DNA of 64,000 bases from Ectocarpus siliculosus (lineage: Eukaryota; Sar; Phaeophyceae; Ectocarpales; Ectocarpaceae), in the NCBI GenBank assembly GCA_000310025.1, contig FN649758.1, forward strand, positions 895,616 to 959,615, written 5' to 3'. Shown piece after piece: positions 1 through 64,000 of the stretch (position 1 is the stretch's first letter; each line of letters begins with the position of its first letter). The position numbers and the translations under genes are program-made. Below the pieces are notes generated by a model that searched no databases, had not been told where the DNA came from, and saw only the letters and a list, made by a program, of their open reading frames with translations.

Positions 1-1608
1 AGACAATCTGCCTCCGAGGTCATTACCAGCCGAACAAAAAAACAAGCGCACGAAGACACCAACCGCTTTACGAAACAACGAAATCCAAGCACCCATCGCC
101 AGCCAACAGCTCCTAGGATGGGTGACGCGTGCGCGGGTATGGGTGGCAGCACATTGTACAACATACGATAAGGAACATCTGATTCTGAATTTTGTCGCTT
201 ATCACTCCGAGCAAACGTGTCAGAAACTACCAAAAACTGATCGCCGTACAATATGAGCAGCGAGACAAACAACTGTCCCGACGCCATACCAGACACAGAA
301 CGGCCGTGTACGGCTACTGGGATAATTCCAGAGATCGATTAGAGTGGTCTCGTCACACGCTCACCACAACATCGGCACAGTTTGTGACTGACCCAAAGTT
401 TCTTTGTTTCTAAGGTATACTACGGGTACACACGTTGTTGCGGCAAACCTTGCCCAGACTTTCGATTTCGTATTTCTCTCCACTATCAACCAGATGTGCC
501 ACCTATTCTCACCGCCTGGCCATCGAAGGAGTAGTGGCCCTTCAGGGCATCGAACCTCTCCATCACCTCGTCGAAAATTTCACCTGTCGGGCGAAAATGA
601 GCATAGGAGTCACTCAACATGCCGAAACATGCCTAGTCTGTACTTACGCTCCGGGGTCTTACCAAGTGCATTCGATGGCAACCGTAGTAGCGTCATTCCT
701 CCGACCTAGACAACGACCTGCAAGGGTGCGTGCAGACAACGCAGAGGTAGACTCTTGTGTGCCCATCCCACAAAAGTTTCTTTTAATCTTTCCGTAGGCC
801 TATTGCCCGAAACAGAGGGGGTGAGGGCTAAGCCAATCACCCCCAAAGAAAAACGATGCTCTGGACATTTCATTGACAGGCTCGAGCGATTGAACACGGA
901 TGTACGATAAAACTTTTGAAATCCTCTGGTTGTCGCCATCCCTAACGATGGGTCGGGGCACACCTGTTCCAACTGCCCCGCGGAAACTTGTGTCACGCGT
1001 ATTGATGGTTGCATGGGAATCGCTCATATTCAGGAATGCGCGCATGCATCGTGATGGCTCTTGTTCTCTCGTATAACATCAAGAACCATTCTCTCATCCG
1101 CGCCCCCGTGGATGAGGTTTTTATCCTGCGACAGCAGATACTGTAGACCGCAACAACCGTTACAACACAAAATAGCACTCAAAGAATGTTTGTGTGCGAA
1201 TCTTGACAACGCATGTGCTCTCTACCCCAAGAGCAGGCAATCGCTCGTCCTTGCTGATCGGTTTCACAACAACACCGATGTCACGCAATGACACCGCCAA
1301 CACAACGAAAATATCGTCGTAGGAGGAATAGCACGCTCGGCGGGGGCAAGATACGTTGTCACTGCCGGTATCGCTCGCGCGCTTTCATTCAGCATCACCA
1401 ACTCGGAGCAATCGCACGGGGTGTTCGTGAGACTAGCAAACGAAATTATTGAAGTCTCATTTTGCCGCATGGGTTTATGGCGACCGAAAGTGTCCCAGTC
1501 TCACAAGGTGACAAAAACCAACAGTGAAGATAGATATATGCCACATCGCACGTTGAGCTTAACTTCCACTTGTGGGGGTACTCCAACCTCTCCATTGGTC
1601 GTGCATAC
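1..1608. other. Intron or downstream sequence of ROCO gene A, no gene seen
   Basis: No convincing exon was found. ORFs here are short and lack recognisable motifs. In gene B the exon equivalent to 1609-1729 is followed about 1 kb later by another exon and then by a coiled-coil exon. The missing 3' exons of gene A are therefore expected in or just beyond this stretch, but I could not find them. Confidence 0.5.
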
Positions 1609-1729
1609 CTCGGTCCATTCGGATGTCGACCATGCGCAAGAGATCGATAGCCGCGGCCCCAAGTCCCTTGGTTTCGGTACTGCAACGCGGGCATCTGCGT
1701 TTCAGAAATGTTTCTCCGGCCTGGGTCAC
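1609..1729 (-). CDS. ROCO gene A, post-COR exon (CPRC motif)
   Basis: 121-nt exon, phase 0 to phase 1. It reads VTQAGETF, then CPRCS, then GLGAAAIDLLRMVDIRMDR. The acceptor is TTTTCAG and the donor GTATGC. The equivalent exon of gene B (18168-18291) is one codon longer and otherwise very similar. The CPRC pair could be half of a zinc site; this is not established. Confidence 0.75.
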
Positions 1730-4700
1730 CTGAAAACGGCGTGGATAGGTAATCCTGGTATTGTAGGCGCGGCGTGAGCTACATATGTACCTACAAGCAC
1801 CCAACGGTGTTGATGCTAAAAGGCGAACGCTAGGCATGGCAGCAGGGAAAACACACAACTTTAATTCTTCAACCACAATCGTACATACCGTACGCAAGAG
1901 TACGCAGTCACCAAACCACAAAAAAGCACAACAGAGATGCACATGCTTTCGTTCTCGCCTTTCGGAAACATCCAGATAGCAAAAGAAGAATCTACAGAAC
2001 CACCAGCAAAGTGCTACAGCTTGCCAGCACAGGCCCTGCGCCAAACTACACCTACTCAAGTCTGGCGGTAAGCTGGTGCTAATGAGGAACCCTGTGCTCC
2101 CAGTTCTCCAAAGCGCCAAACAAACCCATTCACACGGGATTTTCCTCAAAAGCATTGCTGTAGACGTGCACTTCGAGAAGAGCACATCCTGCAACATGCA
2201 GGTGAATATTGCAAGAACATCGTTACTGCCAATACTACACAAGGTCGACCATGCCCTTGACCGTGCGTATGCAAGCAATCACACGCGAATGCAGCTTGGG
2301 TGTCAGGAATGCACAAGGGCTGGAGGGATTACCTTGTTGGCCATAAGCATCGCGTCACCATGTTGAGGACACTTGAGAGCACCGCCCCAGCGTAGTCCTG
2401 GGAAATCCACCAGCATCAAGCTCACCGCAGACATGACGTATGACAGCGCCACCCACGGAGCCGGAGTGCCGATATCACCGAAGATCTGACCATTGAGCTT
2501 GTGGTCGGTTGATGAGTATTCTAGTACCACGGCAAATATCCCGCGCCCACCCAAATCGCCGAGGCCACCGTGCACAAGCACCCCATATCGCCAGAATGTT
2601 TGCACGGCACCAAGACCGCAGCACCGTGTCAGCACCTTTTCAATCGCACCAGGCGGTACACCGAGAAAGATATTCCAACTGGCACTCAGTGCTGGGGTGT
2701 GCCTCGAACAGAATGTGTCGATCACTTCGCCCACACTATCGGGGCGTTCTGGTTTTAGCCGCAGAAGAACTACCTGGCCCTCATCAAGATCGCCTTCGAG
2801 CGGGAACGTGAGACCCAAGGATGCAAGCGTGGGGAGAACATACTCGGACAGGCCACCCGGCCACATCGCATACGCTAATCTTGGTTCAAGCACGCCCTCG
2901 TTCTTGAGCCTGCCCCACGAAGCGATGTATAACGGATCGTCCAGGGTGATACGCGCGTCACCCGTGTCCCCAAGATTCACACGGCCGTCAAAGGTCTCTT
3001 GGTCCTTGTGATTGAGCAAGGGCTTGAGGATTCTCGCCAGCCAAAGTACGTCGAGAAAGACGAACGTTTCGTGGCGAACGAGGGATCCGTCGAACTCCCT
3101 GCATTCACAACATTGTGAAGTACGTCGAGTTGGTAAATCCGTCTGGGGTGAGTGCAGAAACCGCGAGGAGCGTTTACGGAAGGGACGTCGCCCCCTGGTT
3201 TCCGAAACGGGACCAACACAATGCTCGAGAGCAAGATATTTACGTTTGCTACGCGATCACGTTCACTGATTGGCAGCGATGCTGCACCTACTATTGCCAG
3301 TAGTTCCTACCATGTGGCGAACGAGGTGAGATCAATATCGGAATACCAATTTGGTATTTTTACCTGATCGAGAGAGCTCCTTCCAAAGCATTCTTGGCGT
3401 TTGTGACGATGATCCCTCTCCGCTCAAGCTCATCAACTATTTTCTGCCATTTCTTGCTGAGGTCCTCAACCGTGATCCCCTGATACACGACTGTGTTGCC
3501 TCCTGCCGTTTCCGTCGCGTCTCCTCTGTCGGGGTGGAGTGACTTGCGCAGTACTACCTCGACCGGATCGCTGGGCAAGCAACATCCAATCAATAGCGGG
3601 TCAAACGCCGTCAGAACATGTCGAATCGTCAAAGACCCCATCCACACACGTGTGGCACAGACGCCAGTGTCCCGAGAGTTCAACCGAGGGCAACTAGCGT
3701 AGTACGGACATGTAAATCCCACAACCGAAAATGTGAATTGGACTGGGCGTGGGCCGGGGGCGTTGGCGCGGGGTGAACAGCTGGAGACACCAGGGTTTTC
3801 CATGGGTACACTTTGTGGGGGGGAAACTAATGTTACGAGCTTAGCTTTGCCTCCGACATTGGGCGGTTTGGTCTTTTTCTGTTTGCTGCCTACCATATCT
3901 ACCATCTCGCTGGACTATTGGTCAGGGTGGTTGGGGAGCGTGAACTTTCTGCGAGTGGCGGGATTTTTTCCGGGTCGTTTGTGACTATGCGTACCATACG
4001 TTCGGTTCGCCTATGACCATTGGAGTTCGTGGTGTCGCCACGACGAGTGCCGAAGAAGGACGTACTCAACAGAGGCCATAGCGGTCACTTCATGCGAAGA
4101 CATCAACAAACACCGCAACATTCGGCTAGAGTGGCTGTCGTGCATGAAACCATCGCGAGCCCTGGCATGCATATGACCTCCGGGGGTATCCGTGCCCTGT
4201 GCGCTTTGTAGGCTCTACAAGTACGCATATTGTTGACAGTCTCTATTGCAGACCCCCGGAAGGTTGAAGCTTAAACGTTGTCACAGAGGGCGTAGACGGT
4301 GTTCCTTTTCTTCAGGGTGTCGGCAACGGGATGTCTGGCCGGGGACTACAGGAGCGTTTTCGTTCCTGCATCATCTATTCGCCAACTAACAACGCAATGG
4401 TGGTGCGCAAGGGCCAGCTTCAAGAGATAACTCAATTGTTTGCATCGCCGCGGTAAGCAGAAGAAATTAGATACGTTCATGAACGCCACGGACCCCAAAA
4501 ATTGTGTTTTGTATGTGTTCGAGATGGGGCTGCTTATTCCTCTCAAAAAATGAGGATGAATGAGGATCGAATCCTCCCGCCCCATTCCTCATGAGGGGAG
4601 GTGAGTCAGGAGCCCCAAGTTCCCCCTGGTTCGACTCATCGTCTCCCGTATGTCGCTGCAAGCGGGAGGGGAGGTGAACTACGTGTCAAGCGTCCCCCAT

Positions 4701-7700
4701 GGTTGGACTCACGAATCTGCCGCAAAGTCGATCGAGAGCCCAAGCGTCAAACCGAAATCAAGCTCACCGTCCCTGCTCGAGAGAATCCAGAACAATGAGG
4801 ACTGTATCCCAGCTGCGAGGAAGCACCATCTGAGCTCCTCGGAGACCACCTCCGTCAGGCTTGTTGACGAGCCGGTGAAGTAAACTGGGCGGGGGGTGAT
4901 CATCTTTCATGTCATGCCAGTCGCACGCCCAGTCCCCCTTCGACCCATGGTTCTCAGTGCCAACCTCACCATGTTGGCCACCTTCTGCTGGGAAGCAGCT
5001 CGTGAAAGAAACGCCGGGCTCCAACTGAACGGGCTGCATACCATGGCGAACCCAGCTCGAAAGCCACGTCCGACAGGCATGCTCCACTCTTTCGCCAATT
5101 TCCGCTGCGTTTCCGCCCGCCAGGTCGCACTTGGTGACCACCAGGATGACGTCGTTATGGGGAACTCGTCGAGAAATTGATCGCAGCCAATCGCACACAC
5201 GCAACTCTTCCAGCTTGCGGCAGTCTTCCTCAACTTCGCCGGAGTTTTTGCGTTCTAGCTGCTGCCCGAACGCCGCCGCGTTGCACACTAGCACGCAAAC
5301 CGACCGTGGCGTCAAGAACATCTGCAGAAGCCCCGTGTAGGCAACCTGTCGAACGTGCGTTATGTGAACTTGACATCCATGAACTGCGTGGCCTCTCATC
5401 CTTGAGGGGTCTGTACAACCCCCCCCTCGAGCCGTTCGGTTTGAATCAAAATGCCACACCTTCTTAGAGGGGAACCACGGCTCCACGCTATTTGGCGAAT
5501 GAAGGAAAGTATTGTCGAGACTGTATATCTATTTCCACACACACACAGCTTCTTTGTTTCAAGGTGATCCCTCCCCACACATTTCGTCATGTTAGCTCAA
5601 CTCCAGCACATCCAAGCGACATATTTCGAGCTTGTGGATTTGTGGGCCATGCGTGGAATACATAGCACCCCGAAAGCTGGAACTTTACCCTCTAGAGCAG
5701 CAACACCTCGGGCCCACTAACCGGTTTGTCTACTTGTGGCCGAAATCCCCAGGACGATACGGGACAATAGTAACAATTCTTCTCCGTCAGGACACTCTCT
5801 ACACAAAAAGAGCGGTAGTCCTCACTGGCTTGGAGGACTCACGAGGGGGTGTTTCGAAATTCGCGAGGTAGGATGGAGGTTTTCGGGCGCGGCCAAAGTA
5901 AACGACCGCAACTGCGTCGGCTCCCGTGTATCCCGATTCAAGACAAACAAAAAACACTACCGTTGTGAGGAAATACCTACAGCCCCCAACGCTTCAACAC
6001 CCATCCAATACACGGTCCTGGGTGCTACATGTTTCAAGCCCGTGGTAGCAAAAAACATACTTTTACGACATGATGTCCAGGAATTTCACTTCGTTCCGCG
6101 TGGCGTGAGACAGCACTTGTTGGGGGGGCCAACCTGGCATCTAATTTGAGGGCACCATTTCGCTGGTCCGGGCAGACAGTGCATGCTCCCAGGCGACGGT
6201 CTCACGCAAGGCCTCCGTTTAACACCTTTCGAAACATTTTTCCAGCACAAACAACACCAGTTACCTGCCCAGCGCAGTCGTACACCCGAACGGATGAACC
6301 TTCTAGCTCCATGGGCTCCACGTCCGCAAACACCGTGCTCTCCTCCTTCCACTCACCCGTGGGAGTTGGTTCATTGGCCTTCATGCTCTGGCGCAAGCTA
6401 TACCAGATGGGCACAGCGAACGATAGAGAGCTGAAAAGTGTTGGTACGGCGCAACAAGGTCCAACCTGCCGCGAATGGTCTTCGAGAGTCCACATTCGAA
6501 AGAATGCCGACACGCGGCAGGAGAAAATAGCTTTGGTTCAATCCCCGGCGAACATTTGGTTCGAACGTGATGTTAGATGTCATCGTTGGGCAACGAAAGG
6601 CGTGAGATGTATACCGTACTGGTGCGAGTGATCGCACCTCGCCTAGGCCAACTTCCATGTCTCGATTGCTCCACAGCCTAGACAACACAGGTGCCGCAAA
6701 GGGTGGTTTCGAAATATCTCCAGAGCTTCTCTTAAGCCTACCGGTTATGTTTGTGCCACACTGCGAAATACGTTTGGGATAAATGATGCCGGTCAAGCAC
6801 GTGTGGCGGGAAAGCAGTAGCGGTCTGCAGGAAGACCACCACACACATCACGGACCTCGATTTCCCTGCTCCTTCCTGCCCGACAAGAACCACCTTGGTA
6901 CTGATACGCTCGATCCGGCAGGGTTCAGCATAAAGATCTTCGAAATAACTTCTCATGCTCTTCCGCCCTTTGTCCACGATAGATTCTGGCGGTTCAGCCC
7001 AGGGGTTGCCATCGAGAACGATTTTCGCTCTCTCGAGGACGTCAAGCAACCGGCACAGCTGCCCGGGCATTGACCCACCTGCCATGTGGCGTAGAGCACG
7101 CAGATGGGAAGGGCCCGATATCATCGCATCCATCGGGTAATCACGAGGTAAAAGGCCAGATACTCCAGCAGTCGTACAGTCTCCTTCGGGGGGGTTGACT
7201 AGGCATTGGCACTCTAGCAGCCGATCCGTGAAGAGATATTTACGGTCTGGCTCCATTTATCACCAAGCACATGCCCGAAGCTCGGCAAGAGGTGAGCACA
7301 AGACTCTGGTGCTCTCCAAATCATTATTGGTGACGTATCGTACTCATCGTTAGCAGAACGAGCAACGAAGTTGACATATTGACAACGGGACGGTGCACCT
7401 GGGACAGCTGGAGCACACGGCAGCTCCATCCTCGAGACAGTTTGACCATCGTTTCCGACGTCGGACGTCCCGCGTCAATCTCAATACAAGATGGCGCACA
7501 ATGTGTCAGGAAACCAGTATCGCCCACAAGAGAGACTGCGCCTGCCCTTCGACCAACACATTCAATCCTCACGAGGGCTACCTGCCGGCAAGCCCTGACA
7601 AGCCGGGAAACCACATCTGGTGCTGCTGCTGGTATCGAGGACTGCCGGCGCGATCTTCACCCACTCGCCAGAAAAGGAATACATAAGCACGCGGATTGCG

Positions 7701-10355
7701 GTAAGTCCTATTTCCTGGGGACACTGACTTTGGCGAGGGCGCCGCCTTGCCCACGTTGCTGAATTGAAGCATACCTGACATGCCACAACCTCCCTTATCT
7801 TGGTCCTCATCTTGAACGTTCTGGGTGTGGTCCCAGAGAGCTGCCCAATGAAACAAAGTCGCAACAAAACACGCGGGAAGCTACAATAAGGTGCGGAGCC
7901 CGCGCGCAAGCGGGCAACGAACTAGCTGGTAGACAGCCTCGGACAAGGCTCGAGGTCTCATAACGCTGGTCGTTATTGCATTATCCACCCGTGTGCAGTG
8001 AAACGCAAAAAAATAGGACGGGCCCGCGGGTACCCAAATTTCCAAGGTACTCGTTGGGAACTTCCCGACGTTTTTTTCCCACCTTGGTGGGCGGTCCCGG
8101 TACTGGCGGTTATTGCCGTCGTATGCTGGCGTGTACCGGGACCACCGAAAAACGAAAAAACCCGCTTACCGCCGAAAACGTACGGCACAAACTGCCAAGC
8201 GTACCGCCGTATTGCAATACCGCCCAGCACGTACCGCCATATTGCAAAGCCGCCGAAAGAGTACCGTCAAATCGGGTTACCGCACAGAGAGGTACCGCCA
8301 CAAGCGGTATCGTCAGTATCATAAAGGTAGTCCGATAGGTAAGACAATGGACCACTTGTATATCGCAGCCAAGAAGTCTAGACTAAGTGCCTTGGAGCGT
8401 CTCGCCCTCGACATGATTAAGTTGACTGGTGAGTCCAGCGTTTAGAAACATCGAAATACAAAATGTACATACTCCCCACGGGGGTGAATAGGTGACGTTG
8501 CAGAAGCCAGGATGGAAATCGTAGACCACCTCTCACCTGAGATTTGGTTGCTGTCCAAGCCAAGATGCGCGAGCTCGGCAAGGGCTCCCAGCTCCTTAGG
8601 GACAGTACCTGAGTCGAAACAGTATCGACGGATTTGCTGAGATCAGTAGGGTGTTCAAAGAGGCTTTCGCATTTTTCTCACGCTCAAAACGGCGTGGATG
8701 CGAAAACCGATGAGGTCATCGCAGACCAGAACAACGCAAGACAGTAGTTGATGGTCCAGGTACAACCAGGAGAGTCCCACCATATCACTACAAAACGTTG
8801 CCGAGTTCCTACGTTGGTGTCGTTCCGTCGGATCGGCACGTCTCGCTCTTTCTCTCCATCCAATGTTCGCCGCATGCGTGTGCCGTGTAGGATGTAAGTC
8901 GGGCGTCTGATCCGCCACCGACGATACTTTGTCAAGGACGACCAGATTGACACCAACAATCGCTCAAACGATACATCGCCTGATCGCGATCCTTTGTTAT
9001 CCGCAGCAAATGACGGTCTCACATATTTTTGCGAGTACCGCTGCTGATGGTAATGATGCTGCTGGTGTCAGGATCGCGGTACTATGTGCAACACAACCCC
9101 TCTACCTGGAACATTCAGTGCCGTTGCACGCTGAGGTATGGATGACGGCCTAGAATAACCGGACAGCTTCTTTGCGACAAGTGTTGCGAAACGATGTACA
9201 GTTGGGTTGTGACTCCCTTCTCTTTGGTTCTGATGCGCGCACGCCCCGATTGCTCCATACAGACATGGAGGCTTGTACAGTATCAGCCGCTAGGCGACGC
9301 GCTTTCTCCTGAATTTCTTGGAAACTTCGAAAAGAGCATGCTCTGGGCACCCGCAAAGAGTACTTCGATGAATAATTGTGTTCTGTTCTACAGTATGTTG
9401 CCAACCCAATACTCCTACTTCCTCTGGCCAGTACGTCGGTAACGTTAAGGGCGATAAGCGTGTGAGGTGGAACGGTAGTGACGTTGGTATAAAATTTGGG
9501 TCCGTTGCCAAAGAAAAACTGAAAAAGCGCAGACGATGCTCACGGAGACAAACATGACCCATGTCGAACTATTCCCGATTTTTTGCGTTTTCTTGAGATA
9601 TTTTGTTTCTATTGTTGTTGGCCTATTGTTCCTCCGCCGAAACAGGGAAACATGTGCCAATTCTCGAGTCGACTGATGTTTTTCCGGCCGTTGGCCCATG
9701 CAGGGTTGTCCGCGAAAAAAAAAGGGTTCTAACCCAACACACGCTCAAGATTTCGAAAAAATATCACCGAAGGCATCGGACACGGTTAAGTTCTCGTTCA
9801 AGCATACCGCTACAGGCGTACGGGCCAGAGAAGGTATAGGAATTTTTTGCAACCGATTTTCTGTATTGAATGACGCATCGGGTAAACTTGCAAAAAAGTC
9901 AAACAAGCTAGGTAACAATACCCTATAGCAAATCCTAAAACTAGCGCGAAGTAGAAATAGGGCCCCACCCGAATTGTCTCCCGGCGTCTAGCAGATCATC
10001 TTCTCACCAACGCGTGGGCAGTGTACATATTCACATTATTGCGCTGTGCATCTTGTGGGTGGAGGAGCGATTTCCAAGGCCCCCTAAGCTCAAAGCTAGC
10101 TTTGAGAAACTTGTCTTGTTTCGCGCTCGGCTTACGGTCAAGAGGCGTACAATACCATTCTGTTGCACACTTTTCGTCGTACGTTGTGCCGCTGGGTTCT
10201 AGAATCTTTCACCAACGTGTTGTAGGTGGTGCGTGCAGTGTGTGCAGGGATCGCGGGGGGAAACTGAAGTCTAATATTCTCACCTGTGAGATGGTTATTA
10301 CTCAGGCCAAGAAACGTGAGCTCTTGAAGGGCTCCAAGCTCCTTTGGGATGGAAC
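1609..10355 (-). CDS. ROCO gene A: LRR-Roc-COR GTPase, partial at both ends
   Basis: Multi-domain GTPase of the ROCO family, a likely intracellular signalling protein or immune-type receptor. Exons in transcript order: 10284-10355 and 8537-8608 (two LRR cassettes), 7775-7840 (linker), 6856-7078 (linker plus P-loop GQEGAGKS), 6265-6397 (switch region ending YDCAGQ), 4768-5345 (rest of Roc with TKCD), 3364-3570 and 2333-3098 (COR), 1609-1729 (Cys-containing tail exon). All boundaries are AG/GT, intron phases agree at every junction, and no stop or frameshift occurs, unlike gene B. No N-terminal exon like the one of gene B at 33952-34126 is visible upstream, and only two LRRs are present, so the 5' end is missing, truncated or lost near the repeat array and gap at 10.96-12.44 kb. 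The 3' end runs off base 1. Family assignment is firm; function in this alga is inference. Confidence 0.85.
2333..3098 (-). CDS. ROCO gene A, main COR exon
   Basis: 766-nt exon, 255 codons after one split-codon base. It starts EFDGSLVRHETFVFLDVLW, typical of the winged-helix start of a COR domain following Roc, and continues through NHKDQETFDGRVNLGDTG, LPTLASLGLTFPLE and GVPPGAIEKVLTRCCGLG to PQHGDAMLMANK. The donor is AAG|GTAATC. COR (C-terminal of Roc) mediates dimerisation in ROCO proteins. The exon is fully open, whereas its counterpart in gene B lacks 10 bp. Confidence 0.85.
3364..3570 (-). CDS. ROCO gene A, Roc-COR junction exon
   Basis: 207-nt exon, one base plus 68 codons plus two bases. 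It reads DPVEVVLRKS, GITVEDLSKKWQKIVDEL and NAKNALEGALSI. The flanking exons supply the split Arg codons on each side. The gene B exon (20929-21135) has exactly the same length. Confidence 0.8.
4768..5345 (-). CDS. ROCO gene A, Roc GTPase exon with G4 motif
   Basis: 578-nt exon following YDCAGQ. It begins VAYTGLLQMFLTPRSVCVLVC, contains CRKLEELRVCDWLRSISRR and the G4 nucleotide-specificity motif TKCD, and ends HRLVNKPDGGGLRGAQMVLP and SLEQG. The donor is ACG|GTGAGC. The frame is open throughout and serves as reference for the frameshifted copy in gene B. Confidence 0.85.
6265..6397 (-). CDS. ROCO gene A, Roc switch exon (G2/G3)
   Basis: 133-nt exon. It completes a split Ser codon after the P-loop Lys-Ser and reads LRQSMKANEPTPTGEWKEES, TVFADVEPMEL and VYDCAGQ, where D-C-A-G is the G3 DxxG motif. 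It ends phase 0 before GTAACTGG. Confidence 0.85.
6856..7078 (-). CDS. ROCO gene A, linker and P-loop exon
   Basis: 223-nt exon starting in phase 1 after GGCAG. It reads GSMPGQLCRLLDVLE, LDGNPWAEPPESI, YFEDLYAEPCRIER and the Walker A motif VVLVGQEGAGKS, then splits inside a Ser codon at donor GTCCGT. The NPWAEPP stretch is the LRR C-cap leading into Roc. Confidence 0.85.
7775..7840 (-). CDS. ROCO gene A, linker exon (LWDHTQ)
   Basis: 66-nt exon, phase 1 at both ends, reading LWDHTQNVQDEDQDKGGCGMS. The acceptor is preceded by a pyrimidine tract and the donor is GTATGC. The gene B exon at 29351-29416 has identical length and starts LWDHTQDTQD. It sits between the last LRR cassette and the P-loop exon. 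Confidence 0.6.
8020..8330. repeat. Degenerate TACCG/CGGTA palindrome-rich satellite
   Basis: About 300 bp built from diverged copies of short words around GGTACC, TACCGCC and TATTGCAA, on both strands. It lies inside an intron of ROCO gene A. Copies are too diverged for a clean unit length. Confidence 0.55.
8537..8608 (-). CDS. ROCO gene A, LRR cassette exon
   Basis: 72-nt exon, phase 1 at both ends, encoding one 24-residue repeat TVPKELGALAELAHLGLDSN followed by QIS and a split Gly. The acceptor is GACTCAG and the donor GTGAGA. Such symmetrical exons can be added or removed without breaking the frame. Confidence 0.8.
8640..10283. other. Intron of ROCO gene A, no feature recognised
   Basis: Between two LRR cassettes. 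ORFs are short and motif-free. I see no further LRR cassette or transposon signature. Confidence 0.4.
10284..10355 (-). CDS. ROCO gene A, LRR cassette exon (most upstream found)
   Basis: 72-nt exon, phase 1 at both ends, encoding SIPKELGALQELTFLGLSNN then HLT and a split Gly. The acceptor is CCACAG and the donor GTGAGA. No further in-orientation cassette or N-terminal cap exon is visible upstream before gene B ends. Confidence 0.8.
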
Positions 10356-10570
10356 CTGTGGGCAGCACGTCGAACATTGTATCAGTGGAAGTCATCTATG
10401 AACAAGGTACGCACAAGTTAGCGGGGGATAGAACGTAGTACCCCCTGGCTTCCACCTACCCATCCACATCTTGGCGGGATGTTGTAGAACCCGTCGTGGA
10501 ATAGTTCCTAAAGGACGGGAGTGACGACTAGCTTTCCCCGGCTGGAGTCATACTTGCCCATTCTCTACAG

Positions 10571-10814
10571 GTCCCATGCCGCCGGATAGGGGACATCTGC
10601 CTTCATAAAAATGACGAGTTATTTCGCGCACAAACAAGCTGAACGTGTTTCCCCGATCATGTTTCAGAAAAAGCGTTCCCTGGGCATGGGCGAGTAGGTA
10701 TTCTGGAGGCCGCGGGAACACGACCTCAAATTTTCTATGCATACGCCTCATTCAATCCCATCCCGCCGGAGATAGCGTTGGAATTCATCGTTCTCCGCGG
10801 AAGCATGTTCAGCA
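10571..10814 (+). pseudogene. Broken LRR cassette pieces in inverted orientation
   Basis: On the plus strand, opposite to gene A, 10571-10600 follows an acceptor-like CTACAG and reads PMPPDRGHL, matching the first third of an LRR cassette before breaking off. At 10757-10814 a second piece reads PIPPEIALEFIVLRGSMFS, an LRR cassette lacking three codons in its centre, and still ends at a good donor (GTGAGC). These look like relics of cassettes that moved or were copied in reverse. Confidence 0.5.
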
Positions 10815-11006
10815 GTGAGCCATACGTTCGCGTGTAATGTCGTTTACCCCCCCAAAAATTAGTATCAATCCCGCATTCGCGTTGGCGGATTTCCGTAACA
10901 CGCGGAGAGATGGCACCCGCCCTTGACCGACCGGTCCGATTGCTCCACAACCGAGGGGGTATTAGATAAAATTAGACCATCTGATCAGTCTGACTACTGA
11001 GTCAAC

Positions 11007-11080
11007 GTTGACTCGGTGGTCTAATGGTCAGAGCTTTCTTACACAAGGTTCCACGCACGGGTTCGAATCCCAGTGGTCCA
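11007..11080 (+). tRNA. tRNA-Val(TAC)-like sequence, copy 1 (probably not functional)
   Basis: The A-box-like TGGTCTAATGG and B box GGTTCGAATCC are spaced as in a tRNA. A 5-bp anticodon stem with a 7-nt loop would expose anticodon TAC (Val). The acceptor arm pairs poorly and the T stem has only three good pairs, so it is more likely a pol III repeat core or pseudo-tRNA. Confidence 0.35.
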
Positions 11081-11338
11081 CTTACAGAAGAACCGCCATT
11101 TGTTTACCAAACAGCAGCGTCTGGCGAGGGGTCCGTCCCCGGAGATCTCTACGCTCAATCCCAGTGATTAAGCTTCTAACAGCCTCAAGCCCATGTGATC
11201 CGGCCGGGTGCTAACGAGCTCAGCGCATATCTTTTATTAGATAAAATTAGACCATCTGATCAGTCTGACTACTGAGTCAACGTTGACTCGGTGGTCTAAT
11301 GGTCAGTCAGAGCTTTCTTACACAAGGTTCCACGCACA

Positions 11339-11406
11339 TATTAGATAAAATTAGACCATCTGATCAGTCAACGTTGACTGATCAGATGGTCTAATTTTAT
11401 CTAATA
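11339..11406. repeat. Perfect 68-bp palindrome
   Basis: Two 34-bp arms meet at 11372/11373 with no spacer (CAAC|GTTG). It is formed by two unit starts of the array in head-to-head orientation and lies 28 bp from a sequencing gap. Confidence 0.9.
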
Positions 11407-11434
11407 AAAGATATACGCTGAGCTCGTTAGCACC

Positions 11435-11479
11435 NNNNNNNNNNNNNNNNNNNNNNNNNNNNNNNNNNNNNNNNNNNNN
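11435..11479. other. Assembly gap (45 N)
   Basis: Run of N inside the inverted copy of the tandem unit. True size and content are unknown. Confidence 1.
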
Positions 11480-11646
11480 TAATCACTGGGATTGAGCGTA
11501 GAGATCTCCGGGGACGGACCCCTCGCCAGACGTTGCTTTTTTGACAATAGTGACATAATTTCATGCAGAGAAAAGTGATCCGGCCGGTATTCGAACTCGT
11601 GCGGGTATCCTTTATTAGATAAAATTAGACCAACTGATCAGTCAAC

Positions 11647-11720
11647 GTTGACTCGGTGGTCTAATGGTCAGAGCTTTCTTACACAAGGTTCCACGCACGG
11701 GTTCGAATCCCAGTGGTCCA
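11647..11720 (+). tRNA. tRNA-Val(TAC)-like sequence, copy 2
   Basis: Same 74-nt core as at 11007, with the same boxes and anticodon loop. Confidence 0.35.
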
Positions 11721-11908
11721 CTTACACAAGAACCGCCATTTGTTTACCAAACAGCGGCGTCTGGCGAGGGGTCCGTCCCCGGAGATCTCTACGCTCAATC
11801 CCAGTGATTAAGCTTCTAACAGCCTCAAGCCCATGTGATCCGGCCGGGTGCTAACGAGCTCAGCGCATATCTTTTATTAGATAAAATTAGACCATCTGAT
11901 CAGTCAAC

Positions 11909-11982
11909 GTTGACTCAGTGGTCTAATGGTCAGAGCTTTCTTACACAAGGTTCCACGCACGGGTTCGAATCCCAGTGGTCCA
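11909..11982 (+). tRNA. tRNA-Val(TAC)-like sequence, copy 3
   Basis: Same core; GACTCAG replaces GACTCGG near the 5' end. Confidence 0.35.
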
Positions 11983-12174
11983 CTTACAGAAGAACCGCCA
12001 TTTGTTTACCAAACAGCAGCGTCTGGCGAGGGGTACTGCACGCCCCGGAGATCTCTACGCTCAATCCCAGTGATTAAGCTTCTAACAGCCTCAAGCCCAT
12101 GTGATCCGGCCGGGTGCTAACGAGCTCAGCGCATATCTTTTATTAGATAAAATTAGACCATCTGATCAGTCAAC

Positions 12175-12248
12175 GTTGACTTAGTGGTCTAATGGTCAGA
12201 GCTTTCTTACACAAGGTTCCACGCACGGGTTCGAATCCCAGTGGTCCA
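12175..12248 (+). tRNA. tRNA-Val(TAC)-like sequence, copy 4
   Basis: Same core; GACTTAG replaces GACTCGG near the 5' end. Confidence 0.35.
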
Positions 12249-12441
12249 CTTACAGAAGAACCGCCATTTGTTTACCAAACAGCAGCGTCTGGCGAGGGGT
12301 ACTGCACGCCCCGGAGATCTCTACGCTCAATCCCAGTGATTAAGCTTCTAACAGCCTCAAGCCCATGTGATCCGGCCGGGTGCTAACGAGCTCAGCGCAT
12401 ATCTTTTATTAGATAAAATTAGACCATCTGATCAGTCAACG

Positions 12442-14976
12442 GGGTGCCGAAAGAGCAAAATATGTGTAGCTAAGGCTTCAGTTCTGGGAACGGTCCTCAA
12501 TACAATAGACTATGTATGTATGTGAAGCGCGATAAAATCTGCACACAGAGGCGCTTTCATCTAGGTAAGCACCATGGTGCTGCAGCTGCGTGAGGTTGTT
12601 CACGACGGGGCCCACCAACGCCACGCCCCCTACGCACACTCTCCCCCAACGAGCGATATTGGTCCACCGATCGCCCAAACAATCGCGGCACTGACGGAGG
12701 TACATGCTGCGGCAGACGCCGGCAGATCGAAGGCGTGTCATCAGCGAAAGGGGAGATGCATGATTCAGCAATTTCCAACGAAACGGAGCAGTTCCGATTA
12801 ATGACCCCAGTGGTCGCAACATTCTTTTCAAGACAACGTGCACCTGCATGAGGCTGTGACCACTGGGACGAGGTGTTGTTGTTGTTGTTGCTGTTGTTGT
12901 TGTTGTTGTCGTTGTTGTTGTCTTCACATTGTTCTAAGTGTGCAAAAAAACGGGGAAAAAACCAACACTTCAGGAACTCACCGGCGAACAGAACAAAACA
13001 GGGCACACGGACGGGCGTGGTGTGCAGCCGACAGTATCCTCTCGTTTGAAACACCACGACTACTCAAAGCCCTTGAACCCAGAGCTCCGGTAACGCTCGC
13101 ATTCCATAAAGCTCCCGGCAACCCACCTCGTCTGTGGGCTGTGGGCTGCGGGGTGTCCTACTTGTGGCGTGCGGAGGAATCAGGAATCACGCCACGCAAA
13201 AAAAAAAACAAATGAAGGGACAAAAGGGATCCCAAAACAAAAAAGGAGTTGTATATAGCGCTGACGCCGCTCTTTCCTGTCAAGCCGCTCTCGCCTTGCT
13301 GCACAGTGTGTGTGCATAGTGGTGAAAGGTAGAAGAATGCGCCGGTTGCTCGCGTCATGGGATCGGGGGCGTTGAACATGCTTCGGATGTTGTGTAACTG
13401 CTCTACATGTGTACGGCGGTAGCTGTTTCACGAGTCCCTCCGCATCTGATCAATATCTGTGTCGACCGCGACCTATCTATTGCTGTGTGTACATATCTAG
13501 ACGGCAGTGCTGTGCATGCTCGCAGTGCGTTCAAAGGAGGCAGAGAGCTTCGGGGGCATCGGGTGTTTCCTGTGGAAGATGCTGTATGGCGTGGAAGATG
13601 GGATATTCAGCTGCGGGTTGGTTGGCTACAGGGAGTACTATCGTAGCTGTAGTCTTCGGAAAATACACCCAAGATATTCTGCAAGCCATTAGATCGGAAA
13701 AACGACTATACCTCCTCCAACAGGGTCCCTTGCTTGTTATCTTGTTGTTGATGTCGATATTGTTGTTGTTGCCGTCATTGTCTTTATTGTTTCCACAATT
13801 TGTGCACCTAGTCTGACTCCATGGTGTGTCCAGGACCATCTCAACTACGCGTGAAGGGCACGACACGATTTTCCGCTTTCCGCGGTCACAATCACCCAAA
13901 TATACGCAACGAATAAATTATCCAGAAAAACAAGAGGACGGGGAAAAGACGGTAAATTACAAGCAAGTATTGCCCAGCATTTCACTCAAGCAAGTCCGAG
14001 TTTGTCTCTCGAACAAACGATTATCCAGATAAAACACGCAAAATGAACTATCCGAACGTGCGTCACATCAAGTGTTTTTTTTTCGTAACCGCTCAGGACG
14101 ATGAAATCGAGCTGACACAAGCATAAACTTTCTTTGCGCTAATACAACATGTCAGAGCCAATCTGCGATTGTCGAATCGACGCACGCACCCCCAACAGTG
14201 CGGGGAGACTGACGGTAGGAAACGGTGTAAACTTGTACAGTAGGGCACATTCAAGACCTCCGCGCATCGAGAGCAGTGGTCCCCTGTTCACGGACAGATG
14301 CCCGGCACCGGTGAAATTGATTGGCACTACCGCAAACCACTCCTACACTCAAGTCGGCCCGTTAGCTTCCTTGCTCATTCTTTAGAAGTCTACCACGTTG
14401 AGTCATTCACAATCGGTAAGAACAAATCACCTCTAGGAAAATCCCTCTTCCCGTGGACGACACACACTACCCTTGCAGCGTGCAAACGGTGTACCTGCAT
14501 CCCTACGTTGGAATCTCGACGACTCTGCCTCCACCAAGTTCTGGTGGTCTGGTGAGTTTGAGCGGGAGGCCCCGACAGAAAGAACAATGGCAGAAAAATA
14601 CAACAATGTGGACACTATGGTCCGTGCTTGACCACGCGTGAGCTAGGCACAAACCAATACAAAACAACGCAGGAACGTAGAGGACTGAACAGGAGGTTGA
14701 GCTTCTCTCTTCCACCATAACCACCGCCACTCTATGGGTGCAAGAACGTCACTCGATGCACATGGGTCGTTTACAGTGATATTTTTGACCTCACGTTTAA
14801 GGGCCGAAAATTGATGCACACATTCTCCCAACATGTCGGGTGACTCCCAATCTCAACTGCATCACGGCATGATTGTCCGTACCCTGTGATCCGGCAAAGT
14901 ACCTGCAAACTAAAGGGCTGTGTATGCGACAAGGGCGCTTCCATATGCATGCTGCACACCTCCATACCCCCAGCAT
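12442..14976. other. Spacer between ROCO genes A and B
   Basis: Contains a (TTG)n microsatellite at about 12873-12922, A-rich stretches near 13198, and no ORF with recognisable motifs. I looked here for the missing first exon of gene A on the minus strand and did not find it. Confidence 0.5.
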
Positions 14977-15368
14977 CTAGCTCGTCGGCGCGGTAATCGA
15001 AAGCGAGTCCAACCACGTTGGAACGTTTTCGTTTCGAACCCACACCACCCCCCCCCTCCCGTCCGTAACACGCTTCATTTCGTCCCTGAAGTCAATGTAG
15101 CCATCACTATCCTTGGCGACCTTACGCCTTTCGAGTCCCTCCTTGTCCATGAACTTCTTCAGCGCTTCATACGAGGCGCTCGTATCCCTTTGCATGCCGG
15201 TGCTGACACTCTCCTCACCAGACATAACACGAAGTAGCGCGCCCTCGTCGAAAGTACGGTCAACCAGCTCATCCAGAACCCATCTTGCACGTCTTTCAGG
15301 AAATCTGAGATATCCACGTTCAGTCCTATCGTTGCGTTCAGCGCCACCTTTGCGGTCACCACGGCCAC
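14977..15368 (-). pseudogene. ROCO gene B, terminal exon, frameshifted
   Basis: 392 nt, one short of a whole number of codons. It opens VAVVTAKVALNATIGL and continues DISDFLKDVQDG. It then continues in the next frame as VLDELVDRTFDEGALLRVMS and RVTDGRGGVVWVRNENV to TAG. One G restored in the GGG run near 15282 would join the two frames. Confidence 0.75.
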
Positions 15369-15607
15369 CTGAGAAGCGAGCACACAAAAAAAATAATAAA
15401 GAGAAAATTCCCCACAGCTCATCATCACTGACATTCAATTCACAGCACCGGCACCGTAGCCCCAACTCTCAAAACCTTTCGGTCAATTAACATCCCGCAT
15501 GGCAGAGAAATGATCGTTCGCAGTACGACCCCAGCAAACATCGGGGTGAATCAGAATTGAGTCCCAGTCACCGACTCTGACAGGCTCCTTCCAAATTATT
15601 GTCTTAC

Positions 15608-16072
15608 CTGAAGAACAGGCGATATTTTCTTCACCCAGCTACGCGTCTCTTGAAATCGATAGCCATCACCACCAGGGCCGCACGGCACCTTAGTCATGTC
15701 GACCGGGCACAAGAAGTGCAGTCTCATGTCCTTCTTTCCCAAGCCACGAAGCTTGCTCAGCATGCTCTTCTTGCCATGAGCCTTCGGCGAAGTGCCATCA
15801 TAACCAACCTCCTTGACGACGACAAGGCGAGGGTAATGGTAGTTCGGGGCCTGCAAGTTCTTGAGGCGCGCAAGGCTTTCCTGGGTGCTCTCGAGCACCT
15901 TGTCCAGTCTTGCCGTTATCATGCCCAAACCGTCCTTCACGTCACGCAACTCGGTCTTGGTGCCATCAAAACCCTCCTTCATCTCAGCCTTCACCTCGTT
16001 CAACCCCCCTGTCACAGCTATGGCCACCCCGTCGATCTTTCGAATCAACTCGTCCTCATCCGTGGAGCTGCC
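15608..16072 (-). CDS. ROCO gene B, coiled-coil exon
   Basis: 465 nt, phase 0 at both ends, fully open. It begins GSSTDEDELIRKIDGVAIAV and runs through a heptad-like charged stretch (GGLNEVKAEMKEGFDGTKTE and onward to DKVLESTQES), then PRLVVVKEVGYDG and LHFLCPVDMTKVPCG. Acceptor CACAG, donor GTAAGA. It suggests a C-terminal oligomerisation helix after COR. Confidence 0.75.
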
Positions 16073-16872
16073 CTGTGACAACCATGAATCAAGGGCAGGG
16101 ACGGGATAGCAACACTCAGCAGCGGTATACAGAAGCCGAGCAATTGTGTGCAATATCTTTGTCCCCAACCAATAGCACCACGGATCTTGTGCACAAACGA
16201 TGTCGAGGCCACATGGGTCGGGCGGGGACTGTACTGTAGGCTAGGCTATGCCACATGGACATGCGAACGGGATCATCAGGATTCACGACACCAGTATATT
16301 GCGGTTTGCTGTTGGTAATACGTATGTATCCCATCGCGACGCGAGGGGGCCGTACACCTACCTCTGCGGGCACAACTGATGAGTGAGTGAACACGGCAAC
16401 ATCATTATTGCGCCATGTGAAATGTACCAGGATTGTTTCACCGGTCCTACACAAAACCAAGCAACTGAAAGTAATAGCCGCGAAAACAAAAGGCCGGGTG
16501 ATGAAATCCTTTGCCAGCGGAGAAGGGACGGGTGGGTAAAGGATGCGCCAGCTTGGGTGAGACGCAAATATATAGAGAGGAGATTGAAGGAGAATATTTG
16601 AATGGATGATAGTCGCTGGACACTACGAGCAGGCGTGGCGGAAACCACCCAATCGCAATGCTGCAAGAAAGCGTGCACGCACTGAAGTGAGCGGCTCTTT
16701 CGCCTATTGCCCACACCCTCGACAGAGGGTTATTAACAGAATTTCCAAATTGGCTCTGACGGAAAGTTAGGTACATACGGTTGCTGCGGCGGAGTCATTC
16801 CAAGGTTTTATGCATACAGTGTACCTAAGTGCCTAATTTCTCTGCAACTGAGGGCGTGAAAAACAATCTCAC

Positions 16873-17196
16873 CGGCGGGCAAGTGAAGGAGTATTGACCT
16901 TCCAGGATGACAAACCTGGCCTTCACCTCGCTGAATGTCAAGTCTGCCGTGTGGCAAATGAACGGAAGAAGTCACTCAACAACCTCTTCTTCCCTCCCGC
17001 ACGACGTGAGTTTCGTCCCATGGAAAGCTAGCAAGGGGTGACGGCATGTCGAAATCGTATTGGGCTGGGGTCTGACCACACACATTTGAGTACTTCGCCA
17101 TCAACTTCACTCCTCCGCACATTTTGCCAAACGCACGGCGCAAGTTGTATGCACAAAGTTCAAGCTCGACAACGATCCGCAACGGCGGTGCAAGCA
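16873..17196 (-). pseudogene. ROCO gene B, C-terminal exon with frameshift and TGA
   Basis: It starts in phase 1 after CTACAG and reads LAPPLRIVVELELCAYNLRR, CGGVKLMAKYSN and MPSPLASFPWDETHV. The final part (ICHTADLTFSEVKARFVILE, ending TCPP at donor GTGAGA) lies in another frame. Just upstream in that frame a TGA (16972-16974) stands where the context EEVVE-stop-LLPF suggests a lost Trp. The length of 324 nt does not fit the phases of its neighbours. Confidence 0.65.
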
Positions 17197-18167
17197 CTGT
17201 AGCAGAATTTCGTCGCTCCAGCATTCATTTCCTATCATTCAGCGGCTGCACAGGAGATGCAGGACAAGGATGAACCTACACCAAACAGGCGCCGAATTCG
17301 GCAAAAACAGACAGGTGGCAGCCCGTTGCCTAAAATGTGTGAGTGGATTCACAGGCCGGAGAGATCGAACAGGAATGCGATAAAATAAAAGGTTTTACTC
17401 CGGTTTGCCAAAGAGGTCCGAGTTGTCGCACACGGTTGCGACGGCTCCAACCACGCCCCAGCACAGCGGGTTGGCCGTGGGTTTCCTGCCACTGCGAATG
17501 GGTCGCAAGGCACAGCCAATTCTTGCCTGTAACGTTCGGTCGCCGTGCGTTTTTTTCCGCCATTTGTTATCGGGGCTTCGCTACGGTATGGACGCGCAGG
17601 CACCATGCAACTGCAACCGACGGCCAACACGAACGCTAAAATACAATGACTCGTTTTCAGTGTAGAACCGCATCACTCTTCGTTGTGAGATACTGCCGAA
17701 CCCAAAGTCGCAGTCAACGAAGCCCATGCACGCCATGACACATAAGATGCCATCTGCTGCGTTTTCTGAACCTCCGTGTCCCCATTGTATTGTTGCTGTG
17801 CTTGCTTGGTGCATGCAACACGGAAAGGTCATCTTTGCAACAAAACACACGAATGTCTGTATCTCCATTGTGATTCCTCTGTACCGCAGAGGTCGAAAAC
17901 ATTGCATATGGGGCATGCACAAAGGTTGGAGTATCGCTGATGCGATTGCGTTCATTATTGCGAACATTGCAGCTATGGCAAAGGGGTGAGGGTGAGATCG
18001 TAGTAGAATCAAATGGTTGAGTTCAGTTTCCGCACAGGCACAACTCGCAGTTACGTCATCGGCGAAGTAAATGGATCAGGTTGAGTATGACAAAGACAAA
18101 AATGGAAATCCCACGCTTGTTCATTCGCAACTTCAGTGCTTTTAATTTCCTCCTTATCCGCTTATAC

Positions 18168-18291
18168 CTCGGTCCAGTCGAATGTCAACCATGCGCACGA
18201 GATCAATGGCAGCTGCCCCGAGCCCTCCGGTGTCCGGACTGCATCGTGGGCATCTACTGCCTTCCAAAAACTTGTCTCCACTGCGAGTCGC
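18168..18291 (-). CDS. ROCO gene B, post-COR exon (CPRC motif)
   Basis: 124 nt, phase 0 to 1. It reads ATRSGDKFLEGSRCPRCS and GLGAAAIDLVRMVDIRLDR. Counterpart of 1609-1729 in gene A. Confidence 0.75.
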
Positions 18292-18946
18292 CTGACAAGT
18301 GGGGTGCAACACGGTCTCCCGTTAAGTGTAGCGTCGAATCTAGGCGAATTGAGGGTATGCGACCCACCTTTTCCACCCGCGCATTGCCGCAAACACTCAC
18401 ATTTCTTGGCAAATTGATTTGAGTTCCAACTGCAAGAGCGGACGCCTGGCATACACTTAGCAGAAGCGACAACGCACAAGTTTCACCACGCCCGCGCCCA
18501 CGGCACGCACACGTCCACAGCAATGACAAACACCTCCAAGCCGGAAGACTCGTTTCCCTGTAGACGCGTGCCTCTGCTAATATATCACCGGCTTCCTTAA
18601 ATATTAATAAGGCAAATTCACGACCTACAGAGACAACCGACGAGGTGCACATAGACTGACAGGCTTGTAAACACGTCTTACGGTCAGCAGGTGCGACCAC
18701 TTCAGTTTGCTTTAGTTCCGGTGTTCGAAAGCCGTACAACTCCAGGCTTTACATGCGAAGAGCAACACCTCCAAAAAATTGTATACTCGCTTTCAAGAGC
18801 ACCATGTTGAAGCGTACATCGTTGTCGATTGCACGACAAAGGTTTGTCAACGGCTAACTACGAGACAATAGTGCTTGTGCCCAGAACTGGGCGCTTCAGG
18901 CGATCAGCAATTGGCCTCTAACCTACACAATTGGTTGAGGGCTTAC

Positions 18947-19702
18947 CTTGTTCACAAAGAGCATCGCGTCACCATGCTGAGGGCACTTCAGAGAGCCTTT
19001 CCAGCTTAGCCCTGGAAAATCCAACAACATCAAGCTCACGGAAGACATGACGAACGACAGGGCCACCCAGGGCACTGGGGTGCTGATATCTGAGCAGTAA
19101 GCTCATTGTCGGTGGGAGAGTATTCCAACACCAAAGCAAATGTCCTGTGCTCATCTTGGACACCCAGGCCGCCATGCACAAGCACCCCATATCGCCAGAA
19201 TGTTCGCACGCCACCAAGACCGCAGCAGCGTGTCAACACCTTTTCGATCGCACCAGGTGGTACACCTAGGAAAATCTTCCAGCTGACGCTGAATGCTGGG
19301 GTATGCCCCGAGCAGAAGGTATCGATCGTGTTACCGACAATCTCGGGGCGGTCTGGCTCTAACCTCAGCAGAACTACCAGGCCCCCATCAGGGTCATTTT
19401 CGAGCGGGAACGTTAGACCCAAGGATGCAAGGGTGGGGAGCACATACTCGCACAGACCATTCGGCCACATGGCATACGCCAACCTGGGTTCAAGCACGCC
19501 CTCGTTCTTGAGCCTGTCCCACGAAGCGATGTCTGATGCATCGTCGAGTGTGATACGTGTGTCGCCCGTGTCCCCAAGATTCACACGGCCGTCGAAGGTC
19601 TCTTGGTCCTTATGGTTGAGCAGGGGCTTGAGGATTCTCGCCAGCCAGACGACGTCCAGAAAGACAAACTTCTCGTGGCGAACGAGAGACCCGTCGAACT
19701 CC
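18947..19702 (-). pseudogene. ROCO gene B, main COR exon with 10-bp deletion
   Basis: 756 nt against 766 in gene A. Protein identity to gene A is high from EFDGSLVRHEKFVFLDVVW to TDNELTAQ. Then 10 bp matching ATCTTCGGTG of gene A are missing (around 19085-19095) and the frame is lost. The original frame resumes as TPVPWVALSFVMSSVSLML. Splice sites are preserved (CATGCAG acceptor, AAG|GTAAGC donor). Confidence 0.8.
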
Positions 19703-20928
19703 CTGCATGCACATGCAAAAATGGAGTTTTTTTTTTCAAATCCGTGCAGGATGAGTTCATAATCCGTGTGGAGCTTTGCCGGAAGCGGTGTAGGTATGTC
19801 CTTTCCGAAACCGGCGAACGCGCTCGATTTCGTTTGTGATTGTTTGATGGACATACCACCACGCGAGAACAGGAAACGAGGTTTTCCTTGGCGGAGTGGG
19901 GGTGGGTTTAGGCGGGTGTATGAGCGCCTCTCTTCGGAAACGCGAGTCCGAGAGATTGAACAACAGGTATGGTTCCAGTAGCCCTAGACAACTGCACAAT
20001 ACACCGTGCGCACCTTTGGTGATATCGTGTCTAAGTCAGCAACCAGTGATTGTCGCCGATTGTTCCTTTTCATAAGCTACACATCACTCGGGTCCTTCGT
20101 GATGAACAGTCACCAGTGCCGGCGTCAAAAAAGATAGCACCTGTCAATCTGACCATTGACAAGAGCAACAACGAGTCCCGAGCCTGAGGTTTGTATGCGT
20201 CTGCTTCTGAACGTCATACTCTCGCCAAAGGTTCTATCCCCTCTGTGGAGGCGTCCCAATCGTTCACCTGCCCTGCGTGTGTCCGCTGCTCCTGCCTCAA
20301 CCCATTGCAGTTTAGGCATGAGAGAAAGGGGTACCAACGGCACAATGACGCCTCATCGGTTTTCGCCCCGTTACCTGCCTCCCTCGTACCCATCGCCAGG
20401 AATGCTCAAAACCCAACAGCAGTTGATGTGTCCACACGGAATAACCTTCGTCATCTTCGGCCAGCCGGAGAGTTCTTTGCATGGTACATGTTTGCAAATT
20501 TCTCTGTTTCATGTGGTAGGAATCTCCTTCAATACATTGTAGCGATTCCTGGCTCAATCGCTCATGTCCAAGCCGCGGCTTGGTGTACGCGCACGGTATG
20601 ATCGACACTATTCCTCACCGTTAAATGGCAACTTAAGTCAACTGTCGACAGTGAAGATTGGGGATAGGGACAGGCCTTGAGGTGTCAGACGGCGCGGGGC
20701 ATAGAAAAACAGGAGCACTTCACGGAGGAGTTTCGAACTGTCGGCAGAAGAAAAGTAAGCCTTCGATTCACCCAGCTGGCGTACGAAAATATCCCATCCC
20801 TAACCCAATCCACACGTCGCCCTTCCAGGACAAATTTTGGGTCACACATCCGGGGCTTTCTCAGCAACCTGTCGATCATTTCTCCACAAACTGTAAAGCG
20901 CGCCTCCTGGAGCAATTAGATTCTATAC

Positions 20929-21135
20929 CTGATCGATAGAGCTCCCTTCAAAGCATTCTTGGCGTTCGTGACGGTGATCCCTTTCTGCTTAAGCTCGCCA
21001 ACTGTTTCGTCCCATTTCGTGCTGAGATCCTCAACCGTGATTCCCTGGAACACGGATGTCTTGCCTCCTGCCGTTTCCGCCGCGTTTCCTCTGTCAGGGC
21101 CGGGCGACTTGCGCAATACGGCTTGCACGGGATCT
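20929..21135 (-). CDS. ROCO gene B, Roc-COR junction exon
   Basis: 207 nt, the same length and phase as in gene A. It reads DPVQAVLRKS, GITVEDLSTKWDETVGELKQ and NAKNALKGALSI. Confidence 0.8.
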
Positions 21136-23090
21136 CTGGGTAAGCAACGGAAAAAGCAAAACAGGGCCGAACGTCATTCGTGACGACTGTGAAAGTCGGC
21201 GCTTGGCGTGTACCAAGAACTCCATCCACACCCCTGAATGGTACGGTCTACTAGAGTAGTCGACGCAAGCACTAGCAAGGCACGAGAGGTCGACCGAGGG
21301 CACCTCATGAACAAAATGAGGAGACGGAGGCCCCACAAAAAAAGTTGCGGATTCGACGGGGCGTGGGCGGGGCGCGTATGGCTGGCTGGAGATTCAGGGG
21401 GGTTTGGGTCGCCCCGCTCGGTAGTCGGAAGGGTACGGCAGTGCTTGACTGAGCTTCAGAGATGGAGCCATCGGCTCTACTGCCGTGATAGGAGTTTGAT
21501 CCCCAGGCAACCTTTTTGCTCTCCCTTGAATGGTTTCGCTGATATTTGAGAAATTCTCGAATACTACGAGAAAAATTGTCTGGGTCTCCTGGGTTTCATG
21601 TTTGCTTTTAGATTTGGGTTAGAACGAGCGTCGGTCCGCGCGTGTTTCACACAGATATTGCAGGGCTGCTGAATGCACGGTCGTGAGCCGTAGTAGTGAC
21701 TGAAATTTCCCCAACACCCCCGCAGGCTCCACGTTGTATTCGACAACGTCTACGTCTCGTGAAGACATTCGAAAGAATAGACTGCTGTTACACTCCTTCC
21801 TAGAGGGCCTAGATATTGCTCCGTAACATACGTGGTTCAATAGCGGCATATCTGGGTGCGCTCGTGCTGTTCCTGTAGGAGCTATTTCCCAAGTAACGGC
21901 GTTATGGTAAAAATGGGCTTCTACTGGTATGGGATTAATGAGCCGCGGGTGACGACTCAATACCTTCCAGCGGTCTATCTGGGATACTGTGCAAGCTGCG
22001 AGACATGCTGCTTCCAGGCAGCAAGCAACCCAGAACGCGCAATTCAATTACTTCCGGAATCATGTTCCAACGGATCTTCCACGACCTTGTACCCGCTCCC
22101 GCTGGACGCTTGTTGAACATATTACACATCAATGGCCGAGGAACACGAACAATGCATGCTCTCTCTGCCACAAGAGCAGTACGGCCAAACGATCGGCACC
22201 TAACAGTACGGACACAGACGCAAATGAACAGTGGTAGCTTACACGAAAGTACTTGTAGTGCTGCTGCTGCTGCTGCTATAATGGCAATGACTCCCATCTA
22301 TCTTTCTTTCTTATTCTTCCTTCTACCCTGGCGCCTCGCACCAAAAAGGCTCTCTTCTTGTGCATTGTTTTTACCTTCGGCACAGCAGTTTTGTTTCCAG
22401 GTGACCCCTCCCCACACACCGCACAGCAAAAACAAAGGCATCTGCCACGAGCTGTGTACATGCTCCGTCTTGTGTCGTCATTAACACCAACCAGGAGGCT
22501 ACATGAATAGTACGCTCAGAAATTCCAGGCACGAGAGTCTGGCGTAGCCTGCAAAAGAACCCGCTGCGTCTGCTCCCCACACACCGATTTAACGCAATGA
22601 CGATGACACCCGCCACGAGCTGTGTGTATCGCTCCCTTCTCTCGGCAGTGCTGTCTTGCCCCTCTTAGCGGTGTTTTGTGTTTAGCTAAGCGCTTCCTCT
22701 GTTTCTCCTGGTTTGAACCGAGCAACTACTGTTGCGTGTGTGTGTTCCTTTCCTCTCGTCCGACTCTCGGGGGCGAGGGCAAGAATTTTCGATGATTTTG
22801 GGTACACATCCGTTTCAAGCACGGCCATCTGTTGTCGGAGCGCGACGAAACCGGTGTGACAAAGATTTTGCCATAATTAGCCTCTTCCTTACATTTTTTT
22901 TTTTCCCAGCCGATCGTAAATTGGTGCTCTACAGACCTCATTCTCGTCCAGAGAAGTCGCCAATTTATTGACGTGCCGTTCCCCCGGGGGGGTTGCGGAA
23001 GAGTCGCTCTACAGCGCAATGATTGAAAGAGCCCGATATTTAGAGCCTTTCTCCCCCCCCTGAGGATGAAGGATAACTGTCAAATTCTTC
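21136..23090. other. Intron of ROCO gene B with dispersed repeats
   Basis: Mostly unrecognised. A (TGC)n run lies at about 22259-22277. The stretch 22385-22660 contains two copies of a word pair (AAAGGCATCTGCCACGAGCT) that is the reverse complement of the 220-bp tandem repeat at 41.3-42.0 kb. No exon found. Confidence 0.5.
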
Positions 23091-23098
23091 ATTATTGA

Positions 23099-24410
23099 AC
23101 AGGGGGTCCCACAAGGTTGCACTCTTGTCCCCAGCATTATTCTAGGTGTTTATTAACGACCTGTTGGCGTAGAAGCAGTCGAGAAGGGAGTAGAGGTATG
23201 GGAAGGGAGTAGAGGTATGGGAAAGCACGGTGTCGGGAATGCTGTTTGCGGATGACTTTGTTGGGTTGTCTGACACCCCTGAGGGACTGCAAATGCAAAT
23301 TGATGCGGCGAAGGCGTTTGCTGATAAGTGGAGATTGTCTGCCAACGTTAAGAAGAGTGCCGTCATGATATGCAACGAGGACAGGGAGGAACAGCAGAAC
23401 ATAGATAGAAGTGGAGGGTCGAGGAGCTTGCAGTAGTGGACCAGTTCACATACCTCGGAGTAGAGATCGCAAAAGACTGCTCGTGGAATGCACACATGTC
23501 CAAGGTAGCGGAAAAGGGCAAAGCACGAGCAGGGAAGCTCACCAAGTACTCGCAAACCGGCACCTCGATACACGCATCAAATGGACGGTTTTGAATAGCG
23601 AAATCGTACCGCCGCGAGAGTACGCCGGGGAAGTATGGGAAAGAAATAAGAAGGTAGTCAAAGAGCTCGAAGCGGCGCAGATGAAAGCAGCGAAAGTCAT
23701 CCTAGGATGCTCCAAGCGCACCAGCACTACAGCCGTCAGGGCAGAACTGTGGATCCAATCCCCACGATCGGGAAGAGACGCAAGGAAGATGACATTGCAG
23801 TATCACATGTGCGGGATGGGAGAGGAGAGGTATCCAAGGATAAGGAGGGAAAAGAAGTGCACGGAATGTTGAAAGAAAAAATAGTACCTTCATGGATCAA
23901 TGGATGCTGGGACAAAGCTGAAGGTCAAGTTCAGGACCGGGACATTGGCCTTGGAGAACGTAGTCGAAGACTTCGGAAGGTGGACGATGAAGACGCAAAG
24001 TTCAAATGTGATTGCGGCTTCGAGTGCGAAGACCGTGTTCATGTAGTCGCGGAATGTCGGCTGTACCAGAAGCAGAAGGAAGTGCACATGACTGAGCTGG
24101 GAAAAGTAGGAGAAAAGTACAGGGAGATGTGTGAGGAATAGGATAGCCAGCAGAAGACGTTAGCTGTACTGGGGCATAGGAAGTGGGTTGAAAGGGCGGG
24201 AAGCGATATCGGTAGAAATTATATCGGTAGGGTAGGGTCGATAGACTAGGGAAGACATTTTGGAGTCACCTTTGGCAAATTAGGAAGAGACGATTGGCCA
24301 TCGGTGATCGGTCCTGTGGGAACAATGCCCCGTCCTCTCGAGGACGCGTGGTCAATGGTCTAACCGCTAAGGCATGCAAAACTTTAGAGTATGTCCCCCG
24401 CCCTCCCCCC
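23099..24410 (+). mobile_element. LINE-type non-LTR retrotransposon relic (RT fragment and 3' tail)
   Basis: Plus-strand relic inside a gene B intron, antisense to the gene. It begins with EQGVPQGCTL, the RT motif before the catalytic block, broken by a stop. The catalytic block FADDFVGLSDTPEGLQMQID and the thumb-side WRLSANVKKSAVMI follow. After a frame change come VDQFTYLGVEI and a C-terminal region with a Cys/His cluster (CDCGFECEDRVHVVAEC). The tail around 24285-24400 recurs twice near 59.5-60.5 kb. It is 5'-truncated and frame-broken, so inactive. Confidence 0.75.
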
Positions 24411-24684
24411 CTGAGGATAAACGGGAAAAATGTCGGGCTTCGCGCACCGCGGCTCATTGCAATGGAGAGCTCAATGACGTGGGTGACCGACGTATGCAAA
24501 AGAGAGCACGTTAATGACCGTGGCGACCCCAAAATATATATATCTGATTCTCGTGGATGGGGCTCGAATCCCTCCGCTCACCCGGCAGCAGGTGAGGTTT
24601 GCTACGTGTACAGAACTACCCCGGCTCGATGTCGAACGAATCCCAAAACCGATAGCCCAGACGTCAAACCGAAATCGATCTCAC

Positions 24685-25264
24685 CTTCCATGCTCGAGAG
24701 CTTCTAGAACAGTGAGGGCCATGTCCCAGCTTTGAGGCAGCACCATCTGAGCTCCTCGGAGGCCACCTCCGTCAGACTTGTTGACCAGCCGATGAAGTAA
24801 ACTGGGCGAGGGTTATCGTCAGCCGCGTCTCGCCAGTCGCACGCCCAACCCGCCTTCGAGGCGTGGTCCCCAGTGCTACTCTCACCATGCTCACCAACTC
24901 CTCCTGCCACGAAGCAGCTCGTGAGGGAAACACCGGTCTCCAACTGAACGGGTTGCATACCATGGCGGACCCAGCTCGAAAGCCACGCCCGACAGGCATG
25001 CTCCATGCGTACTCCGATTTCCCTAGCGTTTCCGCCCGCCAGGTCGCACTTGGTGGCGACGAGGACAACGTCGTTGTCGGGAACGCGGCGAGATATCGAC
25101 CGCAGCCACTCGCAAACGCGTAATTCTTCAAGCTTACGGCAGTCTTCCTCAACCTGATCATTGTTTTCGCTATGTAGCTGCTGCCCGAGTGCCCCCGCGT
25201 CGCATACGAGCACGCAAACTGACCGCGGCGTCAGGAACATCTGCAGCAGCCCCGTGTAAGCAAC
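24685..25264 (-). pseudogene. ROCO gene B, Roc GTPase exon with 1-bp loss
   Basis: It begins VAYTGLLQMFLTPRSVCVLV and contains VATKCDLAGGN (G4 TKCD). After DWRDAADDNPRP the frame slips: gene A has one more base in the C-rich run (near 24806-24812 here). The correct frame resumes to LEALEHG at donor GTGAGA. Length 580 nt against 578 in gene A. Confidence 0.8.
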
Positions 25265-26004
25265 CTGTCCAGCGTGCGCGATGCGAGCTTAACATCAAAC
25301 ATCATCGACAACGTGGCCTCTCATTGTTGGAAGTGCGTCGCCTCCAACTGTTAACGAATCCCCATGGAACCATTCGAGCCCCTCCAAGATCCGAGCTATA
25401 TCCGAAACGAGAAGCAGAAACGTGCTCTAGATACCCCCCGCCACCCTCCACACGTTAGGGGCGTAACGAATGCCCCTAATCGAATAGGCGCATAGAGCAA
25501 ATCCAACCGGGGTCTTGTCATTGGCTTGGGGGATGCGCTTCGAAAGCGGCATGGTTGGATGGCAGTTGTTCGGGGGCGGCCAAAGTAATCCCCCAAAAAG
25601 GAATCGGCGCAACAACCGTTTCCCCTGGTTGATGCCAAAAAGTCAAGTTGGCGTACGCGCCAAGATGAGCACAAACGTTCGCTCAGCCTCGCAGAGTCTG
25701 TGCCATACCACACCTGGGCAACACAGTACAACATACAGGCCGGTGGTGAAGCAACTCAAGTAGTCCACCGTAAATAATATATACTGAAGTACCATGTTCA
25801 TTACGGCGGGAGACAATACTCATTCAGGAGGACACCTTGGAAGCGAATTGAGTTGACGATTTAGATGGCATGGTAAGACTTGCTCCACCTAGTCCATAAG
25901 TTGCACGTTAGGGGGAGAGCGAGTGCTCCCCGGGTAACGGTCTCACGTAAGGCCTCCATCGAGCACCTTACAAAAAATAGTCTAGCATGCAAAACATCTG
26001 ATAC

Positions 26005-26137
26005 CTGTCCAGCGCAGTCGTAAACCCGTACAGATGAGCCTTCTAGCTCCATGGGCTCCACGTCTGCAAACACCGTGCTCTCCTCCTTCCACTCGCCCGT
26101 GGGGGTTGCTTCATTGGCCTTCATGCTACGGCGCAAG
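26005..26137 (-). CDS. ROCO gene B, Roc switch exon
   Basis: 133 nt as in gene A. It reads LRRSMKANEATPTGEWKEES to VYDCAGQ (G3). Acceptor GTGGCAG, donor GTATCA. Confidence 0.85.
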
Positions 26138-26750
26138 CTGCCACACGTATATGTAGACGAATTTCACGACATATGAGCAGCACGCTTTATGAACAACATG
26201 TCGCACAAGGGTCTGGTGGGAGAAAATGGTGAAATCACCCGTGGTTGGTTTTCAGGAGCCTTAAGTCGAAAGCATGCTATTGCGTAGCTGGGGCAAACAG
26301 CTATAGTTTGCCCATGTCAGCAACCATCTGATCCTAAGGCCGCTTCTTACGCATGGCGTTTTCTGGATTTTGGATTTGGGGGGGGGGGGTCCTTTTCTTA
26401 GCCCAAACAATTATTTGGGCTGTTTACGCGGGGGAAAATGGCCAATTATCACAGCACCAATATTTCCAAGGATTTCCGGCGGCCTGTTAGAAATTGGGGG
26501 GGGGTCACCCCTGGTCACACCCCGATCATGCCAGAACGAGGAACTACACCGCCTTCTGGCCAAATAGAGGCCAGTATCATGAAGTCATGCACAAAACCCC
26601 TGCAGGTACCCAAAATTCAGGGCGTTCTGCGTCGTGTTCGCCGCACACGAGCGGAAAAGGTCAACCCTGCCACATTGCTCTGCTGACGTTCTTGCCTTTC
26701 CGCCTAAAAGAGCCGTTTTTGCGCCTGCTGTATGTGTGACCAGTTGAAAA

Positions 26751-27300
26751 TGCACGCCAGAGAGAGGCTTGAGGCCGTCGACATCCACAAACTGTAGCTA
26801 ATGGTGTGTGGTCATACACATACCCTCTGCTCGCGTCCCAGAAACGAGCGTATTGTCCAGTTTTTGAGTGAACACGGCCTGCAACGTGAACCGAAATATG
26901 TTTCGGTGTTGACTTTTCCACTTTTTTCTTGTTCCGCCGCGTGTTTGCTCCGTGTGTCACCCGGTATCAGTCAAAAACGCATGCCAGAGGGAGGCTTTAG
27001 GCCGGTGACATCCACACACTGCAGGAAATGGCGTGTGGTCATGCACATACCCTCCGCTCACGTCCTAGAAACAGAGCGTATTGTCCAGTTTTGATTGCAC
27101 ACTGCTTGCAAACGAACGGAAGTGTGTGTTTGGTGTTTACTTTTGTGGACTTTGCCTTTTTTTGCTGGTTGCTGGTAGTGTCATCAGTCCACAACGCATG
27201 CCAGAGAGAGGCTTTTCGCCGACGACATCCACAAACTGCAGCCAATGGGGTGGGACCCTACACATGCTCTCTGCAGGCGACCCAAAAACAGGGCGCTCGG
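26751..27300 (+). repeat. Three tandem copies of a ~220-bp repeat
   Basis: Units start near 26751, 26979 and 27196 (spacing 228 and 217 bp). Each starts with a variant of CACGCCAGAGAGAGGCTT, followed by a CATCCACAAACTGCAG-like block and the word GAGCGTATTGTCCAGTTTT in the first two. It lies inside an intron of gene B. Confidence 0.75.
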
Positions 27301-27959
27301 TGTCTTGTTGGTCGCACACGAGCCAAAACCATGAACTGAACCATGTTGTGACCCCAAAACACTTGAATCGGCCTTCTTTCCCCCCAAAAAAAACAAATTC
27401 CTCGAGGAACCGTAAGAAGGTCGCTTGGGATCTGGATAATTTTTCCCGTGCAGCCCCCCCCTCCCCCCCCCCAGAGCGAGCAAAACAAATCCCCGAAAAA
27501 ATCAGAGCTTGAGCATCAGCCTAACGCTTTGTTCGATGCCATCATTTCTGCAACAAAAATCGGAAGATACTGCAAGTTGCGAGAGATCGCACCCCATATA
27601 TATCGACTTGTATTGTCCCTCGACTATTCCACAACCGGCAGCACCCTGGAGATATCGTCGAGAGCTATCCTTAGACCAACCGACATGTTCCGTTCTTGGA
27701 GCAATCGAGCATTGAGAGTTGGTCTAAGAAGGTGGCCACCACTCGAACAGTTACGGTAATCCACAAATAGAATGGAAACCATGGAGGAGGGCTCCAAACG
27801 TGAAAGGGGGAGGACATTTGGCCAACCGTCGTGATAAAACATGTGTTTCTCTGGCAACATCATAGTTAATGCTACACTCAAATGTTGACGTGTCGAACGG
27901 TTGGGGGCAACCACGTTTGGTGGGAGTGTGGCAAACAGCAAGACAATCACACCACTGAC

Positions 27960-28197
27960 CTCGTTTTCCCTGCGCCCTCTTGCCCAACAAGAACAACCTT
28001 GACGCTGCTGCGCTTGATCCGACAGGGCTCGGTATACAGGTCTTCGAAATAGCTTCTGATACTCCGCGGGCCTTCGGCCACGATCGACTCTGGCGGCTCA
28101 ACCCATGGGTTACCATTGAGAAAAAGCGTGAACCCCTCCTCTCCAGCACCACGGAGGACGCCAAGCAACCGACGCAAGCGAGATGGCAATGGCGAAC
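27960..28197 (-). CDS. ROCO gene B, linker and P-loop exon
   Basis: 238 nt, phase 1 to phase 2. It reads SPLPSRLRRLLGVLRG, LFLNGNPWVEPPESI, YFEDLYTEPCRIKRS and Walker A VVLVGQEGAGKT. Five codons longer than gene A in the segment before NGNPW. Confidence 0.85.
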
Positions 28198-28339
28198 CTA
28201 CCGAGTAACATATGTCGCGTGGGTATTTTAAGGGAGAAACACCTCCCTCGAGTCGTCAATGATCACGAGACCAAAGGATGTACGTCCCAGCGGTAAGCTA
28301 TAGCGTGGGGATGTTCGCAGTTTCTACGTACCTTAAGGA

Positions 28340-28810
28340 CGCGAGAGAACGCATATTTCGGTGATATTGCACGTACCGGCGATATCCCACCCCCGTGGGA
28401 TAAAATCAAAGAACGAAATGCCTCATTCGATTGTCGTACGAGGGTTGGGGATATCGCACGGGGATGCGATATAATCGACACCGCGTGCCCCGAGTGGTTC
28501 CCAGACACTCACTGCGCCAGAAGTACGTCGTGGTTTTATTACGTGAAGGGTATTGGAGCACGCATGGTGGCATCGCGTACCGCGTATTGAAACAGTGTGT
28601 GTTCTGCGGTACGGCCGTGACATGTTGGGTATCGCACGTATCGGAGTTTTCGCACAGGGATCTGCGTCGAAGCAGTACGACCGCTGTAGGGTTTATTGTT
28701 TACTCAGTATCGCCAATATCGGGGTTTGGGTGCGATCGATTTTCAGAGTCGAAATGATTAAATTCGATCATCACACTCGGATCGGTGATATCGCACCGGT
28801 GGTATAGCAC
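28340..28810. repeat. Degenerate GATATC palindrome-rich satellite
   Basis: About 470 bp rich in GATATCGCAC, TATCGCACG and their reverse complements (GTGCGATAT). Exact GATATC occurs at least three times, plus many one-base variants. It lies in an intron of gene B. Confidence 0.55.
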
Positions 28811-29350
28811 CCCCCCAAGCGCTAGAAGCTCAAAAGGAAATCAGTTAAAAGTCAGTCCACCCCCGTGCGTTCTCTCGCATTCTCTGAGTAACTTGCTAAG
28901 GTTTCTCTTGTGGTAGATTCAGGATGGACAAAAGTGCCAAATGAGAGCGTGCCGCTGTGGCAGGTGCGGCATGTACGACAATCAACATGGCAGTTACCGC
29001 CCAAGATGCCCCACATCAGTCTTGGTGCGACAGAAACACTAAATAATTATACAAGAACTTGTACGATATACCAGGTATATCAGGCGATATATCAGGCTCG
29101 CTCGTTGATACCAATGATGCGCAACGGAGACGGTGCCTGTGCCTGCCTTTCGACGCAAGCATTCACTCTGATGAGCTGAGCAGTCAATTTAGGCGCTGGT
29201 GACGGCATCGAGGACAGCCGGCATGATGTACACGTGCTCGCCAGCGATATGTAGAATAAAACCCACGCCAACTGCAGTTTGTGTCGCTCACAGGACGGCA
29301 CTCACTGTGTCGAGGATACCCCTATGCATGCGTGCTCAACATAGGCGTAC

Positions 29351-29416
29351 CTAACATGCTGTAGCCTCTGTCATTGTGACCAGCATCTTGAGTGTCTTGG
29401 GTGTGGTCCCAGAGAG
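29351..29416 (-). CDS. ROCO gene B, linker exon (LWDHTQ)
   Basis: 66 nt, phase 1 at both ends. It reads LWDHTQDTQDAGHN then DRGYSML. The pyrimidine-rich acceptor and the donor GTACGC are both conserved in position with gene A. Confidence 0.6.
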   Translation of the reverse strand, partial: LSGTTPKTLKMLVTMTEATAC

Positions 29417-30623
29417 CTGTCCAGAGAACCGAAAAACAGGCAGTAACGTAGAGCCAGAGTGGACCGGGGCAGGAAACACAGGGCAAGTGTCAACGCCTTA
29501 GGTCGTAAACATGCACGAGAAACCGATAGCACAGGGGACCAAAAGGGCATGAAAGAAAATCATCCCGCAGCCAGGGGATTGTGGACGTGAGCCACCATGC
29601 ACCTTGTGAGGATATTGATGTCAATTCCTGTATCAAAACGAAAGAGTGTTGATCACTGATCATTGCTCCAGCATGGGAGGGGCCGGAAATTTCAAATCGG
29701 CTCGTTTTGAGGGCATCTGGTTCTGCACACCAGCGTGCTAAGGCGACCCTTGCCTCCGAACCAAAGAAGTGAAGATCCCGCTCACGATTGCTACTCCAGT
29801 CATGAGGAACAACACGACAAAGAAACGCGTGATTGATGAAACAAAACGCGTGCTCGTTCCGGAGCCTGCTACGGCCGCATTTCTCGATCCTCGAAATCGG
29901 CGAAAGCTTGCCAAATGGGTAAAGCCATCAATGCACTGTTGGAGCGTTCACACCCCTTCGACAGAATGTACGAGAAACTCGCCATACAATACAACAGAAA
30001 AGGTTGTCATATGCAACCGATAAACCGACACATCTTGGGCGTTGGCAGATTCGGCATGTCACATGGCAGCACTGCCCGGTAGGCTCGAGCGAAGCGTCGA
30101 TGTGATACCACCTACAAAGTAGAGAGTTACAAATGATAGAATCTGGGAATTGATATTTGATTGGTCCTTCGTTTTTCTTTCCTTGGCATCGTGTGTCGAG
30201 CCGGAGTGAGGGCCCTCACTATTTTGGTCTGGATGGGGCCGTCCTACTACGAAACCCTTTTCGTTTTCCGGTTGGTTTGTGCTCTGGCGTTTCCATGTAA
30301 ATTTTCTTTTTTATTCTTGAGGAAAGTCCTGTATTTGGCTCTTCAATTCAATATAACAGTTGGCCTGTGACCACGGAATGAGTCGGTGCCACTTAGGTTG
30401 GTATGGATGGTACCGAGTAAAGACCGGAACGGTAATAAATGAGCAGAATAAAACAACAACACTTGTTTGCGCTGGAGTGTTGATGTATTGTTGTTGCGGA
30501 CTTCCATAACCCCCTGACGTTCGAAAGCTCGACACTAAGAGTTGAGCCGATTGCCTTAGCTCGTTTCTAAACAGAGGAATTCAACACATTGTCGATGATG
30601 GTTGTTAGACAACTGCGAACGTA

Positions 30624-30799
30624 GATCTCTGGAGATCTTGGTACGCTCAACGACGGGTGAGAAGGTCGCGTCATTTCTAGAAACAACCGATTTGTTTTAG
30701 GTATGCTCTGGCTTGTACATCTGCAAGGACCAAACCAACAGCACCTACGCATATATAGCGGCTCGGAACGCCTCGACCTCAGGTGGAACAAGTTGGATG
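30624..30799 (+). pseudogene. Inverted LRR cassette relic, interrupted
   Basis: On the plus strand, opposite to gene B, 30624-30654 reads ISGDLGTLND after an in-frame TAG, and 30762-30799 reads SERLDLRWNKLDG followed by a GC-type donor-like GCAAGT. Joined, these give the length and spacing of one LRR cassette. They are split by about 107 bp that starts GGGTGAG and ends near ATATATAG, so either an insertion or a gained intron. Confidence 0.45.
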
Positions 30800-30946
30800 G
30801 CAAGTCCAGGACGCAAACAGCGAAAATGACTCAATGAACGTCTGCGAACAAACAGCATGGGTGATAAGTCGAAAGCAAAAAAAACTTGTTGCGGTTCATC
30901 TTGACATATATGCGAACCCACAACAGGTATTCGCCATAACTCTCAC

Positions 30947-31018
30947 CGTTTAACCGGTTTCCTCCTAGGTCGAGGTAATGCAGGGCTCTAAGGTTCCCCA
31001 GCTCCGTGGGGATGGAAC
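30947..31018 (-). CDS. ROCO gene B, LRR cassette 6
   Basis: 72 nt, phase 1/1, reading SIPTELGNLRALHYLDLGGN then RLN and a split Gly. Acceptor CTACAG, donor GTGAGA. Confidence 0.85.
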
Positions 31019-31112
31019 CTGTAGGGGATAAGAACAGTCCAAAATCAGCGCATGCGGGATCGATACTGTTTGTTCGTGAGGCAAACAGCATAACGTGAAC
31101 GTATTGACTCAC

Positions 31113-31184
31113 CGCAGAGCTTGTTTCCGCCGAGTGCGAGGGTGTCCAACGCTGTTAGGCTTCCGAGCTTCGCCGGGATAGTAC
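31113..31184 (-). CDS. ROCO gene B, LRR cassette 5
   Basis: 72 nt, phase 1/1, reading TIPAKLGSLTALDTLALGGN then KLC. Acceptor CTGCAG, donor GTGAGT. Confidence 0.85.
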
Positions 31185-31316
31185 CTGCAGTGAACAAACG
31201 AGTACGGATCGAACGGGGGGTAGAAAATAGTAAGATGGATTCCCTGCGGTTTCTAGTACGCCAAATCACCCACGCATTGGCAGGACTCATTCCACAAGTT
31301 ACACCAGGAGGCTCAC

Positions 31317-31388
31317 CGCTTAGCTGGTTACGCCCCAAGTATAGGTATTGCAGCGCAGCGAGGCTCCCCAGCTCCGGCGGGATGCCGC
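31317..31388 (-). CDS. ROCO gene B, LRR cassette 4
   Basis: 72 nt, phase 1/1, reading GIPPELGSLAALQYLYLGRN then QLS. Acceptor TTGCAG, donor GTGAGC. Confidence 0.85.
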
Positions 31389-31513
31389 CTGCAAGCAGAA
31401 GAGCAACAAATGTTCAAAGGGAAATACCATAACTTCCCCGCCGTCTAGAAGATATTTTGTTCTTGTTCTAGAACCTCTATTTATATCCTAGGCCACCGTG
31501 CTGCCTCGTCGCA

Positions 31514-31576
31514 GTGTCAATACCAATGGAGCTGGAAGCCGCTCTAAGGAGCTCTGCCTAAAACCGGCATTCAGCT
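31514..31576 (+). pseudogene. Inverted LRR cassette relic
   Basis: The plus strand reads SIPMELEAAL, and in a shifted frame KELCL. It resembles the start and middle of an LRR cassette with an internal indel and no usable donor. It lies between live cassettes 3 and 4 of gene B but in opposite orientation. Confidence 0.35.
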
Positions 31577-31728
31577 ATGTGAGAGAGAAAAAGACTACAC
31601 TTGCGCTTTATGCCCGCAGAGACGGCTGGTTCTAGAACATGTGCCCCGCATTAGGGTGGGCGGGGTAGATGCATGCGGCAGTACTCCTTGCATCTTCGCT
31701 GCCCGTCATGATCGCCAAAATGACTCAC

Positions 31729-31800
31729 CGCTGAGCTTATTTCTCTCAAGCACGAGTACCTCAAGTTCAGTGAGGCTTCCGAGCTCTGGCGAGATGGGAC
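31729..31800 (-). CDS. ROCO gene B, LRR cassette 3
   Basis: 72 nt, phase 1/1, reading PISPELGSLTELEVLVLERN then KLS. Acceptor ACTCAG, donor GTGAGT. Confidence 0.85.
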
Positions 31801-32517
31801 CTGAGTAATTTCAGCGAGAAACGCAAAGTCATTTTCCCTGGCTTCGGACAACTCTTTCGATGATGCCTTGTCGAACACCTATCGGAAGAATCGGAGAGTT
31901 GGCACAACTACAATAGGGGATCGTTCCTCAAGCATTTCGTGCTCGATCTAGCTTCGTACCCCTTCGCTAACTCTGCGATCTCCGCGACATATGCAATTAA
32001 ACAAGGTCGTTGCAATTGCGAAGCACGCCGGTGCCAACTCTCCAATACGTGGGACGGTGAACAAATGTACAACACCCGCGATGCTGAGCCTCCGCGCGTA
32101 TTTCGTACATCAAGCGATGTAAAGCTTTCGGCCGGGCCGGGGGGCGGGGGTGTGGGGAGATGAGGCTGTATAACCGATCACTGGGCTGTCGACCACGAAC
32201 GAACGGGAAGCAGTGCGCTTGGTTCGCGGTAAGGGCATGGCGTGGTGGAATGCGAGCTTTTTTATGGCAGTGAACGCTCGGGCAGCCTGCTTCAAGCGCC
32301 TTTCAGCGTTATCCGTCGACAAGTATGAGTTTCAATAGTGGCGAGTACAGCATACTGCGGCACCCGGGTTCTTTCAAAAATGTGATGGCATTGCCACAGT
32401 TTGTCGAGTTCAATCAATAAACATTTGAGCCTGAATTGCGACAACACATCAGCAAAACATTTGATCCTCGACAGAGCCTTTCAAAGCATCACTCGCCGGT
32501 TGATTTCCTGGACTCAC

Positions 32518-32589
32518 CATCTAACTTGTTATCGCCGAGATGGAGGTGCTCCAAGGCGCTTAGATTTCCTATCTGCGGGGGGATGTGCC
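32518..32589 (-). CDS. ROCO gene B, LRR cassette 2
   Basis: 72 nt, phase 1/1, reading HIPPQIGNLSALEHLHLGDN then KLD. Acceptor CTACAG, donor GTGAGT. Confidence 0.85.
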
Positions 32590-33275
32590 CTGTAGATATC
32601 CAAGTCAAGGCAAGACGCATTGTTGGAGTTCCGAAAACAAGGCGTCTTGCTCTTGTTCAATAAAGACGCGCTTTTCCCCGTCAGTAGTACGTATTGCTCT
32701 TTCGCTGCAGGCCCTATCCCACCGGGGACAAGAATATCAATGGCACTTGCCCACCACACGAACGGGCTCAACGGCCAACTCGCGATCAATATGTTTCCCT
32801 CCTAGTTGCCGATCACAAGCAGCGAAACAGGCAGGAACAGCAGCAACAGCACCAGCATCACCAGCACCAGCACCAGCAGCCACCGGCTTGGCAACGAATA
32901 TACCGTAGCACGTGCTGCCATTCTCAGTGGATTTGCCTCCCTCTCTCTCCGGCGTTTGTGCCATGGGGTCCCCAGGTCCGCGCTGCTCAGGGGCTCACTT
33001 CACTGGCCACAGCCTCATCTCGACGCGACTGTAACCCAGCTCAACCCTCACTCACGCGATGTTCGATATTGTGCCGCGCACCCAACTTGATATCTAGGTC
33101 TAGATTCTTTAAAAAGACGGTTGTGGATCTTCCCGGCTAACGCTTGGTCTGGACGCGAATAGTTGGGGTGAAAATCCGGTTGAGACCGAGCCTCAACTAC
33201 AGGTGACAGACTTATAGAACCCAGTGGAGTAAATTTCTATAATTAGGGTACACGATGACGGTGCAAGCTTCTTAC

Positions 33276-33347
33276 CGGTAAGCTGGTTCTTGTTCAGCCA
33301 GGCCTCTTTCAGCTCGGTGAGAACTCCCAGCTCCTCAGGTATAGGCC
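33276..33347 (-). CDS. ROCO gene B, LRR cassette 1
   Basis: 72 nt, phase 1/1, reading PIPEELGVLTELKEAWLNKN then QLT. Acceptor TTGCAG, donor GTAAGA. Confidence 0.85.
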
Positions 33348-33448
33348 CTGCAAGAAAACGCAGCACACGAAACAAAAAACAGGGGGGTAGCATGTCGTTG
33401 CTACAGAAGTCGAAATGACAAATTTTGTTGTCCAACGACCAAGAACAA

Positions 33449-33520
33449 CCCCCAACTTGTTCCGACCAAGGTGGTGGCGCTGCAATGCGCTAGGGCTTCC
33501 TAGCAGCCGTGGGATGTGTT
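33449..33520 (-). pseudogene. Dead LRR cassette with both splice sites lost
   Basis: Exactly 72 nt in the orientation of gene B, reading HIPRLLGSPSALQRHHLGRN then KLG. The acceptor AG is replaced by AA and the donor GTGAG by TTGTT, so it should stay in the intron between exons 1 and 2. Confidence 0.6.
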
Positions 33521-33715
33521 TCGTGGCAAAGCAAGCCAAAACAATGTGCACTATTGATTCGGAAGAAGATTGAAGTCCTGTCGTATGCGCTGTGGACACC
33601 AACTCACATAGGAACGTACATCATCTTAAAGCGCGGCAATTGAACGGGTTGCTGTTGTAGAATGGTTTTAGGAAATCAATTTTGGATCCTGATTTTCTCA
33701 ACGCACTCCAAATAA

Positions 33716-33787
33716 GCGATACGCCGGAGGACCTGGGGAATATCCGAGCTCTGAAAGAGCCGTGTCTACGCGATAGCAACCTGGAAG
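33716..33787 (+). pseudogene. Inverted LRR cassette, full length, splice sites lost
   Basis: 72 nt on the plus strand, reading DTPEDLGNIRALKEPCLRDS then NLE and a split Gly. It aligns end to end with live cassettes. The donor is GAATAG and the acceptor register is lost. It lies in the first intron of gene B, opposite to the gene. Confidence 0.6.
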
Positions 33788-33951
33788 GAATAGACATCGA
33801 ATACACGTTTTACGTTGGAGCACGCCTCGTGCAAAAACACATGGCAGCACTCCAAAACACACACTCTGCTGGGAACACGAAGTCTCAGGAATGGTCAAGC
33901 AATGTAATCTCTTGACGGATGCACATGTCAGGAGCAAATGCCGAATAACAC

Positions 33952-34126
33952 CTTGGAGGTTGTTCTTGTTGAGGAAAAGCCGCACCACGCGGCCCTGGTC
34001 GTTGACTTCGACTCCGAACCATGTTGCCAGCCCAGCACCTGTGTCCCAGTCGTCGCTCTTAAACCATCCAGCCCCGCCGGTCGAACGATAGAGGGCAACT
34101 AGTGCGTCGCGATCCGTCGAAGCCAT
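33952..34126 (-). CDS. ROCO gene B, first exon (N-terminal cap)
   Basis: 175 nt: 58 codons plus one base. It starts MASTDRDALVALYRSTGG and continues DDWDTGAGLATWFGVEVND and LFLNKNNLQ, the N-terminal cap that precedes LRRs in this family. The ATG is chosen because it directly precedes the conserved DRDALVALY block. Donor G|GTGTTA, phase 1, matching the cassettes. Confidence 0.85.
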
Positions 34127-37100
34127 AGCTCAGGAAACCTGCACCAAGAGTATTTCGGAGTACCGAACGGTTCATTTTCGACCCCCGAAATACCAAGCCA
34201 TTCTGCCACTTGAGACCCTCCACCGCCAACCTGCCTCAGGCCAGACATACAATCTCGGCATGTGTACGGGAGCTTGAGGGAGGCGCATACCGCCAGGTAC
34301 AGTCATAACTTGTAAATAACGCCGTCATGCTGCACCCTGCAATCTGCGCACAGCAGCAATAGTGCCAGGTGATGCCTGCGGGATTCGATGAACGGCGGGA
34401 GAGAGTCTCTCGTTCGGAATAGAACTCCTTGCCCAATGCGCTCAATCGACTACGGGAAAAAGTAGCATGTGTGAGAGAACAGCTGCGCTGAAGTCGGCAG
34501 TTGTGCACACTCACATCAGCGCTCACTGCTGCTGTATGCTTGAAGCGTTCAAGGCCGCACGGGAGGTGGCAGGTTTCCTCTGACAAATACAGCTAATTTC
34601 GACGAAAAAAATTCAGACGGTTTCAAAAATAGAACTAACGGGACTGTGAAACGTGTTCCAACGAGAGTGGCGGAAACAGGCCGAATCGCACATAATTAGA
34701 GCGTGATCACAGCTGGGCTGCTGAGGGCCCGTGGCGCCGTCTGCTCCAGCGTCATCATGGCGGACCCACAAGGTAAGGAGTCGACCATGGTACCCAGATA
34801 GATCCTTCCTGAAGTTTTGGTGCCATGTGGGTGGCTGTGAGTAGAGTTAGCACCACACGATTTTTTCATGCCGACCACGCTGGCTGCACCCGTTTTAGGG
34901 CTTACCATAGAGGCCACATTTCGGGCTTGCCACTTAGCAGACAGCACCGACACCATAATAGTGTTTGATGCCAACCACTGTCCCATGCTGGAGCGAGGAA
35001 TCGTCTGCGCGATTGCTGGCAATCACGTATAACCTCGAGTTGAGACCAAAATGTCGATTTTTGGTCTAAAAACCGGCCCGCGGCATGACAAGGGCCAGGT
35101 ACGCATCAACTCCTTCGAACGGCGAGTGCAGGCTGCCGATCAATGCGGGTTTTTGTCACAGAGTATTGCAGTTGTATGCCCAACTAATTCCGAAGGCAGC
35201 GGCGAATTTGGTTGTAAACAGCAGTTGCCCAGTACATTTTGGTAAAATTGAGGATGTTTTTGAGACAGCCTTATCCCCCCGCCCCGCTGAAAGTACCCTG
35301 CCTTCAGGCAGAGCAGGCTCCATGGGAGCAGAACCTGGCCAAAAGTGTCCCGAGGGTGAAAGATAGCTGGGGTGGAGAGCTTTGAAATGAAGTACTAATA
35401 TCGCGTCCGAGTAGGGTGCGCAGACGTTTAAGTTTTGATACCGTAAACCTAGAAATGACCCAACACCGCATTTTCCTTGGCGCGCAGGCACAGCAGGAAG
35501 CGACGCAACCGCTTTCCCTGCAGTCGCCACTGGTCCAGACATCGTGACCCTGTTGTGCACCCAACCAGCGCATTGCTGTTGGCGCCATCAGGAAGAAGTA
35601 GAGACGGCTCTGGGTCTAGAAAAAAACGCTATTAGCGTTTTTTATCAGGGGCTAGGGGGGAGGGGTAGTGGGGCGACCAAGGGGATAAGGATACAAGACC
35701 AACTGGAGAAGGCCGGTGTTTTCCGCAGCCAGGGGGACACCAAGCCGCACAGGGTTTGGTGGTTGGCTTTTAGGGGGAAGGACGCGACACGACCCAGGTT
35801 TGAGGACAGAGGAGAAGATAACTTGTGCGTGCCGGCTGGGAGCGGTGCTGAAGAACACCGTGGGACCCCTAGAGATACCAACCCGGCCGTTGGCGCGACG
35901 ACAGCACAGGAGGGGGGGGGGGGTAGTACAGTAACCCCCGACGAACAAGAAGAACAAGAGCTTCCGGAGAAAACGAAACGGAAGTATGTTCTACGTTCAA
36001 TTTTATTATGGTGCCTCTGTGGGGTTACCAGTGGGCGGTCGTCGTGCTCTGATGACTAAAAGGCACTGCTGTGTAGGCCAATTACGCACTACCATGTACT
36101 CGTCACGTGCCTTGACGTTCTGCTGTTGACTACTCCTTTGCGACTACCATTGTATTGCCGAGCACTATGCTGAGGGTGTTGGCTCATGCCACCTGAATAT
36201 CCCTCATGCGTCGCCGCGACGCTGTCTATTTCCGTTGCTCATGTTGCCGCGGTCATTTTTTCTCTTGTTTCTGCTTCACGCAGGGTGGCGTGGGTTCGGA
36301 GCGACGCGATGCACGCGATGGTGTCCACTCCAACATGGGGGTACTTCTTGAACTTAGTCGAGTTGTCAAGACTCCTAGATCTGCCAGCGGATGATCTTCA
36401 CGCCGTGCTGCAGCCTCCATGTGGCGCGGGTATAGTACAGAGGGAAACCACCTAAGGGTTCGAGGTTCGGCTAACATATTTTCCCCTTCTTTATGCACCC
36501 TCGCACGTGTCGTTATAGGAGGGGGGGGGGGGGTGCCGGTAAAATGTATCCCGAGGGATGCCAGGAGACGCTCGACTTCATTGTATCAATGTTTGCTCTC
36601 GGAACTGTTCGGAGGGGGGGGGGGGGGGGGGGGAAGAAAACCCCCCCCGGGGGGGGGAAATAAAAACCCAAACNNNNNNNNNNNNNNNNNNNNNNNNNNN
36701 NNNNNNNNNNNNNNNNNNNNNNNNNNNNNNNNNNNNNNNNNNNNNNNNNNNNNNNNNNNNNNNNNNNNNNNNNCGCAAAGACGGGGGGGGGGGGGGGGCA
36801 AGGAAACGTCCGCACGGGGGGGGAAACAGAAACACAGACCGCACGGTCCTTCTGTTTTGCGTGTCTTCCACACCGAGTCTAGGTGTGCATTATTTCTTGT
36901 CTTTGCGCACGGGTCTACGACACATTTTTTCTATGGCTTACGGAAGAAATGGCGAGCACCCACCGCATCCCTCTGCCGCTGCCGATGGTGGCAGGTCGTA
37001 TTTTTTTTTTTGGCGGGGTAGCGGAGAAGACAACAAAAGATGGCTTGGAAAAAAACACACACACATACACACTCGCAGCTGTGGAGCTTGGCGTGCGCCA

Positions 37101-37660
37101 AAGCCAGCATCCGAGGAAGGGACAGCCGGGTCTTTGTGTGCTTGATATGGGCAGCCGTGTATTTTTAGGATGCATGTCAGCGGAAAAGCGTCGACTGTCG
37201 CGGGGCCTACGCGTAGCTTGTCTTCCACATATGCGCTGGTGACGGACAGCGGATTTTCTTTTTCGGCATCACGCCGCAACTAGACGTCGCACATCGCAGG
37301 TGCACTGCCGCAGCGTTTCTCGCCTTTTGTTTTTTGTGTCCCTCCTGCTCGTTGCCAAAGTGGCCCTGTATAGAATATAAACAGAACAAGCTGAGCTTAA
37401 AAAAAAAAAAACGCCTAGCGCAGACCCTCTACTCCCCCTTTGCCCTTAGAAAAAAACGTCGAGCGCAGAACCTCTAGTCCCCCTCTGCCCACACATGCAC
37501 GCCTGAGTAGCCCCCCAACAACAACCCTGGTACTTTCTCTTATGCATTATTTTTTTAAGCGAAAGTTTCGCACTGTCCGCCAGTGCAACTAGACAACCAC
37601 AAAAAAAAAACATCTCTGTCGACTTCAACCAGGCCTCTCGTTCGAACAGACCCGTGGATG
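34127..37660. other. Upstream region of gene B, G-rich DNA and gap
   Basis: 34127-34700 is the presumed upstream region of gene B; I see no clear promoter element. A 171-codon plus-strand ORF at 35544-36059 has no recognisable motif. From 36520 to 37000 the sequence has long G homopolymers flanking the gap, so ORFs there are meaningless. Confidence 0.45.
36674..36773. other. Assembly gap (100 N) in poly-G context
   Basis: The standard 100-N size suggests unknown true length. Flanks are G runs of 9 to 19 bases. Confidence 1.
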
Positions 37661-37668
37661 CGAGCCTA

Positions 37669-39116
37669 CTAGTGCCTCAGCAACGCTAGAACGACATCAC
37701 GAGGAATGCCCTCCTTCCCCTTGCCGCAAAACATGCCCATAGCGGCTGCAAAACATTCCGCGCCGGCATTGGTTTCCTTGCCCAGTAGCCCCAATCTCTT
37801 GCGCCGCCAAGTATTGTAGATTGCTCCTAACCGTGCGCGCAAGCACGTACGGCACATTGTCGCCTTCGCTGTCCCTCGCCTTCTGACGGTCGAGCACATG
37901 CTGCGAGGGGGCGCGGAGAGAGGGGTGGGGGAGGGGCAGGAAATATGGTAAGTTTCAACAAATACAAGTGACCGCTCCCCCTGAGCAAGGTGGCAGGATA
38001 ATTGACACCGCCTAATCCGTCTAATTACCTCCACCCACCGTGCGCACCGTCGTTTCATCTTGCACCCTGAGGTGAAGCAACGATGTCATCGTGTGGTATA
38101 AGATATCACCCCCCCCACGATAGTAATTTCCAGTTCTTCGATGCCCTCAATAAAGACACATTGGCGAGGCAGAAAACGTCGGAGTTGTAACGCTCTTGTG
38201 GACCACTTCTCGAAACGTTTTGTTGGGACTACACACCTCTTCGGGCCCAGTGCGGGAGTGAACCTCTGACATTTGGTGCGGGGTGTGTGTGCCAAACGTT
38301 TGTGCGGGGAGGGGGCTGATATCTTGCGTGACACGGCGCGTATTTTTTTTGTATGCTCTCTTTGATTTTGCAGACTTTCTTTGGTCTTGGAGAGGGCATG
38401 TACGTTAGGGCCAAGCACCGTGCCACTCCTAACTTTGCATCCATGTGGCTGCTGCGTGCAACAGGATATTCCTGCGTTTCGTTCGTGTTAGAGCTTCAAC
38501 ATAGACTGATTCTGTGGGCTGGGATAGAGCCAGCACGTACGAGAGAGAGCGGTTTGTAGGTATACAACTACAAGCATTCTGGTGTTACATGTTGGTTGCT
38601 GTACAATCCACGTATCGGCTTGACGGGAGGCTGCCCACCGTCTGATACACGGCCTTTCGTGAAAAAAGAAAGCCACTACACGTACCTGGATGGACACCCC
38701 AGCGATGATATGGGCCTGTTGGCGCCCACAGGTTGTAACCCCGCCCGGGTCGCCTTTCTTCCATTGCGGAAGGGGTGTCTGGCACCCGCACCCTTGCGCG
38801 GCCGTCTCCGCTTGCTCCCGTAGCAATGAACGAACTCCACCCGGGTTTTCCAGGGCCGTCTTCAGCAGCGCCGGCGCCAGAGGTGACTGCTTGGCAGCAC
38901 GCGGGGGCTCGTCTGCCACGAGGGTGGCGAGCTCGTCGTCCAACTCTTCGTCTTGCGAACCCTCGCCATCGAGGCTAGGTGCTGATGCCGTGGCAGCAGC
39001 TGCCCCCTCTGTCCTTCGGCATCACCGGCGACACCGCAAGCGATCTCGAGCCATGGATCGTCGTCCTCTACAGTGATCTTAGCGCGTTTGGCCGTGGGCG
39101 CCTCGATATCAGACAT
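37669..39116 (-). pseudogene. Two-exon gene of unknown function, frame-damaged
   Basis: Exon 1 (38686-39116) starts MSDIEAPTAKRAKITVEDDD and ends GRQQAHIIAGVSIQ at donor GTACGT in phase 0. Exon 2 starts at 37900 after a strong pyrimidine tract and CAG, and reads HVLDRQKARDSEGDNVPYVL, then ARTVRSNLQYLAAQEIGATG. In exon 1 the frame slips within a run of five G (39003-39007 on the plus strand): upstream reads GVAGDAEGQRG, downstream AAAATASAPSLDGEG and DELATLVADEPPRAAKQSP. Near the end of exon 2 another frame (AGAECFAAAMGMFCGKGKEG to TAG at 37669) looks more protein-like than the continuing one (stop at 37697). I do not recognise the family. Slips in homopolymers could be sequencing errors. Confidence 0.45.
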
Positions 39117-39955
39117 CTGCCTCGCGGGGTACAATGGCAGGCTATGTGTTCCGAGCTGCTGTCTCTCGTGGTTGGTGCTGCTGTCTCTCGTGGTGCCGTG
39201 TGGATTCCGTGTGTATTTCACGCTGAAATCGACGCGATTGTTGTGATTTTGAAATCAGGGACTGAAATCACGCGCATACAATTTACGGAATCAGGGTGAA
39301 GTTACGAACCGGCACATGGCCGCCGATGAACACGCCTCACAGTCTCTCCACAGAACCAAAAAAAAATCGTATTGAAGTCAGTGCGGCCTTAAAAATCGGA
39401 CCCAGCAACATCAAGATCATGAGATGAAAAGGACAGTCTCGAAAATCGGCAACCCGCACATCTGCACGACGTGCGAAACAAGGGCTAACATCCTAGCTGC
39501 TGAACATTCTGTACCCACGCGACGTCCGCAGACTGTTTAGGCGCGATGGGTAGCTTCGTACATGGAGCTGTTGTACCTAAAGAATGCGGGCGTTTCTTCG
39601 TTCTTTGAAGAGGAGATCTGCCAACTCCACCGGGGCCCTTTTTAGAAGACAGAAAGGTGTACTCTTTACGGAGGTGTAGGGAACACTACCCACACTGCTG
39701 TTGCTGTGTGTCCAATCGAGCCTTCGTCCGCATTTCGATCGGAACATGTAGACTAAACATCATGCACAGCTGGCCGCGGCACAGACTTTCAAGTACTTTC
39801 GAGAGGTACAGTACAGTATGCACCTGCAGAGAGCAAGCAGCTCACCTTCCAAACGGACAGCAGTACCGACTCCTCGACTCCTCTCGTTTCCAACGCCGCC
39901 ACCCAAAGACCGTGAACCCAGAGCCCCAGTAACCCCCCCTTTGCCCCTCGCTCGG

Positions 39956-40025
39956 TTTCAGCCTATGAAAACAGTCGATACGCTGTGTAGTTTCAGCCTA
40001 TGAAAACAGTCGATACGCTGTGTAG
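39956..40025 (+). repeat. Two perfect tandem copies of a 35-bp word
   Basis: Unit TTTCAGCCTATGAAAACAGT continuing to GTGTAG occurs at 39956-39990 and 39991-40025 without differences. Confidence 0.9.
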
Positions 40026-40623
40026 TCTATGTGGGTAACTTGGCTGTCAGGTCTTCCGTTCTTGTAACAGGTAACAAGTAATCAAATCAGAACAGCTTGG
40101 ACATTGGACCGACAGCATTGGGTTCACCTGTAGGGGAACATAACGTGGTTCTGCAGGCGTGTCTGTGCAGGTTCACCGATGCACCGGCGTGGTGGCATGA
40201 TCTGCTGCTGCGCTCAGCACACCGGACACGAGCCTCTTGCGCTGCTGCGCGGGAACGGATCGGGTAGGAGTCTTCCTGGGCAGGCTTTGTGCGCGCTTGG
40301 CCGGAGCGTAGTATCGAGGTGAGCCATATAGACTATATGTCCCAAATCGATGGTCATCGAGCCAGGGAACAAGAGTGTCGAACATGTCTGTGTCGTCTCC
40401 CCCGCCGTACATAATCTGCTGCTGTAGCGCACCTGTATAACGAGACAGAAACACAAAACATGGCGTCCTCTCCCTTGGGTGCGAACAGCGGGCTCGCAGC
40501 TGACGCTGCTGACATAGTCGCTGCTGACATAGTCGAAGGCTCCCAGGTCGCGGCAACAGCAGTGTATCGTGGATGCAAGTCTGTCTGACTGAGGCCATCT
40601 CTCACGGATCTTTTTTGGAGCTG

Positions 40624-40938
40624 TTTTTTTTTTTTTTTGTTCTTCACTTCAAATCAGCGCTCACAGCACTAGTGCCGTTTATTCCAACCCGTGGTCACAC
40701 AGAAGAGCCTCTCTCTACCCTCCCCTCCTGCGGTACTTCGCCTTCAAGTTTTAATGCGAGAAGAGTTCAGCTCTCTCTTCCCTCTGTGTACACACGAACT
40801 AGCGCTATCCACTTGGCCAGGAGCGGAAGCGAGAGAAAAACTCACGTTGCAAGAAAAGCTCGCCTACGCCGGGATTCGAACCCCTGACCTGACCTCTAGA
40901 AGGTTACGAGGCTTCCAACTAGACCACCGGGGCGACCG
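40624..40938 (-). mobile_element. tRNA-derived SINE candidate
   Basis: Reading the minus strand, a tRNA-like head (about 40938 to 40863) with A-box TGGTCTAGTTGG and B box GGTTCGAATCC is followed by about 220 bp of unrelated body and a 15-nt A run (T run 40624-40638 on plus). Acceptor and anticodon arms pair poorly, so it is not a tRNA gene. I could not find clear target-site duplications. Confidence 0.5.
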
Positions 40939-41289
40939 GCCTCTTAATATGACACAACGAATCCATCTCTATCACAGAAAAGAGTCAGAGACAGATATTT
41001 TTTCCTTCTCAAAAAAAGATAACTGGCCACAGAACCCCTTCATACGGTGTCTTTTTTCAGGGAAAAAAGAAAAAAGGCCAACAAAGAAATACAACCCGTT
41101 TTGGACAGCCCATCCTGTCTTTTTCTGGGGCAGTTTTGGATAAGTCGGGTCTGTCTTTTTCTGTGGTCTTTTTTTGGTCACAACCACATGACGCTACCTA
41201 CAGACTTAATCTCTCGACGGTTGATCCCCGCAAACTCTAACGGTGTTCACACAAGCTTTGTCATGTGACTGGTGCAGAGTCAGTAGAAT

Positions 41290-41960
41290 CAGCGGTAGCG
41301 TTGTTTTTTCATTCGGCTGGACCAAGTGGACAACCCGATGTGTGCGGCGCAAACAAGCGGCAAACGAGCCGAGAGAGCCTGGACGCGGCAGGGGGGGTCT
41401 TTGTTGGTGTGCTGTCAACTTTTGCGAACCCAACTTTTGAGCGCCCTATGGCCTCCTGATCTGTGTCAACCACCACACAAGACGGACCATACGCGCAGCT
41501 CATGGCAGATACGTTTGTCATAGCTGTTGCTGGAGTGGGTGGCGAGGGAGCATCGATGAACCAAAGTTGCGACACGGGCGAAAGAGCAAAAACAAATGCT
41601 TGAAGACGAGGCGGGTCATTTTTCCCGCTTGTTCACGACTCTTGCGCTCACAATTTTTGAGCGCCCTTCAGCCTCCTGGTCTGTATCAACCACCACACAA
41701 GGCGGACCATACACACAGCTCATGGCGGATACCTTTGTCATCGCTGGTGCTGGAGTGGGTGGCGAGGGAGCATCGATAAACCAAAGTTGCGACACAGGCC
41801 AAAGAGCAAAAAGAAACTGGTTGCTGGCGCGGTGGGCATTTTTCCGGCGTGCTGTTGACCCTCGCCACCTCAGTTTCCGTGCCTCCAATCGCCCTGTGAT
41901 CTCTAACAGCCACCACCCAAGACGGACCATACACACAGCTCATGGCGGATGCCTTTGTCA
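41290..41960 (+). repeat. Tandem repeat, about three units of ~220 bp
   Basis: The block containing CTCATGGCGGATACCTTTGT starts near 41499, 41720 and 41939. It is followed in the first two by GGAGTGGGTGGCGAGGGAGC and CCAAAGTTGCGACAC. The third unit is cut by the LTR element inserted after 41965. Confidence 0.8.
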
Positions 41961-41965
41961 TATCG
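41961..41965 (+). other. Target-site duplication TATCG, left copy
   Basis: Identical 5 bp found directly after the right LTR (46494-46498). Five bp is usual for LTR retrotransposons. Confidence 0.9.
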
Positions 41966-42153
41966 TGTTTGGGGTGCTCGGCAGAGTATACTGTCTACGG
42001 GGCCTCCGGGGGGTACGTGGATGAAATGTGTTGATGGGCATGCTGCATGGCGATGGTGTTGCCTACCGCATGTCTCTCACCCTCTAATCAACCAAAAGTC
42101 TTGAGTCAACCTTCTTTCTCTTTCGGCCTCTGACGGGCTACCGCACCCAAACA
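41966..42153 (+). repeat. Left LTR, 188 bp
   Basis: TGTTTGGGGTGCTCGGCAGA at the start, ACCCAAACA at the end. About 96 percent identical to the right LTR by direct comparison. Confidence 0.9.
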
Positions 42154-42401
42154 CAATATATTGTATGGCCTGGTGTTGGTAGTGGGTATTGGCGTCTGAG
42201 CTGTATGTGCCGGGCCAATGGGGCGGCGAATACGATATATATAGCTAAGCTAGGACGTGGCCAACGGGGACGGGACAGCTCGGCAGCGGGTAGTGTATAG
42301 CTGGGACGGTGGTCATCGTGGACCGGGACAGCAGGGGGTGTATTGCTGGGACAGCGCTTCAGGGCTGGGACAGCAGGGTACGGGATATTTTTCAAGTGTA
42401 G

Positions 42402-42815
42402 ATGATAGCGGAGAGAAGCGGCGGAATAGGAGGAGATTCGCAAAGGGAGGAGACTACAGTTGTGCGCATCAAGATGGAGGAGAGGTCGCGCAACGCAGCA
42501 GAGAAGCTACGAGCTGCTGAGTCGGAGGTGGAGAGGCTGGTGAAGGCGCTTAGAGCTGCGGAGGCTGCCGAGTATGAGAAGGAAAGACTTAGGCGGCAGC
42601 AACAACAACAACAGCAGCAGCGATGGAGTGCTCAATGGAAGCAGCGGCCATCGCAGGTACAGCAGTTTTCTCGTGGTGGTTTTGTCCGTCAGCAGAACCA
42701 ACACTGTGTTTTCACTCAGAGTCACCAGGCGCGGCAGCACCAGCAATTGGCGCGGCAGCAACAGCAGCCGCCGCCAACCGGATTGGTGGGATATATGACT
42801 GCGGGAGCAACGCCG
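42402..42815 (+). CDS. Gag-like protein, N-terminal part (coiled coil)
   Basis: From ATG at 42402 (or 42474). A charged helical stretch (MEERSRNAAEKLRAAESEVE and onward to YEKERLRRQ) suggests a coiled coil. It is followed by a Gln run and a Gln/His-rich segment ending QQQPPPTGLVGYMTAGATP. The zinc-knuckle part lies in the next frame. One missing G near 42813-42816 (CCGTG for CCGGTG) would join TAGATP to VYFQQESPPPPGTVYHC. Confidence 0.55.
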
Positions 42816-44311
42816 TGTATTTCCAGCAGGAATCACCCCCTCCGCCTGGTACAGTATACCATTGCACTCGGTGCGGCAGGAACGGCCTCCACGGCGAAGA
42901 ATGCGCCGCACCCCGCAGGTTCGAGGGTACGTGCTGCGCCTGTGGTCAGTGCGACCATATTTGGCGGAACTGCGCCGTGCATCTTCATGGGAGCAGCGGC
43001 GAGGATGACGGCCGTATCGTCCGCGGTGGCTGCTGGATGGGCGTCAATGGCGGCGGCAGCTGCATGGACATCGGTGGAAGCTCGGTCGTACAGCAGCAGG
43101 TGGTGGTAGAGAGCGAATACCGCTCCGATTGTGTCGACCTGGTTCACGTTGGCGGCGAGGTGGTGACAGAGAGCGAGTACCGCTCTGATTTTGTCGACCT
43201 GGTTCACGTTGGCGGCGAGGTGGTGGCAGAGAGCGAGTATCGCTCTGATTTTGTCGACATGGTTCACGCTGGCGGCGCTGTGGACGGTGATGATGACGGA
43301 TGGTTTGGATGGAATGATTCTGTGGACATGGTTCACGCTGGTGGCAGCGTCTGCGGTGATGTTTTCCCCGCTGCTGGGGCGGGGGAAATGGCCGGAGCGC
43401 CTGCGTTGGCGGCTGGAGTGGGGGCATCGGCAGCAGCTCCAGCGGCGACGGCGGCGACCTACGGCGGCGGTAGTGTTGTCGCCGCGACGGCGGCGGGGGG
43501 AATTGCCGGGGTCCCTGCAGTGGCGGCAGGAGCGGCGGCATCGGCAGCAGCTCCAGAGGCGACGGCGGCGACCTACGGCGGCGGTAGTGTTTCCCTCGCA
43601 GCGACGGCGGCGGGGGGAATTGCTGGGGTCTCTGCAGTGGCGGCAGGAGCGGCGGCATCGGCAGCAGCTCCAGAGGCGACGGTGGCGACTTACGGCGGCG
43701 GTAGTGTTTCCTTCGCAGCGACGGCGGAGGAAGCGCCCGGAGGGCTCGCGGCGACAGCTGGAGTAGCGGCATCGGCGGCGGTTCCAGCGGCGACGGCGGC
43801 GGTGCCCGGCGACACTGTTATCTTCCCGACGGTGGCGGGGAGAACGACCGGAGCGCCCGCGTTGGTGGTTGGAGCGTCGGTATCGACGGCGGTTCCAACG
43901 GCGACGGCGGCGGCACCCGACGGTGTTGTTTCTCTCGCTGCGGCGGCGGGGAGAATGGCTCGAGAGCCCGCGCAGGTGGCTACAGTGGCGGCATCGGCGG
44001 CTGGAGTGGCGACATCGGTGACGGCACCACCCGCGACCGCGGCGACGGCACCGGCCGCTACGATGGCGACCGTCGGTAACGTTTCCCCCACCATATCGGT
44101 TGGGGGGGCGGCCAGCAACGGAGAAGCGGTGGTCAACGGCATCGACGACGGCAGCGATGATGGCGGTTGGTGCGCAGGTGAGGTTGATGGCTGCTGGGAT
44201 GACAGCGTCTGTGGCGAGAGGGGGGCGTCCACGCACCCTTTCGATCCCGGCACCGTGTGTTCGGGGGTGCGCGGCGCCAACTATCCCGGGGTGGACAACC
44301 TGGTCGATGGT

Positions 44312-44345
<34 letters not shown>

Positions 44346-44608
44346 GCAGCGGCAGCAGTAGCAACGACGAGGCAGAGGGGATGGATGTGACCTGGTTTGG
44401 GGCACTGCTGCGCCCGTTCGACCCGGGGGAACTGTGCCGGCTGAAGGCTGGGAGAGTGGGGCCGGTGATGGGGGTGGACACCCCGTTCGACCGTGGAAAG
44501 ATGTCGCGGGGGCAACGGCCGGGGAGCCCGTGTTCGCGACATGAGCAACGACAGGAGGATCATGAAGCGGGGAAGGGAGTTCGGAGGACCGGACGAGTGC
44601 AACAATGA
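42816..44608 (+). CDS. Gag-like protein, zinc knuckle and repeat-rich C-terminal part
   Basis: This frame carries a near-knuckle CTRCGRNGLHGEEC and a canonical CX2CX4HX4C knuckle (CCACGQCDHIWRNC), as in nucleocapsid domains. Three tandem ~20-residue repeats follow (ESEYRSDFVDLVHVGGEVV), then five or so Ala/Gly-rich repeats of about 38 residues (PEATAATYGGGSV), a Ser run from an AGC repeat (44314-44359), and a tail MDVTWFGALLRPFDPGELC. It ends TGA at 44608. The frame is open upstream to 42623, but 42623-42815 there is probably the shadow of the N-terminal frame. Confidence 0.65.
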
Positions 44609-46305
44609 CGGCAAGCAGCGCGACTTCTGCTGGGGTCTTAAACTCGCCAAGGCACGTGATGTTTGTTTGCGTATTCTTGTCATTTTTCTGAAATTTGTTT
44701 TGTGCAGGATGCTGTTCTTGTGTTTTGATCTTCAGATACAAGCTGCATTTTTCGCCGTTGTTTGAGTGTCTGCAAATCATTTTTCCTATCGTTGGCACAT
44801 TTGCAGGTTTGGATTTGTTTTTGTTTTGTTCTGTAGAGATGCCCACCCGCGTTTTACCTTGCAGGGACACTGATTTTCACGGCAATGGCAGGGAACCTCC
44901 ATAGTAGATTATTGTTTTTCTGGGAGGAAAATGGAATGTTGCGGCCGGGGGGCTGTTGTTTGCCAGGAAAATATCTCAAATGGCGGTGGTAGTATAATTT
45001 CTGCGTACGGTTTTTGGTTTTTCCTTCTTTGTTGGGATAACATTCTCTATGGTAGTTACCGCCATGTTTTTCTGATGGTACTGGATATATGTAGTAGGCG
45101 TTGGCTTGGCGTTCGACGTGCTGGGTAAAGACGTTGGGGGGCACGCACCGTTTCTCTGTCCCCCCGATGTACCGGTACCCGACGAGTCAATCCTTGCGGA
45201 ATACCAATTTTCCTTTCCAAGTAGGCCTGTACGGCAGGCTGGTATGCGCTGGACGTGGGACGCATTTTCTTTGATATATTTTGTTTTCTTGTTTCGGTTT
45301 GGAGTTGATGAAGTTCGATGCAGAGTTAGCATGATGGATTTTGCGGAATCACGCCTGATTGTTGCACTGCTGTCGGAAATCATGGGGGGGGGAATGTGAT
45401 ATTATGCTGTCCGCCGCAGCACATCAAGCAGTGTTTCTGACATCGGGTTTGGAAGTTCATGTTGAGATTTTCCGTGTTTTCCCTGGGGATTTTATATGGA
45501 ATTGATGTTGGCTATTGGGATTTAGGTAGTTCATGTGTGGATCGTTTTCCGCGTTTTACCTGCGGAGGTGACATGGAATTGAATATTGAATGGGATTTTC
45601 GTTGCGTTTATATGAGATGTCCCAGCAGGGGGGCTGCTGGATTGTTGATTGTCTGTTTTGGATTTGTTGGTTTCTTCATGCTTGTTTTGGACTTGTTTGT
45701 TTGGTTTCTTCGTGTTTGGGATGGATGTTACAGCAGGGGGGCTGTGGGACTGGTATATTTGTCAAGGTATTGGGTATTGGAGGAAGGATTTGGCATGTTC
45801 TCGTAAGTCATGGTTGAAGCCTTTGTGCTTCCGAAGGTTATTTGAGCTGGTCAATGAGTTGAAACATGAATGTTTATCTGAGGAATTTGTTCTGAGTAAG
45901 TCAGGACGTTGGACACGTTTTCCCGGAGTTACCCGTCCCCGTTCTGACGTGATTCTGATGTAATGTGTATCTTTGCTGGATATTTTTCCAAGGGTATTTG
46001 TTTGTGTTTTGACTTCTTGAGAATTTGGTAAAGCATTTTTCTCAAGAGGGTGAATTGTTATTGACAGACCTTGTAGGAGATAGTAATTTGATATCATCAG
46101 AAGATTTGAAAGATTTCGTAGAGCATGTTTTGTTGGGAGATCGACAGATTTCGTAGAACATTGTTTTATTGGGAAATTGTTTGAATTGGAATGAATGGTA
46201 GATGATTTCCGTTTGGATGCGTAGTTTGATGTATCGCCGTTTTACCTGGCAATGATAGTCGTGACGGGGATTTCGTAGATCGTATCTCGTACCGAGCAGG
46301 GGGGC
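44609..46305 (+). other. Non-coding internal region of the LTR element
   Basis: T-rich, without long ORFs or enzyme motifs. AGCAGGGGGGCTG, the purine-tract word found before the right LTR, occurs also near 45622 and 45732. Confidence 0.7.
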
Positions 46306-46493
46306 TGTTTGGGGTGCTCGGCAGAGTATACTGTCTACGGAGCCTCCGGGGGGTACGCGGATGAAATATGTTGATGGGCATGCTGCATGGCGATGGTGTT
46401 GCCTACCGCATGTCTGTCACTCTCTAATCAACCAAAGGTCTTGAGTCAACCTTCTTTCTCTTTCGGCCTCTGACGGGCTACCGCACCTAAACA
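46306..46493 (+). repeat. Right LTR, 188 bp
   Basis: Same length and termini as the left LTR. Followed by TATCG (46494-46498). Confidence 0.9.
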
Positions 46494-46499
46494 TATCGC

Positions 46500-47399
46500 T
46501 GTTGCTTCACTGTATGCGGAGATATCACCGAAACACCACAGCGGTGGAAGGTGCATGTTTGTGTGACGAACGGCCGTTGCAGGGTCTCTTTTTTTCGGTC
46601 GATGACTGGGGATAGAAAAAAGGATGGACCAGCACCGCAAGAAGGGGGTCATCTTTTTTGTAGATAATTTTTTGGGTCGTCTCTTTCGGGGGAAAACCCT
46701 CTAACAGAAAAGACACCGTAACAAATGGCCTAAGACTACATGTTGTAGCCTACAGTACTGTACTACTGTACATGTATGTAAACTTTGTATCTGTATGGTC
46801 GTATGCATACTGCTCTGTATCACCGCCGTATACCCGTACTTCAACTCATATAAGTTGATATCCTGATCCAAAGGCATAACCTTTCTCTCTCCCTGAGCTA
46901 GCCCGACCTTTTCGTTCGCGACTGGGTGGTGCGTGTGCTCGCACGGTTGTTTCGAACGACACAATAGAATCAAGAAAACGTAGGTACCATGACACACCTG
47001 GATGAGTTACATATTGGATACGAGTAGTCAGTATCCACAAGAAGGTTACTGAGTCTGGGCGGGAGATTGCCCGTTCAGACTCAATACGGACGTAGGCAAT
47101 GAAACCGCAGGATCGATGCGCTGGTACTTACCGTTCGCAGTAGTAGCCAGAGCTGCGCCAATATACAGTCAAGTGGCAGCATGCTCTGCAAAAAAACAAA
47201 CGCACTTATTTTGCAGACAGCACCACTTGCAATGAGATGCGCTACGTGCTGTAGAAACGCTCGAGCGTGATGGGGGCCGTCTTATGCCGCCTGTTGTAGA
47301 CATACTCGTGTAGTACCTGCTCTGGATTGACCCATGTTGTTTTGTACAGCGATTTCGGTGTATAAATTCGAAGTGCAGTCTACACGTTATAACGGACGC
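46500..47399. other. No gene recognised
   Basis: Resumes the site interrupted by the LTR element. ORFs are short and motif-free. Confidence 0.4.
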
Positions 47400-47975
47400 T
47401 ACTGGAATTTCACGTTGGACATCCAATAGACCCCCATGAGAGACGTTGCACGTCAAATATGTCCAATTGCACAGCTGCTTGACGCCCCGTGGGACACTTG
47501 GGACGTCCACTTGGACGCGTGGGACGTTAAGGTTTGGACGCCGGACGTCCAATGGGACGTCGCCTGGGACGTCCTGCGGATCGGCCGATGAGACGCCTTG
47601 CACGTCCCAGCTGGTCGTCCCAACGCGATTTCTAAAACCCAGACTCACAAAAGCCAAAAATATGTAGATAATTGGGTCGGACACGGCTATCAGTGAAGTT
47701 GTGTTTCCTCTAGGTTAGGGTAATGGGGACGTGGTGGGGGTACCATTCGTCGGCGCGGGCGTCTGATGGGACGGCCCACGTGCCACATTGGACGTCCTAC
47801 GGGTCCCATTGGACGTCAAACCCATTCCATGGCACGTCCCCGGTGTCCCATGGGACAGAAATTGGACTTCCAATGGGGCATATTGGACGTCCAGCGCGTT
47901 GCATGGGACGTCCAATGGGAACACCTTGGACGCCCCGTTGGACGCCTGAGACGTCCTTTGGGCAACGTCTACAAA
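47400..47975. repeat. Degenerate GGACGTCC palindrome satellite
   Basis: About 570 bp in which the 8-bp palindrome GGACGTCC occurs at least six times exactly, embedded in variants such as TTGGACGTCCAA and CATGGGACG. A short unique stretch (47630-47730) divides it. Confidence 0.7.
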
Positions 47976-48044
47976 TGTTCGTCTCAACATCTAATGAACG
48001 TCCCACATACACGTATGACATACACACACAGCTGCCAATTCGCT

Positions 48045-48320
48045 TAAAATCCAGCGATGCGCCCACAGCTTTTGGGCACCGGGAACAAAAAGCTCATCGA
48101 ATCTAGCCCATTCGATGCCGTTTGGAGCATTGGGGCGCAGATGACCTTGTCGAACTCCAACCCTCCTTGGCCAGGCTCCAATCTTCTATGTACAGGCCCT
48201 GCACGTTGTCCGAGACCTCCTCGATGAACACGCGCAGATTTCGATACTTCAACCGCATGTTTCGTCCGGCCGACACACACAGCCGGTTTACTATCCTTGA
48301 GGTTAACCCTGAAACGCACA
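48045..48320 (-). pseudogene. Protein-like fragment of unknown family, two frames
   Basis: Minus strand: MRLKYRNLRVFIEEVSDNVQ then GLYIEDWSLAKEGW in one frame, continued as LEFDKVICAPMLQTASNGLD and SFLFPVPKS in another. The two read as one protein with a small indel near 48165. I do not recognise it. Confidence 0.25.
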
Positions 48321-50089
48321 AGCGAATTTCGACGACTGCCGCTGCCCCGCCGTCAGGCTACCTCATCAAACCAGCGAGTGTTCCCAGAGCGCTGAGGTCC
48401 TTGCGGTTACGTCCGCTAAGGATAGTCGGGTGCCATGTTCGCGGAGCATGGTCCTTGTCTCCTTGGTGGTGTTGATGCAGTTGACGACGCATGTATTACG
48501 ACGAGAGTCAACATTAACACTGGGCCGGCCAAGTTTTGATATCGTTGTCCTTCCTTGCTGGATTCAACGTCTACTGGAACGAGTTTTCACAGCAACGCAG
48601 TTGGAACCCTCAAAGCCATGGGAGAATTTTCTCAGGCTTGCATTTCGAACGGACGGGAATGCACGTTCTTGGGGTTTGGTACTATGAATCCCTCCAGACG
48701 TTCGATGCTGTCGAGTGTTTAGTGCTTTCACGGTGATTCGCCCTCGGTTTCTCTTGCTGGTGGGCGCACCTCGTGCTGCAAACACCATGCAATTTACCAT
48801 TCTTTTAGGACGCGGTAGTTTTTTCGATTAGTTTCCGGTCCGGTCACGTTTTTTTCCCGACTTCTCAGCCCCGGCGGACCAATTCTAACTCCGTTATCGC
48901 TGCCGTCGCCGGAACTTCGGGTCGCTTCCGGAATCGATCGTCGGGGTATCATCTTCGAGATTCGACCTCATCTATCTACATGATCAGTATTCGCTGAAGG
49001 TTGCCGGGAGTGCATTTTTTAGAACGTCAATAGCGCTGTCGCTTGGACGCCGTGAATACCCTGGTTGCTTCGTCAGGAAGCCGGAATCAACCATTGGGGA
49101 ATCGATACTCCGAGCTTGGACCGCAAACCAACATATTGCTTCGCATTGCTGCTGGTAATGTTCGTGGACATGTCGGAGGATCACCGGGCCTCGGACAGCG
49201 TCTAATCTGGGGTCTCAAAAAACATTTACAGGGCAAGATCGCCCGCCGAACGACACGGATAATCATAGGAAAGAGCGGGCGAGAGGCTTTGGAGGCTTTT
49301 CGATTTTGTTTCATTATCTTAACGTGTCACGTGAGTAGGTAAGGTCAAGTAGGCGTCATTTCGCTGCTGTTCGGACGTCATATTCAATTCCCGAGAACGC
49401 ATCATGGTAAACGTCAAGCACGTAAGTTGTTGTGAAGAAGGATTGACCACCGTCGTAGAGAAGCAAGAGCGCTTTCATCTGTCGAGTAATCATCAAAGGA
49501 GTAGTGAAGCCTTGCTGTCAAACATCTTATGACTCCACATGTCAAAATGAAGAAAATTGTTAGAGAGCAAAGTGGAAATTACTTGTTGGCGGGTCATTGT
49601 CGGTATGAATACATATTTCTCTACATAAAAAGGTCTCGTCGCACCAAGTATCGGTCGATCGACTAGGATTCGTTTCTTGAACCACTGTAAGATAATACGG
49701 CGCTCCTGAAGCAGCAAGGCAAAGTCTATCGATCCTCTTTGTAGGCGTTTATTGAAGTGTTTGCAACGCCAAAAAAGGGCGAGATCATCATCATCAGGTG
49801 TTCAAGGCTATCCGTGTGGCGTTTTTTTCAACCAACGCGCGCGCGCCGTCCGAGCGACGGTGGGCTCGGCAGGGCAAGCCAGCAACGAGCACGCGGAAAG
49901 CACGTCATCAAGTCGTATCTGGTATATTGGCGTGTCCATGTCGACAGTAGCCAAGTTCGTCCCCTTCTGTGTTCGCTGTTGGCAACATAGACAACAATAC
50001 GTGTTCTACAGTAAGATTGAGTGATAACGTAGGTCTGCATGCTGTAGAATGGACAGCAGTAGAAACGTGCAGAGACCACGTGTGCACAT
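48321..50089. other. No gene recognised
   Basis: Short ORFs only; nothing with a family motif. Sequence composition is ordinary. Confidence 0.4.
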
Positions 50090-51179
50090 ACTGCGGGATA
50101 GTTGTCAACGATGTAGAGTTTGGGATGAAATGAGGCCTCCGGCTACGAAAGCCCGGAGACTCCACCCAGGGTTACTACCCCCGCGTTGACGCCCTCCGTG
50201 TCCTCAACGCGGCAGTCGCTCAGAATACTACCCCCAGTCAAATCAAATATCTAGCACAGTTGGGTGGGCGGGGACGGCTGTTCTTCCTACCGTACTCTCC
50301 CTCCGTTAGGGTTGGGAAGGCTTGTCAAGAGTGGGTGCTCTGTCCAAGCTTATCTGCAGTCAGTCTGTTCTCATCTGCAGAACCCCTTCGCGGTTCCATG
50401 ATTTCGACATTATTTTACTGCGGGATAGTTGTCAACGATGTAGAGTTTGGGATGAAATGAGGCCTCCGGCTACGGCACGGGATCCACCCATACTTTGCCT
50501 TTCAGCTATTCATGCTGTGTCGGTGCCTGATATCTGATATTATAGGAAACTAGTAACCGAGTGTCAGCCATTAGCCTATATCCCGAACGCAAATGTCTCC
50601 GCGAAGCCTTCTTGCAGTGGCAAATCCATTGCTTGGATATACCGCTGCTCCTGCTCCCGCCGATCCGGATATCGCGGACGCTTAGCGGGTGAGCCCCCCC
50701 CATGTATCATGGAGCCTACGTATCGCTGGGCTACCCTTCTCGTTTTCCACCCCACTATCTCCATAAGGACTTCTACGGCCGTCCCCGCGAGGGACTGGCT
50801 GACGGCTCCTCCTACCCTAAAGGAGTGCATAGTATACAAACAAGCCGTGGTGGTCGTTCAACCGGCCGTCCCGCATATGACACTGCAGAGCCGCTGTCAT
50901 CCGAGCTGCGGTCCACTGGGATGTCCCACGAGCCGAGTGTGGCGCTACTGTCGTAGCAAACGAACTCTTTCACCACCTTCCCTGAGTCCACGGCCGTGGC
51001 CGCGGCCAGCTGAGCTTCGGTCAGCTGTATGGTAGTATGCTGTTCTTCCTACCGTACTTCCTCGTTAGGGTTGGGAAGGCTTGTCACGAGTGGGTGCTCT
51101 CTCCAAGCTTCTCTGCAGTTAGTCTGTTCTCATCTGCAGAACCCCTTCGCGGTTCCATGATTTCGACATTATTTTACTG
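50090..51179 (-). mobile_element. Collapsed tyrosine-recombinase retrotransposon, Ngaro/PAT-like
   Basis: Read on the minus strand the order is: repeat A1 (51179-51040), tyrosine-recombinase fragment (50839-50576), repeat B1 (50474-50417) abutting A2 (50420-50278), about 130 bp, then B2 (50147-50090). A1 and A2 (about 140 bp) and B1 and B2 (58 bp) are near-identical pairs. A1-ORF-B1A2-B2 is the split-direct-repeat layout of Ngaro/PAT-type DIRS-order elements. Only the C-terminal end of the recombinase remains and no reverse transcriptase is visible, so the element is internally deleted. Confidence 0.65.
50576..50839 (-). pseudogene. Tyrosine recombinase C-terminal fragment
   Basis: It reads MHSFRVGGAVSQSLAG, then MEIVGWKTRRVAQRYVG. 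HSFR fits the HxxR box, the Trp of GWK the second His/Trp position and RYVG the catalytic Tyr of the tyrosine recombinase/integrase fold. The upstream part with the first catalytic Arg is not present in frame. Confidence 0.7.
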
Positions 51180-53202
51180 TGTGATGTTCCCGCACGGGAC
51201 TGTCGACGTATCGTCAGTCAGAATAGTTCTGGGGAGCCCCAAGATATGTAGGCGGTTGACTATTCCGGGTCTGCAACTGTATGCATTTTATTTTTTGAAG
51301 TGATCGCGAGCTGGCCAACGCGCCATTCTCTTACACACTTGTCTTCTGCCACCAAAACGTGGCCTTGCGGTCATCCGGTAAAAATGGCATCAAAGGCATT
51401 TCATGTTTTCGTCGTTCGAAGGGTCACCGAGTTGCTTCACAGCACACACCAGGTGTTCTACCTCGTGCTTTTAGCAGGTGGTCTTGGTTCTCAGCGAGCA
51501 CCTGCAATAAGCTGTCCAAAGCGGTTTAGCCCGACGCGCTACCGCTGCAAGCTTATCACCAAGAGTTTCGTTTTTCAAGTCTCGTGTCGGGGCTAAACGG
51601 TCGCTAAATATTTTGGTCACACCATCTCCCCTGCGCGGGTAGCCCAATCGCCGGTAAGGTTGAAGCACTCACAGAAATGCCGTTACGGCACGGCGAACGA
51701 TGAACCACCTGCGTTTTCTGCTCGGCTGGGATTTCATCCTACCTCATACTACGAAGTATTTTTCAACGGCCTGACCGACCGCGAAAAACCTTTCACCAAC
51801 TTCCTGCGTACAGACTGTTTCACTGCCCAGCTTGTCGTGTTGACACGGTTGTTCACAGGGACACCGGTCCAAGAGAACATATATGCATTGACTCAAACCC
51901 TGTGAATAGTATCCACACCTGGAGAAGATAGAGACAGTGCGAACGCCATGCAGAACCACGAGGGTGTCGGACATATCGCGCAATCTTCTTACCACATTCC
52001 AAGAGACCCGTTGATCGCCATCACCTCCTACTACACCTAGCCGCCCCCCTACTCGCTGCGACTTACGATGTGCCAAACCCTTCACAGCTTACGAGGTGAA
52101 AACGACATTAATTTCCAACCTTTCGGATAGCATGCCAACAACAGTTCAAGGCTTCTTCCTGCCCACCCTGAATATCAATATGTTGAAACAAATCCTCGTC
52201 TAAACCCCCAAGATGCCAGCCAGTATTAGCCATCTCTCCCACGAGTAAAACGTACACACCGTGTTTCTTCACGACAGTTTTTCGAGTCGCCGAAACACGG
52301 AATACCTTTCGAAAATTCCACCACCTCGCGAAACAAGACTCTTCAGAAATCCACATACGAACTCCCTCCCGTTCTGATTTCCCAAGTTCCAAGATCCAAG
52401 ACGTATCGAAAGTTTTTCCTCCTCGGAAAACATACGTCACCCTCGCGTACGCCAACAACGGCAGCTATCGCAGAGACGTCGCAACAACAAAGGGAAAACC
52501 AATGTCGGACAAACCTTGCACATTCGAATCCTACGTAGTTGAAAAATATTTCCTGGTAGCCGCCCCCCTGCCACAACATTCTCGCCCACTCTGAGAAATG
52601 CAAAAACCTCGCTAAACTCCACCCATTCTCCGAGACATGTTTTGTCAATCCGCTAAGGTAAAACGCGAATAGACATCACAAACAGTTGTATTTTCTCTTT
52701 TCCAGATTACACCCCAATACGTAAACAAACCTCAAGGAAAATTTAGCACTGACCGCAACCTTCTCCATAAACTCACGAACACCCTGCTCCCCGTGATCTG
52801 ACCCCGAGCAACCAAGACACATGCGAAGAGCTGTGCAGGAGGAGCAGGGCTAATCAGCGAGACTATCACGTTGCTCTGTGTACGGCCAGAGAGCGTAAGG
52901 AAGAGAAACATGCGTTGTAGCAATGAACGGTGGTGTTCGTCCCATGCCCAGCATCCCAAAGTGGGTGGCAACAGAGGCAACAAAGTGTGCTGCTCAACTG
53001 TTCTACGCTAGATTCTTCTAGAGTCGAAATATATATCATCGAATCCTAGTATCCTCTCAGACAAACACCGCTACTGTGTCTTTGACAGTATGGAGCGATG
53101 TGCTGTAGATAGCAGATGGCAGCCCAAATCAGTTCATCCTACTACGCCACAGAATATCGATCAACTTCAAGTCGCACGCGACCTTGAAGTGGTGTACCTT
53201 CT
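51180..53202. other. No gene recognised
   Basis: Minus-strand ORFs at 52108-52458 and 52343-52648 overlap and look weakly protein-like (for example RKTVVKKHGVYVLLVGEMAN), but no family motif or splice structure supports them. Confidence 0.35.
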
Positions 53203-55867
53203 CTACTTGCGCAGCTGTTCAAAGTCGACCCCGAGGGGTCCAGACACACGGTAGTTCTTCACCGGTCCGTGCAGGGCGCCCATGCCACTGGTGATGGGCA
53301 CGCCGTTGTTGTCCAAGGCGAATTTGGACGTGTCACCCAGCATCCCTCCGGCCTCGCCATGCATCTGCAGCCCCTCGAAGGCGAGATCAGTCTGCCAGAA
53401 CTCGAGCTCGGGGAGCAGCACACTCCCGGCAGCATCGGTTTTGGAGTTCTGATAGTTGACGCCAATGTTAACCCTGATCGTGACAGCAGAGGTCTCGATG
53501 CGAAGAATGGCGTGGTTGGACAGCACCTCGGACATGCCGGCTGGCCCCTTGCCGCCCACGAAATCCGCACACCAAGCGGGAGCTGTGATGGTGTCCGACT
53601 CCAGCAGCCAGTCGACGAACGGAGTGCGGCCGCGCAAGGACCTGTGATTGATGGCGGCGTCCATTGCGGCGAGCTGGGCGGCCCAGATGCGGTGCCCCCC
53701 GAACGGCCGGCACTCCACCGGGAGGTTGGCCGATGAAACCACCACGCCGCCCGGTAGAACACTATCCTCACCTGGCTTTTGGAGCGATTCAGATTCTTGG
53801 CCGTCTACGAGAATGCGGAGGGAACCTTCCGCCAGACAAGAATGCGAAGAGCAACCCTCCGTTGCGATCGAATAGGGGTTCTTAACCTCGATGACCAGGG
53901 AGTGGCCATCGGGAGTGATGAGACTAACGCCAGACAGCAGCTGCCGGGTGGGAAACTCTTCCGGCAGGGGAGCGGTGACGCGTGCGTTGAGTTGAAACGC
54001 GGGGTCAACAAGCAGGCAGTACCACTCGTTGTCTTCGCCGTACCAGTTGATTTTCTGCCCCAGAAGGCCTACCATGTGGGGGTCTCCACAGACCTGTTTG
54101 GTTTGGTGAAAGTGCGAGGTGTCCGGCAAGAAAAGGCAAATTTTATGGGAAGGAGGAAACGGTCTACTATCCGGTGCTCTAGTAAAGGGTTAGGGTTACG
54201 AAAAATTCGGGTACGTAAGTCCCCTCCCCCCTGGGAGGAACTTCGAAACGTTTCCGTGAATCACCGACAATGTTTGAGCGGTTCGCGACCTTCAGACTTT
54301 CGCGTTCTGTTGCTTCAACTACTACTGTGCCCGCGACAAAGATACTGAATGTAGTCACAGTAGGCGCGATCATTAGAAATTACATGAACCACTTCACGAT
54401 GGAGTATACCGTAAAGTACTAGAGGCTTCTCCAGAAGGATGTTCGGGTGCATGCAATAGTGTGAAAATCTTCCGAAGACAAGCCTGGGGGTCGCGGGGAG
54501 ATGTCCGCCAACTCTCGGGAGCCTCCAAGCCCAGATGACATTCACACACACAATTGTCACTTTCCAGTAGTGCGGGTAAAGGCGATGGCGATGGTATTGA
54601 GGGTAATCCTTCTGGGAGTCAGGAAGGAGAAAGAAAGGGAAATAAATGCAAGAGAAGAGAAGGATCAAGGCGCCGGCGGAAGAGGAAAACGCGGCGTGGA
54701 AGAGAGCAAGAGTTTCGAGCCAGATGACCTTCTTCACAACAAACACGGCAGGGCTAGAGAGGACCCACCAAATCGTGGTGGGAGTATCGGCGACGAGAGT
54801 GACGGTGGTAAATGCACGGAGGACGTTGAAAGCACTCCCAAACGAACGCGCGCTCAAAGTAGTAGCCATGATAAACACGTGCAGGTTTCTTCGGTTATTG
54901 CTGCGGTATCTGTCTTTGATCCGGAGAGTAGCATAGAGGTTACAGTAGAATACCGTTGCAGCTTGGTGCGTCTCGGAACGGAGAGAAAATATACTGTAGT
55001 TGTTCATGGCTGACGCCGGGGCAAGGTTTGCGTAGATGGCGATGAGGAGGTGTACCACAAGGGGCAGGTGCGCGCTTGCTCTCAGCTCAAACAAAGACAA
55101 CAACAAAAATATTTCCGCATGACCCCCGGAGTTCCGTCTCAATCGCCGAACTCTAAGGGTTCGGTACGGAAAAAAATTGAAATAGTCACGGGGCATCATG
55201 AATGCCCATCTTTTGATTTCCAAACCGCTGAATGAGGACCCACGGTGCATGATGGCGCAGCATGAGATGGAGTATGATGGTACTCCATGGAATACTCCAT
55301 GGAATAGGTGATGTGAACGATAATAGAAGCATCATTTGTAACCTGGGTAATCTAGACTCTATTTGTTTTTGGGCTATGTTTGGACAAGAAACGAGTTGGC
55401 CTCAAAACTAAAAACGAGCAAACGGCACAACTGGCCAAGCAAACTTGTGCTTGTGTTTTTATAGAGCACAAAAAACAAGGGTGTGCAATAATGCTGTACT
55501 TCTTTGATACGAAAGGATCCGACCTCCCTTCCTTTCAGATTGATGTACACCACAAAACCCGGTGGTCACGGCGCTAAAACGTACAGGAAACACTCACCGA
55601 GGAAACGATCTCCATGTTGTCGTTCGTGGTATCCTTGTCGTAGGTATCGCATGGACCGGACAGACAATCGCCGGCGACGAAGCTCAGTGTGCACTCGTCG
55701 CAAAGACCGGTGTCATCGTCGTTGATCTGAGAGCTGAGCGTGAGAGGGATTTCCGCCGTGCCCAGACCGTCACCAGCAACACTGAACTCTACTGGGTATG
55801 TGATCGCTCCGTTGACGGGGTCGGTGATGGTCATGTCAACGGCGATCACCATTTCCTCGGTGCCATC
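53203..55867 (-). CDS. VWD-like GDPHM-domain protein, 3' two exons
   Basis: Exon 55598-55867 (270 nt, phase 0/0) reads DGTEEMVIAVDMTITDPVNG, PVEFSVAGDGLGTAEIPLTL and a Cys-rich CDECTLSFVAGDCLSGPC. It ends at donor GTGAGT. After a 1.5-kb intron, exon 53203-54093 (891 nt) reads VCGDPHMVGLLGQKINWYGE and ends DFEQLRK-stop. GDPHM-x-G-x-x-G followed by an aromatic-rich strand is the start of a von Willebrand factor D-like fold, usually extracellular. Conserved Cys, PLPEEFPTRQLLSGVS and LPVECRPFGGHRIWAAQL support a real, intact protein. Upstream exons are not resolved. The hydrophobic stretch LVFCILVVVIFVATAPRA just before the first exon could be part of a signal peptide or intron read-through. Secretion or wall function is inference. 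Confidence 0.7.
54315..55250 (-). CDS. Long ORF with hydrophobic segments inside the VWD-like gene intron
   Basis: 311 codons uninterrupted on the minus strand, between the two exons above. It has several hydrophobic stretches (HLPLVVHLLIAIYANLA, AFSSSAGALILLFSCIYFPF, TIVCVNVIWAW) and could encode a multi-pass membrane protein. No family motif is recognised, and a 170-codon ORF lies on the other strand. It may be chance, a nested gene or a transposon remnant. Confidence 0.25.
   Translation of the reverse strand: MHRGSSFSGLEIKRWAFMMPRDYFNFFPYRTLRVRRLRRNSGGHAEIFLLLSLFELRASAHLPLVVHLLIAIYANLAPASAMNNYSIFSLRSETHQAATVFYCNLYATLRIKDRYRSNNRRNLHVFIMATTLSARSFGSAFNVLRAFTTVTLVADTPTTIWWVLSSPAVFVVKKVIWLETLALFHAAFSSSAGALILLFSCIYFPFFLLPDSQKDYPQYHRHRLYPHYWKVTIVCVNVIWAWRLPRVGGHLPATPRLVFGRFSHYCMHPNILLEKPLVLYGILHREVVHVISNDRAYCDYIQYLCRGHSSS
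55255..55315. repeat. Short CCATGG-type repeat patch
   Basis: TACTCCATGGAATACTCCAT is repeated with variation. It is related in sequence to the satellite at 58.97-59.24 kb. Confidence 0.5.
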
Positions 55868-55869
55868 CT

Positions 55870-57440
55870 GCAAGACCCTCCTATACGCGCGCGGGGCAGT
55901 GGCGACGAAAATAACTACGACTAGGATGCAAAACACCAAGTCTAGCTGCCGATGGGTTTGAAGACCGCCTCGATCGGTAGCAACCGTGGAATGCTGCCCG
56001 TTCTCGACGAGGGAGATAGCGTGCTCAGGTTCTGTGGAACCGTCGGCCTTCGTGTTTTCCTGTAGTGTGGAGTCGAACCCTCCTGGTTTGAAGTTATGGC
56101 TTGGAATGGTCCCCTTCTTTACCTGGATCAGGACCTGAAATTTCAGCGCCGCAGGATACATGTATGTGTCAAACATCCAAGTACGGCGAAGTGCGATAAG
56201 CTACTTCTGCAACTTGGTATCAAATGTCGTACTGTTCACCCTTTCATGGGCCAAGGACGATCTCGATTTGGTCGATTGGACTTGGGACAACAGAGCTGTT
56301 TCATTTATATGACGTCCAAGCATCTTGCGGTTGGCGCCCGAAAGCCGTTTGAGGTAATATTTCACGTTCTTCTGGCAATGCGCTCCCTACAGACCAAGCA
56401 CGAAGGCAAGCATCGAATGTTTCAAGTTTCATGTGTGGCTGCTGTGCTGTGCTTTGCAAGATTGCGCGGTCTGAGGTTAAGTAGTGGTGGTGGTACCGAA
56501 GAAGATTTCATGAGACCTACAGGGTAGGTGCTTTTCTGTGTAGCATCCACGATCTGTCTCGTGCAGATCTGCTGCCAACCCAACTTCATTTGGCTGACTG
56601 ATCGAGAGTAGGACAATAGGCCCTGACAGGGGGACCGACCCTAACCTGTCGGTTTGAGTGGTAGGACGGATGGAACACCAAAAGGGGAAGTCACGCCGCG
56701 CTTTTATTTTGGATCCGTCTGACCCAAAGGGTGATGGTTCGCATTGCATTTGTCGAGCGGTTGCGTAACCTCTTTTGTTTGCCAGTACCGGAAGCGACTT
56801 CAAGGTTGAAACCAACCCGTACGCATTAGCTCGCACTACCCAATGTTGTCCCCGATTGACCTCAGTCGCTATTCAACTCGTAAAAGTTTCGTCGCAGGTT
56901 CGGCGGCGCTCCACAAAAGAGCAACTAAACGCGGAATTACGCGCCAGGGGTCCGAGAGCGCGTGGTCCAAAGATTGTCTTTGCCTCTTGGCGGTACATTT
57001 GGCTCCCGAGTTTCACTCCTCCAATAGATGAGGATTCAAGGGTGTGCTTCCACAATATTGCTGACTGACGGCACTGACGTGAGGGTCCTGTCAACGACCG
57101 CCAGGGGATGTTGCTCATGTTGAACATACAGTAGCTATCGTTCCTCAAATGGAAGCCCTGTCTTACACACAACCTCAAATTACCTGGCTGGCGGAGACCT
57201 GAGCGCAGAGCGCGACGGTGACCATCTTGAGCGGACGCCACATGGTTGGTGATTTCCTGTTTTGGCGACGAAAGTGGGGCGAGAAGCAATGTTGAGCAAC
57301 GTGCCACGCACGCGTCAAGCAGCGATCAAGGCCAATCCTCTTTGGCGATCTGCCGAGTCATGCAACAGTAGGGATAACACATTATGGCCCGCAAGCACAG
57401 CGCTCATCACAGAGATTTCTCTTCCTCTTACTGTGGGTGC
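55870..57440. other. No gene recognised
   Basis: Upstream of the VWD-like gene. A plus-strand 143-codon ORF (56096-56527) has no recognised motif. Missing 5' exons of the VWD-like gene may lie here. Confidence 0.35.
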
Positions 57441-57449
57441 AAGCATAAT

Positions 57450-57650
57450 CCTTAAAGAAAACATTCTCAAGGGGAGATTTGAACCCCGGAGACAGCCTAG
57501 TTGTCACCGCTGACTAGACTAGTGGTCTTGTAGTGGTCATCGCTGTTCTCAACAAAAGCTGATGTCCGCGGTTCGAATCTCCACTTGAGCAATGTCATCG
57601 TGCTTCTCACCCAAACCCAATGGCCGGGGTTCGATCTCCCCTTGAGCACT
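57450..57650. repeat. Cluster of tRNA-like 3' halves, head to head
   Basis: One copy on the minus strand (GGGGTTCAAATCTCCCC, 57470-57489 region) faces two on the plus strand (GCGGTTCGAATCTCCACTTGAGC near 57570-57592 and GGGGTTCGATCTCCCCTTGAGC near 57627-57648). Each carries a B-box-like motif. No complete cloverleaf could be drawn. A word around GCAAGCACAGCGCT recurs at about 57390 and 57757. Confidence 0.45.
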
Positions 57651-58964
57651 TTATCCTTTGAGGATTTTGTTGGCACTCGAAGTGTGAGAAAGAGATTGCC
57701 TGAAGATATTGTCTAGGCGTCGCGAAATACGCCGATGACCTGATTGTGTCAATCTGGCAAGCACAGCGCTGAGTACAGAGATGGCAACCCTGGGGGGACG
57801 ACGTGATCATGACTTCCACGGGACTGGTCGGCACCGTACGCACTAGGGGGGTTCGGATGGGTTCACGTCCCGCCGCCTAGATCAAGTGAGAGAGAAGTCA
57901 ACGGATGCACCGAAGGATGGGCGCGAACTCAGTTCGGCGCAGGAGGCCTCTTCCGATCCGATACTTACATTATATCATCCTCGGTTTGAAGTGTTGGCGT
58001 GGGAGAAGGCAGCGGCCGGCTCCCCCACCGCTTGTTTCTCTTGATCCCCGGCATGAAAAGTAATTCGTTTTTTTTTGTCGTGCTCTAGCGAGATTCTTCG
58101 TACTGCAGAAAAGTCCGCGTTACAACCCTGCACCCCTGGCGGTTTCAACCGTGAGTCCAACCACGAACTGCACCGTGCACCCAAACGCCAACCCAAACTC
58201 CGACAAAGACCGAAAAAACATGAACCATAGACGTCAGGATGCCCATCGGATGTGATGAGGAAACGGGCCCATTGTAGATAAGAATTACTTTGAAGTCCTG
58301 CATCTCGCGAACTACGCCAGCGGTTCAAGAAACGTTTAGGGAAATGGAATCAGCACCATCGGATTGACCCGGTCAGGTATCTTGTATCTTGACAACTGCC
58401 CTTTCACTCTGGCGGGAGACACCCGATAACCCCAGGACACCTACTCCCATCCTCATGAACAGAGCACCAGCGGAATAAGTAAAGTGTGAACTTCCAACCC
58501 CAACCAGTTGGGAAAGCAGGCACTCCCAATTGACCCTATCCCAAACCCTAACCCTATTTCAGTAATATCGAGCCCCCCCCCCCCACCCTCCGAGCTTAAA
58601 AGTATTTTTTCCATTGTATGCCCACGGGGGGCAAGGACAGATCACTACATGTAGCGTCGGCATCACTCTGCCCGCCAACGCAAGCAAACTACCAAAATAT
58701 TTATCGAGTTTTCGGAACGAATGAGGGGGGCGACCGGCTTTGCACTTCAGGTCTGACCAGATGTTGAACCGTAGCTCCGCCCACGGGATGTGTCCCACAC
58801 CGTGTCCGACCTAACCCAACCCAACCCTATCCCCATCGCAGTCTACCACGGACAACCCACGGGCTGGCGGCCGAGAACTGAACGAGAATGCAGCGTTCTC
58901 GGCATGCGGAACGGAGAGAGTCACCAACAGCCCGAAACACTACAACTGGAAATCGATAACATGA

Positions 58965-59240
58965 TTCTTGGAACTCCATAGAATATTCTATGTAGTGCCA
59001 TGGAACCCCATGGAGTTCCATAGAACCCCACGGAGTGCCATGGAACGTGCCATGGAGCTCGATGGAACTCCATGGTCTACCGTGGAATATTCCGCGGAGG
59101 TCCATAGATGCCATGGACTCCATGGAATCTATGGAAAGTTCTATATGGGATATTCCATGAAAATTTCCACAGATTGGCAGAATGGAGATTTTTCAATTTC
59201 CATGGTTTCCGTGGAAAATATTCGAGTCGTGGAGTTTCGT
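58965..59240. repeat. Degenerate CCATGG palindrome satellite
   Basis: About 270 bp with CCATGG at least eight times, in contexts such as GTGCCATGGAACCCCATGG and variants with GAATATTC. Both strands look alike, as expected for palindromic words. Confidence 0.7.
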
Positions 59241-59519
59241 CGAATAACTTCAACCTCAAGAATAACTTCAACCTCAAGAAATATGTCGATACACCATATA
59301 ATAATGATAATCACGGACCCATGCCGTATACTTAACAGTCCCGCCTATCTGTGCCGACCTGCACGACGAGCACCAAGAGCGACCTAGGCCTCCATGGCCC
59401 ACCACCCTACTACCTACCCACGTCAGGTCAACCTAGCACCTACCCAATCAAGCACGATAGGATTGGTAGGCTAGGGAACCATTTCTGAACCTTTGGCAAA
59501 GTACTTCGAAGTAGGAAGG

Positions 59520-60520
59520 AACGATTGGCCATCGGTGATCGGTCCTGAGAACAGTGGTCCGTCCTGTCGACAACGCGTGGTCAATGGTCTAACCGCGAAG
59601 GCATGCGCAACATGAGAGAGAGAAACGCCCCCCTTTCGGATCCAACCCTTACGATCGGGGAAGAGGCGTAAGGAAACGCAACAATGGTAGTATGGTGCCG
59701 CATGTATGTACGACGTGCGAGAGGAGAGGTTACCTTATGTAGCTTGGGAGGCGAAGTGGACAAGCAAGGAGAAGAGGGGTAGCAACCCAGGGAGTGGATT
59801 TAAGGTTCGTTGTAGGCAACGTATGGAAAAGTTCGAAATCGATGAAGTTGATCTTTGGGAAACGAATGGTAGGTCTAGTGTTCATCTGCTGGAAACGAAC
59901 TGTAGGTCTACAGGGGTTTAAGAACAAGAAATCCGCAATTATTGCCTAGAGAGAACACAATCTGCAATCTACCAAAAGGGTCCAAGGATAAGGAGGGTCT
60001 AGATGTGTACAGAATGTTGAACGAAGGACGAGGTACAAAGCAGAAGCTCAAATTTAGGGCTGGGGGCGTTGGCCTATGAGAACGTTGACGAAGATTCAAG
60101 TAAGGAAGACGATGACGAAGACAAGATAAACGTGAATGTGGCTCCGAATGCGACCGCCGGGTTCATGTAGTTTTTCGGAATGTCGGTTGGGTAACGACAG
60201 AGATATGTACATGACTCAGCTCAACAAAGTAGAAGAAGGCACAGGGAGATGTTTGAGGCTTGGGGAAGCCAGGAGAAGACGGTAGCTGTAGTGGGGCAAA
60301 AGAAATGGGTTGAAAAGGCGGGAAGTGATATTGGTATGATATATTGGGTAGCGGAAACATTTTTGAGACACGCTTGCGAAGAACTTCGAAGTACGAAGGA
60401 ACGACCGGCCATCGGAGATCGTTCCTGTTGGAACAATTATGCGTCCTCTCGAGGACGTGCGGTCAATGGTCTGACCGCTATGTATGCCATGCGAAACATG
60501 AGAGAGAGTATGTCCCCCCC
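59520..60520 (+). mobile_element. Second LINE relic with two copies of the 3' tail
   Basis: The tail word GGCCATCGGTGATCGGTCCTG with GGTCAATGGTCTAACCGC occurs at 59527-59605 and again at 60400-60490. Both match the end of the relic at 24.29-24.40 kb. Between them, blocks match the ORF end of that relic (for example GATCCAACCCTTACGATCGGG and AAGGATAAGGAGGG). Heavily decayed. Confidence 0.6.
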
Positions 60521-60524
60521 CCTC

Positions 60525-62380
60525 CAGACGTACAAGTATTCTATCATGACGTCCTCGCCCCCGCCACGAATCTGAAACTAACAGCTGTTTGGGTCAACCC
60601 CCACGCCTGAGTTCATTCTTGCAGCCGTCGCGCTCCGTCATCCGTTCTCATCTGTATGCGCTTTGGTACACCATAAGGGCGGGTTCTTGTTCTTGATGCC
60701 ACGCACGTCGGAACTCAGCACCTCTTCATGTCGCCGAGCTCTTAGATTTGGGATTTTTTGGCTCAAGTCTCGATATCTACGTAGGTACTATGTTGCTAAA
60801 ATAACTCAGGACGTACCAGCCGGGGTCACGGAAGAGGAGCAAGGGGAGAGTTGAAGGCTCCGCGTTCCCGCGGTGGTTGAATTTTATTTCGAGAAAGATT
60901 CAGCAGATTCTTCCCCTCGTCGACCGTGAAGTCGAAGTTGTTTCGTATACACCAGCGATCGGAAATTATTATCCCGTTGCACCCTGACTTCTGTCTGATA
61001 GGCATAGAGTGATGATGAGAAACAATCGATCAGTCGCTCGCGTGGCTGCATTGAGATTCGAACCCACGTCCAAATGCTGGAAGGCGATGTTACCTAATCG
61101 AACCACCAGTCACTCCCACAATGGGCGCGAAACTACGCGCAGTTACTCGAACGGTTAGTTCCGGGCACGTGTGAAGACGAGTTTCTTCAAAATCGGAAAT
61201 GCACCGGCAAAAACGTTATTCGAAACAACTTCCAGTTGTTTGTGTGGTCATCGGCACATTTTTCACCAAGCAGTCGGATCGTCACATTTTTGTAGGCTTC
61301 CGGCATGATAATAATCACTCGCCCTGGTTCCGACGCAACGCGAATATACTCCACCTTACACTCAGGCTTGGCGCTCACCATCTATGTGCCTGAACAGAAA
61401 AAAAGTAGGCCGACCGCGCCCGAACAGAGGAAGTAAGTGCTGCCCGAACCGAAAGAACTGCCCTCTGCTATCAGCATGTTGAAACCATACCTGCAAAGTC
61501 GTGCTTCGGGATCTGAGCTGTTGTTTGTTGCCGCGGTTGCCGCCGAGTCAGAGTTGATGGCTGATGGTGTGGTGATGATGGTGTGTATGTGGGCGAGCTT
61601 GTGTGTGTGAGGGGAAATATCGCGTTCGACAACCTGCCTACACACGCCCGGGGACTACGAACAATGTTCTGCCGCTTCCGAGACTACCATGAAGAATTCC
61701 CCGAAAACAGTGGCTATTCGGGGTAATCTCGGAGATGCGGAGATGCCCACCACGAGGAGGGCCCTATCTCGCTCACTTCCACTATTCTCGCACATGGCCG
61801 AGACACCCTCGGCCCGCTTGGCACTTCCTCGCCACATATATCAAAGAGGGAAAAATACCGCCGCTAGTGAACGAGCGGTTGATCACCACTTGAAGGACTC
61901 TGACTCTCGGTAGAGAGTAGAGTACATGTATGTTCTCAATTTGGGTGTTTCTTCGGTTTGGTTTGGGGACGTAATTTCGAGTTCGTTCGTGAAGGGCAAG
62001 TAATTTTCTGAGTTTGTTTTTGAAGGCCAAGTGAAGCGTTGCGCAGCGCTTGCTTGTAGCTTCGATTCTCGATGCCCCTTTTTTTTCTCGAGGAGCAATT
62101 TCACGAGGGCAACAACTGCTTCAACCTACGTCGCTAAAACACTCGTTCGTCCAACGCGCATTTATTTCCGCTCCACCATGGGGCACTTGGTACTATTCAC
62201 TGGTATCTTGCCTTTCTAAAAACATGACGAAAAAGGCTCGGCTGATTGATTTGTGAATCCGACGGTCCACGCAACATTTTTTCGCCCCCCCCCCCCCCCT
62301 CGCGCTGTTCAACGCATCTACACTGCTGTATGGATATGTATGCATGACGTGTGGTCTGACAGGGAATCACAGGCCAACAC
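60525..62380. other. No protein gene recognised; one tRNA-like sequence
   Basis: On the minus strand at about 61105-61035 a sequence with B box GGTTCGAATCT and a tRNA-like start (GGAGTGACTGGTGGTTCGA) occurs, but the stems are incomplete. No family motifs in the remaining ORFs. Confidence 0.35.
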
Positions 62381-62382
62381 AC

Positions 62383-62383
<1 letters not shown>

Positions 62384-62456
<73 letters not shown>
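62384..62456 (+). repeat. (AG)n microsatellite
   Basis: About 70 bp of AG dinucleotides with few interruptions. A C homopolymer lies at about 62287-62300. Confidence 0.95.
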
Positions 62457-62459
<3 letters not shown>

Positions 62460-63331
62460 CAGACTGAGACAGAAGACAGGCACAAACGGACACAGAGATT
62501 AGCGAGAGCAGAAGCAGAGAGCAAAACCATCAGACCATTGGCGGGCTGTTCAATCATCTCTCGTCCTCTACAACCTATCTGCTTGACTGCACCCCGGGGG
62601 AAACTTCAGCGAAATTACACGTACTGGTGCCATGCAGTCCCAATAATTGCATCAGAAAAGCAGAGGCAAACAAAATGCAGCACGTCAGAACACCACGAGG
62701 GGACTAAATAAAATGTTCTCCCGTGCCCCCCTAGTCTACAGATGGATACCACGATACATGGTTACACACCCAAACCTGACATACATGTCCGGCTATCGAA
62801 TGCACACCATTCCGTAAGGGTGCCCATATTCACACACCAGACGAACCAACTACCAACATCTTCCCTCTACACCTTCCGAGCATAACATACAGGTTGATAC
62901 GCAAGACGGCCACCAAACTGTCTTCTTGTTGACCCTGGCCCACGGGGGAGATATCGCTGTGTGCCGCTCGGGAATCGTGGAAAACAGAACTTTCGCTGAC
63001 GCTATGGATTCATTTCAAATCTATCTTAGGCTCTTTTTTTCGATACAGTAGATGGATTCGTTGGGTCATACTACTAAGTTGGAAGCGACGCGCTGCAAAG
63101 CTCGTTGTTAGTAAACTAGGTCGACTTCATAAGTCGCGAGGGAAGGGATTGCTGTACCCTTCTCGCGACAAAAATATCTCAAGCAGGAACCGCAGGAGGG
63201 GATCCAACCCCCCCCTCCCCATGTGACCCCGGTTGGGTCGTCTAGCTAGTAGAAATGGAGGATGGGGGCCAGAGGGGTAGACGACAGAGTCCAATATGAT
63301 GGGAGAAAAAAAAACAAAAGAGAAGCTACTG
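62460..63331. other. No feature recognised
   Basis: No ORF of note and no repeat structure I could define. Confidence 0.4.
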
Positions 63332-63443
63332 TTTATTGTTTTCCTTTCGAATTGCCTTCATCATTATTTTTCCACGGCCGAAGGAAAGAGAGAGGTGCCA
63401 ACTGCTTCTCTCTCTTTCCTCCGAGCGGCAACCACAAATTCTC
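63332..63443 (+). repeat. Direct repeat, first copy (at least 112 bp)
   Basis: Identical to 63889-64000, where the window ends, so the full length is unknown. It starts TTTATTGTTTTCCTTTCGAA. Spacing is 557 bp. Confidence 0.9.
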
Positions 63444-63888
63444 TTTTTCTCGGTGCAGGGGCTAATCTTACTGCCCGCAGTAGTCTCAGATGACCAAGTC
63501 CCCAAAATGGTACCCTACCATTTTCTTCGCCCATTAGCAACTGCAACGGTCCTTGCCTCCCCCCACCTTCGAAAGGAAAGGGGTGGGTGGGCGGGAAAGA
63601 CCAAACTTGTTTGCCGCTCCTCCAGCTGGCAAACCACTCGAAGCCCTCACAGTGTCCACCTCGCTCCTTGTCTCTGCGTTGCTCTCTCTAGACTAGTCCT
63701 CGTAAGACTTTGTGTGAACACCTAGCTTCGATAGAGTGCCGAGGTGGTGGCTACTCCCCTGCTCCCGCTTGGGAGGGGACCCCGTATTTCCGTAGCAATT
63801 TATGCATACCCTAACAACGACGTTACAAATTCGACTACTTTCAATAAACCTTGATTTGTTTCCGTCTGCTCCTACAACAAATCTCCCC

Positions 63889-64000
63889 TTTATTGTTTTC
63901 CTTTCGAATTGCCTTCATCATTATTTTTCCACGGCCGAAGGAAAGAGAGAGGTGCCAACTGCTTCTCTCTCTTTCCTCCGAGCGGCAACCACAAATTCTC
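63889..64000 (+). repeat. Direct repeat, second copy, cut by window end
   Basis: Matches 63332-63443 over its whole visible length. The pair could be the LTRs of a small element or a 557-bp tandem unit. Confidence 0.9.

Follow-up and report, generated by a model that had tools for sequence, protein, structure and literature searches.

LRR exons of a brown algal LRR-ROCO family as probable cargo of invertible units joined at palindromic junction sites

Two LRR-ROCO genes in the window

The window, a 64 kb stretch of Ectocarpus siliculosus DNA, carries two genes with LRR exons, A and B (Table 1). Gene B has six of these exons and gene A two, all on the minus strand and each of exactly 72 nt. 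Every one of the eight follows an AG, precedes a GT and consists of two bases, 23 whole codons and one base. The predicted introns on both sides are of phase 1 in 8 of 8 intact cassettes, and the splice sites are as predicted from the sequence. The original prediction gave this length and phase for all eight, and it holds exon by exon. Likewise, the N-cap exon of gene B ends in phase 1 and the linker exon begins in it at position 29416 (AG|CT CTC TGG), as had been stated. The start AG|NN CTC TGG is also present in gene A and in 7 other sequence stretches. In gene B, the order is a phase-1 N-cap exon, the LRR cassettes, a phase-1 linker and the Roc GTPase. The cassettes are symmetric in phase 1, so the reading frame is kept whatever their number and order, which supports the earlier claim.

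Table 1. Positions of the features of genes A and B in the window
Feature	Position	Strand	Basis or remark
Gene B N-cap exon, phase-1 end	33952..34126	-	N-cap match 33950-34126 and sequence
Decayed antisense cassette, gene B intron 1	33724..33785	+	13.3 bits
Decayed sense cassette, gene B intron 1	33452..33518	-	18.3 bits
Gene B LRR cassette 1, 72 nt, phase 1/1	33276..33347	-	profile, lengths, phases
Gene B LRR cassette 2, 72 nt, phase 1/1	32518..32589	-	profile, lengths, phases
Gene B LRR cassette 3, 72 nt, phase 1/1	31729..31800	-	profile, lengths, phases
Probable antisense cassette relic, gene B intron	31510..31561	+	9.4 bits
Gene B LRR cassette 4, 72 nt, phase 1/1	31317..31388	-	profile, lengths, phases
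Gene B LRR cassette 5, 72 nt, phase 1/1	31113..31184	-	profile, lengths, phases
Gene B LRR cassette 6, 72 nt, phase 1/1	30947..31018	-	profile, lengths, phases
Probable antisense cassette relic, past gene B cassette 6	30767..30804	+	9.5 bits
Gene B linker exon, 3' of cassettes	29381..29416	-	start AG|CT CTC TGG; end uncertain
Gene B Roc exon region with P-loop VVLVGQEGAGKT	27950..28213	-	ends approximate
Gene B second Roc exon (..VEPMELEGSSVRVYDCAGQ)	25996..26139	-	ends approximate
Gene B third Roc exon region	24707..25288	-	alone 20.5 bits to Roc, cut-off 27
Conserved C-terminal exons, 20926-21146 and 18926-19713	18926..21146	-	conservation
Weak junction relic, gene A	10867..10892		score 14.4
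Probable antisense cassette relic, gene A	10757..10819	+	9.5 bits
Probable antisense cassette relic, gene A	10566..10598	+	9.9 bits
Weak junction relic adjoining gene A cassette	10456..10481		score 14.7
Gene A LRR cassette, 72 nt, phase 1/1	10284..10355	-	profile, lengths, phases
Gene A LRR cassette, 72 nt, phase 1/1	8537..8608	-	profile, lengths, phases
Decayed antisense cassette, gene A	8383..8434	+	14.9 bits

The cassette profile was derived from this LRR-ROCO family, with the window exons among its members. In a search of the window only, the eight exons reach 45-58 bits; the best match in 50 Markov-shuffled copies of the 64 kb reached 13.4. The joined Roc exons of gene B match PF08477 (Roc) with 52 bits. 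At the cut-offs used, the genome holds 50 matches to the Roc exon and 70 to the N-cap, 20 of the latter inside the sequence examined. These matches bear out the placement of the pair in the LRR-ROCO repertoire, and by their predicted exons both genes are members of the family. A search of three C-terminal pieces of gene B gave no Pfam match to COR, a domain that parts of Teng et al. 2024 (PMC11378527) record in 18 of 111 genes. The layout of brown algal LRR-ROCO genes and their exon shuffling are already published, so the window gene is another gene of this kind. The earlier statement that such shuffling had been proposed for ROCO genes of Ectocarpus agrees with this published record for brown algae. 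The family likely encodes receptors for immunity in the alga.

Cassettes on both strands and their junctions in the relatives

Active relatives carry cassettes on both strands. In 24 stretches plus the window (E<1e-3), the intact cassettes are 138 sense and 51 antisense, and the broken ones 13 sense and 28 antisense. Loci L001-L008 were left out of these and later counts; L001, L006 and L007 gave cassette matches, which were kept out of the profile. Three further loci present 18 sense and 10 antisense intact cassettes, with 3 and 5 broken, respectively. L033-L035 were picked for junction matches on their contigs and are therefore a non-random sample. In the six most active stretches, 7 of 43 antisense cassettes are broken versus 6 of 59 sense ones (p 0.38). 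This similar breakage fits recent flipping or absent selection. L029 and L032 are all-sense genes, with repeats that are long direct copies. The clear examples of both-strand cassettes and junctions sit in paralogues, which is why they escaped the original prediction.

The repeating unit has a median of 235 bp. It runs from a half-site through an intron, the 72-nt exon together with the splice sites belonging to it, and a second intron to another half-site. Adjacent units join in a palindromic junction, formed by two half-sites of 12-15 nt flanking a core of 2-3 bp. A unit of ~52 bp lacks the exon, lies between two junction sites and is found in both orientations. Half-site positions 2, 5, 6, 7 and 9 show one base in 75-98% of cases at both ends (81 intact units). 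Many junctions are perfect or near-perfect palindromes. Of 105 sites, 80 have a 2-bp core (GC in 68, TA in 8) and 19 a 3-bp core; two mixed GA/TC cores occur at unit ends. A 2-bp palindromic core flanked by inverted half-sites is a feature of serine-recombinase-like systems.

Above a score of 14, seven active stretches (39.3 kb) contain 105 junction sites, versus 0, 0 and 0 in block shuffles. The arrays counted here had also served to train the half-site matrix, and the genome-wide patterns are a more independent check. Gaps between cassettes of at most 450 bp hold exactly one junction in 110 of 151 cases, two in 4 and none recognised in 37. The strict junction pattern occurs 23 times in the genome, and its reversed control 0 times. 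All but one of the 23 have an N-cap or Roc match no more than 25 kb away, a distance assessed by eye here and in the counts below. A looser pattern gave 90 places, and among the 50 listed of these 44 lie within 25 kb of such a match and 6 away from known loci. With the TA form, 3 of 13 places are away from known loci.

Breakpoints, exchange and the state of the window genes

We compared 52 homologous unit pairs. Their inner ends are more than 75% alike in 98 of 104 cases, versus 3 of 104 for the outer flanks. At 198 homologous ends, agreement at half-site positions 1-3 is 93-98%. The core agrees in 138 of 198, with 46% expected by chance, and the commonest differences are GC/GGC (20), GC/TAC (8) and GC/TA (6). 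Strict site-specific recombination does not predict this level of core agreement. As for orientation, 104 unit pairs divide into 52 same and 52 opposite. Neighbouring units show all four orientation pairs, at frequencies consistent with independence (p 0.67).

Units with zero differences comprise one inverted pair within a gene and one pair across two contigs. The paralogues L016 and L017/L018 share 98.7% identity across 2,052 bp of the Roc part; between the N-cap and the first junction, each 50-bp window is 86-100% identical. Past this junction the identity is 40-74% over ~330 bp. When two units were used as queries, 37 of at least 38 matches covering 200 nt or more (queries included) had an N-cap or Roc match within 25 kb. 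Five of at least 91 unit matches are away from known loci. A spread outside the arrays, as in a DNA transposon or MITE, was not seen in these lower-bound searches (1 of 38 matches of at least 200 nt away from N-cap/Roc).

Homology stops at the core, orientation is random and the strict pattern is nearly confined to these loci; together, this indicates site-specific breakpoints. At the level of sequence, units are shown to have been re-joined at the core, in either orientation, both within a gene and between contigs. By the same comparisons, cassettes of the LRR-ROCO family have moved from gene to gene.

The window genes present another picture. The half-site scan found no recognisable junction site in the array of gene B and two weak relics in gene A. 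Junction matches above 14 in the window are 4 (1, 0, 0 and 0 in shuffles), and those above 11 are 6 (2, 0, 5 and 4); the lower-score matches are no more than chance. Compared with 217 other intact cassettes, those of gene B reach an identity of 79% at most. Genes A and B together hold 8 sense and 0 antisense intact cassettes, and 1 sense and 6 antisense decayed ones at 9 bits or more, a level at which shuffles give 0.06 matches per 64 kb. The two marks by which we define an active array, a junction between cassettes and intact antisense cassettes, are both absent here. Gene B thus appears to be a retired member whose exchange has stopped. The original prediction saw a locus built for cassette exchange. 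This stands for the family, where unit homology, breakpoints and unit matches point to swapping between genes, and not for gene B, with its dissimilar cassettes, decayed antisense copies and lack of junctions.

A candidate mechanism, its alternatives and known systems

Our main reading, with a probability of about 0.78, is that small units carry the LRR exons as cargo and are re-joined at the core by a sequence-specific enzyme, and that the window genes are retired. The enzyme, a putative recombinase or tamed transposase with a 2-bp overlap, would cut at the core, and the ends would be joined regardless of direction. Sense units would be spliced into the receptor and antisense units would stay silent unless a flip turned them round; every flip or exchange would thus alter the repeat set and keep the frame. 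Variable concave-face residues may then provide new binding surfaces. In genes A and B, the junctions would have eroded and the silent antisense cassettes decayed, with selection retaining the sense set alone. Against this reading count the gaps with two sites or no recognised one, the core differences between homologous ends, the similar breakage of sense and antisense cassettes in the most active stretches, the pattern places and unit matches away from known loci, and the outcome of the enzyme search described below. Whether a dedicated sequence-specific exon-recombination system rewrites the receptor repertoire of this brown alga, possibly in somatic cells, seems to us evenly balanced.

The strongest alternative makes the unit a small exon-carrying transposon, with the half-sites as terminal inverted repeats and the core as a target duplication of 2 bp; each new unit would insert beside an old one. 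It overlaps with our reading, in which the enzyme class stays open, and we hold it possible at somewhat less than even odds. Inverted ends, random orientation, a mostly 2-bp core of GC or TA, variation of the core among copies of the same unit and the exon-free element with similar ends all agree with it. However, a free mover should scatter, and the unit matches and strict junctions lie almost entirely near N-cap or Roc matches. In addition, units abut with the core alone between them, so this transposon would need to insert into existing junctions alone. A simple tandem-duplication history of the active arrays was discarded on the grounds of orientation and breakpoints. For similar exon arrays in Tetrahymena, the published view (parts of PMC6564038) is that like exons or introns recombine ectopically and undergo gene conversion while selection maintains the frame, and it may hold for the long direct copies of L029 and L032. 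For the active arrays it was already disfavoured and is improbable: breakpoints fall at one palindromic core, single units are randomly oriented, and in nearly every pair the flanks past the core are no more alike than chance. A 10-kb stretch next to an NB-ARC gene, taken as contrast, has 36 direct self-repeats (putative TPR) and 0 inverted ones.

The palindromes might also act as fragile hairpins, with breaks at the tip rejoined randomly and without the help of a dedicated enzyme. The many junctions that are perfectly or almost perfectly palindromic, and cores varying by a base, would suit such breakage, but the half-sites of unrelated units (81 intact units) share a consensus beyond mutual complementarity, and we give this little credence. 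Antisense cassettes with intact splice sites could belong to an opposite-strand gene sharing the array. This idea was already disfavoured and is scarcely credible, since N-cap matches (E<=0.1) lie on one strand only near L009, L011, L016, L021, L024 and L026. Finally, gene B alone may be a stable multi-exon LRR-Roc gene, enlarged long ago by tandem duplication and with no history of flipping, as its junction-free array and the lack of close copies among the cassettes examined would allow. The antisense relics in its introns, at a level rare in shuffles, and the weak relic junctions beside a gene A cassette make this rather unlikely.

The search for the enzyme gave one PF00239 match and one weak PF00589 match in the six-frame genome translation without introns, from which a spliced recombinase gene could escape. 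The PF00239 match (C16:5122087) was rejected as a candidate; by eye, it is a partial frame beside TnpB/Fanzor-like frames, in what we take to be an IS607-type element. No transposase was recognised by eye in the large array insertions of L013, L021 and L034. The L013 insertion contains a LINE-like reverse-transcriptase frame (by eye). NB-ARC genes were discarded as junction users, with 0 of 27 matches within 25 kb of the junction places listed.

Several known systems resemble the arrangement in part. Bacterial shufflons and multi-inversion systems change which parts are expressed by flipping coding segments that lie between inverted crossover sites. The units are alike in that several coding segments would flip between inverted sites, and unlike in their eukaryotic introns and splicing, the many loci trading units and a recombinase that is putative here. 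V(D)J recombination, of possible transposon origin, builds receptor diversity from many segments joined at short signals. Here receptor segments are also joined at short signals; however, there is no directional rule (all four orientation pairs), splicing replaces coding joints, and somatic rearrangement is hypothetical here. The joined-end intermediate of IS30 has two abutted inverted ends with a 2-bp spacer, as here, but our whole arrays persist in the joined state, and their units carry an exon as cargo.

A proposal of 2012 reportedly held that controlled recombination shuffles the receptor exons of brown algae. For this shuffling, the junction sites would supply the DNA signal that had been lacking. 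Teng et al. 2024 (PMC11378527) state that no site-specific recombinase is on record, and the absence of a reported rearranged locus or such an enzyme is weighed against the 2012 proposal; the main text lacks the words "antisense", "opposite strand" and "orientation". According to a 2014 review, Zambounis saw 72-nt exons in noncoding regions too. The Tetrahymena LRR exons of 90 bp (parts of PMC6564038) are similar in being tens of thousands, of equal length, mostly of equal phase and exchanged among genes. They differ in being attributed to ectopic recombination and possibly a retrotransposon, and the main text contains neither "inverted" nor "breakpoint". Junction sites and antisense cassettes are absent from the literature titles and abstract openings searched, with Zambounis et al. 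2012 outside the comparison. Within the literature read, and with that same paper outside it, the junction sites, random orientation and core breakpoints are new.

The junction sites predict break positions, offer a bait for the enzyme and permit a direct long-read test of somatic activity. Should the reading hold, a lineage whose multicellularity arose apart from that of animals and plants would diversify its receptors combinatorially, through site-specific rearrangement of DNA. This would mean a dedicated exon-recombination system outside animals, with receptor exons as invertible units that carry recognition sites.

The genes described in parts of PMC11378527 share with ours the N-terminal 72-nt, one-phase LRR exons followed by Roc, the large family and the diversity at residues 14, 16, 18 and 19, also the most variable here. 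This concave-face diversity is found in the active relatives, not in gene B. Among 43 unit pairs of the relatives more than 88% alike, codons 14, 16, 18 and 19 differ in 20-25 pairs and codon 13 in 12, with an intron divergence of 0.043-0.049 per site. The differences at these five codons are nonsynonymous every time.

Units and junctions in LRR-ROCO arrays

Active LRR arrays of Ectocarpus ROCO genes consist of discrete units that end at defined sites, break at the site core, lie in random orientation and have been exchanged between contigs. Our sample, chosen and not random, comes from one assembly: 24 stretches picked through N-cap and Roc matches, plus the window. Their array regions share 178 high-identity blocks. 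Direct and inverted blocks occur equally often: 67 direct and 68 inverted ones link different stretches, and 23 and 20, respectively, link parts of one stretch. Among the 80 blocks listed of the 178, 73 span one cassette (a 72-nt, one-repeat LRR exon) per side, and block ends coincide with a palindromic site in mid-intron. This junction has two half-sites around a short core, and a unit is a half-site, intron, exon, intron and half-site.

In seven active stretches, where intact cassettes lie on both strands, a half-site matrix (score >14) found 105 sites over 39.3 kb, against 0 in three shuffles. The core measures 2 bp in 80 of these sites (GC in 68, TA in 8) and 3 bp in 19. Among 151 inter-cassette gaps of up to 450 bp in 11 stretches, 110 hold one site, 37 none and four two. 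From core to exon, the ends of 81 intact units read about GTNGGCGGGNAC (5') and RTNSGCGGGATTCAT (3').

Genome-wide, the strict junction pattern occurs at 23 sites (reversed control, 0), of which 22 have an N-cap or Roc match no more than 25 kb away. A looser pattern gave 90 against 16, and 44 of the 50 places listed lie at N-cap/Roc loci. Likewise, the TA-core pattern gave 13 against 2, with 10 of the 13 at such loci. Two units used as DNA queries had 45 and 46 matches, many exon-only; these counts are lower bounds, only the best candidates being scored. For 41 and 45 of these, respectively, the distance to an N-cap or Roc match is under 25 kb. Counting the queries, 37 of 38 matches covering at least 200 nt are near one, the exception being C26:5699432.

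At eight inspected places, picked from the site lists, two junction sites enclose an element of about 52 bp that carries no exon; it lies four times in each orientation and was noted in stretches L016, L025 and L033. What defines the mobile unit thus seems to be its ends rather than the exon. Beside an NB-ARC gene, one stretch has direct repeats only and no inverted ones, so the feature is not general to repeat arrays of this genome.

Breakpoints, orientation and mechanism

Likeness stops at the junction. For 52 homologous unit pairs (>85% identical), 104 comparisons were made on each side of the junction: likeness exceeds 75% for the inner 40 nt in 98 of them and for the outer 40 nt in 3. Random flanks have a mean likeness of 0.43. 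In the set enlarged by three loci (below), half-site positions 1-3 agree in 93-98% of 198 homologous ends of pairs at least 85% alike, which places the switch in the 2-3-bp core. The core is identical at 138 of these ends.

With three loci added, the set comprises 106 units, of which 100 are intact, and likeness exceeds 80% in 104 pairs. Relative to their genes, 52 pairs have the same orientation and 52 the opposite. Neighbour orientations (50 both forward, 25 both reverse, 76 mixed; expected 51, 26 and 73) fit independence (p = 0.67). Two unit pairs show zero differences: one is inverted within the gene of L016, and the other is across contigs C4 and C26. The paralogues at C4:2.04 Mb and C4:1.89 Mb (L016 and L017/L018) are 98.7% identical in 2,052 bp of their Roc parts (L016 against L018). 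Between the N-cap and the first junction, 50-bp windows of L016 and L017 are 86-100% alike. Past it, about 330 bp are at 40-74%, and the final few bases of the compared kilobase are even lower; an N run that begins at position 2024 of L017 limits this comparison to the first units.

The 24 stretches and the window were searched with a nucleotide profile of the cassettes (E<1e-3). In sense orientation, 138 cassettes are intact and 13 broken; in antisense, the numbers are 51 and 28. The three added loci hold 18 and 3 sense, and 10 and 5 antisense. Over all loci, breakage is commoner in antisense (33/94 vs 16/172, p = 7e-7). We read this as selection keeping sense cassettes while antisense ones decay. 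In six active stretches (L009, L016, L021, L024, L025, L026), with 53 intact and 6 broken sense and 36 intact and 7 broken antisense cassettes, the excess is not clear (p = 0.38). On our reading, active arrays are too young, or flipped too often, for this decay to be visible. At the same cut-off, intact antisense cassettes are absent from L015, L019, L020, L023, L029, L032 and the window; broken ones number three in L015 and one in L023. In L029 and L032, antisense-free at this cut-off, LRR exons lie within direct repeats of about 1-1.2 kb, a different growth mode. Opposite-strand genes do not account for the antisense cassettes: N-cap matches near the active arrays lie on one strand only.

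An enzyme recognizing the half-site probably cuts with a 2-bp overlap. The ends would be re-joined in either direction, and sense units alone would be expressed. The 2-bp palindromic core is compatible with serine-recombinase-type exchange, which would permit flips, loss and gain alike. Cores differing among copies of one unit are better fitted by loose end-joining or by a transposase that duplicates 2 bp of its target. A genome search with two recombinase Pfam families gave no convincing candidate in six frames, an intron-blind search that a spliced gene may escape. L036 carries (about 1117-2878, minus strand) a partial serine-recombinase frame adjoining frames that look TnpB/Fanzor-like by eye. 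Near-identical inverted unit arrays are hard to assemble. Nevertheless, 40 of the 104 unit pairs are only 80-90% alike, and this divergence disfavours pure assembly error.

Genes A and B

Genes A and B are minus-strand paralogues by DNA comparison within the window. They share five matches (191-798 bp, 78-84% identity) in the Roc and C-terminal exons, and the linker region is 67% identical over 234 bp. At the cut-off used, their LRR parts do not match as DNA; the matches there are at the protein level only and cover single cassettes. The original prediction of equal-length LRR exons was confirmed: all eight (six in gene B, two in gene A) have 72 nt, AG/GT boundaries and phase 1 at either end. 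The portions of Teng et al. 2024 (PMC11378527) used here describe brown algal ROCO genes whose LRR exons are 72 bp long and of a single phase, together with exon shuffling and alternative splicing, so the window presents a new instance of a published gene kind. Those portions state that neither somatic rearrangement nor a site-specific recombinase has been reported. According to the part used of a 2014 review (PMC4104024), Zambounis et al. 2012 saw 72-nt exons in noncoding regions too.

The joined Roc exons of gene B score 52 bits to Pfam Roc; the third taken singly scores 20.5 bits, under the cut-off. Five joined LRR exons score 63.8 bits to LRR_1. Gene A has no N-cap match at E<=0.1 in the genome search and may be 5'-truncated or a pseudogene.

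Features of the window
Feature	Position	Strand	Remark
Region noted for gene A's missing N-cap match	10355-14900		gene A has only two cassettes
Weak junction relic, gene A	10467		beside cassette; with the site at 10878, around antisense relics
Weak junction relic, gene A	10878		with the site at 10467, around antisense relics
Frames inside gene B, between conserved exons	23405-24141	plus	resemble LINE-type reverse-transcriptase fragment (by eye); similar frame in L013
Linker exon, gene B	start 29416	minus	
N-cap exon, gene B	34126-33952	minus	
GC-rich, skewed region	42402-44608	both	long low-complexity open frames
Open frame	53203-54189	minus	328 aa

A window-only search at >=9 bits recovers the 8 intact cassettes, one decayed sense and six decayed antisense cassettes, and a partial match to the N-cap exon. 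All matches fall inside the two genes (shuffles, 0.06 per 64 kb). Four of the decayed cassettes, at 9.4-9.9 bits, are probable relics. The half-site matrix finds no junction in the gene B array. At or above the score of the gene A relics, the window has 4 sites against 1, 0, 0 and 0 in shuffles; at lower cut-offs it is no better than shuffles. Window cassettes share 69-79% identity with the closest of their relatives, whereas for 147 of the 217 intact cassettes a relative reaches at least 80% (in the same gene for 48, in opposite orientation for 59). The locus had been thought ready for cassette exchange. That view did not hold for gene B: with decayed antisense cassettes, no junctions and only distant relatives, it most plausibly once belonged to the exchange system and has since settled.

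Diversity of the encoded repeats

We compared intact units in 43 pairs with >88% likeness; pairs have members in common, so the counts are not independent. Introns show 0.043-0.049 differences per site. Seven variable codons, pooled, reach 0.174 vs 0.027 in the remaining exon. Variation at codons 15 and 22 is mostly without amino acid change. Conversely, codon 13 differs in 12 of the 43 pairs and codons 14, 16, 18 and 19 in 20-25, always changing the amino acid. These last four are the variable residues published for brown algal ROCO genes, with positive selection described in the same portions of Teng et al. 2024.
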